From Chiridota heheva (lineage: Eukaryota; Echinodermata; Holothuroidea; Apodida; Chiridotidae), in assembly GCA_020152595.1 (NCBI GenBank), contig JAIGNY010000088.1, positions 1,442,501 through 1,506,500 of the forward strand: a DNA stretch of 64,000 nucleotides, written 5' to 3'. The notes under the pieces were generated by a model that saw only the letters and a list, made by a program, of their open reading frames with translations, did no database searches and had not been told where the DNA came from. The position numbers were made by a program, and so were the translations under genes. Below, piece after piece: positions 1 to 64,000 of this stretch (position 1 is its first letter; each line of letters begins with the position of its first letter).

Positions 1-139
1 ATGACTATTGCGAGGTGTGAGTGCAAAGGACTATTGCGAGGTACGAGTGCAAAGAACTATTGCGAGGTATTAGTGCAAAGAACTATTGCGAGGTATGAGT
101 GCAAAGAATTATTGCGAGGTATGAGTGCAAAGGACTATT
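1..139. repeat. 26-bp minisatellite cut by window edge
   Basis: At least five copies of a unit close to ACTATTGCGAGGTATGAGTG plus CAAAGA run head to tail from the first base. Copies differ by one to three bases. The array enters from outside the window, so its full length is unknown. Confidence 0.9.
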
Positions 140-420
140 GCAGGGGCGGAGGGACAAAACGTGATTCCTTTTTTTTTACAGGAGGGAATTTTTTTATATT
201 CTTTATTACAAAAAAGAAAACAAAGATTCGCCAAATATTTGGGGGAAAGTGCACGCTCTGAAATGGGCGAGCCACCCATGGCAGGGGTAAAAAGTGGGAA
301 TGGGGTCACAGTAGACTGCGGTAAAGAGTTCTTCATATGATTTGTATTATCAGTGACCCTGGCCCATTCACTTCTTGTCAGTTTGACCTTGGAATGAACA
401 GCAAATTTGAAGAAGAGATA

Positions 421-464
421 CTTTATTATTATTATCATTATTATTATTACTATTCTTATTATTG

Positions 465-531
<67 letters not shown>

Positions 532-564
532 CATTATCATCATTATCATCATTATTATCATTAC

Positions 565-627
<63 letters not shown>

Positions 628-648
628 CGATTATTATCAAATTATACA

Positions 649-684
<36 letters not shown>

Positions 685-723
685 CATTATTATCATTATT
701 ATTATTATTATTTTTTATTGTTA

Positions 724-771
<48 letters not shown>

Positions 772-818
772 TTATGTATTATTATTATTTTATTTATATT
801 TATTATCTTACATGCATG
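421..818. repeat. (TTA)n microsatellite with TCA interruptions
   Basis: About 400 bases of TTA/ATT triplets with scattered TCA, TAC and TGT variants and a short unique break near 625-650. It keeps several frames open on both strands (runs of Tyr, Ile, Leu, Asn), which are artefacts of the triplet repeat. Confidence 0.97.
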
Positions 819-833
819 TTTGATAAAACGGCG

Positions 834-2730
834 AGGACGTGCGTCGTGCGACCCCTTAAAAATATACATATGCTACGAAAAGGTCCATACAAATTTGTTA
901 AAAGGTTCACATTTACATTTTGGAGTGATGACTATTTCTTTATTGTTCAGTTGGTATATAGTCTACGAACTGTGTAATGTTCGGGAGTTAAAACATCAAT
1001 AACTTTTTTCCCCTCGGCGGCGACCCCCTTCCCCTCCCCCATACGAAAGGTTGGATATTCCCCTAATGTCAGTCGTGCATCGAAGTTGGTTACGACTCAC
1101 GAGACGCAACAATTGAAGTACTTTTTAACAAAACTATACGTACATATACGTCCCGAAAATGTATTTGTAAATATGCCATGAGTTTAAAGAGAGACTATTC
1201 TGTTCTCGTGCACCCTACACAACTTGAGCACTATCATGGATGTGTGTGGAAGCTCTTTGGTTGGACTGGTCAGGGATGTGGGGTTAGGCGGCAGGCCTAT
1301 ACATATCCCAAATCTCTGGTTATGAATTTGTTTAGGGAGATAAACCTACAGTTCATTTAAAGACAAAAGACTGCAGGGAAGTGTCTCTTCCCTAAAAGAC
1401 CAACAACAAAAAAACGGTAAATATTCTAATAGAAACGGCAAATCTGGGACACAATTGCAGAATCTGCACTGAAAGCGTTTTTAGTTCAGCGCTTTAAAGT
1501 GAAATTGTCATCTAGGGAAAGTGTCAGTGTCACTCCTATACAACGGAACTCACCAAATACGTATCGTGAATTTCAAATGCTACAGGATCTCCTCTGAAAA
1601 CCCCAATGAAGTAATATTTGACAAGAGAAATTTACAAACAGCAAACAAACATGTGAAATACTTACACATCACTCCAGTTTCTTGCTCAGCAATATTTCCT
1701 ACAAGTACTCAATGCGAAAGCATAACGAAACAAAGCCGCACTCCACCGCAAAACACATCTCCTCTTCGCTGCTCAGTAGAAGACAAAACATATACGCATT
1801 AATAATGCAAGGCACTTCAGTATCAACGCATGTTACAAGCCTTGTATACAACACATAGACCAGGAAATCATGGCAGCTTTTCGTGTCTAGGCAGCAAAGT
1901 GTGAGGTGTAAGGTCACTTGCTGACGGGGTAATATTTCCGATGACAAGCTACTGTAGGTTGTCATATAAACAAAACTGGATAACACGGTTCAGTGACCGT
2001 GGTAGTATATTTGAGTTTCTTTGACAGTTTGTGAGTTTAAGAAAATGTAATTTTATTGTTATTTAGGCCTAAATATTATTGGCCCTTGCTTGAATATTTA
2101 GTAGAAAACATGCCTACATTATAGGCCTATATAGGGTCTATGTGCTATAAAGGTGGCAATCGTGGGGAGAAATGAAATGGCAGGGAACTGAAAGGATATA
2201 CCATTGAACCAACGAAATACTGTTCCAACAAACAGCAACAATTCATGTTAGTTAAAGGTGTAGGAACCGAAAAATGACACGTACCCCTTTTGAATATGAA
2301 AACTGCCCCTCAAACACCTTCAAGCTTTAGAGGTGCAAGGACTGGTGGAATGTGTCCACACTTCAAAACAAATACAAAAGTGCCCCTTTTTAAATGAATT
2401 GCCCCTTAATTACTGACAATAGTAGGGAACTTTTCAATTTGTCTTTCAAATATTGAAAACACTTTTGCTTTTCAAAGTGCCCCCCAATTGCCAAAGATTT
2501 CTCTTCAGAAAAGGCATGGGTAATATACCTTTGTTGTGTGTCGATCATCAAATCTATCTATAAACTTTTGTCAGTCTGTATATAACCAAGGAGCTCCTTG
2601 ATATAACTTGGGAGGTGCCCCTAAGAGCTTCCAAAATTGTGAAAAATAACACGGTCGAATGTACTTTTTAAATCAGTGATTTGTCGGAATCATGCCTGAC
2701 TTTGGCTAGAATTCAATGGATTCCCTACAG
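834..2730. other. no gene recognised
   Basis: AT-rich unique-looking DNA. Short open frames here have no recognisable domain or splice context. From about 2270 to 2640 there are loosely repeated 'TGCCCCTTTT' segments, related in style to 7785-7970 but too degenerate to call a family. Confidence 0.5.
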
Positions 2731-2995
2731 ACTCGGCATGATTCTGACAACATGATTCTTGGGCAGAGATATGAAATGTCAGATGTACAGTTTAAATCAG
2801 AGATGTGGTATCTGAATCAAGCCCAACTCTGCTGCTGTGTTAGAAATGATACTAGCCACAGTCCTTCCGACTCGGCATGATCCTGATAACATGATTTTCA
2901 GGTCACCACTCTTAATCAGGCAGTGATGTGAAATGTTGGCTGTAGCCACCCTCCAAAAAGGAACCGTGAATTTTGATGTCATAGTTCAAAAAATA
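2731..2995. repeat. two-copy tandem duplication, period about 139 bp
   Basis: The words ACTCGGCATGATTCTGA, CATGATT and GATATGAAATGT at 2731-2790 recur in order from 2870 (ACTCGGCATGATCCTGATAA and so on). The copies are diverged and include small indels. Confidence 0.7.
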
Positions 2996-3589
2996 GGAGT
3001 TCTGAGGGACCTTGATAACGTTATTTCTGCAAAAGTAGTGGAGGGGAACTAAGCAGTACCTCCCCAATCACGTGACTTCTACACTGGCCTATTGGTAGGT
3101 AAACCAGAGGGGGTTTTTTGCAAGAAAAATTGTTTTACAAAATTTGGCGGAAAACTACCAGTGCAATATTGCAGGTAACATTTTTCTTTTCTTTCCACGC
3201 TTTTGCAACCCTTTTCTAAGTTGTTCCTGCGGATACAGTAATTCTATGTCCATGAATAATATCGTGCTCGAACTTTTTCCATTTTCTGTAGAAATTTCTC
3301 TTCTACCATATTTAAACCTGTTAGCATGGACCTTTTTACCGTTACCATTTTACTTTCTTTTTCTTTATGGGGGGAGGGGGTCGTATGACCCTGTCGACCA
3401 TAGACTTTTTTTAAAGTCTGAATGGGATGAGGAAAGAAATAAGGGGAGGGGGGGGGGGCATTCCTTTTGATTTTTCCCCAGTGATGAGCTTTTTGACCTA
3501 AGGAAAATATCCCTTTAGAATTAATATATTAAGATGATAAGCAATAAATTAAGAGTCAGACACCATATTGGGATCTTTTCTTACGGAAA

Positions 3590-3860
3590 TCTTCAATTTT
3601 CGAGGAAATGTTATTTAATTTTCGTAAAATTACGTTCGTTTTTGTACAATTTGCTTCAATTTTTGTAAAATGACCTTTATTTTCGTGAAATTTGTTTTAA
3701 TTTTCGAACAATTTTCTTCAATCAATTTTCGGGAAATTTATCTCAATATTTGTAAAATTTCCTTCATTTTGTAAAATTTGCTTCCGTTGTGATGCAATTT
3801 TCTTCGTTTTTGCGGAATTTTCTCCAATTTTTGAGAAGTTGTCTTCAATTTGTGTGCAAT
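3590..3860. repeat. degenerate 22-28-bp minisatellite
   Basis: About eleven copies of a loose motif 'CTTCAATTTTTGTAAAATTTG' type (TTTCGTAAAATT, TTTTGTACAATTTG, TTTCGTGAAATTTG). Unit length varies, so this is an old, decayed array. No ORF is supported. Confidence 0.75.
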
Positions 3861-3981
3861 TGGGTCTTGGTCCTTGCCTCTTTATTCTAGGGGTCTGTAT
3901 GGGCGTGGCCTATGCTGCTGGGGTCCACTGGGGCTTGGTCGTTGCTCCTTTATTCTAGGATGTGCTGGGGCTTAGTCTATT

Positions 3982-5927
3982 TCGGGATGCCCTGGATCCA
4001 CTGGATCGGCCGGAATCGGATTTGGCCGGATCTTGGAGGAAATCCGGCCGGACCAGATTGTTCTCTTACAATAAAATATCCAACAAAATGAAATTATGGA
4101 AAGGGAGAATATAGGTGAAGTATGTAATTTGATAGAAGGTCTAAAGTCCCTGTAAGAGATTGAATATGACTTGGACTGAGTGGTGTATAACTACTTAAAT
4201 AACTTCCAAAAAAAATGATTGCTTGCGGATACATTTAAATGTGTTCGTTTGAGAAATAGTGTACATGCGCACCTCCTTTAAAGTTTAAAATTCACATTTA
4301 AAAAAGCTCATATATTAAGAAAGAAAGCGAATTGATGGGTTGTAAAGAAATTATTTGCAATTAATCAATTATACATTATTTAATACAAAATATTTCAATG
4401 CAATATTTTCCCAAGAATAAAACAAACAAACATCATTGTGTATACCATTTTGGAAATGAAAGAAAACGTAATTAGCTCCCGGGAAGGGGGAGGGGGGACT
4501 TCATACTAAAAGTGGTATGCTGCTCACCAACCGAAAAACATACCCGCAATATAACATTATTTTTTTTGTTGTAACTGCAGTATGAAATTAAACAATTTTG
4601 ATACCCTCAGTATGAAAGAAGTCAATTTTGATATCTGCAGTATGAGTATTTAACGAAAATATTGTATTAATTTGTTGATACTTTTTTTTTCATTATCTTT
4701 TATTATCTATTTTTTTGGAGGGGGCCGGCACTACGAAAATGATGAAAAAAAGACAACTTGTTTTTAACTATAAAAAATTTAGTACAATTTTCTTGTAGTA
4801 AAAAAAGACACCACGAAAATGGTGCAAAAAAGCACCTGCTCGGGCGGCACATATACATATACCTCACATATGAAAGTGCCCCCCCCCCCTTCCCCCCGGG
4901 AATTAGCCATATTACGTGGATTCCAACGTTAGGCAATTCAACGTGCTTAATACTGCTAAAAATACACTATTGTATAGTTCTAAGTGTAATTTAGATTTGT
5001 CACGAAAAACGTATTTCAATTTTTCAACTATTATGCTGGTCAAAGAATGCCAAGTTTTTTTTAGATGAATAGACGATATTTCATTGTACTGTAAGTGACC
5101 CTGTTAGATGGAAACTTTTGTGCTCCATCTGTCTGAAAAGAGACTACATGTATGTTATGTTGCATTAGGCCTATATAATTAGTTCAGATGTTTAGCAATA
5201 TATATTAAAGGGAGGTTACACACAGATTAACTTGATGAAGAAAAGACAAAACCCTACAAAAATGGATAAGTATAGAAGCAATGAACAATGATAAATGAAG
5301 GAATGTCTTTGGTTAAATTTAACTGCACAAATTTAGTATAGGCCCCTAGTTTCGCTTTTTCAGAGGGGTGTTTCACTGTGACCATTATTGCCTCCACCCT
5401 GCCCCTTTCACTAAGAGTCCTACATTTTGTTCCCAAAACATACTGTTCAGCTGTAAAGAACAAGCTAAGGGTGTGTATTAGTCTGATAAAGACGGAAATA
5501 TTCCACTTGTGTATTAGTCTGATAAAGACGGAAATGTTTCACTTTATACTAACTGTTTGTTGTAGGCCCTATGCTATAAAAAAAAAAAGCTTAATTTCAT
5601 TACAGTAGTTGTATCAGTCTGGTCATATATACTTGATTAGTTTGATTTATTCTAACATTAGCTCAAACTTTTCAGAATGTTAAATAAGATATCATGTTAA
5701 ACCTGTAAACTGTATCTTTCTTCACAATAATAATTTTTATTAATCCTTATAAAAACGTTACTTAAAATTAAGCTATTACCAACAGACCAACATCTTCTTA
5801 ACAGATAATTCTAGCTATACTTGTAGAATAATCGAGCCGGATTTTTGTGCAAATCCGGCCGTAACCGGATTTGTTGTCACTATCCGGCCAGATGGACCGA
5901 CCAGACCAGATATCTGATGCATCCCTA
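3982..5927. mobile_element. Ac-like hAT non-autonomous element, ~1.95 kb
   Basis: It begins TCGGGATGC and ends GCATCCCTA, so the ends are inverted (TMGGGATGC), as in Ac-type hAT elements that start TAGGGATG. Just inside each end lie several CCGG-containing words (GGCCGGAATC, AATCCGGCCG, ATCCGGCC), the usual subterminal repeat layout. The interior is AT-rich and has no transposase-like frame. A clear 8-bp target duplication was not found. Tandem-array sequence flanks it on both sides. Confidence 0.65.
5471..5543. repeat. ~38-bp direct duplication
   Basis: GTGTATTAGTCTGATAAAGA plus CGGAAATATTCCACTT is repeated head to tail with one or two differences. It lies inside the Ac-like element and appears non-functional. 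Confidence 0.85.
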
Positions 5928-6460
5928 CTTGTTTTCTATAGGATCTGCTGGGGCTTGGTCTTTACCCATTCCAGGGTCTACTGGGTCTTAGTCTTTGCCG
6001 CTTATTCTAGGGGCCTGTGTACTTGGACTTTGCTTCTGGGTCTACTGGAGCATGGTAAATGTTTCTTCTACGGTCTATGGGGCTGTACGCCTTTGTTCTA
6101 GGGGTCTATGGGCTTGGCCCTTTGGTTCTGGAGTTTACCGGGCTTGGCCTTTCCTTACTTCTAAAGTCTACTGGCTCTTATCCTTTGCCTCTTTGTTCTT
6201 TGGTTCTGGCTCTATCTGTCTATTGGGGCTTGATCTTTGCTTCTTCTAAAATCTACTGGCTTTTCTTCTTTGCCTCTTTATTGTAGGGGTCTATGGGGCT
6301 TTTGCTTCTGGAGTTTACTCGGGCTTGGTCTTTCCTTATTTCTATGGTTTACTGAGTCTTAAGTCTTTGCCTCTCATTCTAGGGATCTGCGGGCTTGGCC
6401 TTTGCTCTGAGTTTACTGGGGCATGGTCTATACTTCTTCTAAGGTCTACATGATCGTATA

Positions 6461-6904
6461 CAGTCCGGTCCACGCTCCTGATTGGGAGATCTCCCGATAG
6501 GAGACATGTGCAGTGACCATAATTTAAATTGTTGCTAATGAGTTCAGCCGTTAATTATTTTGTTTTGCTTGTCAAATTCTGTAATTTAAAGTTGTATACT
6601 TTGAAAATGATGTTGAAATTAATATTTTGTATAATTTGAGCATTTCCTGGTGATTAAAATGTTAAAATCTGCTCTTAAAAAAATATTGAAATAAATTTTT
6701 AAAGATTAAATTTCCCTGGTGAAAGTAAAATTTGCGCTGGTAAAAATTAAGAAAATAATTTTATGGTTCTGTTACACCAATAAAATTGGAATATTTTCCT
6801 ACTTTTGGCTTAAACGTATTTCTTTGGAGCGATTTGAGTTTGGAAAGATATATTGTGGTTAATGAAGAAGACTGTGACCCGTTCGGGAGCGTAGACCGGG
6901 CTGG
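6461..6904. mobile_element. mariner/Tigger-type MITE, 444 bp
   Basis: Left end CAGTCCGGTCCACGCTCC; right end is the inverse of CAGCCCGGTCTACGCTCC, with similarity continuing for about ten more bases. TA lies directly outside both ends (6459-6460 and 6905-6906), the target duplication of Tc1/mariner-like elements. The interior is AT-rich without a transposase frame. It interrupts the ~100-bp array. Family assignment rests on ends and target site only. Confidence 0.85.
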
Positions 6905-7656
6905 TATACGTCTTTGTTCTAGGGGTCTGTGGGATTGACTTTTTACTTCTGGTGTTTACTAGATCTTGGTCTTTCCTTACTTCTATGATGTTTACTGGGT
7001 CTTATTCTTTGCCTCTTATTCTAGGGCAAGGTTTTTCAAAGGCCGATTTTTTCTAAGGTCTATCATTTCATTTCAGGCCGCGGGCCAAGTTCAGTAATGA
7101 TGCCTACATCATCATGCACGGTAGGTGGCCCAAGCCTATATATGCATTATGCTTATATGCTGGGTATATAGGTTCACAATTTGGGGCAGATTAGGACAAG
7201 GGTAGGATGATACGTTGCGTCTGTAACTAACTGCAATGAGCTACTGATCAGGCTGACTTCGTCGAGTCGTGTAAAGTTTGGGGCATAGGACAAGGGCGAG
7301 ATGTTAGCGTTGCGTCTATAACCAATTCAATGAGCTGCCGATTAGAGTTAGGGGCAGATGAGGACAACAGCAGGATGATAATGAGCTGCCGATCAAGCTC
7401 AATTGGATGGGCGGATAAGGAAATAAGAGAGATGAGAATCATAAACAACACTAATTGTGAGATAATGGAAGTAAAGAATAATTTCGTTTCAAAACTTGTA
7501 TTCACAACAATCAAATGAAACTCAACATGCATCAAACCATGATATAACATCCAGTTCAAGTTAGTCAATCACAAATACTTTATTTGACACCTGCAAGGGC
7601 TTCAGAAGTATATCAGTGACTCAATGACGCACTGACGATTTAGCTATTCTTTAAAG

Positions 7657-9939
7657 TTAGGTGTAAGAGAGGTTAAGTAAATTCTCATTAAGTCTGTGAG
7701 ATGCATCTGTCAGCCTGCGTCTATGTTTGTTTTCAATGAAGTTCATGTTTGAGAAGCCCCTTTCACAGGTATATGTGAATCGGGGGCACAGGGGGACGTG
7801 CCCCCAACTTTCTCAAAACTTCAAAAAGTGCCCTTTTTCAGAAAAAAGAGTGCCCTTTTTCTGAGGAAAAATGACCCTTTTTCAGATGGAAAAGTACCAT
7901 TTTAAAGAGGACAAGTGCCCTTTCAAACATTGAAAAACTTTTACTTTAAATACCATATATCTGGTCCTTTCAATAACTGATTAAAGAAAGTAATAGAAAT
8001 ATCGCCCTAAAAAGACTAAAATTTTACGCGCTTTGTGCGCATACCCTATTCTGAATTTCTCCTAAAGTCAAAGTTGTGGGTCCAACAGCCTACCTATTAG
8101 ACTTTTTCACACTTGAAATTCCTAACCTGCCTACCTTCGTTTTCACAGCTTACAAACTGTAAAAACTTATATAAAGCTAAGCTAATGTCGATGCTGTGTT
8201 ACAAGATTTGAAAATACGACAGTTGGAAAGTGCCCTTCAGTCAAAAAAAACAGACTTGGCTTTATTAGAAAATCCCAACGGGCTTCCAATGTTAGATGGA
8301 TTTGGTGATCCAGCTATTAACCCTTCATTCAGGATATATCCATCAAATCTGGTAGAGAAATTTGCTAGAAGTCCATTCATGAAATCGCTGTGGTCTGAAA
8401 AAGCGAACATCTCAAGACCACCGAAAAATGACGCATCACTACCCCACAATCCATACATAGAGTCATACAGTGTACAATTATACATACACTGTACATATAC
8501 GGGAGTTTATTTCAGGAATGGTTTAAGATGGTACAGCGTGTACACTATCTCAAAGTGAGGGCGCTGTTGGGAAGAATAGGTATTCAGCGTCTCTTAAAGT
8601 TGGAAAGAATAGGTATTCACCGCTTATTACGTCATTCAGGTATAGTTTCAGTTACACCTAAAAGGAGCTCACGGATGAAACTAGGTCACATATTGTATGG
8701 CTACGTCCCTGAAGTCTCAAATTAAAATCATTTAGGTAGCTGGTGATGTCAACTAGGAAGGCAATGATGTTAATGTTTTCTTTGTCTTGTAGATTTTCCA
8801 TAAATTGACTTGCCTTCACGGAGGTTATTTTCTGACAGGAAATGATTTAGCTCATTTCGGATGGCCCAAAAACGTGATAAGACCATCCACCCCCTTACTG
8901 CACATTATTGTGTACCAAAGGGATTGTCAAATTCTGCCCCAACTTCATGAAGGAAAATTATCAGATTCCTATGTTTTAACGCAGACGTTGCCCTTAAGTA
9001 GTTCACCAACTTCATGATTGTGTCCATGGCAGTTTGTACCTAGCTCCGAGTTCAGCACAAAGAACAGTCTGATGAATGATACAATGTATGTCAGTATTCC
9101 TGGACACATCTCTTCTTTCAAACTAGTAACCATCCCTTAAAGTCTTCCTATCATTGCCGGTGCCCCAAGTCGCTATTGAAACTCTCTTGAGACGTTAACT
9201 TTCATGATTCTCAAAACAGCAGCAACAGCTTCGTAGATGTCAGCGCCCGTTGTTCTACCCTTCATCGTCTGAAGGCCCAGAACGTCTTTATGATAGGACC
9301 CGTATCATGGTATCTTACGTATTCCAGAAATTGTGCAATATCAGTTATGTCTGTTGATTCATTAACTGCTAGCAACAAACTGACAAACAGTCTCATTTTT
9401 AGTTCACTCATAATAGCACTTGACCATTTCTCGCTTCTGGTTGTGATGGTATCATTTGACAGCGAAATTCCCTTTATTTTCGTAAGCAGTTGGTCTTTCA
9501 CTGCTGGGTTTTTTAATGACATATTCCATCGCATCAACCAAATTCACTTTTATAATTTGGGCGTCTGTAAAGGGTTTCATATGTTTTGCAACTTCAAGCC
9601 TCCAGGAAATTTTGAGGGATGCTACCATTGCTCTTTCTTGCACAGTGAGGAAAACCCCCCATGATATGCTGGCAAGTGACAGAATTTTGTAGCCTCTTGA
9701 TTTCATCCTTCCTCTTATCCGAGTTTGGTGGAAGAAATTAACGATCGAATGTTTTGATAGTTGGTTTGAACGTGACGGTTTATTTTCGCCTTTTTCACAA
9801 CGTATGTAAAATTGCTACAAATGGGACACATCGGATTGGACGATTTACTGTTGAAAATGAAAGCATAATCGTGTGTCTACTCATCTTTAAAAGTACGATT
9901 CTCTGAATCAACTTTTTTACGTTTTTGTTGTATTGCCAT
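7657..9939 (-). pseudogene. hAT transposase, BED-finger type (pseudogene)
   Basis: The minus strand reads a ZBED5/GTF2IRD2-like hAT transposase in pieces. From the Met at 9939 it starts MAIQQKRKKVDSENRTF, then a BED finger with CPIC and a single zinc-ligand His; the second ligand His reads Tyr. An in-frame TAG near 9879-9877 replaces a Trp expected from the family. Further pieces are ISLSNDTITTR (about 9450), NESTDITDIAQF at 9366-9331 (family DESTD, first Asp changed to Asn), TTGADIYEAV near 9250, KLVNYLRATSALKHRN near 9010, AFLVDITSYLNDFNLRLQGR near 8730 and the C-terminal dimerisation part FTYTCERGFSNMNFIENKHR near 7779. At least three frame changes separate them. About 850 bp between 8640 and 7785 is replaced by unrelated sequence. 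It cannot make an active enzyme. Family identification is strong; exact limits are approximate. Confidence 0.88.
8196..8470 (+). other. unrecognised coding-like segment inside the hAT element
   Basis: An open frame, opposite in strand to the transposase, reads IRQLESALQSKKTDLALLEN, NGLPMLDGFGDPAINPSFRI, then YPSNLVEKFARSPFMKSLWS. Its composition resembles real protein more than the surrounding frames do, but I do not recognise a family. It falls in the stretch that replaces part of the transposase. No convincing acceptor precedes it. Just downstream TACAGTGTA and TACACTGTA form an inverted repeat. It could be captured host exon sequence, another element's ORF, or chance. Confidence 0.3.
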
Positions 9940-10839
9940 GATGAAAAAGATTTCTAAATGGTATTTTTTTTTCTTCTAATCGCGTGACAAAATCAACATT
10001 ACGCGACAAACAAAACTCGTCAAAACAATCCCGGCCTGAATACAAACAAGATGAGAACGCGTGCAATAAGAAGGATATACGCCAGATGTCGGCGGTTATT
10101 TTATTTGCCTTCCTTTGACAAGCCACGAATCTGCATATTTTATAACGGAACTAAAGATAACATTTTATCTGATAAGACGTGATGTTCTAGTGCGCTAATC
10201 TGCCTCGGAAAAACCCAAAATAAACGAGTATTTTGCAATTTTTACTGATCTCATTCTGATCGATTGACACGTATTATATATTTTTCCGCTACGACTGTTG
10301 TTCACGGGCCAGATTAAATTGTCTGGCGGGCCAGATTTGGCGTGCAGGCCGCCTATTGAGAATCGTTGTAGGGAATATATAAATATGGCTTTGCTTCTGG
10401 GTCTATTGGGCATGGTCTTTGCTTCTGGGTCTACTAGGGGGAATAGTCTTTGTTTCTTCTAAGGTCTACTGGCTCTTCTTCTTTGCCTCTTTATTCAAGG
10501 GGTTCTATGGGATTGGTCTTTGCTTCTGGGTCTACTGAGGCATGGTCTTTCCTTACTCTTTTAAGGAATATTGGCTCTTATTCTTTGCCTCTTTATTCTA
10601 GGATCTGTGGGCTTGGCCTAAATATGCTTCTGGGTCTACTGGGGCTTGGTCTTTCCTTACTCTTCTAAGGTATACTGGCTCTTACTCTTTATTATAGGGG
10701 TCTGTGGGCTTAAGCTTTGCTTCTGGGTCTGTTGGGACTCGGTCTTTGCTTCTTCCAAGGTCTACTGGCTCTTATTCTGTGTCTCTTTATTTTAGGAGTC
10801 TATGGGCTTGGCATTTTTTATGGATGGACCACAAAATGA

Positions 10840-12120
10840 TGGATTTTAGAAGCAATGGCTATGACGCACAAGAGGTTAGTTTAATGAAACAAAGGGTAAC
10901 ATCACATAGACCCTAAAATAAACAAATAAAAACAGATAAACAAGCTACCCAAAAACAAGACAACTTTGCAATTGAATACGTATTTCTATATATTACTCAA
11001 TTCAGAGCAAATTAGATCATAAAAATACATAATATATTCCAACTTTCGACAGAAAATTATTCAGAATCATAAAGTTGGCAACATTTAAAAGGAAGCCATC
11101 TTTAATTCTTGCACTGCAACAAACATTATTCACAAACTTGGTCACTGTTAAAGGAACGATTGACAATGAAGTCTCAGCACTAAGATTCACTGAAAAATTA
11201 CCAAAATATCTCCTTCATTTTCAAGAATGATCACTGCCCTTCTTGACTGAACCATCCACCATGTTTCAACCGACAAAGGCAAAGACTAGTTCATTTGATC
11301 AATTAAGAAAATATTAGAAAGATTATTAGAACTATTTAACTTTAACAAGACAAATTTCTGAAAGTACTGCAGCTATTTCAAAATTTAAAAGGTACAAAAA
11401 GGATATACATAGCCCATGGAAATCAAGCAATGTAAATTGTAAGCTTCCCCAATTTAATAATGCACCTCATTTGGAACAAGAATTTTAGATTTTTCGCAGT
11501 AAAAAAAAATCAAGGTGCTTTACAAGACCTACTGCATAGTACTGAGACAACAGACTCTACAACTAAAAATCCTATATTGCAAGTATTTCAACAATTCATT
11601 TTTTAAAATATTAACACCTATTAAAGGTTTCACAACAAACATGCAAAAATATCAAATTACATTATTGTGACCTACATAAGTTTCACACATATATCATTTA
11701 TCTCATAACCAGAAAAAATAGGATTAAACCAAAACTTAAAGCATAAAAAAATAAGAATGCCATTTATTCTTCTCTCCATCAAAATGCAGCAATAAATATA
11801 AATCCCTCGATAGTTGTGTTATACTAAAAATGACGGCAGTCACGGTTACTTTGAGAATTGTACACAATGATTTTTGTTGGTGGCAGCGATTGCTTACCAT
11901 GTATGATCAGTAGCACCAAGGAGTGGGGGAGGGGGTAGTGGGATTGATCTACATCAGAGCTGATAGATCATCCCAAGTGCAAAAAGCCAAATCTGTTTAA
12001 AAAACAAAACTTAAGCTAACAAAAGCCAAACTGTAATCAAGTCAAGAAATTCAAAATTTTGAATAAGATCGGCCTCTGGCGGGTCCAGAGGCTTTTATTT
12101 TGGGAGGGGTAAAATGTACT
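10840..12120. other. no gene recognised
   Basis: AT-rich DNA with no frame that looks coding on either strand. Splice-like strings occur without exon-like sequence between them. Confidence 0.5.
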
Positions 12121-12123
12121 AAA

Positions 12124-12190
12124 AATCAAAATATAATTGTTATTACTATTATTGTTATTGTTATTATTGTTATTACTTATTGTTATTATG
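12124..12190. repeat. (TTA/TTG)n microsatellite
   Basis: Short run of ATT, GTT and ACT triplets. The poly-Leu frame through it is an artefact. Confidence 0.9.
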
Positions 12191-12984
12191 TCATCACAAA
12201 ATAAATCTTTCACTTTTTTTATTCCCATTAAAGCCTTTAACACAAGGCCAGAAGTAAGCCAAAATAAGTTATTTTACAGCCAAACAAGTCTCAAAAAGCA
12301 ACCCCCTCAGCATCCCCCCCTAAGCACAGCCCCCTTCCATCCTAAGCAGCCTCCACCTCCTCATAGCCAAATCATCAAATTTAGTACAAAAAAGCCACAT
12401 AATTTTTTGTGGCCAAACAGTATCAAAAAGTCATTTTGGGCTTCTAAAAAGCCAATATGCCAACTCTGATCTTTATCAAAGGGCAATGAGGTGATTTCCT
12501 GCAAATATCAAGACCCCTACAAGCATGGGTGGGATTTGCCCACTGAAAGTGGGGAGGGGTGGGGGGTTGGCAAAGTCAAAAGTGGGGGAATCACAAAATC
12601 ACACTAAGATTCAGGAAAAACAGGGAGGAAAGTGCCACCTTTGTCCCCCTCAAATCCCATCTATGCCTACAAGGATCACGCCCAAATGATTCATGTTTGT
12701 TTTTAAATGACAGAAATGGTTTGATCTGTACTAAGAATATTCCAAGTTCTTACTCCACGGCTGCTGTATTCCTGTTAATGGTCAATTGATGTCTATAAAT
12801 TAATTTTTGTTCAAAAAAGCTTCAAGTTATGAACACAACGTTATTCAAACTTTGAAAATAGCATGTTCAGTTCAGCTGATCAGGTTTGAAATTTTTATGG
12901 AAAAAGATGTGTGTTGTCAAGGGAACACCACTCAAAATATGTGTCCTTCTTTAATTTCCTTAAAATTAAATCGGAATATATATT

Positions 12985-13245
12985 TCAACCATATTTAGGT
13001 TGGTTGGGGGTGGGAGGTACTGTTACTATACAAAATATCATCTTTAGAATTTAATGTTCTTCTGCCAGTGGGAAAATGACAAATGATTAAACAACTGGTG
13101 AGAAATTTAGGTTGGTTGGAGAGAGGAAAAAGGGGGGGGGGAGGAGGGAGGGGGTACTGTTACTATACAAAATATCATCTTTAGAATTTAATGTTTTTCT
13201 GCCAGTGGGAAAATGACAAATGATTAAACAACAACTGGTGAGAAA
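12985..13245. repeat. two-copy tandem duplication, ~115-135 bp
   Basis: TTTAGGTTGGTTGG, then a G-rich variable stretch, then GGTACTGTTACTATACAAAA and CTGCCAGTGGGAAAATGACA occur twice in order. The copies are nearly identical outside the G-rich part, so the duplication is recent. Confidence 0.9.
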
Positions 13246-13839
13246 GTAGAGGAACATACATCCCAAACTTAAATATCAAAACATGGAAATTTAAAATGCT
13301 GTAAAATGCCCAATGTTATCAGAAGATTTTGAATGCAATCCATCTGAAATAGCCTCTTAATGTCTAAATACCTTTAATTAAAAATCTTCAGAACAATAGC
13401 ACAAACTGTCAGTGACGGATCGTGAACCTCTTACAAATACCAACAAAATCACAATGTCTTTTTTAAAACGATCGATTCATTCATTAACTTCAATCAATGG
13501 TATTTATTTACCGAGCTTCAAACTTAAGATGGGTTTGATAAGATAAGTTTGCTTTATTGATGCTTAGGGTACAGTCACTTCTGGTAAGCTTGGTGTAATG
13601 GGTAATCTTTCAACTTCTTCTTCCAGTCTTCCAATTGAAGTATTAACATATTGTGAAGTAACTGTTTACATAAATACCTTAAACACATGGCCCTTCCAAT
13701 GCCCTAGTTGTGTCACTCACTACTTGGGGGTTAATTTGGAGTCCCTTGCATTTGCCCCTCACTGAGTCAATTTCGTCATTGAAAATTTTCCTTTCATTAA
13801 CAAAATCATTGAAACAATAAAGATAAAATCTTCATGATT

Positions 13840-14485
13840 CATTAGTTGTTATGCTCCTTAAAGTTTCAAACATTCAGAACTGACCTGATATATAAGCAGG
13901 TTGGGTCTGACTACGCCTCTCCTTTTTGTCTACCTACTGTGGTGTAGTGGTTATCATACCTGTCTACAGACCATGAGGCCCTGGGTTCAAGCCTGGGTTG
14001 GGTAGACACGCCAGTGTACCACAACTGATTATCAAAGGCCGTAGACATTGATTTGGTTGTCGATGTTATGTCAGTCAGTACGTCGTCGTACCTGTGTTCT
14101 TGTCCGGGTCGTATTAAGCGTTTCGTGATAGCATTGTTACTATCATAACCTATTTCGCAGGTGACGACCCCGTCAATGTAATTGTGTGTTCACTCGTCGT
14201 CGTCGTTGACTACCCTCTTTATTTTCTTTATTCTGAAAACCACAAGCAATTAGGATTAAATATTTCTTATCAATGGCTCCATTGTACTTGTTCTTCTGTT
14301 GGTTAATGTAGTTGTGGAAGCTGGTGTTGAGTATCAAACTAGCAGTGGATAAATTAAGTCCTTGTTGTGTGGTTGAGTGCAATTTTAATCAATATAAGTG
14401 GTCTCATTATTTGCTACAGTAAAATTGTGACTATAATTTACTGGAACAAATTTTTAAGGAGAAGGATAAGTCATGACATCTGCAC
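13840..14485 (-). repeat. dispersed repeat copy matching 44.93-45.20 kb inverted, SINE-interrupted
   Basis: Read on the plus strand, this region matches the reverse complement of about 44900-45200: TTGTTATGCTCCTTAAAGTT, GACCTGATATATAAGCAGGT, CCACAAGCAATTAG, ATCAATGGCTCCATTGTA, AAGTGGTCTCATTATTTGCT and CTGGAACAAATTTTTAAGGA all have counterparts in order. The other copy is the interior of the 44757-45463 inverted-repeat element, so this is probably a diverged member of that family. The SINE at 13928-14206 lies inside it and is missing from the other copy. Confidence 0.85.
13928..14206 (+). mobile_element. tRNA-derived SINE, family A, (CGT)n tail
   Basis: The head has pol III promoter boxes: A-box region TGGTGTAGTGGTTATCATAC and B-box GGGTTCAAGCC. 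A unique body of about 200 bp follows, then a (CGTCGT)n tail. TGACTAC at 13908-13914 and again at 14207-14213 flanks it, followed by CGCCTCT or CCTCT, a plausible target-site duplication. The paralogous copy near 45.1 kb lacks the insert. The same SINE occurs on the minus strand at 30451-30693, and its head alone at 45711-45776. Confidence 0.9.
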
Positions 14486-14489
14486 CATT

Positions 14490-16260
14490 GTTTCAAAACA
14501 TTTGCTGCATACACATGTTTATGATATCTAGGCCTATATGATAACAAACACATGTGATTCTTAAACTCAATACAGAGGAAGCTGCAATATTATAGGCAAT
14601 ATTCTACACCAGCGATGGTGATTATTGGCCAAATGTTCAATGAGCATGCCAATAAATTGACACTATTAGATTTAATCTACACCTTCGATTTAAAAGCTAA
14701 ATATCATGCTAACGTGGATACCATAAAGATCAGAAATACAACATTTCTGATTGGGTCTAAATGTTTACACAATCACCGACTATGCACCGTGAAGCCAATT
14801 AATTACTGCCACGAAGTGCCATTACTAGTATGATCGGATCTGTTGGTGACGGACAAGCAACTTTTCTGAAATGAGATTTCCTCTTTAGATAGCCCCGCTA
14901 AAAAGTCACACTTACGAAACAAAAACTCCATTACATGATGAGATTCTTTGTGTGTATCTTTCTATATACAGTAATTACTGCATAACACCACATGGCAATT
15001 CTTTACTAAACCATGCTGTTTTGCACTTTCATAACACCATATGGCAATTCTTTACTAAACCATGCTGTTTTGCACAGAGTTAGATACACCACTCTTTCAA
15101 ATCCAAAACCTTTGCTAGCTCACACTTTGGATACAACAACCTAATGTAGAAGAAAGTCTATATAAGAGAATATAAAACATACCCACATAAACATCTCTTT
15201 TTACATTACTTAGAGACTCTAACTGTAGATGCAACAAGAAATGCCAGTTACTCATGCTACCAGCAAATCAGATTTACCTTCCAATATCAAGCAAAAGACA
15301 GATATATATATATATATATATATATCACCTTCTTATGGTAAAAATAGCTGTGATTTGAAATCCATATCTGAACAAGGTTGATATTGGAGTTGAATGGAAG
15401 AAGTCCATATAAACACTGTTCAATCATTGAAGTTTTTGAGAAAAAAAATTGGATTTGAGAGATTAATTAAAAAGAGAGAATAAAAAATTGTTTGCGTCCA
15501 TACTCTGATAAGTGCCCACCCAACATTTTCATTGACTGATAGCATATCCCAAAATCAATCAATAGGCCTAATTTCATGCTTTCTAATTGGTCTATTACTG
15601 AAGCAATAAATTGTTTAAAAAATGTGGAAAATATTATAAAATATAGCACCTACAAAATGCACCAAATTGTAGGTTTTCCAGAAGCTTCCCCTTTGGTCCA
15701 CTTTAAGTATTCACAACAACACCTTTTGCATTATTACGTTCACCATCTACATGTTTACCCCCTTCCTCCCCATCCAAAACACACACCCCTCCTCCAAAAA
15801 CATAGTGCTCAAAATGCTCCCTTAGACAAGATGACCTTTATACACCAGCTTGCCATGTTACCCCAATATTGGTTTGGTGTCTGCCAAATTTCAGCTTATG
15901 GAAGGATCAATACAAACAAAAGCCTTATTTTGAAGCAGTGACCATAAAATGGTTTTAACATCTGGTAGAAAAAAATCCTTAAAACAGCTGGTGGAAATCC
16001 ATTTAAAACTTTAGGTGGGTAAAACTGTATGAAACATCAGATATTCCAACATGATTGTCATTTGCATATCTTTAACAAACTAAAACTAAAAAATATCTAT
16101 AAGAAATATGCAATACTATAAGAACTATACAAAGGATTTCAGATTTGATAAATGAAAGATATTTTTAAACAAGATGATATAAACTTTCTATTGCAAAATG
16201 AATTTCCTAATAATACCCCTTTGCTACAAAATGAAATGTAGAAACCATCAATAGGAATTC
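14490..16260. other. no gene recognised; one 49-bp duplication and a short AT run
   Basis: Mostly unique AT-rich DNA. A 49-bp unit starting ATAACACCA is duplicated head to tail at 14982-15075, and (AT)n lies at 15301-15326. The open frame near 15576-15941 contains a Pro/His-rich low-complexity stretch and shows no domain. Confidence 0.55.
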
Positions 16261-16261
16261 C

Positions 16262-16617
16262 TAATCTAAAATAGCCATCATAGGCCCTCTCAAGCCAAAA
16301 TAGCCACCAAAGGCCCTCTCAAGCCAAAATTGCCACCAAAGCCCTCTCAAACCAAAATAGCCACCAGAGGCCCTCTCAAGCCAAAATAGCCACCATAGGC
16401 CCTCTCAAGCCAAAATAGCCACAGTAGACCCTCTCAAGCCAAAATAGCCACCGTAGGCCCTCTCAAGCCAAAAAACCGCCATAGGCCCTCTCAAGCCAAA
16501 GAGCCACAGTAGACCCTCTCAAGCCAAAATAGTCACCATAGGCCCTTTTAAGCCAAAATAGCCACCGTAGGCCCTCTCAAGCCAAAATAGCCACCGTAGG
16601 CCCTCTCAAGCCCTAGA
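16262..16617. repeat. 29-bp minisatellite, ~12 copies
   Basis: The unit is close to CCAAAATAGCCACCATAGGC plus CCTCTCAAG, with copies varying mainly at the CATAGG/CGTAGG/CAGTAGA position. Small indels break any long frame. There are no spacers between copies, so it is a simple tandem array. Confidence 0.95.
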
Positions 16618-16619
16618 GC

Positions 16620-18710
16620 CAAAGTTACAAGAGAATGTCTTGAAGTTGAAACACCAGATGGAAACAAGATAAGGTCAAAGAACTTGTGACATAAGATAGC
16701 AAAATTGACTTAAAATTAAATCATGAAAAAAAAATCAATAATAAAATTAAATAGAAATGCAACATTTTATAGTATTTTAAATTTTCAGACCAAATTTTTC
16801 AAAATAATATGCAAAATTATCAGTTCAATGCCCCTCCATTTGCTTGTTTAATCAAAAACCATTTTAGTCCTTTGCTTCCAACATTTGAAGAAACAAAACA
16901 AACTGACCTACACATTGTCAAACTTCAACAACACTTATTCCAACCTTGGCCACAAATTTTCTATTCAACATTTAGCACCAAAAGTCATGAACAGCTGAAT
17001 TTGAAGAAGATTGAGAAAACTACATCAAGATCTATGGGGTCCCTTCAAGTAGGTCACAACAGTAGTTTCACGTTTAAAGCAGATGTTAAAATGTCTTTTG
17101 TTTAAAGGACCTCTTGGTCAAAAAGTGAGGGAGTCTTTGTTGCTAAGTCACAGGAATTTTCAAGCAACACAGGTCTAATTTTTGACACTCATATCGTACA
17201 AATAATTCTGATTTAATTTAAATATCAAAGGTTTTCAGTATCATTACATACACAAAAGTGTGTTCTTGAGACTCAAGAAAAATACGCCCTCATTTTTGGT
17301 TGTCAGCTCCTTCAACCACAAGGAATACTAAATAAGCTTTTTACTTTTACTATATTTGGAGACTCACAATTCAATGTTTTGGAAAATGCAATCCAACAAA
17401 AGAATCGAAAGTGGCAGTAGTTTTAATTTTGAAGAATTGTAGTCCCTGCATTTTCTACCAACACAGCAAAATTAGATAAAAAAAAGACAGAGCTCCCCTA
17501 CCAGGAGAGATGTCATTTTAAAATTACTCCATGCTCTGAGTAGTATCAGCAATAAACAACAAGTCCCTTCAAGGTAAAATAATAAACAATGTTGAAGTTG
17601 AAAAACACAAAATGATTGTATCTTCAGAAAGGAATTTAACCTTTACTAAACAAAATATTGGAATTGATACATTATATGAAATGATTAAATAAATAAAATT
17701 CTCTTCAATAGCAATTTTAAGAATTTTATGCTGATGTGCAAACCCAAATTTTCAGAGGTCCTTTGATGCCTTTCAGGACTTTTATCAATTTTACAAGTGA
17801 AACTCTACAAGATCCTTGCGAAGGCATTTAGAAATGCTTTTACATATGCTAGATAGAGGGACATGTTTCAGTCGATTGGTACTGCTAAAGTAAACTAACG
17901 AGGGGGAGGCAGAAGACAAATGTACTCAAAAAAATATGTGTCCCCAGTTCTTATGAAATGAAATCATGCGAATTGAGAATACACTAGAACTGTCAGAAGG
18001 ACAGCATGCTCGACTGTTTGAAGCTTTGCATAGAACATGGGTCTGTTGAGAGAAGTATGCAGTAATACAAAGTTAAATAGATATGTTAGAAATACTTTCA
18101 GCACCCTTTATTTTTGGATGAATTCCTCCCACCTCTCCCCTCGGCTCAAAATTCTTTCAAAACCACTATTGCAAAAAGGGTGATTCATACTTTTAAATTA
18201 TGCACAGCTAACGAGGCAAGGCCACTCAACAAGGGGTCATATATCCCTGCCCCCTATAGCTATGCAGCTGTTCATAACCATTAAGGTCAGTTACCTCTGA
18301 GCAGTCTATCCCTAATCCAACATTTAAGTTCTTCCTTTTCAAATCAAAATTAGCTAAATGTGATTATTCCAAAACTTTGACCAATCAATTGCTGGGGAAT
18401 TTCCTCTTTGTTACCCAACCAATCAGCTGCAGCTACTGAAAGAAAAATTCTAAACTACAATGTGCACGCGAATTACCTTCATGTATAACACACGCATGAT
18501 TACAGTGTGTGAAAACATTTTCTAATACGCTTGGTCCAAGTACATAAATGATGCAAAAGGTTAAGAATCCCATAGTAATTCATCGGTCATTAAGATTTCC
18601 CCAGAATACGATTGGGTCCTACTGTGTATGGACACATACATTTTGGCCATGTGACTTTATTTTAATTCGCTTTCCAGAAATTGCTGATTTAGATTAGAAA
18701 AGGTCAATAC
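16620..18710. other. no gene recognised
   Basis: AT-rich unique-looking sequence. One 98-codon open frame at 16809-17105 has no recognisable domain or exon borders. Confidence 0.5.
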
Positions 18711-18714
18711 CTCA

Positions 18715-18965
18715 AGGGTGTGCTGTAGCCCAGTGGTTAGGGCTGCAGTCTCGTACTAGGATTGAATCTCAGCTAGAGCGCTGTGCTGTGTCCTTGAGCA
18801 AGACTCTTTATCCCGTTAGCTCCAGTACACTCAGCTGTGAAATGAGTACCAGTTTTTGTTGGGGAGTTGGACTGGTGTCCCATTTAGGGGGAGTCAAATA
18901 CCCTATCAGCACCATGGAAACTGGGTATAACTATAAGCAAAGACCAGTCTCAATGGTGAAAATTT
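18715..18965 (+). mobile_element. tRNA-derived SINE, family B
   Basis: The head TGTAGCCCAGTGGTTAGGGC resembles a tRNA A-box, and ATTGAATCTC is a degenerate B-box. The body has phrases widespread in animal SINE tails: CCTTGAGCAAGACTCTTTAT, CTGTGAAATGAGTACCAG, GACTGGTGTCCCATTTAGGG and CACCATGGAAACTGGGTATA. It is diverged, and no target duplication was identified. Its body is unrelated to family A. Confidence 0.8.
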
Positions 18966-18969
18966 GTAT

Positions 18970-19780
18970 TTTCTTTTTGCATTTCATACTGAAACAAAAT
19001 CAAAACTCTGTTTCAGCCTAACACCACAACATCAATAATGTTGAAGCTCAAATTCCTTAAAAAAAGGTTCAAAATTCATTAAAGATTAGCAGAACACTTG
19101 ATGAATCATACTTAAAAATTGAAGTATAAGTTAATGATCATATTGAAACTACCAATTCTGACCTCTATTTAGCCCTGTAATCACGGAAAATCCTTTAAGT
19201 TGAAAGACCCCCAAGTTGCTATGAAATTTTGTGAAATATCAGTGTGCCAGCATATTGACAGCCACCTCACATTAGAAAAGAACTGAAAACAGGCCAACAA
19301 GGTGTTGCAATATACAACCATGCGACTATTAAAGCATCTTCGACCAACAAAATCCAATATCAAACGATGCCAAGCATTTCTTCAAAATTTTAAACAAGCC
19401 AAATTGCACTCACCCATTACATAAATTTCATTAAAAACATAATGTACAAAATAACTACTGAAATGATATAAAAACAAGTTTTAAAAGCTCCAGCTAATGC
19501 AAATAAAAAAGGTCTTCATTTACAGTATGAGCATAACCTTGCACATTTTCTATAATCCTTACTCCACCAAAAGACTTGCAAGCACATACCTATTAAAACT
19601 TAAACATATTCTAAATAGATACACCAAGTCGGAGAAATCCTAGTATAGTGGTAACTTGCTATCTAGAGCTTAATGAAGCATGTTTATTATGTGTTTCTTA
19701 GATTATTATTTATTATTATTCCTTTTATTCTTAGACTAAAATTTCACTTTCAACACAGAAATTTCACACAAATATTTTTT
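18970..19780. other. no gene recognised
   Basis: AT-rich intergenic or 3'-flanking sequence downstream of the sulfotransferase gene, which is transcribed toward it. Nothing coding is visible. Confidence 0.5.
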
Positions 19781-19832
19781 ACCCACACCGAGGGACCCAC
19801 ACCGAGGACCCACACCGAGGGACCCACACAAA
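19781..19832. repeat. 14-15-bp minisatellite, four copies
   Basis: ACCCACACCGAGGG repeated with single-base indels. Confidence 0.9.
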
Positions 19833-19892
19833 GGGGGAAAGTGGGAGATCATGCCAACACTGCTTGGAAGCAAAAATATTCTTTTTCAAAGC

Positions 19893-19898
19893 TTTATT
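19893..19898 (-). terminator. candidate poly(A) signal for the sulfotransferase
   Basis: The minus strand reads AATAAA about 280 bases past the sulfotransferase stop codon. It is the nearest exact hexamer I noticed downstream. A signal this short can occur by chance, so the assignment is tentative. Confidence 0.3.
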
Positions 19899-20180
19899 GA
19901 TGACTCTGGCTCTACATATCCAAGTTATTATATTCCAAAACCTATTTATGCTACATGCATGTTTCCCTCAGTTTCACCCCAGTCATTTCCATTTGTATGT
20001 GTGAATGATTTGTTCCTCAATCCTCACCATTACTAGCAACTGCGACATCTTAAAAGTTGAGGAGCTTTGCCCTCTTGTCCTTTTCCGCGCTGCAGGACTG
20101 TTTGAAGGACTGTTGAGTAAGAAACCTTATTTTTTTTAATACTGATCTATCCAACTCCAAAAAAAATATGTACACCAACA

Positions 20181-21601
20181 TCAAAAAGTGGCCCATAAAA
20201 ACTTTTGCCCGACCAATTCCATAAACTCCTTCATAAGTGGTCGATAATAAGCTTCAAGTTTCTCAGTAATTTCAGGACTCAATTTTGCCTTTGGGAGGAT
20301 ACCAGGCGTACTTTTAGCTGGACACGGCCTATCTGAGTTTGTCATGCAAGATCCACCTCGAGCTTTATCATAAAAGAACATACTCTTCTTGAAATATGAC
20401 TTTAGCCCTAAAAAGTGTTCTATCTCGATCATGACTGAATATGCGTCATTTGCAAGTCTGTCAGAATCTACAAAATAGAATTGATCCAAAGGATAGTACT
20501 TTAACCAATTTTTCATGTGATAAAGATAATTACTAGTTAATATCAATTCATTCGACCCATTAATATTACCCTTGTGGTCCAATATCATTCCCTCCAATCT
20601 CTTGCCTTCGGAATCTTCTGTCCTCCCGAATTTTGACTTTCCTTTCTCCCTCCACACTTTATGCAATTTCAGCTCCGACTCGTGTCGATAATCAGAAACT
20701 AGCCTTGATATAGGATTTTTCACGCATAATATAAACTTTACCGGTTGTTGCAAATCTCTTTTGATGTTCAGCGGTGTAGAGTTTGTCACAAAGTATCGCG
20801 GAGTTTTTTCAAAGACCAGTTGATCTTTTGAAGAAAACTGCATTCGAGATCTGTAATACTCAATTCCTTTATCGTAATTCCAATCAAAATAATGAACTTC
20901 ATTTCCGATGGAATGTGAAATATCTGGGTGTTGGTTGATAAAGAAACCAAATGCGTTTGTTCCACTCTTCTTTACACCAATATTGATTACCGATGGAAGT
21001 CTTTGATGATACCCCAACTTATCCATAAAATGTATAATAAACGCCCATTTTTTCCTGACAGGTTCTTTATTCAGTGGTTTACCGTACTTTGCTTCAAACT
21101 GTTTGAAACCTGCAAGAACAGCTTTCGAAGTTGTGGAGTTAACTTCATTAAAACTCTTTGAAACATTTTCTCTGCTCTTGGGTCAGCTTTTTCAACTAAA
21201 TAATCAAATTTTGGCTTATCAAATACCACACCGGAATCTCCACCATTTCCAATAGGATTCTTCTTACCATCTTGCCCAGTACCTGTTAAATTCTCAGCTG
21301 CATCACCATGGAATAAATGCATCTCAAATTTATAGTCCCCATCTTCCCTGCCCACGCTTTCCTCAAACACAGACAATTCTTTTAAATCCTGCTTTTCCTG
21401 CTTTTTAAGAAAATTTGTACTGTTTTGTTGTAAATCTGCCAATGGCCTTAAAACTTCTTTTTTACTTTTAGGAACGAATTCCGTGAGAAAAGACTTTCTC
21501 ATAAGAGGAGTCTTGAAGAATGAGCTAATGATGAAGATGGTTAATACTGCCAGGATTAGTACTGCTAGGAAAATTTTCTTCTTAGTTACATGACAAACCA
21601 T
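20181..21601 (-). CDS. heparan sulfate 3-O-sulfotransferase-like, Golgi type II (frame broken)
   Basis: Two overlapping minus-strand frames form one sulfotransferase. The N-terminal frame (21601-21071) starts MVCHVTKKKIFLAVLILAVL: a short cytosolic tail, one signal-anchor helix, then a charged stem, as in Golgi sulfotransferases. The catalytic frame is open from 21182 to the stop at 20181. Counting from the Met at 21026 it shows the PAPS 5'-phosphosulfate loop GVKKSGT (17-23), Glu43 in NEVHYFDWNYDKG at the catalytic-base position of HS3ST enzymes, EKTPRYF (73-79), the 3'-phosphate motif VKNPISRLVSDY (102-113) and a Cys227/Cys235 pair placed like the family disulfide. Family members transfer sulfate from PAPS to glucosamine O-3 of heparan sulfate; this substrate is inferred. 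Unusual points: VRDP reads VKNP, the KGRxHP loop is not recognisable, and the two frames join only through a -1 shift or indel between 21182 and 21074. It may be a sequence error, a small intron or a young pseudogene. Confidence 0.85.
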
Positions 21602-21805
21602 GTTGATATCTGATTGGCTATTCTTTTCAGATGGAGAAAAAAAACAAAAAAAACATTTATTACTGCTCCTTAGTTCTTCTTCTCAGATGACAGAATATCA
21701 TCGGCATTTTGTTAACAGCATTTGCAGACTCCTGAAAACAAAAGGAAAATATAAATTGATCAGATACTTACAACTTGAATTATTTCTACTTGATGATTTC
21801 TAAGG

Positions 21806-22201
21806 CTGAGTCAGGTACTTGATTGAATAATCGTGTACCTGGCACAAAAATATTGGGTACTGGTAACAGAAAACAAAATATAAAAATAAGATCTAAAAAA
21901 AAAAAAACTCTACAATATTTGCAGAACTGGTATATGTTACTGTATTAGGTTTACACTAAAATTGCTCTAATTTCACCGACTCAGACCAAAAATAAGTTCA
22001 AGAATGTAATATCACTCAAATTTTTTTGGTACGAGTTATTAGTGCAGTTACCTTGATTTTAGTCTTAGTCTAATAATATACCAGTTCCGCGAAATTATAG
22101 AGCTAATTTTAATTTTTTTTTTTTTTTTTTTTGGTACCCGGATTGCAAGCGGGTAACAGTAAAGAACTCTGCTCCAATTTTTTGCTACCTGACTCAGGTC
22201 T
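21806..22201. mobile_element. ~395-bp MITE-like element beside the sulfotransferase
   Basis: CTGAGTCAGGTA at 21806 is inverted as TACCTGACTCAG ending at 22197. Further inside, GTACC/GGTAC words and a 20-base poly-T run occur, with no open frame. It lies about 200 bp upstream of the sulfotransferase Met, in the likely 5'-flanking region. Superfamily is unknown; the inverted ends are short. Confidence 0.55.
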
Positions 22202-22204
22202 ATT

Positions 22205-22540
22205 CATACCACTTGTGTGTCAGTTCCATGATATTCTTTGATGGGATCGAGGCCGAAAACTAGTACCAATCTTGCTCACCAATATCCAAACAATATTTGA
22301 GTCAAAAATTTGGTTGGTCATTCACTTTTTGAACAGAATCGACTGTGCTTCAATACTACTGATGACCTTTTTGATGCTCTATCTCGCTCTTTCAAATACA
22401 TTGCAGCATTTAAAGTTTGGGTGCATGCCAGAAACTTTGAACTTTAAGAGACCTTTTTGAGACAATGGAACAGCTTTTGACATCCCTTTCAGTTCCATAT
22501 TCTTTCAAGAATCAGGCTTTACTATCAATTGAGTAAAAAG
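22205..22540. other. no gene recognised
   Basis: Unique-looking sequence between the MITE and the next repeat. Nothing coding is visible. Confidence 0.5.
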
Positions 22541-22544
22541 TTTA

Positions 22545-22693
22545 TAATTAACTGCTCTAATTTAGGCGATTGACAACTTTTTCAACCAATTACTGTATGA
22601 ACTTACTTGACAATAAAATCTGCATAACTAAGTGGGGCAAAAATCCTATATGGTACTGGTACAGTACAGCTAGCTAGCAGCATTCGCTCATAT
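22545..22693. repeat. left half (Y) of a split repeat; intact copy at 39.9-40.4 kb
   Basis: GCGATTGACAACTTTTTCAA, AAAATCTGCATAACTAAGTG and GGGGCAAAAATCCTA match, in order and on the opposite strand, about 40260-40365. In the intact copy, Y runs straight into the sequence that here begins at 34089. The junction on this side falls at about 22690, where similarity ends and ACCCTTACAG begins. Confidence 0.85.
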
Positions 22694-23430
22694 ACCCTTA
22701 CAGAAATCCCATATATGGCTTTACATCTGGCGTATATCAAGATACATAAAGCTTTATAAAGCCATATAAATCCAGATATGATTCTGTATATAAGTAAATT
22801 TTATCTATATATAAAGTTTGATAAAGTTATATACAGAACGAATATTTTATTTGGGAATAAAACTTTATATATTTGTATAAAGCCATATATATTATATACA
22901 GATTGTATATTTTTAATATGATTCATATGGCTGTATAAAGCATAATATACCTTATTAAATATATACATTTTATATATATACAGTATATGAATGTATAAAA
23001 CCAGATATAGTATATATAAGAGGGCATATATATATACAGTAGATATAAAGGTTATATATATACAGTTTATATGGATGTATACCACTTTATAAAGCCAGAT
23101 ACAATATATACAGAGGCTTATTTTATATGTAAATACATATTTATATGGCTATGTATGAAGCATGATATACCTTAGTAGATATATAAAAGTTTATAAAATA
23201 TATGGATGTATACAACTATATAAAGCCAGATATAGTATAAAAGAGTGCTTATTTTTTATGATGTATATATGGCTACATTTATTAAACCAGTGGAAAGTTT
23301 ATATAACATATAGGGATTTAAAATATATCGGCAACATAGTTTTTTATAAAGAAAAATAATTGATAGATATATAAAGTTTATAAAAAAAATTGTCCGTATA
23401 AAGCCAAGAAAATTTACAAGAATATTTTAT
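22694..23430. repeat. left subterminal AT-rich array
   Basis: ATATAAAGCCATATA, TATATGGCT and AGATATAGTATA words recur. A longer period of roughly 220 bp is visible: AAGCATAATATACCTTATTA near 22937 and AAGCATGATATACCTTAGTA near 23158, each followed by AACCAGATATAG or AGCCAGATATAG. It mirrors 33300-34088 on the opposite strand. Confidence 0.8.
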
Positions 23431-24490
23431 TTTTGAAAACAATTTATATAAAACATATTTTTGAAATTTCACTGAAAAACAAAACAAAAAACAGTTAAAA
23501 CAATACTAGTTTTTTCTTTGTTTTAACAGGGGTAACTGTTTTTAAGTGGTAATGAACACATCACATGTTAAAACTACTAAGGGGGTTGCTTCTAATCAAA
23601 AGGCATATAAACAATCTTATATATAATTTAATTAATATATCATTTTGTAAATTGGAGATCAATTGGGGGGGGGGAGATGTTTTTCAATTAGGATGGAAAT
23701 AGCTTTTAAATTTGCAGAAAATAATGTAGGTTATTGGAGTTGAAAAGTTATTTCTTGAGTCCAGCAACTTTTATCATAAAAATTATTTTTATATTCAATA
23801 ATATTTTAAAAATAGAAATTAATGAAAGGTATAAACTGTCCTAAATTGTTCAGCTAAGAACACATCATTAAATATTTGTCTCTTTGCAGAATTAAAAACT
23901 ATTTGTCCCCAAGTTTGATACTTTGCAGTTCAGTACCAATCAAAAGTAGCCTAAACACTTGAGTATTGTGACAGTGTAGTTTTATCATCTTGAAATTAAA
24001 ACTTGAACTTTGATTTCAATTTCTGTCGACCCCTTCTGGGATATGAAAGATAAAGTACCTGTGAGCTTTTAGTAGTAGTGCGCCTATTAGTATTGTATCA
24101 CCTCATAAGTATGAAAGCCCTGAACTCAAAACCAGACTGGCACTGGCAGACGTTAACAATCACTTTCCATTATTAAATCAGAGCCTGTATACATCTTCTA
24201 CAACCACCTGGTGAGTTTTATCAGGGAGTTGAAGGTTTCTTTCAAGATTACCCATTTTTGGCTCACTCATGACCAGTATATGTAAAGATATATCCACTGA
24301 CTTTAAAATTCCATTGATTTAAATGCAAACTATGTTTGCCTACCATGTTATTGCATTATGACTTAACGTTAGAGCCTAGTGTTATGTAAATTTTTACTAC
24401 AGACAGTAATCATTCAGATTGGGCAAACTTTCCAGAAAATATGTGCACATGGGAGTTAGTTGGTAGGTTTACCAAGATTTATAAGATCGC
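23431..24490. other. no gene recognised
   Basis: AT-rich unique-looking interior of the 11.4-kb segment, without coding-like frames. Confidence 0.5.
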
Positions 24491-24494
24491 AACA

Positions 24495-24625
24495 GACCTC
24501 CACTAGGTCAAGTGGCCCACAGCCGTTTTAACCAGTCGTGGAGTATTGGTTGGAGACCAACCGGGAATCCAGCCTGGGACGCTAAATTAGAAAGATGAAG
24601 CTTTACTACACTGCCACACTGACAT
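24495..24625 (-). mobile_element. degenerate tRNA-derived SINE
   Basis: On the minus strand CAGTGTGGCAGTGTAGTAAA (A-box like) is followed after about 35 bases by GGCTGGATTCCCGG (B-box like) and a body containing AACCAATACTCCACGACTGG. The translation QCGSVVKLHLSN across it is a SINE artefact. No copy elsewhere in the window was recognised. Confidence 0.6.
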
Positions 24626-24629
24626 ATGG

Positions 24630-24790
24630 GTTTTGGGAGTGGGGTCAATGATTTGGTTTGGGATTCGGGAGTGGGAGGGTCCATGATTTGGGATTCACAG
24701 CGGCATGATTTGGTATTCACAGGAGCATGATTTGTGATTGGGGGGTGGTTGGTTAGTCTGTGATTTGGGATTCGGGAAGGAGGGGGGGAA
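24630..24790. repeat. ~30-bp minisatellite, GATTTGGGATTC type
   Basis: Units such as CATGATTTGGGATTCACAGC and GATTTGGTTTGGGATTCGGG recur five or six times. The same core, inverted, makes the arrays at 53200-53450 and 54590-54910. The sequence CATATTTTCTGGAACTGC follows at 25317 here and occurs again at 53537. Confidence 0.7.
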
Positions 24791-25499
24791 GGTGTTTTGG
24801 GCAACAGCTGCTAAGTAGACCTAGGCCTGCTCCTCATAGCCTGCTTCATGCTCCACAGACTTTGGGAATTAATTGATGTTGCAGAATATGTTTCTATTGT
24901 CAAGCAGACATTCTCTGTTTTGCATCCGTGGCCCCACAGACTTTTTGAATGAAATTTACCCAAAACCCTCTGGTTCAGCTCTGTGACTCCACAGACTTTT
25001 GGGCTTAAATTATTCTTGTGATGAGAATTTGACATAATCCCACACATGCACCCTAGAGCGGTTTCATGCTTTTGATGGGAATTTTGTCATAATCTCATAG
25101 ATGATAGATACACCCCAAAGCGGTTACGCTGGCCACACGTTTGTCCTTAGTTCAATTTGAGGAATATATTGGTAGTGTTTCACTTGTCTTGTAATTTTGA
25201 GTGCGGATTATTCTGCAATTAAGCTGGAGGGGAAGTTCATCATGATGATTGGGAGTCAGGGGGTTGTCGGCCATATCTGGAAGAGATGTCACCAATCCCC
25301 CTTCCCCCCAGTACTCATATTTTCTGGAACTGCCCATTCCTAACTTGTTCGTCAATAACTTGTATTCTATCAGGTACTTCATTTAACATTGCATTGTATT
25401 TTAAAGTGAATTATGAAAACTTGATATTTAGGGAATTGCAGGTCCATATCAATTAAGTCTACATGATTATCTCAACGGTCAGCAGTCTCAAAACATTTT

Positions 25500-25690
25500 T
25501 CTTTTCTTTTCAGGGAATGGATTTTTAAGGAATTTATCATGCAGTTTTTAAGAGTTTCATGGATGCAAGGGTTTTAAATAAGAATCATAATTCAAACAAA
25601 GTTTGAGGTTTTTCCTCTGGAGCTTAACACCAATTTATGACCCTTATGGTTGCCATTTCAAGTGTGGCCTATATGAATTCAACCACTGTG
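25500..25690 (+). repeat. one arm of the foldback repeat seen complete at 35.4-35.7 kb
   Basis: GGAATGGATTTTTAAGGAAT, GAGGTTTTTCCTCTGGAG and GGTTGCCATTTCAAGTGTGG follow the order found at 35558-35695. Here the last motif occurs once, with no 36-bp array after it. Confidence 0.85.
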
Positions 25691-25694
25691 AGTT

Positions 25695-26450
25695 GGCAAA
25701 CTCTATTGGGGATTCATAATCAAATTTGATGCTGAGGTCTGGCCTAAATCCAATTGGGCCTCCAGAGACTTCAACTGAAAATTGATTACGGATTAATTAC
25801 CAATCACTGTGGATTATTATTATTTTTTTCCATTTTAATGTGAAATCGAGCATCTGTTAATGTGATCAAGTGAAATTTTGAGTTACCCTTGAACTACTAA
25901 GTTCTAAGTCAATCACCTTTTTGTTCAGTCAATGACTTTTTTGTTTATTTATCTGTTCACTGAGATTGAGTAGCCATAGCAGGTATTTTTAGACATTGGG
26001 CATGAGTCACGTTTCCTGTTGATGTTTCACTCACATGTTGCTGGGCATTAATTAATCTACTGCTTCAACTTCTTGTTTATTTTGGTATGTTTTCTTGTAA
26101 ATCTCCAAGATTCTGTTTCCCTTGCAATTTATTGTTCATTGCAATTGCAGTATTCTTCATAGAAGAAGCTTTTATTAGGGTAATAATTAGTGTTGCTCAG
26201 TAACATTGTATTTCTGCCTGGTGATATGCCCAAATGTGCACTTTTGGTTCTTGGAGGTGATTGTACTTATATTCACTCTCTTGCCTTGACCGATAGTTGA
26301 AGACAGACAGTCAGATTTTAGCTCTGTGTTTTAAATTTGTTAAAATGGACCGGTTTTGAAGTTATTTTCTTGTTGGGAATAATATTGGTGAGTTCATTGA
26401 TTGTTTTCATACATGAATATAATTTAGAGAGATGAATTTGTATGTTTGTA
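25695..26450. other. no gene recognised
   Basis: AT-rich unique-looking sequence. Several pyrimidine-rich stretches end in AG, but no exon-like frame follows them. Confidence 0.5.
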
Positions 26451-26454
26451 ACTT

Positions 26455-27060
26455 GATATGAGCTAGATCATTTATCGTATCAGGTCTGTGATCAAGTAAT
26501 TTGTTTTAGCATAGCTCTCTCATATGTTAGTTCCGCGAACTGCATAATCACGATCGTTCTTTCAGATTAATTATCAATTCTGGCATCTGTAACAATAGAA
26601 TGGATCACTGTTAATGTCAATTATTAGGTTTATCTTATCTCTAGTTGTAATTGGAAATGAATATTCATCTTGGTAACGCAATATTCTATCGCATAACGAT
26701 CATAAGAGGTGCATTGTTTACTATTCTGTTTTGTTAAGATTTGACTTAAAACACATAAGGGCGTGATTCTTATTTATATAATTGTGACATCAGGCGTTCT
26801 GAAGATGATATAGTGCATTGTTTACTATTCTGTTTTGTTAAGATTTGACTTAAAACACATGGGAGTTGATTTTCAGGTCTGTGAGTAATTTTTTTAGCAT
26901 AGCTCTCTCATATGTTGTGTTCTTTCAGTGCATCTGTAACAATAGAAATGATCACTGGTCAATTATTAGGTTGATTCTTATTTATATAATCTTTGTGACA
27001 CTAACAAATTCTGTTTTGTTATTTGAAGAGTAAGACGTGATTCTATATAAAATGATAGAC
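26455..27060. repeat. tandemly duplicated block, period ~400 bp, partly shortened
   Basis: TTTAGCATAGCTCTCTCATA, TGTTCTTTCAGTGCATCTGT-like and CAATTATTAGGTT occur near 26504-26630 and again near 26895-26975. The piece TGCATTGTTTACTATTCTGT through TGACTTAAAACACAT occurs at 26710 and 26814. The later copies have many small deletions. Confidence 0.8.
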
Positions 27061-27064
27061 GCTC

Positions 27065-28070
27065 TGAAAGATATATTAATATGCTATGATATGATGAAAT
27101 AAAGTGATTACTTTGTATACAATCTAAGGTATTCTAATAGATTTGACTGATTAGGTCATTCTATTGTTGGATATTGGTTCACTATGATTACATTGAAGCG
27201 TGTGAGTACTAGGTGTGTGGGTAGAGTTTTACTTCTGCTCCTAATTTCCATGAATTGTTAGGATTGATTAGTCTAGGAGAGATTTTAGTAAGATTTTGAT
27301 TACCATGAAACAATATCTTTCCTTAGGCAAAATGGTCTATCAATCATTCACAGTTAACGCACACATCACCTCAGGCATATGATAAACATTTATTTTAATC
27401 ACCAGTTCAAAACAAATTTCTCCCACTAAGACACCTAACATGGATGAGTGATTTCAATCACAAAAGTGCCCTGATTACTCAACACTGGCTTTTTGTAATC
27501 TTTATACACACAAATGACCTTGGGCTACTTGGCTGTGGTGTGCATGGGAATGACAGATAAACAATCATTGTTTGGAGTGGAAACACAATACACTGAACAG
27601 GAAGTCGGGTTGATAATTGTCATACCCAAGTTTTCAGGATTAACTTAGGTGTCAGGTACAGGTAGGCTTAAAGAGAAACTTTTGGCATGACACTGGGCTA
27701 GAAATTCTGTGTGTGGTTTATGCATAATGCATTTATTCTGTATTATGTTATGCAAGTTTTTATTTCTTGTAATATCTTCAATGATATACTTGTGGTGATA
27801 TTATTGCAAACATTTTGTTAGAAACAATTTATATTTAATTTGAGATATCACAGAAAGAATCCTGAGTGAGCATTATATCATTTTTAACATGATTTACAGC
27901 CTGTGTTTTTGGTATTTCCAGATCATGATGATGACTTTTAAATCAACTTTTATGTTTAGGTTGAAAATTAAATGAATTGGGTCTTACTTTATACATTAAT
28001 AAGTGTATGGCTTTCTTTTTAAAATGTTTATCTTGGACACATTTCTAGATATTTGTTGTATTCATTTTTG
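27065..28070. other. no gene recognised
   Basis: AT-rich sequence without coding-like frames, upstream of the candidate exon at 28074. Confidence 0.5.
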
Positions 28071-28073
28071 TAG

Positions 28074-28137
28074 GTACCATGTTCCATGCCTATGCTGAGA
28101 CTTTCTTGGATATATGTATTTATGCTGTTAATGGACG
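28074..28137 (+). other. candidate signal-peptide exon
   Basis: A T-rich tract ending in TTTTTGTAG precedes a 64-base stretch that ends at a strong donor GTGAGT (28138-28143). One frame reads MPMLRLSWIYVFMLLMDG: one Arg, then a hydrophobic core of signal-peptide size, leaving one base of the next codon at the donor (phase 1, common for signal-peptide exons of secreted or receptor proteins). No following exon was recognised in the window, and this stretch lies in the 11.4-kb inserted segment. It may be chance. Confidence 0.3.
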
Positions 28138-28489
28138 GTGAGTCATATTTCTTAGCAGGATCATTTTCATGAGTCGAATAGCAAACTGTATATCAACCTA
28201 CGGTACATGATAGTTAGTATTGATGTTATTATTCATCAAGGTGTAGACTTGGAGTGAAATTTGTCAAAGTATTTTAATCATCAATTGTCGAAACAATGCC
28301 TTTGTTTTAACTTAATCAACTTGATAATTACTTTTTCTGATATGTAGAATATTTCATGGATTATAACTGTATATATTTAAATATTTCAGTTCTAGTCTGT
28401 GTGGAAATCTGTCTTGCTGGATGGATTTTGTTTTTCTGATGTACAGATTATTTTTGTATTATTCATGATAATTATGCAGATTTGGTTAA

Positions 28490-28589
28490 CCCTTACTCTA
28501 CCAGCACTTTTTTGAAAATGCGCTCCGGAGGCGGGGCCAAAGATGGGGCACCCAAAACGGCGATAATATCGCCGCGTGGTAGAGTAAGC
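28490..28589. mobile_element. 100-bp piggyBac-type MITE, copy 1
   Basis: TTAA lies at 28486-28489 and 28590-28593. The left end is CCCTTACTCTACCAGC and the right end GTGGTAGAGTAAGC, inverted apart from the eroded last bases. The interior has GGCGATAATATCGCC, a perfect dyad, and AT-poor sequence GGAGGCGGGGCC. TTAA plus CCCT-starting ends identify the piggyBac superfamily; the same end sequence bounds the larger element at 57043-59634. Confidence 0.85.
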
Positions 28590-28733
28590 TTAATCAAGGC
28601 ATGATTATTGAAGGGTCCTCTGTCTTCCAGGCAGCAGAGTCGGGCCCGTTCCGCTTCCGAGACCCGCTGGGCCGCCCACCGGGACCATGCTGCCTATATT
28701 TTCCAGTTGGCGCATTTGTTGCAGATTGATTAA

Positions 28734-28834
28734 CCCTTACTCTACTAGCACTTTTTTTTAAATGCGCTTTGGAGGCGGGGCCAAAAATGGGGCATCCAAA
28801 ACGGCATTAATATCGCCGCGTGGTAGAGCAAGGG
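28734..28834. mobile_element. 101-bp piggyBac-type MITE, copy 2
   Basis: TTAA lies at 28730-28733 and 28835-28838. Ends are CCCTTACTCTACTAGC and its inverse GTGGTAGAGCAAGGG. It is nearly identical to copy 1, in the same orientation, 140 bp downstream. GCAGATT precedes the left TTAA region of both, and a GC-rich spacer of about 136 bp separates them. Confidence 0.85.
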
Positions 28835-28839
28835 TTAAT

Positions 28840-30445
28840 GAGGGTTTTTCTGGCTTTTGGATCAATTCAAATTTTGTCTATTATTCATGCGGGAAATCAT
28901 ATTATTTGTTTGTAATGGAGAAAAGAGAATCTTTCTCTTTGATTTGTTGGTTTAAGTTATCGGAAATATGCTATTTTTGTATATGTAAACAACACTTTCA
29001 ATAAGATGTATTTCACTTTGTTTATAATTTGTTATTGCTATGTTTCAGGAGCTGTTTTGCTTGATTTAATAAATTGATGGACAGGCGATTATTTGGTCTT
29101 GGGTTTATTTACCCCGAGGCTTACTACAGTACCTCAAAGAGTGTATCTTCTCATTAATTTTTGCAAAAAAAAAGTTTTCAGCTACGAATGAACAGGCCTT
29201 GCAAAATGGTAATTGACTATTGTTTATTAAAATTGATTAAATATTCAAAGATATACTATTAAAATACAGTGATTCTCTTACTATATTAAAATCTTGTTCA
29301 ATCATATTTCAGAAAGAAAAAAAAGCAACTAGAAGCTTCAACGCCAACAAACCTCAAGAAAATAATGAGCGAAAGATTAAAGGAAAAAAAAAGTAGTTCC
29401 TCTGTTTACTGCTCTTGTAACTACACAACATTGTGAGTGGTGTAGTAATTTATCAAAAAAAAATTGGGAGTATTGTAAGGAGGAGCTTAACTCATCAAAG
29501 GAGGAAGCAGCTTGGATCCAGAAAAGACACACAGACACACACAAAAGGAGACGTTTAAGTTCAAAGTGTTAAACAAAAGACTTCAGGATCTTAGGATCAG
29601 CTCCTGTGCAAGCTTGAAAAACATTGTTCGTTAAACTGCCTCTTCATATCATCTTCATGTTATTCCTTGGAGCTTTATGGACAAAGAATGCTTACAAGTA
29701 GGGCTGTGCATTTTCGTTTATAAGCCAAAATGTTTAAACAGCCGAATTTCCATTCGTTTAAATAAACCACCAACCTTATTAAAACAAAAATCTGACCAAC
29801 TGGTTCTATCCCTACAATAACCACTGCATAACCATCGCGATGCCCTCCCAAAAATAAGCCAGGAATGCAACAAAACTTGAGAAGGGGTCTTATAGTAAGT
29901 CTTCAAATTACCCGTAAGTCTTAAAAAATAATGATCCGTGGTTGGAACCCGCTTTAATAGATGCAGAAATAACACACCAGCAAATAAATTTGCTGCAACT
30001 TGCAAGCATTTTAAAATGTTTTCAGCACTTATGACTAAAAGATTCCAAAGTATGCCATCCTGAACCAGCTATACCGTAGAAAAAATTATTCTAACCCATC
30101 CCTATTTCCAACTGTACTATATTTGATACAATCCTCTTGGAAATGGCGGAGATCTTTGCAAACCCACGCTAAAATCTTGGCAACTTTAAAACATTTTTGT
30201 TCCTTTATTTTGCAATCTTTTTCTTTTTGCACAATCTTTTTGACTCATCAACATAAATTTTGCATTTATTTGTATTTAAAAATAATACTAATCAAAGCTT
30301 TTTTGTCTGTGAATTTCTGGGTCAGTTTTTCAGCTTGTAAAACAGATGTTAACCTAGTGCAGATTTATGCATAATCAGGCCTATATAGCCTCCACATCAA
30401 GCTCTGAAAATTCAGTGAATCAAAGCCAAATATAGCCCCATTAAA
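28840..30445. other. no gene recognised
   Basis: AT-rich sequence with isolated short frames and no recognisable domain. Confidence 0.5.
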
Positions 30446-30450
30446 GCCGT

Positions 30451-30693
30451 AAGAGAGAGAGAGAGTTGAACACACAATTACAATGCTCTGAAAATTCGGT
30501 TATGATAGTACAAATGCCAAATATAGCGAGAACACAGGTATGATGCGGCCAGACATAACTAACAACCAAGTCAATGTCCACGCCTTTGATAACCAGTTGT
30601 GGTGCACTGGCGTGTCTACCCACCCCAGGATTGAACCCGGGGCCTTGTGGTCTGTAGACAGGTATAATAACCGCTACACCACAGTAGGTAGAT
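30451..30693 (-). mobile_element. tRNA-derived SINE, family A, (CT)n tail
   Basis: Reverse-strand copy of the 13928-14206 SINE: CTACCTACTGTGGTGTAGCG, GGGTTCAATCC and GGGTAGACACGCCAGTG match in order, and the body follows to TGTAATTGTGTGTTCAA. The tail here is (CT)n rather than (CGT)n. Confidence 0.9.
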
Positions 30694-30699
30694 AATTAG

Positions 30700-31555
30700 T
30701 ACGAAATTCAACTCCTGCCTTAAAAGGGATTAGATGTTAAGTTTGAATTATAAAATCCATTGAATGAGAGTTGTGAGTGTGTTTGAATGTTATTGATTTT
30801 CAATGGCAAGTGTGAATCACGAACGTTTAAACTCTTGGGAGGATTAGACTAAGCGTTTGATTGAAGGTTCGTTCGTTAAAACATTTACATTTAAACGTTT
30901 ACATGGGTAATCATCACAGCCATACTTAAAAGGATACATAACAAAATTTTCCTGCATTGGTTTTGCTGTAAATGTAATTTAAGTGAATGCTTATTGCTAC
31001 CTAAATGTTGGCATTTTTTCAACTTGATAATTGATATATTTCAGCTACTTAAAAGCATCACTTTAATACCTAACTTTGCTTCAAGAAATGAATAGCTTTG
31101 AAGTTTTTAAAAATATGGTGGCCGAAAAATTAGGGTGTTGTTTTTTACATTTTTGCGTACTTCATAGGAACATGTGCCGCATGGCTTTCATCGAATGATA
31201 CTGGGACGAAAATAAAAGCGGTAAAAAGTCGGGGCAAAATGAATAACAATGGGAATCAAAAGAAGAGTTTCTGGCATATATTTCCTTTTGGGGGGAGAAG
31301 GGGGAGGGGGGGCACTTTGACATGACAGTTGAATATCTATTGTATTTTGAATATCCATTGTACATACACAATATTTTGTAAATCTTTCTAGCATTCCGAT
31401 TAAAAAATATAATAATTAAAAAAACTTTTTCGTTGACAATTTGTGAATAGAAGTGGACTAAATTTGAACAGTTCTTCATGGGAGGGAGAAGGGGGTCTAG
31501 TAGGTCACCATGGATTGTCACTGGAGCCCGGCACTCAAACTTGTCTAGCTAGAAC
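30700..31555. other. no gene recognised
   Basis: AT-rich sequence. A G-rich block near 31290-31312 and another near 31480 occur, with no coding-like frame. Confidence 0.5.
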
Positions 31556-31559
31556 CCTG

Positions 31560-33060
31560 CTATGCATATCAATGAAATTCAATATTTTGGTACCATGAAC
31601 ATGTACACACAGGCTAACAACATAGTTATACCAAATATGACATAAAACAAACAATGCAATTGTTAAAATATAAGCATTTGAAGATTTTTACATTAAGCCT
31701 CGCCCCTACTCATTAATATACCTGATCTCACCACAAAAAACACTAAGGCTATCTGTGTACCAAATATAAACTAAATCTCATGTATCGTTCTTAAGATATT
31801 GTGTTTACCAACTCTTTTCAACAAAATCATGTTTTGCCCCACCCACTATACATATTAACAAAATTCAACATTTTGATACACATTAGCTTACAACATAATT
31901 GTACCAAATTGGAAACAAATCAGTCAGGCATGCGGTTGTTAAAATATGAACATTTCAAAATTTTACCATTAAGCTCTGCCTACTCATTAATATGCAAGAT
32001 ATCTCCACCAAAAACAATAGGGCACATCTGCGGACCATGGGCTATCTGTGTACCACATATGAACTGAATCCCATGTATCGTTCTTGAGATACTGTGTTTA
32101 TAAGTTCTTTTCAACAAAATCATGTTAAGCCCTGCCCACTCTGCATATTAGAGAAATTCAACATTTTGGTACCATGAACATGTACACACTAGCTAACATC
32201 ATACATATACCACATATGAAACAAAACAGATTTTACATTAACCATGGCTATTTGTGTACTGTACCACATATGAACTGAATCTCATGTATTGTCTTGAGAT
32301 ACAGTACTGTGTTTACAAGCTCTTTTCAACAAAATCATGTTTAAGCCTTTTGCCCACTATGCATATTAATAAAAATCAACATTTTGGTACCATAGCACTG
32401 TGGACCATGTGCTATCTGTGTACCACATATGAGCTGAATCCAGTTTACCGTTCTTTAGAAACCTGTGTTTACAAGCTCTTTTCAGCAAAATCAGATTAAG
32501 CACTGCCCACTATGCAAATTAATGAAATTTAAGAATTTTACATAATAAACATGTACACACTGGCTAACATCACAATTACACTACATATGAAAGAAAACAG
32601 GCATGCGGTTGTTAAAATATGAACATTTCCAGATTTTTACATTAAGCTTAGCCTACTTATTAATATGCATGACATAACCATCAAAAACAATTGGGCGCAT
32701 CTATGGACCATGGGCTATCTGTGTACCCCATAATATGACATGAATCTGGAGTATCATTCTTGAGATATCATGTTTACAGCTCGGCGTCACACACACATAC
32801 ATACACACATACAGTACATACATACACCCATACATACACCCATACATACACCCATACATACACCCATACATACACCCATACATACACCCATACATACACC
32901 CATACATACACCCATACATACACCCATACATACACCCATACATACACGCATACATACACACATACATACACACATACATACACACATACATACACACACA
33001 CAGTACATACACACATACGCCATCACGACCACATAGGTTCCTGATGCTATCGCTTCGGAA
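31560..33060 (+). mobile_element. hairpin-ended repeat family, copy 1, internally tandem
   Basis: Blocks of 220-370 bp repeat in order: ATTCAACATTTTGGTACCAT, AACATGTACACAC, ATGCGGTTGTTAAAATATGA, CTCATTAATATGCA, CACATCTGCGGACCATGGGC, TATCTGTGTACCACATATGA and GCTCTTTTCAACAAAATCAT. The run ends with a CATACATACACC microsatellite (32785-33015) and then GATGCTATCGCTTCGGAACC at 33039-33058. Copies at 34238-34882 and 41690-43870 end in the same hairpin-plus-GGAACC signature; there, empty paralogs show that this is the element border. No protein frame is recognised. Helitron-like mobility is inference. Confidence 0.65.
32785..33015. repeat. 12-bp minisatellite/microsatellite (CATACATACACC)n
   Basis: About ten identical 12-bp units followed by CATACATACACA variants. 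The period is a multiple of three, so it keeps frames open on both strands without being coding. Confidence 0.97.
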
Positions 33061-33064
33061 CCAA

Positions 33065-33295
33065 AAATGAAAAAATTCTAAACATTTCTGGCAAAGGATA
33101 AGAAAATATTTCCATGCCCAAGAGTGCATATCTTTTAATTATCTTTTAATTAAGTTTGATGTACTACAGTATGTAAAAACGTTTGTATTAACCTTGTCTT
33201 GTAGTAAAGTAAGGAGATGTGTAGTTATAAAAGTTTTTATAAGGTTTTAGGTCGTAGGTATCAATTTAAGGTTGAAAGAAATGTTCTTGCCTAGG
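33065..33295. other. no gene recognised
   Basis: Short spacer between the hairpin-ended repeat and the AT-rich array. Nothing coding is visible. Confidence 0.5.
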
Positions 33296-33299
33296 TGTG

Positions 33300-34088
33300 C
33301 TCTATTTCTCAGTTAAGTTTGCCATATAAAGATAATTAGCCATATACTGCATGTTAATCAAATTTTATATACCCATATAATAAACATCTATAAATCAAAT
33401 TGCTTACAGCCATAGGAAGATTTAATCATTAATTTTATATAGCCATATAAACCTATATATATATGGCCATATAAATCTGATCTATAAATCAAATTGTATA
33501 TTGCAGCAATATATAAAGATTTATATACTGTTATATAGAAAAAGGCTCATTTTATTAGGCATATTATAGAATTAGCATACATGTTAATCAAATTCTAAAC
33601 CCATATAAAGCCATATCTGTCATGCAGCTGTATGATTTATATAAATTTAGAAAAAGTCTTCTTTATAAATTGGCTAAATATGTTTCAAATCTTATACACC
33701 CATATAAAGCCACATCTGTATTAAAATCAAATTGCATGCAGCCATATAAAGATTTATATGGATTATAGAAAAGGGCTTTATTTTATAAAGCCATATAAAG
33801 AATTGGCCACATATGTGAATCAAATTTGATATACCCATATAAAGTTTTGTGTACAAAATTTCAGCACAACTTGTATACAGATTGATATGGCCCATATAAA
33901 AGTTTAAATATCAAGTATAACTTGATATATGTATCTGGTCATATCAAATTTTATATTTCTATCTGGCCATATAAAACTTTATTTTGGAATTCATATAAAT
34001 CGCATATATGGCCCATTCATGGAATTCATATCTGGGCCATATAAATTGTTATTTATATCTGGCCCATGTGTGAGATTTCTGTAAGGGT
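33300..34088. repeat. right subterminal AT-rich array
   Basis: ACCCATATAAAGCCATATCT, ATTTATATGG, GGCCATATAAA and AATCAAATT words recur with an approximate 125-135-bp period (for example near 33590, 33690 and 33830). The array runs to the terminus GATTTCTGTAAGGGT at 34074-34088. Confidence 0.8.
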
Positions 34089-35065
34089 CACTTAATGTAA
34101 TATACTACACAAAACAAATTTTTGCACACAAAATTTTTGACGACAAAATGGTGAACAAAAATTCATGGGCCTGCTACAGGCTTTGTAAATCCGATTTCCG
34201 TTACCAAGAATGGTAATTTGTTTATTCCTTTTGATAACCAGAACAAAAAGGTTTTGTAGCTCTAATGCTTTTTTATGTTTTATATGCTGATTGATTTGCA
34301 AGTTTTGTATTAACTGTCATGTTATTGCACATCGTTATAATATTTGTTCCATGATATTTATTCATATCAAGTCATCACCAAGCAAATCAATAAAATAAAA
34401 TCTGTTGACAACAATAGCATGTGCACAATAATTAACAACACTATCATAGCAAGTATGATGCAAAATCTGATAATCTGCATATCTTCAATATTGATGATCA
34501 TGGGTATATATCTGACCATTGCTTCATACACTGTGGTGCTGAATTACCATCCACATCCTTGGAAGTAAAATCTATCTCTTTCCAAAAGTACAAGAAAATC
34601 AACATATCTTACTTTCAAGAAGACCTTATGGTATCTAATTTCATTCAGGAACCATCTGACAACCTGAAGGTGCTAGTTTCACAATATGAATCATGTCTTT
34701 GTTCCGTTTTGCATGCACCCCTTCACCATGTGCTATCTGTGTACCACATATGACATGAATCCACTGTATCGTTCTTGAGATATTTCATTTACGAGCTGGC
34801 CATCATTCACACACACACACATACACACACACACATAAGCCATTATGACTGCAGAGGTTTCTGATGCTATCGCATCCGTACCAAAATCTCTTAAGATCCA
34901 GAGAAGTGCCATAAATGGATCAAAGCTTGCAGCAGGCCACATGAACATCTAAATGTCAATGTGTTGGTCACACATGATTGCAGGTTTGAGGTTTGTTTGC
35001 CCCATGCACTGTTACCAGTGTTGCTATGGTGGGTGTGGCCTATTTTTATACTTAGTGAGATTAAT
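34089..35065 (+). repeat. right half (X) of the split repeat, itself interrupted
   Basis: From 34089, CACTTAATGTAATATACTAC, ACAAAACAAATTTTTG, CAGGCTTTGTAAATCCGATT and TTTATTCCTTTTGATAA match the reverse complement of about 40240-40065. After a gap, ATAAATGGATCAAAGCTTGC, AGGCCACATGAACATCTAAA, TGTCAATGTGTTGGTCA and TTGCTATGGTGGGTGTGGCC match 40035-39900 reversed. The 34238-34882 stretch has no counterpart. Confidence 0.88.
34238..34882 (+). mobile_element. hairpin-ended repeat family, copy 2, inserted in X
   Basis: It lies between TTCCTTTTGATAA and AAAATCTCTTAAGATCC, which are adjacent in the uninterrupted copy near 40065. The end carries family motifs CATGTGCTATCTGTGTACC, ATGACATGAATCCACTGTAT, a CA-rich microsatellite and GATGCTATCGCATCCGTACC at 34867-34886. 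No terminal inverted repeat and no clear target duplication were seen. Confidence 0.7.
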
Positions 35066-35397
35066 AATGGTTTTGTCTACAATAAGTGCCATTTTCAGAC
35101 TATTTCTTACAAAAGCTTAAAAGCCTTTCAAAGTTTAATAGGGCCTTCAATCCACCATCAAAGATCACATGATTGGCATTAATTTACTCATAAATTATTC
35201 CATCACTGCCTCACACCTTTTGAAATTTCACTGTAATAATTCATTGGCATAGTCACCAAGGTTGGAAGAAAGTGCAGAAATTCCCACAGGAGACTTGATA
35301 ATAAAAAGTTCATTAATAAGGTAATAAAAAAGGTGTAACTTGATCTTTGGGTGGTTTTGTGAGACTCAATGAGTCATCATTGTACAGTGTACTGTAT

Positions 35398-35700
35398 AAA
35401 GCCACACTTGAAATGGCATAGGGGTACTTAGTGTTTTGTATAGGAAAAACCTCAAATTTGTTTTTGTTTAATTTAAAAACTCTTGCATCCCTGGACATAA
35501 ACTCTTTACAAATTTTCCACACTTTTGCACCTGGACACTGTTTTTGAATACTTTTTGCAGGAATGGATTTTTAAGGAATTTATCTTACACTTTTTAAAAG
35601 TTTCAGTTTTGAATAAGAATAAAAAATGAACAAAAAATGAGGTTTTTCCTATAGAGTCTAAAACAAAGTACCCCTATGGTTGCCATTTCAAGTGTGGCCT
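35398..35700. mobile_element. foldback element, ~300 bp
   Basis: GCCACACTTGAAATGGCATA at 35401 and GGGGTACTT are inverted at the right as AAGTACCCCTATGG and GCCATTTCAAGTGTGGCC. Inside, GGAAAAACCTC and AAACTC are likewise inverted as GAGGTTTTTCC and AGTTT. The whole element can fold on itself. A one-arm copy lies at 25500-25690. Confidence 0.75.
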
Positions 35701-36095
35701 ACATTGAAAAGATGATTGCCATTTTAAGTGTGGCCTACATTGAAAAGATGATCGCCATTTTAAGTGTGGCCTACATTGAAAAGATGATCGCCATTTCAAG
35801 TGTGGCCTACATTGAAAAGATGATTGCCATTTCAAGTGTGGCCTATATTGAAAAGATGATTGTCATTATAAGTGTGGCCAACATTGAAAAGATGAATGCC
35901 ATTTCAAGTGTGGCCTACATTGAAAAGATGAATGCCATTTTTCTTTGAAAAGATGATTGCCATTGTACATTGAAAAGATAATTGCCATTTTAAGTGTGGC
36001 CTACATTGAAAAGATGATTGCCATTTCAAGTGTGGCCTACATTGAAAAGATGATTGCCATTTCAAGTGTGGCCTACATTGAAAAGATTGCCATTT
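35680..36095. repeat. 36-bp minisatellite, ~11 copies
   Basis: The unit GATTGCCATTTCAAGTGTGG plus CCTACATTGAAAAGAT is repeated head to tail, with one shortened unit near 35945-35975. The first unit coincides with the right arm of the foldback element, and the equivalent arm at 25660 has only one unit. The 36-bp period keeps a frame open (VAYIEKM repeats) on each strand; this is not a gene. Confidence 0.95.
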
Positions 36096-36189
36096 CAAAA
36101 GAGGCCAATATTGTTATCTAATGATACTCTTAACTAACTGCAATGCTTTGAATCCTTTTGGCACATATCTTTGAAGTTTATTTGGTGTA

Positions 36190-36570
36190 CCAGATGGATT
36201 AAATTGTTGGAGGTGAAATGAGGTTAAAGAGATAGTGTGGAGCATATGAAGTAGGTACAGAAGAAGATTAGATATAGTTATAGTAGTTGGGGTGATGTAG
36301 TAAGACAATGGATTTGCCAGCAATGACAGAATAAAGCTGGTGGAAGGAGTAGAAGATAATGAAGTCATCAACATAGAGGGCACATTTGATGCAGGACCTA
36401 GGTTTTCAGCTTTGTTTTTATACAGAGATTAAGAGGGTTGGGGAGAGGATGCTGCCTTGTGTAATGCCCTCTTCTTGGAGGTAAGGGTTGGAGAGGATGT
36501 GGCCAATACAGAGCTGAAAATGTCTGAGGAAGAGGAAGTTCTGAATGAATGAAGTAAAACAGCTGATTTA
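36190..36570 (-). pseudogene. LINE reverse transcriptase fragment, Jockey-like
   Basis: The minus strand reads FIQNFLFLRHFQLCIGHILS, then EEGITQGSILSPTLL near 36470-36425 and, after a stop and frame change, CALYVDDFIIF, with YVDD at 36375-36364. The order NxLxxRxFQ, GxxQGSxLSP, YVDD is that of the RT palm in Jockey-type non-LTR elements. Ends are not defined. It is broken and cannot be translated through. Confidence 0.7.
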
Positions 36571-36599
36571 AGTTTTGGGATCTTATATTCAGGTGTTAT

Positions 36600-38695
36600 A
36601 TGTTACTTTGTATAAATAGGCATACCTTTCCATTTTGTTTACTACTATGATACGCATTTTTATTTAATTCATTAAACGATAAATGATCATCTTTATTGAT
36701 TGTTTATTGGTAACCAATAACAGCGGAAAAGTCTGATAGGATCAAGCCCATTGTTCATGTTGTATCTTGTGGTGCCCTACACATGTTATTGCAAACACTG
36801 AATGGTTGAAAGTTTTGAGGCTGAAATTTTGTGTAAACAAAACAATAATCTTTGCAACAGTAAATGTTAATAATAGTCATTTATCAATTAACCGATAAAC
36901 GATCGCATTCCTATTTACTAAATCCTTTGTTTTTTAACCATGTACCACAGTTGCTTAAAGTTCCGCAAATAAATATTACAAATCTTAGTGCGTTTTATTC
37001 TTACTCCCAATTAATGTCTAGGAAAAGAAAACATTCTCATCATTTTCAAAGACATAAAATACGTAAATAAATATTAAGACTTACCGCAAATTTGAGCTGC
37101 CTTCCTGTCATGCATCAGACGTTTTGTGTATGTCTTAGTGGCAGAGAATAGGTGATGCTAAAACTAGATGAAATCTTCTGGAATGTACAACGTAGTTGTT
37201 GGAATACATGTAAATATGAGTCCATCCTGTACAGAGATAAACATACAATGACAAGTTTTGCATGTGATTTATTGAGAATCTGAAGATGAAATTTCATTAA
37301 AAACTTTATGAGAAGAATCCCATCGTTTAGATTGGCACATCACATGGAAGACAAAACAAACAGTGAAACTCAGTAAGTTTCTGTTATTTCCAGATGCTCC
37401 TTGATCAAATCAGAATCTTCAAAATCCACTTCCTTCTTTGTGGCAACATGTATAAATCTTAAGATATAAGACAATGCAATGCTCTTCCATGAATACTGTT
37501 AGTTTTGACCACAGCTGAAGATTCATATTCAGAACACAGCTAATTAATGTGTGCCTTTATACTTGGCATGATTTGTACTAAACAATTCAGTTTTATAATT
37601 AAGACTTAACTGTTTACATTTTTTTTACAATCTTTAAGCATATCATTACCATTCTCTATGACATATTTTTTTCCTATTGCCACAAACAATTATCATCTAA
37701 ATGGGTAAATATTGTGTTACAAATTTTGAACATATCAAGATCTGACCAGGTTTTGATGAATTTTGAAGTGTTTCATGCATATGAAAGAACCAAAATTGTA
37801 TCAAAATTTTAAACTGCCATCACCATGGTAACCACATGAATGCCATATACTGACCTGGAAAATTATTTTGAAGAAACAAAGAAGGGACTGGTGTAAGTTA
37901 ATATGACATACTATTAAAATGTTACATCTGAAACTGAAACCTGATAAGATTTAAACTACTCATCAATTACAATAATGTGTTTTGATGGGTAGGACACTGC
38001 CATCCTCAACAAGAGGTTTATTGAATCAACCCCCTTCCCCCAAACTCGTTTTACCATAAAGAAAGTTGATCACTAATATTATCCAGGTTCTATTACTAAT
38101 AAGAAATTGAATATTATTTATTGAATCAAATCCAAACTCTTGCTTGATTAAACACCGATATAATCATCTGAAAACACCAATCATTCCGACAAAACCTTCA
38201 CCGTACTACCACATACAACATCATCTGAAATACTATAAGTCTTTAGTTTGAGTATACACCTTGTATCAAAACAAAGAACTCAAAGATTATTTTACAAAAC
38301 ATTGGACATCCGTGATCACTCAGCATTATCACGCATAATTCTAAGTTCCCCTGATTGCCTACAAATGAGCAAAACTCTCTTATCTGAATCATTTTTACTT
38401 CAGAGGACTAATAATGAGCCAAATATTACCCTCTCGATACGGTTGATGAATCCGATATCAGCATACTTACAGTTCTTATGCATACTTACAGTTCTTATGG
38501 ATGAGTAAGAGGCCAGCAAAACTCTGGTTATTCATCACCCTAAAGACCTAACCTATTTGATGACAACACTCTATAATATGACAATATGTAGAATAAAAGA
38601 TACAACTTTTGAATGTATCAGCTACTGAGGAGACTTGCCAAACATCGGTTTAGTCCAAACGAGTCTAGCAAGGCATTTCACATGTTTTACCATTA
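36600..38695. other. no gene recognised
   Basis: AT-rich unique-looking DNA. TTCTGTTATTTCCAG near 37378-37393 resembles a splice acceptor, but the sequence after it has no clear coding frame. Confidence 0.45.
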
Positions 38696-38697
38696 AT

Positions 38698-39680
38698 TAC
38701 CTCTGCCAACGAAGTTGAACGGAGGTTACGTTTTCACCTACGTTTGTTTGTTTGTCATCAAGATATCTCAAGAACTAATGACTGGATTTGGATCAAACTT
38801 GTTGTGTTGTTTTGTTACTGTTTACGGAAGCAGTGGTAATAACTTGAGACATATCTAAACAGAGAAAGGATGCAAATAGGGAGGGGGGGGGGGGGGTGGG
38901 GAAATGTTTGCCCTGTTATTCTGTCATCAAGATATCTCAAGAACTGATGATTGGAATTGGATTGAATTTGGTGTGTGGTTTGTTCCTGCTTAAGGAAGAA
39001 ATGAGTAAAATTTGAGACACATTGGTACAGGGGAAAGGTGCAAATGGAGGAGCGGGGACATTTTGTCTATCATCAAGATACAGTATCTCCAGAACTGATG
39101 CTTGGATTTTGATTAAATTTGGTGTGTGGATCGTTACTGTTTCATAAAGAAGTGATTAAAATTGGGACTAATCGGAACAGGGGAGGGCAAAATTTAAGGG
39201 GTGGTGATGTTTTAGGATGATATCTATAAGTTTTAGCTTTTCAATGGAATGTGCTGAATAATGACTTTGTGCTCTGAATGAAGATCTAAACAATCAATTT
39301 TCTGGACTCAAAAGAGATTACATCAAGTGTTCTTTGGAATCAATGAAAATGATACAATTGGTTTGTGCCATGAATGGAAAATGATGGAATGTGATTCCTG
39401 GCTGAATAGAGCTCAAACAATGATGCTTCACTTGAATAAAACTGAAAACAAAGGTACGACCTTGAAAAAAAGCCAGTCAGAAGTTAATCTTCAATTGTTC
39501 AGGTTGCAAATGTTCATTACAGATCAAAACTTGGGAATGAATCTTGGTGTGCCTAGGATTTCTAAGGTAGATTATATTGGCTATTAAATGAACTCTAAAA
39601 TTATTCTAGGCATGTTTGGAATTGCAACGGGGTGGAGGTATGTGCTCTATCTAGAGAGTGCTAATATTACAATTCTATTT
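38698..39680 (+). repeat. dispersed repeat with ~145-bp internal tandem units
   Basis: It starts CCTCTGCCAACGAAGTTGAA, CGGAGGTTACGTTTTCACC and TTTGTTTGTTTGTC, a motif common in marine invertebrate repeats. CATCAAGATATCTCAAGAAC plus TGATTGGA then recurs about three times (38757, 38930, 39072). The rest runs through CAATCAATTTTCTGGACTCA to AGAGAGTGCTAATATTAC. A second copy is at 41230-41690 and 43880-44070, split by an insertion. Confidence 0.85.
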
Positions 39681-39894
39681 AGAATTACGTCGTATTTGAG
39701 ATTAATTTATATCTCATTGTTCTTGAATTCATTACTACTGGATATCATTCCAGCTTATCTTTATCTTTTAAATTTTATGCCTTCAGTTTGGAATTTTCAC
39801 CTATGCAATTTCTTAATACCTTGTTGATTGATATAACATTTATTCATCACTATTATCCATATTTTCAACCATTTTTCTGAATTTACTTCACTAA

Positions 39895-40380
39895 GTACGT
39901 AAATAGGCCACACCCACCATAGCAACGTGGTTAACTAGGTGGGGCAATTAAATCTCAAATCTGCAATAATATGCATGACCAACGCATTGACATTTAGATG
40001 TTCATGTGGCCTGCCGCAAGTTTTGATCCATTTATGTTACTTTCCTAGATCTTTAGAGTTTTTAGCAAAAGGAATAAATGAGATTCTGATTGCTAAAGGT
40101 TGTGAGAAACGAAAATCGGATCTACAAAGCCCATAGTGAGCCTGTAGGTGCAATCTTTGTTCACTATCTTGTCGTTTCTCAGTCTGTGTACAGAAATTTG
40201 TGTTGTGTACAGAAATTTGTTTTGTGCAGTATATCGCATTGACTGAATCAGCGCGCACTGCTATCTATATCTAATGTAGGATTTTTGCCCCACTTGGTTA
40301 CGCAGATTTTGTTGCTAGGCAAATTCCTGCAGTGATTAGTTGAAAAAAGTTGTCAATCGTCTAACTAAGAGAGGGTAATT
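39895..40380 (-). repeat. intact X-Y repeat (empty-site copy)
   Basis: On the minus strand, TTAGTTAGACGATTGACAAC, GTGGGGCAAAAATCCTACAT, then GCGCTGATTCAGTCAATGCG, ATATACTGCACAAAAC and onward to GTTGCTATGGTGGGTGTGGC run without interruption. It is the unbroken version of 22545-22693 joined to 34089-35065. It lacks both the 11.4-kb segment and the 34238-34882 insert. Confidence 0.88.
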
Positions 40381-40599
40381 GGGGAAGATTAAACATTTTT
40401 CTTTATTGTATACAGTAGTACACTGTAGCTTGGAAACTGGAAGCTGCTACAGGGCTCACACAAAGTTACGGTCACCACAAAATAGTTGTTATTCATCATA
40501 AAAGATTGAATAATTGATATGCGTTAGAGGTATATTGGAAATATATAGTCAGAAAGAGTTTATACTGTAAACTTGACCAGAATATAAAAAAAAATCATC

Positions 40600-40970
40600 T
40601 GTAATTTCTAATTACGGACATTACAGATTGCAGAATTTTAATGAATGTGAAAGTTGTGGTGTATGAAAGAGAAAACAGCTCACAATTTTGAATGTTATTC
40701 ATATATTTCTATTCAAAATTTCAATTCAAGTCACTCAAATTCAAACTGCTTTTCCTGTTGATTGTGGCTATGGTGATGATTCAGATTCGTCATATTTAAG
40801 TGCTTTCATTCAAAGAATCTTCGTGAAGGATTGACAACCAGAAGTCAATAATTTAAGGAAATTCAAAGGCTTTCTCTTTATTAAGTCTCAAAATAAAATG
40901 CAAAATGCTGTAAAATGTTCAATTATTGACCAATTTTTAAGAAATGTTTTGACATTTTGATGATTTCTAA
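40600..40970 (+). repeat. dispersed repeat, also at 49.93-50.30 and 50.76-51.07 kb
   Basis: GTGAAAGTTGTGGTGTATGA, GAGAAAACAGCTCA and ATGGTGATGATTC share order with the two later copies. It is diverged and has no coding frame. Confidence 0.65.
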
Positions 40971-41689
40971 CATACTTTTTACGAATTAGGCTTAAGTTGT
41001 TGCCATTCTACAGTACAAATTCAAAAAGGCTGTAAAATGGTAAATTTTGGCTTGATATTGCTACATGTGTGATTATGATTTCAACTTGATTTGTGAGGAA
41101 TTTACAGTGGGTAGTGTTGCCTCTACCTATAATCAATTTGGCAGGAGGGGGAGGGAGGGGGGGGGAGAGGGTTGTCAGTCATGTCAACGTTGACACATAT
41201 TCCTACTGAATTCTTGATTGATGTCTTTACCTCCGCCAACAAAGTTGTTTGCTTGTTTGTTCATCTGTCATCGACATATCTACAGAACTGATGATTGGAT
41301 CTTGATTTAATTTGGTGTGTGTTTTTATTATTGCTTCAGGACGAGTTAATTTAAATTTTAGGACATACAGGGAAAGGATAAAAATGGAGAAGTGGAGATG
41401 TTAGGGTGTGGTCTGTCAAGACTTCGTTAAAAATTTCCACTGGAATGTGCTGAACACTGAATTAATGCCCTGAATAGAAATCCAAACAATCAATTTTCTG
41501 GACTCAAAAGAAAATCAAATCAAGTGATCTCTGCATGGTATTAAAGAAAATCAAAACAATTTGAGTCTGCAATGAATGGGAAATGATGGAATGTGAACCT
41601 TGCCTGAAAGGAACTCAAACAAATAATGCTTAGCCTGAATGAAACTGTAACAAAAACCAACCAGAAAACCAAAAGTTTTGAGGTTCCAA

Positions 41690-43870
41690 TGCACAATATT
41701 AAACATATCAAAAAATATGAAAAATATATCAAATATTTTATATTTAAGTAATGAACTATTGTATAATAAATGTTATTACACAATGGGCTCAAAATAACAA
41801 TGACAACCACATAACTCGGTTCTCACAAGAATGGAATTTCACAATTAAATAAAATCAACAATTTTCATCCTATTAACATCTATACACTTGCTAACAACAT
41901 TATTATTTTAAAGATTTTAACCTGTCTATTCATGAATATGCATGACATCGCCGCCAAAAACAAAAGAGCATATCTGCGGTCCATGGGCAATCTGTGTACA
42001 ACACATGATCTGTATCCCACGTATTGTTCTTGACATACTTTGTTTGCAAGCTCTTTCAACAAAATCATGTTAAGCCCCACCCAAGTGCTATTTATATTTA
42101 TAAAATTCAACATTTTTGTACCATGAACAAGTACACATAGGGTTCAAAAAAATTTGACACTGTTCTACGGCACAGTACTTTCTCAAATAATACTGTTCCG
42201 GATCAGATTTCACTGTTCCAACTTTTTTTGCTGGTAACAGGACAAATTCCTTTGTTAAAAAATGGGCTTAATTTACAACTACCTTATTAATAATATGTAC
42301 AAATATGTATGTCAGTTACTTGATGTGGCATCCAGTTGCATAAAGTCGAACACGTGCAAGCCGCCTTGCATATGTGCATTCATGATTTAATTATTGCGCT
42401 GACAATTGCAGCAAGGTGAGGAAAAATTTTCTTACTGGAAGAAATTATTTTATGATAGTCTTGTTTGACAACGGGTATTTTTTTTTTAGCAGAAATTAAG
42501 CTATTGACCATTGATGCCACATGTTTGTGGAAAAAAAACTGTTCTACTAGAACAGTAGCGTTTGAAAATTCACTGTTCCTGCCAAAAAGAACTGTTCTCG
42601 GAACAGCAGAACAGTAGGAAATTTGACCCCTGTACACACTAGCTAACAACATAATTACACCAAATATGAAACAATACAGACATGCAGTTGTTAAATTATG
42701 ACTTTTTAAAGATTTTTACATTAAGCCCCACCTACTCATTAATATGCATGACATCACCACCAAAAAATAGAGGACACATCTGTGACCATGGACTATAGTG
42801 TATCAAATATGACATGAATCCAGTTTATCATTCTTGATATACCGTGTTTACCAGCTCTTTTCAGCAAAATCATATTAAGCCATGCCCACTATGCATATTA
42901 ATGAAATTCAACATTTTGGTACCATGAACATATACACACTACTGTAGCTAACAATATAAGTACACCAAATATAAACAAAACAGACATGCGGTTCTGAAAA
43001 CATGAGCATTTAAAGATTTTATCATTAAGCCCCACCTACTCATTAATTGGCGTGACATCACTACCAAAAACAATAGGGCACATCTGCAGACCATGGGCTA
43101 TTTGTGTACCACATATATCATGAATCCGGTGTAACGTTCTTGGGATTTCATGTTTAGGAGCTAACGTCTCACACATGTACATATGTACGCACGCACACAT
43201 ATCTGTATGCCATTTATTACAGAGGACTTCGTCAAAAACTTCTGAAATATAAAAAAGTTCTAATGAAGACCCTAGCTTAAATTACGTCAGAATCCACCTC
43301 TGAAATTTCTGATACATTTCCATGCAAAATCTTCCAAGGACCCATATTGAAAGCCCTCGGTCGGTTTTCAAATACTCGGCCTGTTTGCATGTCCTCAGTC
43401 GATCGATGGTTTAACAGGTTCAGGTCCTCGGTAGCTTAGTAATACCGACACACACACACACATTTGGAAATTCAAGATGCTTGTGAGGACTTGACCAGAC
43501 ACATCATCACACAAATTCATACATCATGTTGAACGAGGACCTGTTTTAAATTACGTTAAACTCCCCTCCCCCTCCCCCACCCTTTTCTTCCTTCTGATGT
43601 TTATAATACACTTATTTGCATGCAAATTCTTCCGAAGAGCTGTATTTGAGCCCTCGGATGGAAATTTAATACTCGGTTGTGCAAGGTTAAACAGGTTCAG
43701 GTCCTCAGAGATGTATGGCATACAAACGCACGCACGCAGGCATGCACGCACACACATGCATGCATGCATGCATACATACACACATACACACATACATACA
43801 TACACACACACGCCATCACCACATAGGTTCCTAATGCTATCGCATCGGAACCAAACACTGACATGGCTTG
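41690..43870 (+). mobile_element. hairpin-ended repeat family, copy 3, inserted
   Basis: It contains two to three tandem blocks of the family motifs (CCATGGGCAATCTGTGTACA, ATTCAACATTTTTGTACCAT, ACACTAGCTAACAACATAAT, CCCCACCTACTCATTAATAT). A further insertion lies near 42140-42630 with repeated ACTGTTCY words. The right end has an ACGC/ACAT microsatellite and AATGCTATCGCATCGGAACC at 43834-43853. The flanks are adjacent in the 38.7-kb copy. No protein frame is recognised. Confidence 0.7.
43240..43730. repeat. two-copy tandem duplication, ~270 bp
   Basis: GAGGACTTCG or GAGGACCTGT, then TTAAATTACGT, TTTGCATGCAAATTCTTCCG-like, GAGCCCTCGG, AATACTCGG and TTAACAGGTTCAGGTCCTCG occur near 43224-43435 and again near 43520-43710. 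Confidence 0.75.
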
Positions 43871-44074
43871 AAACCCTAAAGGTTTCAGAATGAAAATGAT
43901 CAATACAGATCAAAAGTGAGAAAGAAGTGTTGGGGATAAAACTTGGTGGGCCTGGGGTTCTGAGTTAGATTATATTGGATATGGCGATCAAATGAACTCT
44001 ACAAAATTATTAGGCATGTTGGAATTGCATACAGGGCGGTGGTGTGCACTCTACAGAGTGCTAAAATTCTAGTT

Positions 44075-44750
44075 ATCATTGTAATGTCACAATATGGTGC
44101 ACACACAAGTCAGTACAGAGCACGGCATATTAAACCAGCACAAATAAAACTCCAAAACAATGGTGTATTTAGACCAGCAAGAAAGTACCTGAAGAACTTT
44201 GAAATACAAAATCAAGAGGTTTCTAAGCTTGTTCTCCTTGGGAATCAGTCCTTTCATACAAAGAATACAAAGCAAATTGAAATAACAATTGATTAAATAA
44301 GGAAATTAAACACTCACCTCCCCCAATCGGCACAATGACATGCCAATATTTGCAGAAATTATAAACGAACAATGAGCAGTGGATCAGACTCTCCCAAAAG
44401 GAAACGTTCTGAATAAAGTGTTCAGAAATGATTCGCCCTGGTTAAATCTATCTTTCAGAAATAATCTGACCTGGTTGAATCTTAAGCCTCCTATGAACTA
44501 TACCACAAAGTATCTAGTCTAAACCAGTTACTTCTATGCTAGGAGTAGGCCACATTTACATCAGTTCACAATTGTACAACCTACAGAGAAAATGAGTTAT
44601 ATGAAGATGCATATAGCAATCTTGATTCTTAAATGCGAATATTAAGCAATATATTTTTGTAACTATTATTTAAAAATATTTAATGTTTATACAGGAATCA
44701 ATGAATTGAAGTACTGTACTGTACATGTTTTGTACTTCACAAGATATTCC
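44075..44750. other. no gene recognised
   Basis: AT-rich sequence. Short frames near 44039-44296 begin in repeat-derived DNA and look non-coding. Confidence 0.5.
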
Positions 44751-44756
44751 CTGTGT

Positions 44757-45463
44757 TAAAGAATTAGTTCAGTGGTGGTCAAGCATGTCCATCTTATATA
44801 ACTTATATGAAAGAAAAAATGGTGAAGAAATGGATATCAAAAACCATTAGATATGTCAAATTAAGGAGTAAAACTGAATCTAGGAATTGGGGTATATTTA
44901 TAATTTGCCACCTGAAGCATGACTTGTCCTTTTCCTTAAAAATTTGTTCCAGTAATTTATGACCACAAACTTACTGTAGCAAATAATGAGACCACTTATC
45001 TTACTTAAAATAACTGATCAACCAGGAGAACAAATACAATGGGGCCATTGATAAGGAAATTTGATTCTAATTACTTGTGGTTTTTAAAATAAAGAAAATA
45101 AAGACGAAAAGTCTGACCAGACCTGCTTATTTATCAGGTCGGATCTGACTGTTTGAAATTTTAAGGAGCACAACAACTTATGGAAATTTTGAGGAAAATA
45201 ATTTGCATAGTGAAAAAGTTAAAAATCTTAATTGTAATTCTTTACAATAAATTAACAATTGTTAAGAATGCGAGGATGAAGATGCCAACTTTCAGTAGTA
45301 GACTTACTACACCAGTATTTATACACAGACTTTTAGGAGCTTTAAATTTCAATATCTCCTAAACGGAGTATGATTTTTGATCGCTTTCTTCACCATTTTG
45401 TTTCTTTTGAAGTCTTCTTTCATATAAGGTGGACATGCTTGACCACTGAACTAATCCTTTAAA
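44757..45463. mobile_element. 707-bp element with long terminal inverted repeats
   Basis: TTAAAGAATTAGTTCAGTGG plus TGGTCAAGCATGTCCA at the left is inverted at 45425-45463 as TGGACATGCTTGACCACTGA plus ACTAATCCTTTAA. Similarity continues inward (ATATGAAAGAA, ATGGTGAAGAAA). There is no transposase frame. TTAA lies at or next to both ends, so a TTAA target is possible. A longer relative is at 48346-49908, and the interior matches 13840-14485. Confidence 0.8.
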
Positions 45464-45710
45464 TGGTATAATTGAAATTAATGAAGCATATTAATGTGTT
45501 TTCTATTGAAGGTTACATATGGCTGATTTTTTTTTGTCATAAGCAATGGCAAAGTTGTATTGATATATTAATCAATTTGCCTAAATGCAAATTAATCTTT
45601 TAAGTGTTCAATTGCATTTCACAAATTTCATAATGTATAATTAGGGTAGGAGCATAAAAAATTAAAAAAAGCTATATACAAAAACTACATATTTAATTGT
45701 TGAATCCTTA

Positions 45711-45776
45711 ATCCAGGAGTGAACCCAGGGCCTGATGAACTGTAGACAAGTATGCTAACTGCTACACCACAGGTTG
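45711..45776 (-). mobile_element. truncated SINE, family A head only
   Basis: The minus strand reads CAACCTGTGGTGTAGCAGTT, AGCATACTTGTCTACAG and GGGTTCACTCCTGG, the tRNA-like head of the SINE at 13928, and stops after the B-box. Confidence 0.8.
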
Positions 45777-45962
45777 ATATTTAAACTGGGTATTTTGAAA
45801 TTAGATACTAAAATTTTGATACCGTGAAGGGTGAAAAGGGATTTAAAGCAATTACAAATACAAAGCAACTGTATTATATAAGCTTTACGTCACGTCACTA
45901 TCTTTTGGCAATGCCTGACGAAAGATACACAAACAGGTAGCCCATGAAGTTACTTACACTAA

Positions 45963-45963
<1 letters not shown>

Positions 45964-46011
<48 letters not shown>
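45964..46011. repeat. (AAT)16 microsatellite
   Basis: About 16 uninterrupted AAT units. Confidence 0.98.
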
Positions 46012-46014
46012 GCA

Positions 46015-46385
46015 CTGATTTATATCATGATAAAATAACCCTCTTTGTGAGGAATGGTCCACCAATCATTCTTGGGCATTACACAATTTCCTCCAGGTAT
46101 ATAATACATATTTATTTTAGAGTCAGCCAAGGACTAATCTGTTCCATTTCACTGCAAAGGAGGTTTGTGGCTTCAGCCCCAGATGAATGACCTATTATGT
46201 ACAGTGTAACAATAGCTGACTGCTAGCAAGTGAAGTTTGAAGAGGCTCTCAGGTTGGAAGGTATAGATTACCCCTGTGTTGTGTATGGAGAAATAATAGC
46301 TGATTGCTAGCAAGTGAACTGGGAAGATGCTCTTGGGTTCAAAGGTGTGGATTACTCCTGATTTTGAGAAAATCGAGGGTGTTGG
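46015..46385. repeat. short diverged duplication; otherwise nothing seen
   Basis: AATAGCTGACTGCTAGCAAG followed by TGAAGTTTGAAGAGGCTCTC near 46209 recurs as AATAGCTGATTGCTAGCAAG and TGAACTGGGAAGATGCTCTT near 46292 (period about 85 bp). Confidence 0.6.
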
Positions 46386-46389
46386 GCTG

Positions 46390-47445
46390 GAGGGGCCTAA
46401 AGGGATAAAAATTCTTAATGATAGCGCTTTTTGCTAACGCCTTCAAGCGCTTGACCAAGACCACAACAATAAAGCATAATTAAAAAAGTTCAATTGATGA
46501 ATAAATGTGTTTTTAGAAGACGTCTGAAAAAATTAACAGATGGTGCATTGCAAATTGAAGATTGTTCCAAAAGAAGGTGCAGGGGAGATGAAGGCCCTTT
46601 CATCACCAAATTTTGTGTTCGGATGATGACTGGCAGCCAGAAGACATTTTGTTGAGGAGCGAAGCTGACATTGAGGACGGTATTGGGGAATTAAGTGCTT
46701 AATGTATCCAGGATCAAGAGAGTGTTGAGAATTGTAAGGAGGAACAGCTTGTATAATGATCGCTGTTTTACTGGAAGCCAATGAAGTGATTGAAGAACTG
46801 GTGATATGTGATCATATCGGGATGAACGGGTTATGAGCCGGGCAGCAGAGTTCTGAACAGTCTGTAATTTTTTAAGTGTAGTCAGGGAGGCCAAATAGAA
46901 GTGAGTAACAATAGCTAAGTTTGGGCATAATGCAGGAACATACCAACCTTGTAGTTAATTCATTCGTTAAAAATTTCCTTATTCGGCTGATGTTGCGTAG
47001 AGCATAAAAAGATGATTTACAACCAGCATTGACATGTTGTTTCATATCAAGATGCGAATCCAATATAATTCCCAAGGTTTTGACACATAGAGAAGGCGTG
47101 ATCTTAGTCTGTCCAATTTAAATAGAAATCTGTGGGCTTGTTGAGGAGATAGATTGGGAAGTAGCATGGAGAAATTCTGTCTTTAATCATAAATGAATAA
47201 ATTGTTTGATAAACAGTAGCCCATGATTAGACAGCAGCAATACAATTTTCAAGTTTTTTGACAGCATTAGAACATTGATCAGGGTGAAAAGATGTGAATA
47301 ACTGAATGTCGTCTGCATAAACTGCAGTCTGAAGATTTGCTGCAACAATTAAGTCATGCAATGGAGCCATGTACAGGGTGTAAAGCAATGGTCCCAGAAC
47401 TGAGCCTTGTGAAAGTCCTGTAATGAGTACAACTCTATATGACAA
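46390..47445 (-). pseudogene. LINE reverse transcriptase 3' part, CR1/L2-like
   Basis: The minus strand has the RT fragment GLSQGSVLGPLLYTLYMAPL from about 47418 and AVYADDIQLFTSF with the catalytic YADD near 47319-47308. Downstream, MGIILDSHLDMKQHVNAGCK and RLVCSCIMPKLSYCYSLL follow. Then come KLQTVQNSAARLITRSSRYD and SPVLQSLHWLPVKQR, the thumb and C-terminal signature of CR1/L2/Rex-type non-LTR elements. These lie in at least three frames, so the ORF is broken. The 3' end with AAGCGCTT words lies near 46400. The upstream part (endonuclease and most of RT) is absent, as expected from 5' truncation. Confidence 0.88.
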
Positions 47446-47549
47446 ATTATATCAAAAATGACAGATTAGGTTTAGCATCATTTCAATCGAATATTTCAGT
47501 CCGGAACATGTGCCAAATGGAATTGTATAGTCCATTCAGGCTATTATAG

Positions 47550-48015
47550 TTTTAAAACTTTAGCTTTTAAATGCAAGCTATAGCCCAAGCGAGATATATG
47601 CTACAAGTGTTATACTCCAATTTTGTTATACTGTGGGACAAATGCAAAACAGGATTTAAGCCAAATAAGCACATGTATTCTTTATACTTCGGAAATAATT
47701 GTTTGCTAATTCCGAGTCAAATGTTATTATATATGCTAAATTCAGTCAGATCGCCAAGCGAAAACCGATTTTTTTGGAGTCATTTCGGTTAGATTTGGAA
47801 GGCAAAATACGTTAAAACTACACACCAATACAAACTGTTATTTCATCCACGGATCGATCTATTTAAGGCAAACATGACAACACAGTAAAATGTTGAAGAA
47901 ATGCTTAGAATATGATAAACGCTGCAAAAATAACACTCGTATCTGAACAAATCTGGATTTTGCATTAGCCTTGCTAGCTTAAGCTCAAAATCCCTTAAAA
48001 AAATGTTGAGCTAAA
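47550..48015 (+). repeat. dispersed repeat, second copy at 60.19-60.53 kb
   Basis: AGCTTTTAAATGCAAGCTAT, CAAATGTTATTATATATGCT, AAATTCAGTCAGATCGCC, AAATACGTTAAAAC-like and AATCCCTTAAAAAAATGTTG plus AGCTAAAAA match 60190-60525 in order. Both copies end at TGTTGAGCTAAAAA. This copy is followed by the TA array, suggesting a 3'-end-anchored retroelement fragment. Confidence 0.75.
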
Positions 48016-48027
48016 AATGAAAATATA

Positions 48028-48244
<217 letters not shown>

Positions 48245-48345
48245 GCACATTGCCTCATTAAATAAACTACTGTATCATGATAATTCATGTTGAAAGTGAT
48301 GTGCAGTTTTGGTTATACATTTTCACCATTTCATACTTTGGTAGT

Positions 48346-49908
48346 TAAAGGATTAGTTCAAGAGTCAAGCAAGTCCATCATATATGAAAGAGGACTTCCA
48401 AAGAAACAAAACAGGAAAATAATATTTCCAAAATCTGATTCTGTTTAGGAGATATTCAAGTTTAAACACATCCCTCTTGCACACACCCCTTCCTCACACC
48501 CCCTCCCTCACACACCCTCCTCACACACTCATCCCTCTCCCTCCACAAACATGAAACCTTTACAAGATACACAAACTCAACTCATTAAAATTCAAACTTT
48601 TATTCTAGACTTGTATAATAATCAAATAAACAGGAAAATGAATTACAAATACCAATTCAATTTACTTACAAACAAGAGTTCCTTCAAGAACCACTCATCA
48701 AGCCTTCTAAGTGTAAAAATAGACCAACATTCAAGTGCTTTGAATTCAAGACCCACTCCAAATGGATGTCTCCCTGAAACCACAAATAACATTTACTGCT
48801 ACTGATGTCAAACCCATGCACAATGTATGTCTGTAATACTAATGCTTGGGGTCAGGCAGTACTTGGTAAGATGCCACATGCCATTACTCATGTCATTGTA
48901 GTTTGACAATGCATTCAACAATGATTCTAAAATGATCTCAAAAATGAATATTTCAAGGATATTTGAGAAGTGTTATCTCCTGAAATTATCTGATTGCATG
49001 TATCATAGTTATGGATTTAATGTATTGTTGTCTAATATAAATAGCAGTTTCCTGACAGCCAGGTGTGGAATTGGAATCTCATAAACTGTCAAATTCAAAT
49101 CTCTCTTAGGGATATTATCTGATAGTGGGTCAACATGGGAATTTATGGAGAGAGGCATCATCCATTGTCTGGCATTTTCAACAAATAACAATTTTCAAAA
49201 CGCCTAGGCCTGAATAACATATTTTAAAAACATAAAAGGGGTGATTGAATGAGTATAGAAAAAGCTTTAATGGATTACTGTAGGACTTTAAAAGAAACCA
49301 AACGGTGAAAAAAACTGTTTAAAAATCTTATACCATTAAGGAAATATTCAAGTTTAAAGCTCTGTTTTATCTTATAGAAATGACTGGTGTGGTAAGTCTA
49401 CTACGGAAGGTTGGCACCCTTATCCTCACATTCTTAACAATTGTAAATGTATTTTAAAGAAAATATATTCAACTTTTTTTTATATTTCAGTCATTTTCCC
49501 TCGAATTTTCTGCAGGTAGTAAAATATAATTACCCTTACAAGATTCTGTTTTATAACTTCCCTGACATATCCCTAGTTTTTAAGCCACAAAATCGAAAGA
49601 TATAATATGATAGAATACATAAAGAATTTGAGGAATCTGAGGTAGTGACATCACAACTAGCCTGATTTCAGTTGTTTCTACACAAATGAAACCAAACTTA
49701 AATATCTCCTTTATGGAATGTTTGTGGAGGGGGAGAGGGAGATGGGGAGAGGTGTGTGAGGGAGGAGTGTGTGCAAGAGGGATGTGTTTAAACTTGGATA
49801 TCTCCTTAACAGAAAAGATTTTTGAACGCTTTCTTCCCCATGTTGTTTCTTTTGAAGTCTTCTTTCATATAAGATTGACTAAGCTGACCCCTGAACCTAT
49901 TCTTTAAA
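48346..49908. mobile_element. 1.56-kb element, same termini as 44757-45463
   Basis: The left end AAAGGATTAGTTCAAGAGTC, AAGCAAGTCCATC, ATATGAAAGA is inverted at the right (TCTTTCATATAAGATTGACT, then TGAACCTATTCTTTAAA). Internal words AATATTCAAGTTTAAAGCTC, ACTGGTGTGGTAAGTCTACT and ATTCTTAACAATTGTAAA match the shorter relative reversed. It carries extra internal DNA, including Pro/Ser-rich C-rich sequence (48480-48545) and its G-rich inverse (49725-49790). No transposase is recognised. Confidence 0.75.
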
Positions 49909-49929
49909 TTTTAAACAAAATAGTCTTTA

Positions 49930-51075
49930 GACAAAAGCACCTGTAATTTTCAAGTTATGGCTGACCAAAGTTGGAAGAATTCTTAATGCATGCAAAAGTT
50001 GTGATATATGAGAGGACAGAAAATTGTCATGTTATTCTTTAAATTCCTGTCCTAACTTAAAGAGTCACTAAAAATCATCAGACTGCTAAATATTGAGAGT
50101 GCAATAAAGATTTGAAACTTCTTTGCCATATTCAACTGTTCCCATCCAATTAACATTGGAGGAGTATTAAAAATCAGTACTGTAAAGCTAACATTAGGAA
50201 ATTCTTGTTATTGTGATGTCACAAAATATCAATCAAATTTGCAAAATGTATGATATTAAGGCCATAAAATGCAAAATTATTGTAATATTGTCTGATTTTT
50301 AACTGATACTTATAAAACTTTTTGCTGTTTTCATGGTTTATAACAAACTTTGTTCTGTTTAAGCTCAAGTTGTTGCCATAGTACCTGTCTATAGGTCTTT
50401 AAGGAGTCCAAAGGGCATAATTAATCAAAACATGAAATATGACAGAAATGTTCCAATCAGGGAGTTGCTCCCTGCAGTGAGTGTCAAGTTAGTTGACATT
50501 TGACTTCTTGGTGTTAAGTTAAATTTTACTTGTGGTTGCACAGGGGGTGATTTTCCAGAATGGTTACCAAAGCCACAGAACAAAGGTTTTGCAATAGATT
50601 TATAAGCTCTCTACTTTATAAAATAATATGAAAATTTTCACTGAGAATTCTTATTCTGATGAAGTTGTTTCAGTTCCCAATAAACTAAACCCAAACTTTT
50701 TAACACAACACAAATGTGTAAACTTTCTTAAAGGCATATGGACAGATAGAGATTTGATACGCACCAGAAAAAGCTTTAAATTATCTTAAAAGCCCCTGTA
50801 GTTTGAAGCGTTCTTAATGTATGGAAAAGATATGATGCATGACAGAGAGAGAACAGCTCAAAATGTATAAAATCACTCTTTAAATTTGTCCTAAATTTGA
50901 GTCACTGAAAATCATCATTTGACTGAGGTTATGGTGATTATTCAATAACTCTTTACCATATTCAACTGCTCCCATTCAAATAACATTGGTGAAGGATTGA
51001 AACCAACAAGTTAACATGAGGAAATTAATAAGTTTTCTTGTTGTGATATCAAAATATTTAAAAAAATTGCACAAT
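49930..51075 (+). repeat. two tandem copies, period ~850 bp, of the 40.6-kb repeat
   Basis: GCACCTGTAATTTTCAAG, TTCTTAATGCATGCAAAAG, GAGTCACTAAAAATCATCA, GCCATATTCAACTGTTCCCA and AACATTGGAGGAGTATT (49937-50175) recur in order at 50790-51000 with substitutions. Confidence 0.8.
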
Positions 51076-51079
51076 TTAT

Positions 51080-52835
51080 TATGAACTTGGGGGAAGCCCT
51101 CCTTTTAGTCACTAGAAACGCTCAAAGGAGGGTTTTTAGTCCATGGAGGCAGCCATTACCCATCATGCAAGTTCCTTCATACACTTTGTACAGTGACAAA
51201 GTAAAATCATTTTGTGAATTTTGATGGCATTTGCTGAAGTGTGAGATGCATATGGAATAATGGGGAAACTGTTCACTAACTTTTATCCAGTACCTTTTTA
51301 TGTTCACCTTCAACAGTCCATTTTTGAGCAAAGAGCAAATATATGGGATGACCTATGTTTTACCCGTGTGGGTTTGTTGAGAATTAATCTGTGCTAACAT
51401 CCACGTTGTGTAATTTGGTAGCGTTCTTTCTTCTTTGATTGCGCGTGTCAGTGTTTGACCAATTATGAATTAAAAGTGATATTTTATGTGCTTTCTTACG
51501 TTTTAATTTGTTCTTCACATAATTTTTTTTTTTTTTTACTTTTTGGAGAAAGCGTTCATTTAAATCACTTTGATGCAGTGAAATATCAGTTTCTTTGTGA
51601 CTTTGGCATGGGATGTTCTGAACAGTTAACGTGTATCCTAACGAACTAACCAAATGCTTACAGTATCATTCGGATTCTTTGGAATGTTTGTGTGTAATAT
51701 TCATGTTATTCGACTTCACCCATTTTCTGTACTTGGCGAGTAACGTTCAGACGTTTAGGGTCCGGCAGTATCGTAACAATACAAAGTAATGAGAAGAAAA
51801 ATTACAATATTAGGCCTAAATTTTATCTCTCCTTGAATAAAACTGAAGCAATTAGTTATAAACTCAAATTACACTGTTTATTCCTTTTCGATCAGTTAGT
51901 CAGTAGGTGATCACACTCACAGTGTGACAAAATGCATACTTGAAATAGACCAAATTAGAGATAGCAAACAGCTGAGCTGTGTGCGATTCTTGTTTTAGCT
52001 GTTGACTAGTTGCTGAATTGGGCAATAGTTATACCCTAGAAGTAGGGCTCAACGTGAAAAATCTCCTTTGAGGGCTTCACCCGGACTGTTATAACAAAGT
52101 CTTAAAATTCAACATTGCTGTATAATGGTCAATTTCTAACTGATCATGAAACTTTTTTGCTATTTCACAGTTCATAGACCTTTTCAAATCGAAATCGGCA
52201 ATTTCTGGAAATCTAATTTAAATAATGTAACATGGCCGAAATTCATGTGAGTACAAAGGACGAATCAAATGCTGGAATACTGATCTTTGCACAATTCACT
52301 AGGTTATGGGGTAAAATGGGCTCTTACACACTAATCAACAGTATATGTATATACAAAAATGGTTATTTTACTAAACTATTTAGGGAGCTGAATTGTATCC
52401 TGATTTGATTATGAAATCCCAAACCAGACTGAAAATTTCATAACATTAAAAGAATTACGGTATGATACTTTAGAACTATAGAATACAGGTTCACTTCGAT
52501 GTACACCTGGCTGCCAGCAGCAAACAGTGGCGAATCTACGGGGGAGGGGGAAATTCCCCCACAAGATCGAATTGCCCCCCCTCCTCCCCACATGCCCCCC
52601 CGCCCCCAGACAATTTTGTAAAGTGACATATTTTGTCCAATTTATAGGATTTTGCCCGCCCTCCATGAGACAAATTTCACCTCGCTTCCCACCCCTCCCT
52701 TCCCCCTCCATATGACCAAAATCTTTTAATTATTAAGCTTAGGTACAATCCTTGTGACTGTGTGACACAAGCCAGGGATAGCTGCCACAATTTGTACTAA
52801 TCAACTGAACTTTTTCAACTTAATTGATTAAGCTA
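51080..52835. other. no gene recognised
   Basis: AT-rich sequence with a C-rich block at 52545-52705 (CCCCCCTCCTCCCC style). Proline- or glycine-rich frames there are composition artefacts. Confidence 0.5.
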
Positions 52836-52839
52836 TATT

Positions 52840-53900
52840 GAATTACACAAGAGTCCTCTAATTATAATACATCCTTCCATATTTAATAGACCTCGGAAGC
52901 TTGCGACAAGGGGGTACCATGATTTTCCAAAAGTGAACCTGGATTTTATTGTAATAGACCTATACTTCAGAATTACAATTTAATCTATTTAATTCTGTAC
53001 CTTTCGGGGATGGAGGAAATAGTGCCATAATGCACAAAATTTCAATACAGAATTGAACAAAGTGGCAGTCTCCATGTATCAGCTCCAAGCATAGATTTTG
53101 ACTAGACTCCTGACATCACCCTAGGGAGGTCTAGACTGCAACAATAAGCAATTCCAGAAGATATGTGTACATTAGGGGGTGGAGGGAGGTGGAATTGACA
53201 TACCTCCAGATACGTACCCCTCCCGAATCCCAAATCACAGCCCCAAATGAATACCAATCCCAATTACAGCTTCCCCATAATCCCAATCCGAAATTATAGC
53301 CCCCGAATCCCAAATGACAGCACCCCGAATCCTAATCACAGCACCCCCCCAGAATCCATTTCCCAAATGACAGTCCCTTTCCCTCGAATCCAAATCACAG
53401 CCTGCCCCGCCTGCCCAGAATCTCATTCACAAATCTTATCATGAACCCCCAACAATGCCAATTCAAACTCTTATCACAGCCCTATAAAAATGGCACTGCC
53501 CCCACCCTTTCCCCCACACACACACACTCAGTACACATATTTTCTGGAACTGCTTTATCTACATACATGTACCAAACAAAATGAAATACACAGAGCCCTC
53601 TATTTATATTACATCATTCCATATTTAAGGGACCTCGGAAGCTTGCAACAAGGGGGTATAGGTATTTTCCAAAAATGAATCTGCATTTTATTGTAATAGA
53701 TCTATACTCCAGATTACATTAAATCCATATGATCCTGCCCCTGTTCAAGATGGAGGAAATAGTGTCATAATGCACAAGATTTCAATACAGAATTGAACCA
53801 AGTGGCAGCCTCCAGGTGTCGGTTCCAAACATAAATTTTAACTTGACTCCCGACATGACGATAGGGAGGTCTAGCTAGGAAGTAACTACAGAACACCTCA
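52840..53900. repeat. two-copy tandem duplication, period ~770 bp
   Basis: CCATATTTAATAGACCTCGG, AAGCTTGCGACAAGGGGGTA, ATTTTATTGTAATAGACCTA, GGAGGAAATAGTGCCATAAT, CAGAATTGAACAAAGTGGCA and GACATCACCCTAGGGAGGTC recur from 53615 with few changes. The spacer between them is the CCCAAT-type minisatellite at 53200-53450. Confidence 0.92.
53200..53450. repeat. ~25-bp minisatellite, GAATCCCAAATSACAG type
   Basis: GAATCCCAAATCACAGCCCC, TCCCAATTACAG, CCCGAATCCCAAATGACAGC and similar units, about eight to nine copies. It has the same core as 54590-54910 and the inverse of 24630-24790. Confidence 0.85.
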
Positions 53901-54017
53901 CACTTTTTTAACTTTACCTTTTAAAAATGTGGTTCCTCAGTCATAGTCAAAATTTAAATTGCGTATCCATGTTTAAAACGCAAAGTCCAGGATCAGTATT
54001 GGACTGGGTACCACTAA

Positions 54018-54236
54018 GATTGGCTGCCAGATGTCCAGTCGCAGAGAGAGAAAAATAAGCCTACTTTAGAATGCCATGAGGCTGGATTCCAGATGCCCAG
54101 TTGCAGTGGAAAATAAACTTATTCAGAATGCCACTGAGACTGGATGCCGGATGCCCAGTAGCAGTGGAAAATATAAACATATTTCACAATGTCCCTTCTG
54201 CTGGATGACAGACGCCTGTCGCACTGGAAAATAGTG
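54018..54236. repeat. ~60-bp minisatellite, four copies
   Basis: GCTGGATTCCAGATGCCCAG, TTGCAGTGGAAAATAAAC and AGAATGCCACTGAG recur four times with substitutions. Confidence 0.85.
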
Positions 54237-54589
54237 GTAAGGGATAAGAGGTAGGATGCCCAGTCGCCGTGAGAAGGAGGCTGAAGCTTAATTAAAGAAC
54301 AATGCATATTCATATATGAGGTCAATGCAGCGTGACCTAGACATAGCAATCAGAGATTACAGAGATGAACAGGAAGTGTTCCCAAAGAAGTAGGATTAAG
54401 TTACCACTACGACTGGGCCTTAATGGATGCTTAGTGATACTTTTTCAAGTGTTGGATAAGCCCTAGTTGGACTACCTGAAACAATGAGCAATTCCATAAC
54501 AGATGTTTACAGGGGGACGCTGTGATTTAGGATATGGATTCCGGAGGTGTATGTATCTGGATGAATGTTACTGACCCCTCTCCCCCCAG

Positions 54590-54910
54590 GGAATTCCAAT
54601 CCCAAATCACAGCACCCCAGAATCCCAATTCATAGAACCCCCCCAAATTCCCAGCACCTCCAGAATCCCAACCCCAACACCCCGGAATCACAATCACAGC
54701 ATGCCTCACCCCAACTCTCAATCAAAGCACACCCCCAACCCCCACCTGGAATCCCATCCCAAATGACAGCCCCCCTTTCCTGGAATCCCAATCACAAATG
54801 ACAACCTCTCCCTTCCCCTCCCCTGAATCCCAATCCAAAATGACAGCCCTCTCCACCCTGCCCCAAAATCCAAATCACAGCCTGCCATCTCTGGCCCCCT
54901 CCCGATCCCA
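54590..54910. repeat. ~25-bp minisatellite, second array
   Basis: CCAATCCCAAATCACAGCAC, CCCCAGAATCCCAATTCATA and CCTGGAATCCCAATCACAAA units, ten or more degenerate copies. Same family as 53200-53450. Confidence 0.85.
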
Positions 54911-54959
54911 AGTGCTATCATGGCCCACAAGTCCTAATCAAAAATGGTACTGAAGAGTA

Positions 54960-55470
54960 AAATGGCGAGTTGGGTAAACTTGTTTTCACCGACAACTCAA
55001 TTGTGCACGCATTGAGATGTCAGACTGAATACACAAATTGCCAACATGTTGAGTGTTTTATGCTGTCTGACTGCAGTGAATCTGTGGAAGAGCCACAAGG
55101 CAACAAGTCTCAAAGACTTATTTACTTCAGGCTCAATCTTGGCAAGAAACAGTATACGGCCTACACTTACACTGTATTGTTATTTTACATGCTAGGCATC
55201 ATTCATACACCAGACTAAAGTTTGACCTGTGCAGGGTACAAGTTCCCCGTCCGCTAAATTTCCTGGTTTTCTCCAAATCTGCGCATAAAATTTTGCCATT
55301 TGCGAGACATACCCCATGCAAAATAGTACCTCTCTTTATCTGCAACAATGGACAACCTTGTCTACTTGGCAGTACTGCACTTCACGTTACGAGCTTGTCA
55401 ATCACAACCCATATATTCCTTATTCAGATTTCCTTATGATACTGGATTCGAATGCAGACTGCACTGCAGT
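54960..55470. other. no gene recognised
   Basis: An 82-codon plus-strand frame (54970-55218) shows ordinary composition with several Cys residues, but no domain, signal or splice support that I can recognise. Confidence 0.4.
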
Positions 55471-55474
55471 AATG

Positions 55475-55530
55475 TACGTAACGTAACTGCAGTATACGTA
55501 ACGTAAGTGCAGTATACGTAACGTAATTGC
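55475..55530. repeat. 20-bp tandem repeat, ~3 copies
   Basis: TACGTAACGTAACTGCAGTA, then the same with AAGTGC, then with AATTGC. It is palindrome-rich (TACGTA). Confidence 0.9.
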
Positions 55531-55539
55531 TACAAATTT

Positions 55540-56560
55540 ACATACAATCCAGTTACAACTTCTGTTATCAGTCATCCAACAACCATTCACCAATTGCGTA
55601 ATGGCTACTGGTCGGCATTTACATATGAAGTATTAGTTCTCGAAGGATGCCACCATCTCTGCTGGAACTTTCATTTGTTCAATGCAACAAATTAAGATGT
55701 CACAACATGATGGGTGATGAGGCTTGATGTCTAGTTTGTCCATCAGAAACCTAACAGGCAAAATTTAAGTAAATTTATTGTTATTTTTTTAAATTTCTGC
55801 ACACAATTTTCCATGATTTTTGATTAAAAAAATCACTACCCACCTCCTGAATGTTGTTATTTCTTAAGTTTTGGAGCAATTTTTCACCTCTGTTGTTGTT
55901 ACCAATCGATTCGCAGATGGTGTAGTCTTGAAAAAACCCGGTTGTTTGCGTGTTACACAAAATCCGCAGAACAGTCATTTTAATTGTCGATTGACCTGAA
56001 ATTGGTGTAGAGTTGACAATCAGTTGTTTGTTAATACTGATTTGTCATTTCTAAAAACTTTTCGTAGCAATCGACAGTCAGTCCATTTAACAGATTCAAC
56101 AGAGTTATTTTGGATGAAACTTTACAGATCAATCTTTGATTTGTAGTGCAACAGTGCCCACATAACTATTTCTCGAATTCTCGATTTCATGTTGTGAGGT
56201 TGTGGTGCAGTGGAGTAGGATTAAAATTTAAAGGGAAAAGGGTCCCATGTTGTTGGAAAGAGAGACATGTTGGGGCAAGATACCAATGGTGGGGACCAAG
56301 CTGTCCCATGTAGGGGGAAATTATTTGAAGCAATTTGGATCCTGGAAGAGGGCCATATTATTATTTTATTTTAAGGGAGGGGGGAAATGGCATTTCCCCT
56401 GGTTCCCCCTCCGAATATAAATAAGCCAGAACCCCCAACCCACCCCAACCCCTGTATTTCCTTGGAAACAGTTAAAATTGTATTTCTCTGAAGGATTTTT
56501 CTGTATTTGGACAAATTTATAGACATTTCATATGCGATATTAACTGTCACTGAAGGATTC
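55540..56560. other. no gene recognised
   Basis: AT-rich with a G/C-rich low-complexity stretch at 56360-56450. GTCCCATGT and GGGGCAA words near 56245-56320 resemble 58150-58240 inside the piggyBac element. Confidence 0.5.
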
Positions 56561-57055
56561 CAAGTTTGGCAACGTCAACATGATTACTGATGCTTTGAAC
56601 CATTTTTGAGTACCTTTTCACCGAGAATTCTTATAGGAATCAACAAAAGTAAATTTCTACAAAACTTTTAGTATACCCTGAACAAATATAAGTATTTTCA
56701 AAGCTTCTAATGGCTAAAATTGGCTCATAAACTGAAAATTTCAAGCCTGTACATAATAAATGAAGTAAATTAGCTAATTTGCATATCATTTGCATAACAT
56801 TTTAATTGAAATTTGGGTGTAAACATTTCCTTTTTATATTATATTAGTTTTGTGCATCATAGAAAGAAACAATGCATGTTTATAGGAAAGTATAGTGCCA
56901 AATCCTATCAGATAGATCATTGGCAAAATCAGAGGTCAATTTTTAGGCCAAAAAAGGTCAACAAAATTAAAATTGAGGTATTAATTTTTTTCTTGCTCCA
57001 AAAAAATCAAGAGTTCTATCAAATGAAAGGTCCTTCTTTAACCCTCACTCTCCCA

Positions 57056-57078
57056 GCGTCACGGTGACCGTGACGCTA
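57056..57078. promoter_or_regulatory. 23-bp dyad inside the piggyBac left end
   Basis: AGCGTCACGGT and ACCGTGACGCT are perfect inverse halves around a single G at 57067, directly inside the terminal repeat. The position suggests a transposase- or host-factor-binding palindrome; function is inferred. No equivalent was seen at the right end. Confidence 0.6.
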
Positions 57079-57647
57079 ACGATCCCTTTTCCAAAAAAAC
57101 ATTTGAGTACTTTTCCAAAATCCTATAGAGCTGCAAATAAGTTCATTAAAACCAGATTGAATAGATCTGTCATAGTATGGTTATTTTGTTGGGGGGTTAG
57201 ATTAAAAAAAATTGAGTAAAATCGTTACAAAAAAGTGCATTTTTTAAAAAAAGGTGCAAAAAAAAAAAGAAAAGAAGATTACGACGAATGTCATAATTTT
57301 GTCATTTTTTTTTTCTTCAGGTAAAGTATAAAGATAGTTTGAATTGTTGGTTGCTACACGATTTTAACTTGTACTTGGTCAATGTTTGTGTTTTTTTGAA
57401 GAAAATATGCCAAAATTTGTGATTTTGGGCCATTTTTGACTTTTTTTTATCAAAAAAATCATAAAAACCGGCCCAAATATTGTATTGGAATTTTTAAAAT
57501 CGCTACGGATAGAGGAGAAATAGATCGTTCAGACGAACTATTACAGTAACAGATGCACCCCCTCTACCTGCCTAAAAGGTCTCTGATGATGACGTCAATT
57601 TGCGTCTTTTTTTTTTTTCATTTTCTTCGCACATTCAATACAACAAA

Positions 57648-57830
57648 ATGGCGATTTACAACGTCGAACGTGCATACCGACTCCCATGTTTTCTTCAGAA
57701 TAATGATGATTCAGAGGGGTTGGAAGGTACTTATGATGAAGAAGATGTACCAGAACTCGACCAGATTGAGGAAGAGGAGAATATAGAGCCTGCTGAGATG
57801 GATAGCGATCTGTTCCAAATTACGGAGTTG
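57648..57830 (+). CDS. acidic N-terminal exon in piggyBac-type element (partial)
   Basis: The ATG sits in caaaATGg context. The 61 codons read MAIYNVERAYRLPCFLQNND, then an acidic run (DEEDVPELDQIEEEENIEP) and DLFQITEL, ending exactly at a strong donor GTGAGT (57831-57836) in phase 0. An acidic N-terminus is typical of piggyBac-like transposases, and this exon lies just inside the left end of element B on the expected strand. I do not recognise the family from the residues alone; the assignment comes from the element's ends. No catalytic DDD region follows in the element. Confidence 0.5.
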
Positions 57831-58484
57831 GTGAGTTGTTTTCTTCAAAAAATAGCGAAAGTACTACATTGTAAATGTGTAGTAATAAAATAAGGCTTAT
57901 AAAATTCTAATGATAAATTAGCGGGATTTTTTTGCTTGTTACGATAGACAAGTAAAAGGGACACTAAAATTACATATAAAAAAAAGGATTTAGGTCCTTT
58001 CTATAATAGCCCGGATGAAACAAATGAAAGCTGAACCCCAATAATAACATTTCTGAAATATATGTATTTCCCAATGGCAAAATTGTAAATTGAGGCCTAC
58101 TGAAATATGTGTATTCCCAATTTCACAAAATCCAAGTTCCACTATTTCAGGGGCCGAAATCACAATTTCATGGGGGAAAGTGGAGTAGGGGTCCCATGTT
58201 AGGGCAAAATACACATGTTGGGGGTGCCCCAGGCCCATTTAGAGGAAAATGCTTGTATATAGGCCTAGTACCGGATCATTATTTTGATGCCCCATTTTTT
58301 GGGACCATGATCCTTTTCCCCTCCCCCTGGCTATGCCACTGTTGCGGTGATGACTAGATCGATAAAACAAACATTTTGGACCCCTGTATGTACCCCCGGG
58401 CTTCCTGGCTGTAAAAGTCTGTCCCCACGGTTACCACAAAATTGTGGGGCAGGTTAGAAACCACAACAACATGTTATGCGATAA

Positions 58485-58817
58485 CATGTTATGCGTATGC
58501 TTGAAGAGGACGAGCCGCCAGCTACTTCCCAACCCAAGAGGAAGAGGGACAGACCGTTGAAGATGAGCCCAGGCCCCTCTTCCAGGCCTTCCGCTGCAAT
58601 CTCACCACCATCACCATTCAAAGAAAATCCGACTGCAGTGGAAAAAGCTGCCTTCAAAACCAGGGAGGAAGAGCGGAACGCTCGGCTGCAGGAGATACAA
58701 CAGTCGAAGGTCATCCCTGCAGCCAATAAAGACTATCATCTGTGGGAAGTACTGGTGGAGAGTGATTGGGATCGACACGAGGTCTTCGGTAACTGGTTAT
58801 GGGAAGACCAAACTAAA
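58485..58817 (+). CDS. second exon-like ORF in piggyBac-type element (partial)
   Basis: The frame opens after the stop at 58482-58484 and reads EEDEPPATSQPKRKRDRPLK, a Ser/Pro-rich linker, then AAFKTREEERNARLQEIQQS and NKDYHLWEVLVESDWDRHEV. It ends exactly at a strong donor GTAAGT (58818-58823), again in phase 0 and compatible with the preceding exon. PKRKRDR is a plausible nuclear localisation signal. The acceptor is uncertain; the AG before 58509 would keep phase 0 but lacks a pyrimidine tract. A following exon is not seen in the element, which suggests that the catalytic part was lost. It could instead be host sequence captured by the element. Confidence 0.45.
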
Positions 58818-59939
58818 GTAAGTTGAATGAATATAGTTGCAATTTTTTTTTTTTTTATTCTATTTGCAGCAACAAGGTATAGCAGAAGACTTTACAAATT
58901 TGGACCTTTTCGGCAAACATTTCTTATAAATTCCATGTGGAATGAACAGAAGTAAGTGTCTAACAGATAATCAGCATAGTTTATCAACATAAAAGTAGCT
59001 GTGAAGCATGTAATGGCTGAAATTGGGTCCGAAATCAACAAAAAAAAGTTTCGTGCATAATAAATAAGATAAATGACCTAATTTGCATATCATTTGCATA
59101 ATTTCTTATTTCATTTTTTGCAAATGATGATGTAAACATCTTGTTTTTCTGCATTCTATCAGTTTTGGACATCATAGAAGGGGAAAATGCATTTTTTTGG
59201 AAAATTTAGTGCCATACACTATTAGATAGATTATTTACAGAATCGGGGGATAATTTTTAGGTCAAAATGTACCAAATTTTTCATATTTGCGTCATTTTTT
59301 TTCTTCTGATTCCTAAAAATCCATGAATAAAATCAAATGAAAGGTCTTTCCAAGGACGATTCAGAAATTATATTTATATTTTTTTGCTATTTAGCCACAA
59401 GGCACAAGCGTGTCATTAAGATAGAATGTTTGGAGACCTAATATGCTAATTCAATGACCTAATTTGCATATTTGAGTTCGGAAATATGCACATTTCTAGA
59501 AAGTTCAACATGTTAGCTTTCATAAAAGTCGAACTTATTTTGGTACAAATGGAACAGAAAGTGCTGAAAAAATCCTCTTTCCAAAAAATTCAGAAATAGC
59601 TTATTCTATTTTTGGAACCTTGGGAGAGTAAGGGTTAAGCAATTCATGAAATCTATTAATATTTTTTTTCTAATTAACCACAAGAAAGCAGAATATCACA
59701 AAGATAGCAGTTTTAGGACATCTAATAATCTTAACTAATGACCTCATTTGCATAAATTTGCATAACTCACCTGATAATTATACAAACCAAAGTAAAGTTC
59801 AAAGTCTTAGCTTTTATATAGCATAAACTTATTACAGTAGAAAATGAAGATAAATTTGTGAAAAAGCCCCCTTTTTCCAAAAGGTTCCCTAAAATATCAC
59901 TTGTAATCTCAAATGCTCTGGCAGAGTAAGGGTTAATTG

Positions 59940-60185
59940 CGCTTGAATATTTGAAAACTGTTTTTCAAGTAAGCTTAAAATAGCTAAACATCAATATGAT
60001 GCAAATTTTGTTGCAAACAAAAAACTTTTGTGGATAAGATTACTGGAAGCCAGGTCATTTGTCTAATGATGCGACAGGGAACTCATGTGGATTTTCAAAG
60101 GTGTTTTTTATTTTTTCATTAGTGAGTTATTAACACTTTGGTGATTTTACACAGAGATTCAATTACATTATATGGTTGGAAGCCA
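59940..60185. other. no gene recognised
   Basis: Short AT-rich flank of the piggyBac complex. Confidence 0.5.
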
Positions 60186-60189
60186 TTCT

Positions 60190-60525
60190 TAAGCTTTTAA
60201 TAGGTTTTTTAAACCCAATTTATAGCCCAAATGAGCTATCAACTACAAAAAGTTATACACACTGGACTACACATTAGAAGAAATCCCAAATGAGATATCA
60301 AGCTCAGTGGTATTTCCCAAGCGAATGTTATCATGTATATGCTAAATTCCTTCAGATTGCGCCGAGTGAAACCTAGTATTGAAACATTTTAAGCAACACA
60401 GCAAAAAATATCAAAAAAACGCTTAAGATATAATAAACGTTGCAAAAATCTGAACGTATCCAGGTGAGAACCTGGCTCTTATTGCATAAGCTCAAATCCT
60501 TTAAAGGAATGTTGAGCTAAAAACT
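60190..60525 (+). repeat. dispersed repeat, second copy of 47.55-48.02 kb
   Basis: AAGCTTTTAATAGG, TATAGCCCAAATGAG, GCGAATGTTATCATGTATAT and GCTAAATTCCTTCAGATTGC occur in the order of the first copy, to the shared end GGAATGTTGAGCTAAAAA. CAGGTGAGAACCTGGCTCTT near 60460 forms a short hairpin (CAGGT/ACCTG). Confidence 0.75.
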
Positions 60526-60529
60526 AACT

Positions 60530-61135
60530 AGGCCTACGGTATGTGGACCAGTTAAGTGAAAAGACCAGTTCCAAGAAAAACATTCACAAAAATTCCATAT
60601 TCATAGAAAAATTACCGATGTCACTGAAATTTTCAAAAATCTATTGCTTTCCACCTATAACCAGCATTAATATTGTTTTCATTAAACTCTTTAAGAATTT
60701 GTAATGCTATTTATGAAGGTGATTTTTCTAGTCATACTGTCATGTTGTCTGTTTACCCATAACTACTCGGAAACTTGGAAATTATCAAATATTTGTTCTT
60801 TGCTTATAGTTTCTTCTTATAACAGAAAGAACTGCAAGTATGTTTTCTGTCTAACAGTGTAATTTTGATTTAATTTTGATATTGTGTCAAGATTTTATTG
60901 TAAGTTTAAAAATTGTAGTTATGAGACTACTGTAGTTCCACTAAATACTTTAGTTCTAAAATGTGTAAAATGGAATATTATGTCGTGCTCATGGAGAATG
61001 ATGGAATTTGTTGTTACATACACCTTACCTATTAAGGGCAAATTGACTTACTTGGGAAAAACATGTTAAGCCCTACCTACAAAGCCTACAATTTATTCAA
61101 AAATATTTGTTTGTTTGTTTGTACATAATCCTCCC
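60530..61135. other. no gene recognised
   Basis: AT-rich sequence ending in a (TTTG)n run at 61107-61123. Confidence 0.5.
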
Positions 61136-61137
61136 TT

Positions 61138-61281
61138 GTGGGAACTCTGCAAGACTCCTATATGGAGCATAGACGTGAAGCTATAGCCTGCATAGCAGAT
61201 GCCAGTCTCATGCGACCGGACCAGAAGTGGATGAACACCAGGTTTCCACCCTACTCTTTTCAAGAAGTGTTTAAGAACCAG
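61138..61281 (+). other. possible exon, or SINE-adjacent sequence
   Basis: An open frame reads LQDSYMEHRREAIACIADAS, LMRPDQKWMNTRFPPYSFQE, VFKNQ and then reaches GTAGGG, a possible donor. The residues look protein-like, but the frame runs straight into the SINE on the opposite strand, whose last bases may extend into it. No family is recognised and the acceptor is unclear. Confidence 0.3.
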
Positions 61282-61470
61282 GTAGGGTGTGACTGTCCTA
61301 CCATCGGGACCGACAGCTTAACGTCCCCTCCAAAGGACGGCGAGCACCATTTAACCAGTACTTCCGCTTTGATGATCGGCGTATCTGTCTGCATAGCTGT
61401 GGAAAAACTGGTAAGACCTGTACCTCCAGCATCTCAGTCGTGTGCTCTACCATTTGAGCTACCTGACTCA
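61275..61470 (-). mobile_element. tRNA-derived SINE, family C
   Basis: The minus strand starts TGAGTCAGGTAGCTCAAATG plus GTAGAGCA, a near-consensus tRNA A-box. GAGGTACAGGTCTTAC sits at the B-box position (degenerate). The body holds GGTGCTCGCCGTCCTTTGGA, GGGGACGTTAAGCTGTCGGT and CCCGATGGTAGGAC, a type of tail widespread in marine invertebrate SINEs. The translation VAQMVEHTTEMLEVQVLPV is the familiar SINE artefact. Confidence 0.85.
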
Positions 61471-61474
61471 TTAG

Positions 61475-61960
61475 ATATTGGTGATCAACTGAAATTTTGG
61501 CACTTTTGATCAAGATTGAAAGAAAATAACATAAAATACCTTGAATATACAAAATTTGTACATGGAAAATGTAATTGCAAATTGTTCTGCAATCCTAAAA
61601 ACTAAAAATATGGGACAATTATAGGATTTATGAAATAAAAACACATGTACTGTATGTACAAAGTCAACGGGTTAAGTAAATTGACCCACCCCAGAGTCAC
61701 ACTGGTGACTGACAATTTGGTACAATGACGCACATGTGAGTCACTATTTTATTATCAATGACTCACCTTATTTTTGAGCGGAGTAGGTCTAGGTCTAGTA
61801 CTGTAGGCCTAGGCCTCTAGTACTAATACTACGACAAATGCATAACGGCCTAGGCCTATGTGTGCATTTAAACTGCTAGGCCTATCTAGACTAACGTTAT
61901 TCATTACTTTGATTTTCCATTTGTAAAAACATGGAACTTACATTGGAAGTGCTACAAGCC
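61475..61960. other. no gene recognised; TAGGCCTA-rich
   Basis: Several CTAGGCCTA and GGTCTAG words cluster at 61785-61895. Nothing coding is visible. Confidence 0.5.
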
Positions 61961-61964
61961 TTCA

Positions 61965-62400
61965 CAAGCAGGAAAAAATTATCGAGTCCACAGTCCTCTA
62001 GCCCGGGACGCAGACTGTACGTATTCACCGCCCGGTACGGTCTACTGTACTGAACCACCGCCGTGCGTTGCTTTAACGACCAGGTCAGTTTCCCAGTTCG
62101 ACGAAGCGTACGCGTACGATCGCGCAGCGATAGCTCGAAACATCCTTGATACGGTGGAGCTATTTAAAGTCTGGTAGCTCCATGGTACCAGAGAGCGTGA
62201 CGTCATTCGCCTCGTTTGGGCATTCGGCATGTACGGAGTAAAGGACGATGACATTCGGCATGTACGGAGTAAAGGACGATGACGTACGCTCTCAGCTGGA
62301 ACGGTCAGCAAAACTGATCTGAGCTAGCGCTGACTTAAATCACCACTGCTCACCGGCACCCCAAGCGCAGCGCACACGTACAAACATATCCTCACACACC
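61965..62400. promoter_or_regulatory. CpG-rich block with CRE site, candidate promoter
   Basis: CpG is dense here (ACGCGTACGATCGCGCAGCG near 62108-62127) against a CpG-poor surround. A perfect CRE, TGACGTCA, lies at 62198-62205, and a near-CRE TGACGTAC at 62279. ATTTAAA near 62162 could serve as a TATA-like element. Transcript direction and first exon are not evident. Confidence 0.45.
62221..62282. repeat. perfect 31-bp tandem duplication in the CpG-rich block
   Basis: Two identical 31-bp units (62221-62251 and 62252-62282), beginning CATTCGGCATGTACGGAGTA, directly downstream of the CRE. The duplicated unit ends at a TGACG half-site. Confidence 0.97.
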
Positions 62401-62429
62401 CAGATCAGAATGGATGTCTGGATTTTCAA

Positions 62430-62600
62430 GCTTAAGTTGATATGCAAATATTAAAAGTTTATATCAAAGGTATATACATTTAGATGAATATCAAGTTACA
62501 TCTGCCCAATTTTGGAATTGATATCATATTCAGATCTGGAATTGATATAAGTCCCATATATAGCCCAGATTCGGCGTGTATCTGGAATTGACATGGTTCA
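62430..62600. repeat. remnant of the ATAT/GGCC-type array
   Basis: GGAATTGATATCATATTCAG, TCTGGAATTGATATAAG and CCCATATATAGCCCAGAT echo words of the subterminal arrays at 22.7 and 33.3-34.1 kb. Similarity is at word level only. Confidence 0.4.
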
Positions 62601-62604
62601 GAGG

Positions 62605-63070
62605 GCATATCACTGCTAATTCAGTGACCTCGGAAGCAGGGGGTGGGGTTCTGAATCTGAATCGGTTAAAGTCGGCAAAAATCCTTCAAGAGGACATGAA
62701 CGCCAACCGAGCGTAAAAAATAAAAGTTTGGGGGATATGAAGTGTATCCCCATTCAAGGTTAATAATTAGTTCCAAATTGGCCCACCAAACTTCCATGCA
62801 AACCTATCTATTTCTGATTTCGGATTCTCAAAATTTATAAAGGCAAAGATATTAAATCTAAGAATTATTTCTAATGAAGAGCGCCCAATCCCATGCTTTC
62901 ACACCTCCTGATGCCATGTGTTGTCGATCTGAAGGACTGATGATGGAGATACCCAATTCGCATGGCAAAAGACAGTCCGCCAGCAAGTCTAAGAGAAAAA
63001 ACAGAAGAAGTGTGGAAATTAAATGGCGTTGACCTGTAGAAAATGGGCGAAAACTACATGGCATAAAAGA
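62605..63070. other. no gene recognised
   Basis: Mixed-composition sequence. The frames from 63023 onward run into the trinucleotide array and are not supported. Confidence 0.5.
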
Positions 63071-63074
63071 ATTT

Positions 63075-63078
<4 letters not shown>

Positions 63079-63143
<65 letters not shown>

Positions 63144-63390
63144 ACTACTACCACCACTACACCACCACCACCACCACCTGCTGCACCACCACTGCTGCCA
63201 CCACTGCTGCTGCTGCTGCTGCTGCCACCACCACCACCACCTGCCACTGCTGCTGCTGCTGCCACTGCTGCTGCTGCTGCACCTGCTGCTGCTGCTGCTG
63301 CTGCCACACCACCACCACCACCACCACCACCACCACTGCTACCACCACCACCACCACCACCACTACTACTACTGCTACTACTACTACAAC
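63079..63390. repeat. compound trinucleotide array (CTA, CCA, CTG)
   Basis: (CTA)n of about 65 bp passes into alternating blocks of (CCA)n and (CTG)n, then back to (CTA)n. All units differ from the next by one base. Homopolymeric Leu, Thr, Cys, Ala, Gln and Val frames on both strands are artefacts. Confidence 0.97.
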
Positions 63391-63394
63391 ACTA

Positions 63395-64000
63395 CAAAGC
63401 AAGTTCAACCGCTGTAATCGCCAAGAGGTTTGGTCACATAATTTGTGATACTCTATTCACGTGGCCCCTAAAATCGTGGGGCCATGGCGCAACTGCCCAG
63501 CAGACTTGTACGTTAAGACGGCTACAGTGCCGGGGTAGTAGGATTAGGTCCCTCAAAAGCAACACTGTGGGTAAGGTACTAAAGGTAGTCGCACGTCACT
63601 CGCACACCTTTGTTTTTGAACTGCCACGAAGAGGCCTTATACATGTAGGGGCCTTGTATACCTCATGAACGGTTGTGTGGTGACGGTGATGTGTCCATTG
63701 CCTGTACTACGACACAGATTCACGATCGATCTGTATATTTTTGTAGATCCTAAGCGAAGAGATGATATGGGAAGGGGATGCAACATAAGAGGTAGCAAAT
63801 ATAGGCAAATCCTGCCACTAAAAGTTTAAAGTTCTGTACCATTTGCGTAGAAATTATTGACGTGGAAAACACAGGTTGGCGCCCTCGCCTTGCCTTATTC
63901 AGCATTTTTTAAAACATTTTTTCCCTCATCAGGAAAAATACTTTCAAGCTGTTTACACATATTCTCGCTGCAAATTCTAGTGTGTAACGCCTACCGTAGG
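63395..64000. other. no gene recognised
   Basis: CpG is somewhat higher than the window average. CCCCTAAAATCGTGGGGCC near 63465-63483 can form a hairpin. No coding frame is recognised. Confidence 0.5.

Follow-up and report, generated by a model that had tools for sequence, protein, structure and literature searches.

What is the 11.4-kb segment at 22694-34088 of this stretch of Chiridota heheva DNA (64,000 nucleotides, here called the window), which has inverted ends, carries AT-rich arrays and divides an interspersed repeat? We consider it likely that the segment is a DNA-transposon-type insertion into an older repeat of ~500 bp, without recognisable coding capacity and lengthened by later insertions. 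The coordinates of the features are collected in Table 1.

Table 1. Features of the segment and of the repeat that it divides (positions in the window).
Feature	Position	Strand	Remarks
Host copy A, left part	22546-22693	+	22546-22651 at 81% to 40380-40274 minus; 22652-22693 loose
Left TIR	22694-22718	+	First 15 nt exact, 22/25 over 25 nt
Left AT-rich subterminal arm, degenerate repeats (TATAAAGCC, CCAGATA words)	22694-23480	+	Inner edge by eye
Interior	23481-33319	.	Pfam search of six frames negative; 22.4% with another copy in the window, 16.8% with a copy >3 kb away
piggyBac-type MITE, two direct copies of ~100-110 bp (TTAA CCCTTACTCTACYAG...)	28486-28838	.	First ends GTAAGCTTAA, second ends AGGGTTAA
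Interspersed repeat	30529-30698	.	Also 13926-14100; partly 45710-45783
Array, microsatellite and hairpin-like end of interspersed family	31513-33066	.	Further copies at 41.9-43.86 kb and 34.7-34.88 kb
Right subterminal arm, also AT-rich (CCATATAAA words)	33320-34088	+	Inner edge by eye
Right TIR	34064-34088	-	
Host copy A, middle part	34089-34238	+	
Further insertion in host copy A, distinct from the segment; holds an array unit, a microsatellite, a hairpin-like end and the open stretch 34490-34729	34239-34882		Left edge approximate
Host copy A, last part	34883-35058	+	83% to 40063-39888 minus
Host repeat copy B, uninterrupted (empty site)	39888-40380	-	

The sequence ACCCTTACAGAAATC at 22694-22708 is exactly inverted over 15 nt at 34074-34088, as an earlier note on this DNA had described, and the likeness of the ends reaches 25 nt at 88% identity. 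Exact inverted pairs of 15 nt are common in this AT-rich window (7787 when each overlapping word is counted, of which 116 exceed an entropy cut of 1.7 bits), and such a match alone is not rare. What sets this one apart from chance is its position at both junctions, because none of 3000 random pairs of zones (101 + 81 nt) held a match of at least 15 nt; two held one of at least 12 nt, and the longest was 12 nt. Terminal inverted repeats (TIRs) at both insertion junctions are a property of class II TIR transposons, a likeness at the level of the order. With up to three mismatches allowed, the window holds three instances of ACCCTTACAGAAATC, one at each end of the segment and one at 49532, against a chance expectation of 2.3. 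The site at 49532 was rejected as a third copy of the end, being at chance level and showing no array behind it by eye, and this search revealed no second copy of the element in the window. Nor did it reveal, within the window, any further ACCCTTACAGAAATC at the inner edges of the arrays, where the earlier note would have expected one had each array been a separate short element with its own second end. The shorter core CCCTTACAGAAAT gave four matches with up to two mismatches in the window (2.8 expected) and was not found in the open-licence papers searched.

Both flanks and a third block (34883-35058) belong to one interspersed repeat of ~500 bp, of which an uninterrupted copy, copy B, runs from 40380 to 39888 on the minus strand. 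The flanks are neighbours in this continuous copy, as had been claimed, with the 42 bases adjoining the left end (22652-22693) aligned loosely and with gaps. Under permissive gapped scoring the joined flanks can be aligned along ~570 bases of copy B, and across the junction they score 52, compared with a maximum of 38 among 1000 substitute right flanks. Because they surpass all 1000 substitutes, we suggest that a TIR-bounded segment entered an older repeat; the single insertion proposed in the earlier note is thus well supported by the junction TIRs and by this alignment. It is very improbable that there was no insertion, that is, that chance placed an inverted 15-mer between two host-repeat fragments of independent origin or that copy B is the product of a deletion. 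The abundance of 15-nt inverted pairs in the AT-rich window and the loose left junction would suit such an explanation, but the three blocks are collinear, on one strand and with few bases missing, and copy B retains no remnant of TIR or arm at the junction. A second insertion in copy A (~34239-34882) and the resumption of the host repeat beyond it, at 34883-35058, were missing from the first account of the locus. The pattern of the host repeat had two matches among genome contigs, limited to 40 and 22 bases and taken as chance, and none of the patterns taken from the host repeat, the TIR and the array unit had a match in a viral contig collection.

No identical pair that could represent a target-site duplication (TSD) was found at lengths of 2-10 bp and offsets of -2 to +2, though the first 15 nt of the TIR are intact. 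The nearest candidates agree at 5/7 (TCATATA/TCACTTA) and 2/3 positions, the best longer comparisons at 3/8 (8 bp), 5/9 (9 bp) and 4/10 (10 bp), and comparison with copy B leaves 1-3 extra bases, depending on where the ends are placed. Tc1/mariner elements duplicate a TA target; here, assuming that the element begins with CCC, TA is found on the left and TC on the right. The flanking tetranucleotides are TATA on the left and TCAC on the right. Since three of the four bases of TCAC agree with TCAG in the empty copy, the right flank looks like host sequence, and a decayed TTAA at this end was rejected. We also considered a piggyBac-type origin. The window has TTAA-flanked CCCTYACTCT elements of this type (28.5-28.8 kb and 57.0-59.9 kb), which have CCCTTAC in common with the segment TIR, and 5'-CCCTTACAGAAATC agrees with a Teratorn review (PMC10175614), according to which piggyBac TIRs start with CCYT and are 12-19 bp long. 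TTAA is nevertheless absent from both ends of the segment, and we reject piggyBac membership as a most improbable assignment.

AT-rich arms adjoin both ends, as had been noticed, with an AT content of 78% on the left (~787 bp) and 73% on the right (~769 bp), compared with 64% in the window. The mirror orientation that had also been attributed to them was not confirmed for the arrays as a whole. Words of 10 nt are common to both arms in excess on either strand (products of 80 on the same strand and 58 inverted, versus ~13, sd ~6, in 200 shuffles). Strand-asymmetry products between the arms for k of 6-10 were 3, -4, 5, 16 and 28, none of them below the shuffles, and whole-arm alignments score similarly either way (88.8 in the same orientation, 92.1 inverted). 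These products, alignments and word scores do not support an overall mirror image; what remains mirrored is CCAGATA (4 + 4, equalled in 1 of 300 shuffles), along with an excess of mirror-only 9-mers (41 versus 23.0, sd 6.9, in shuffles) that is smaller than that of direct-only 9-mers. We suggest that the arms may carry repeated sites for a transposase or host factor. A role as CArG boxes was dropped; the motif is CCWWWWWWGG, and only one of the 11 such words in the window lies in the arms (left end, at 22709). A candidate hairpin at 23470-23560 has a DNA fold z of -1.85, and 8 of 200 shuffles fold equally well.

The segment is without recognisable coding capacity. Six-frame translations of the interior, with X at stops, contained no Pfam family at E up to 1, and the same search recovered Sulfotransfer_1 in a neighbouring gene as a positive control (2.5e-20). 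This agrees with the earlier statement that no transposase is recognisable; the positive control was an intact gene, however, and the search might overlook a transposase that has badly decayed. The transposase gene that marks autonomous copies of class II elements was accordingly not recognised here. A minus-strand ORF occupies 21071-21601, and the segment lies upstream of this ORF, ~1.1 kb from the start codon; the ORF after it matches heparan sulfate 3-O-sulfotransferases, and the sulfotransferase ORF, compared as DNA, had no match among plasmids. Other repeats make up ~2.0 kb of the interior and include the two TTAA-flanked piggyBac-type MITEs. The interspersed repeat in Table 1 presumably resembles a SINE or tRNA B-box; ARAGORN predicted no tRNA gene in the whole window, including none at 30529-30698, and no RNA families were found across the window. 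The array family had no match among phages.

How large the element was on arrival admits two answers, which are size readings of the same DNA-transposon insertion; the length at landing could lie anywhere between ~1.6 kb, if nothing but the arms arrived, and ~9.4 kb. Because the arms have words in common on the same strand, each could be one half of a single shorter array. It is possible, though we put it forward tentatively, that a compact element of ~1.6 kb, its interior an AT-rich array, entered the host repeat and was later split by a 9.8-kb interior made up of several insertions. Consistent with this, TATAAAGCC occurs on the plus strand in both arms (five on the left, three on the right) and not at all on the window's other strand, with a direct-only 9-mer score matched by none of 300 shuffles; all direct-only 9-mers together come to 73, versus 23.4 (sd 7.2) in shuffles, and an exact 18-nt same-strand match joins 22753 with 33782 (E 0.003). 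The several other repeats inside and the second strike on copy A also fit. The mirrored CCAGATA words, the mirror-only 9-mers and the near-equal whole-arm scores speak against a split array, as does the 77.6% of the interior (~7.6 of 9.8 kb) that is not repeated elsewhere in the window. Also against it, the inner edges (23400-23900 versus 33040-33400) share no direct or inverted match of at least 10 nt that would mark a secondary insertion, a comparison that a short duplication would escape.

The portion of the interior without a second copy in the window and the lack of Pfam families favour the earlier proposal of a giant non-autonomous element of an undescribed family, most of whose 11.4 kb moved as one unit. 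The restriction of the TIR to the outer ends, with no inner ends at up to three mismatches and with arms adjoining both, also favours such a unit. Given the ~2.0 kb of other repeats in the interior, the single copy in the window and the missing TSD, we find it doubtful. Less probable still is a whole family of large, non-autonomous DNA elements (~8-11 kb) whose TIR is 15 nt long and of CCYT type, whose AT-rich subterminal arrays are unusually long on both sides and whose TSD is small or missing, moved by some transposase. Among the matches listed in the open-licence literature searched for giant elements, piggyBac MITEs, and subterminal arrays or binding sites, none matched the element.

Under the preferred reading, a DNA-transposon-type insertion, a segment with a TIR of 15 nt (25 nt imperfect) would have entered the older host repeat, most likely by cut-and-paste with a transposase supplied from elsewhere, and the AT-rich arms would be the subterminal regions of the inserted element. 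Its present 11.4 kb would derive in part from later insertions of other repeats, as the presence of such repeats inside suggests. We counted against this reading the missing TSD, the gapped 42 bases on the left, the single copy in the window and the commonness of 15-nt inverted pairs. If many copies were to share ends, arms and interior, this would exemplify the mobilisation in trans of a very large element, with the arms marking possible binding places for the transposase. If the interior consists of later insertions, the segment would be an old TIR element of an ordinary kind, lying in a genome rich in repeats. In both cases nested insertion is cleanly illustrated at this locus by the split host repeat and its empty copy.

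Several known systems resemble parts of this arrangement. CACTA/EnSpm elements combine a short TIR with subterminal repeat regions and a small TSD, and their ends begin with CACTA or CACTG. The segment shares the short TIR and the subterminal repeats, but its ends are neither CACTA nor CACTG, and no identical TSD of 2-3 bp was found. Tetris, a foldback element of Drosophila virilis with TIRs of up to 1735 bp and TSDs of 8-10 bp, is described (PMC4079207) as TIR-bounded and apparently unable to encode protein, with tandem repeats in its arms and a middle of variable composition, all of which the segment resembles. Unlike Tetris, the segment has a TIR of 15-25 nt and arms that are not inverted copies overall, so that the long inverted arms of foldback elements are absent, and no TSD of 8-10 bp was seen. 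Maize Ds2 elements belong to the Ac/Ds family (hAT), in which Ds carries a TIR of 11 bp and TSDs of 8 bp. The segment differs from Ds in showing no 8-bp TSD and having no known autonomous partner, but like Ds2 (PMC3260210), it would combine a short TIR and common terminal or subterminal sequence with an unrelated interior, a transposase from elsewhere and a length that includes extraneous insertions.

We interpret the segment as having most plainly been inserted into copy A, one copy of an older interspersed host repeat of ~500 bp. When the three pieces of copy A were joined, their alignment spanned ~570 bases of copy B, the uninterrupted repeat, under permissive gapped scoring. The earlier note had placed an empty site at ~40.2 kb, with the flanks adjacent in one repeat. 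This was borne out by the junction: the 26 bases immediately left of the segment, joined to the 28 immediately right of it, scored 52 against copy B, and the best score among 1000 right flanks taken instead from 35200-39000 was 38. The 42 bases adjoining the left end align to copy B only with gaps and, under stricter local alignment, no base of the middle piece before 34106 is aligned; thus, the junction position is good to a few bases at best. No remnant of a terminal inverted repeat (TIR) or arm was detected in copy B.

Coordinates of the segment, the split host repeat and other repeats in the window
Feature	Position	Counterpart or composition	Identity
Segment	22694-34088	11.4 kb	
Copy A, left piece	22546-22651	40380-40274, minus	81%
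Copy A, middle piece	34089-34245	between left and last pieces	
Copy A, last piece	34883-35058	40063-39888, minus	83%
Copy B	40380-39888, minus	uninterrupted host repeat	
MITE	28486-28838	two tandem copies, ~100-110 bp each, TTAA at flanks	
Interspersed family	31513-33066; 34239-34882; 41900-43855	variably spaced array units, microsatellite, hairpin-like end	

The inverted ends described earlier are exact reverse complements over 15 nt (22694-22708 and 34074-34088) and match at 88% over 25 nt. Taken alone, such a pair is weak proof, as the AT-rich window holds 7787 exact 15-nt inverted pairs (overlapping words counted apart), 116 of them with entropy above 1.7 bits. It is the position of the TIR at both junctions of the split repeat that is telling, since none of 3000 random zone pairs (101 and 81 nt) had an exact inverted match of at least 15 nt and two had one of at least 12, the longest being 12. 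We found no identical target-site duplication (TSD) at the segment ends (lengths 2-10, offsets -2 to +2); the nearest candidate agrees at 5/7 positions (TCATATA versus TCACTTA). Comparison with copy B leaves three extra bases for an element bounded by CCC and GGG (a start at CCC puts TA to its left and TC to its right) and one for an element bounded by ACCC and GGGT, and therefore favours a TSD of ~1-3 bp, or none, rather than the 8-10 bp classes, barring a concealing indel.

The arms, whose inner edges were placed by eye, are ~787 and ~769 bp long and AT-rich (78% and 73%, versus 64% for the window). Whether compared on the same strand or inverted, they have more 10-mers in common than 200 dinucleotide shuffles do (products 80 and 58, respectively, versus ~13, sd ~6), and the best local scores between them, 88.8 on the same strand and 92.1 inverted, exceed shuffle maxima of ~70 (n=150). 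The earlier description of mirrored arrays is not supported for the arms as a whole. CCAGATA is mirrored (four on the plus strand of the left arm, four on the minus strand of the right; score reached in 1/300 shuffles), but TATAAAGCC is direct (five and three on the plus strand, none on the minus; 0/300), each being the top-scoring word of its length, with shuffles scored identically. Tests on whole arms detect no net mirror: strand-asymmetry products are ~0 for k of 6, 7 and 8 and favour the same strand for k of 9 and 10 (values reached in 26/300 and 2/300 shuffles), and the best local scores are alike in the two orientations. Direct-only 9-mers total 73 (23.4 in shuffles, sd 7.2) and mirror-only ones 41 (23.0, sd 6.9), indicating that the arms share words both ways, direct more strongly. 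With the low-complexity filter off, the left arm, and weakly the right, aligns to a plain AT repeat at 48.0-48.24 kb.

As previously noted, no transposase is recognizable: six-frame translation of the interior (X at stops) gave no Pfam family at E up to 1, while the same treatment of 20000-22693 (minus) recovered Sulfotransfer_1 at 2.5e-20, although a badly decayed transposase could escape, as this control gene is intact. Other window copies cover 22.4% of the interior (16.8% with a copy >3 kb away), 11.4% of the left flank (7.8%) and 25.6% of the right flank (12.7%), so that the repeat richness of the interior is about that of the right flank. Together with the two MITEs, the 16.8% amounts to ~2.0 kb of other repeats. 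PiggyBac-type ends, TTAA CCCTYACTCTNCC or CTCTACY, occur at 28486-28838, 57038-59638 and 59929-59936; those at 57038 and 59638 are paired, 2.6 kb apart, with a third at 59929. No transposase family was detected in six frames of 57038-59940, where the only two matches were below the cut-off (E 0.13 and 0.2).

Copy A is broken a second time, at ~34239-34882, by an insert ending in an array unit, a microsatellite and a hairpin-like end. The same components recur at 41.9-43.86 kb and, inside the segment, at 31.5-33.07 kb, and define an interspersed family whose plan may resemble that of Helentron/DINE-type elements; one copy has a hairpin-like end reading GGTTCCTGATGCTATCGCTTCGGAACC. Inside the second insertion, an open stretch of 80 aa (34490-34729) presumably resembles the endonuclease-RT linker of a non-LTR retrotransposon, and had no match in Pfam or PDB. 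The host repeat carries an imperfect inverted pair of 23 nt (19/23, TAACCAAGTGGGGCAA...; a weak match, E 0.14), and may thus be a MITE itself.

Two minus-strand ORFs lie at 20181-21601. That at 20181-21026 is similar to heparan sulfate 3-O-sulfotransferases of animals (PDB phmmer 2.3e-41), from which we take the genome to be that of an animal. The other has its start codon at 21601, with the segment ~1.1 kb upstream. Base skew changes sign near the left end of the segment (24000-29000 versus 15000-22000): on the plus strand, G and T are in excess inside it and C outside it, as is A across most of 15-21 kb. Either divergent transcription or the boundary of the insertion could account for the change.

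The best-supported reading is that a TIR element, non-autonomous and carrying AT-rich subterminal arms, would have entered by cut-and-paste, and that the segment would then have been enlarged by later insertions, an order of events that we infer. The arms may originally have been one array, making the element compact; alternatively, they may always have stood either side of a large interior.

We treat resemblances to known elements as likenesses, not as a superfamily assignment. In the part of the source available, piggyBac elements have TIRs of 12-19 bp starting CCYT and a TTAA target (PMC10175614); the segment agrees with the TIR rule but not with the target rule. Tetris, as covered by the available part of its description, combines a TIR with tandem repeats in long inverted arms and TSDs of 8-10 bp (PMC4079207). 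The segment has in common with it a TIR and repeats in the arms, whereas the length and inversion of its arms and the size of its TSDs set Tetris apart. With maize Ds2, as far as the available portion of PMC3260210 describes it, the segment shares a layout in which a short TIR and terminal sequence accompany an unrelated internal part.
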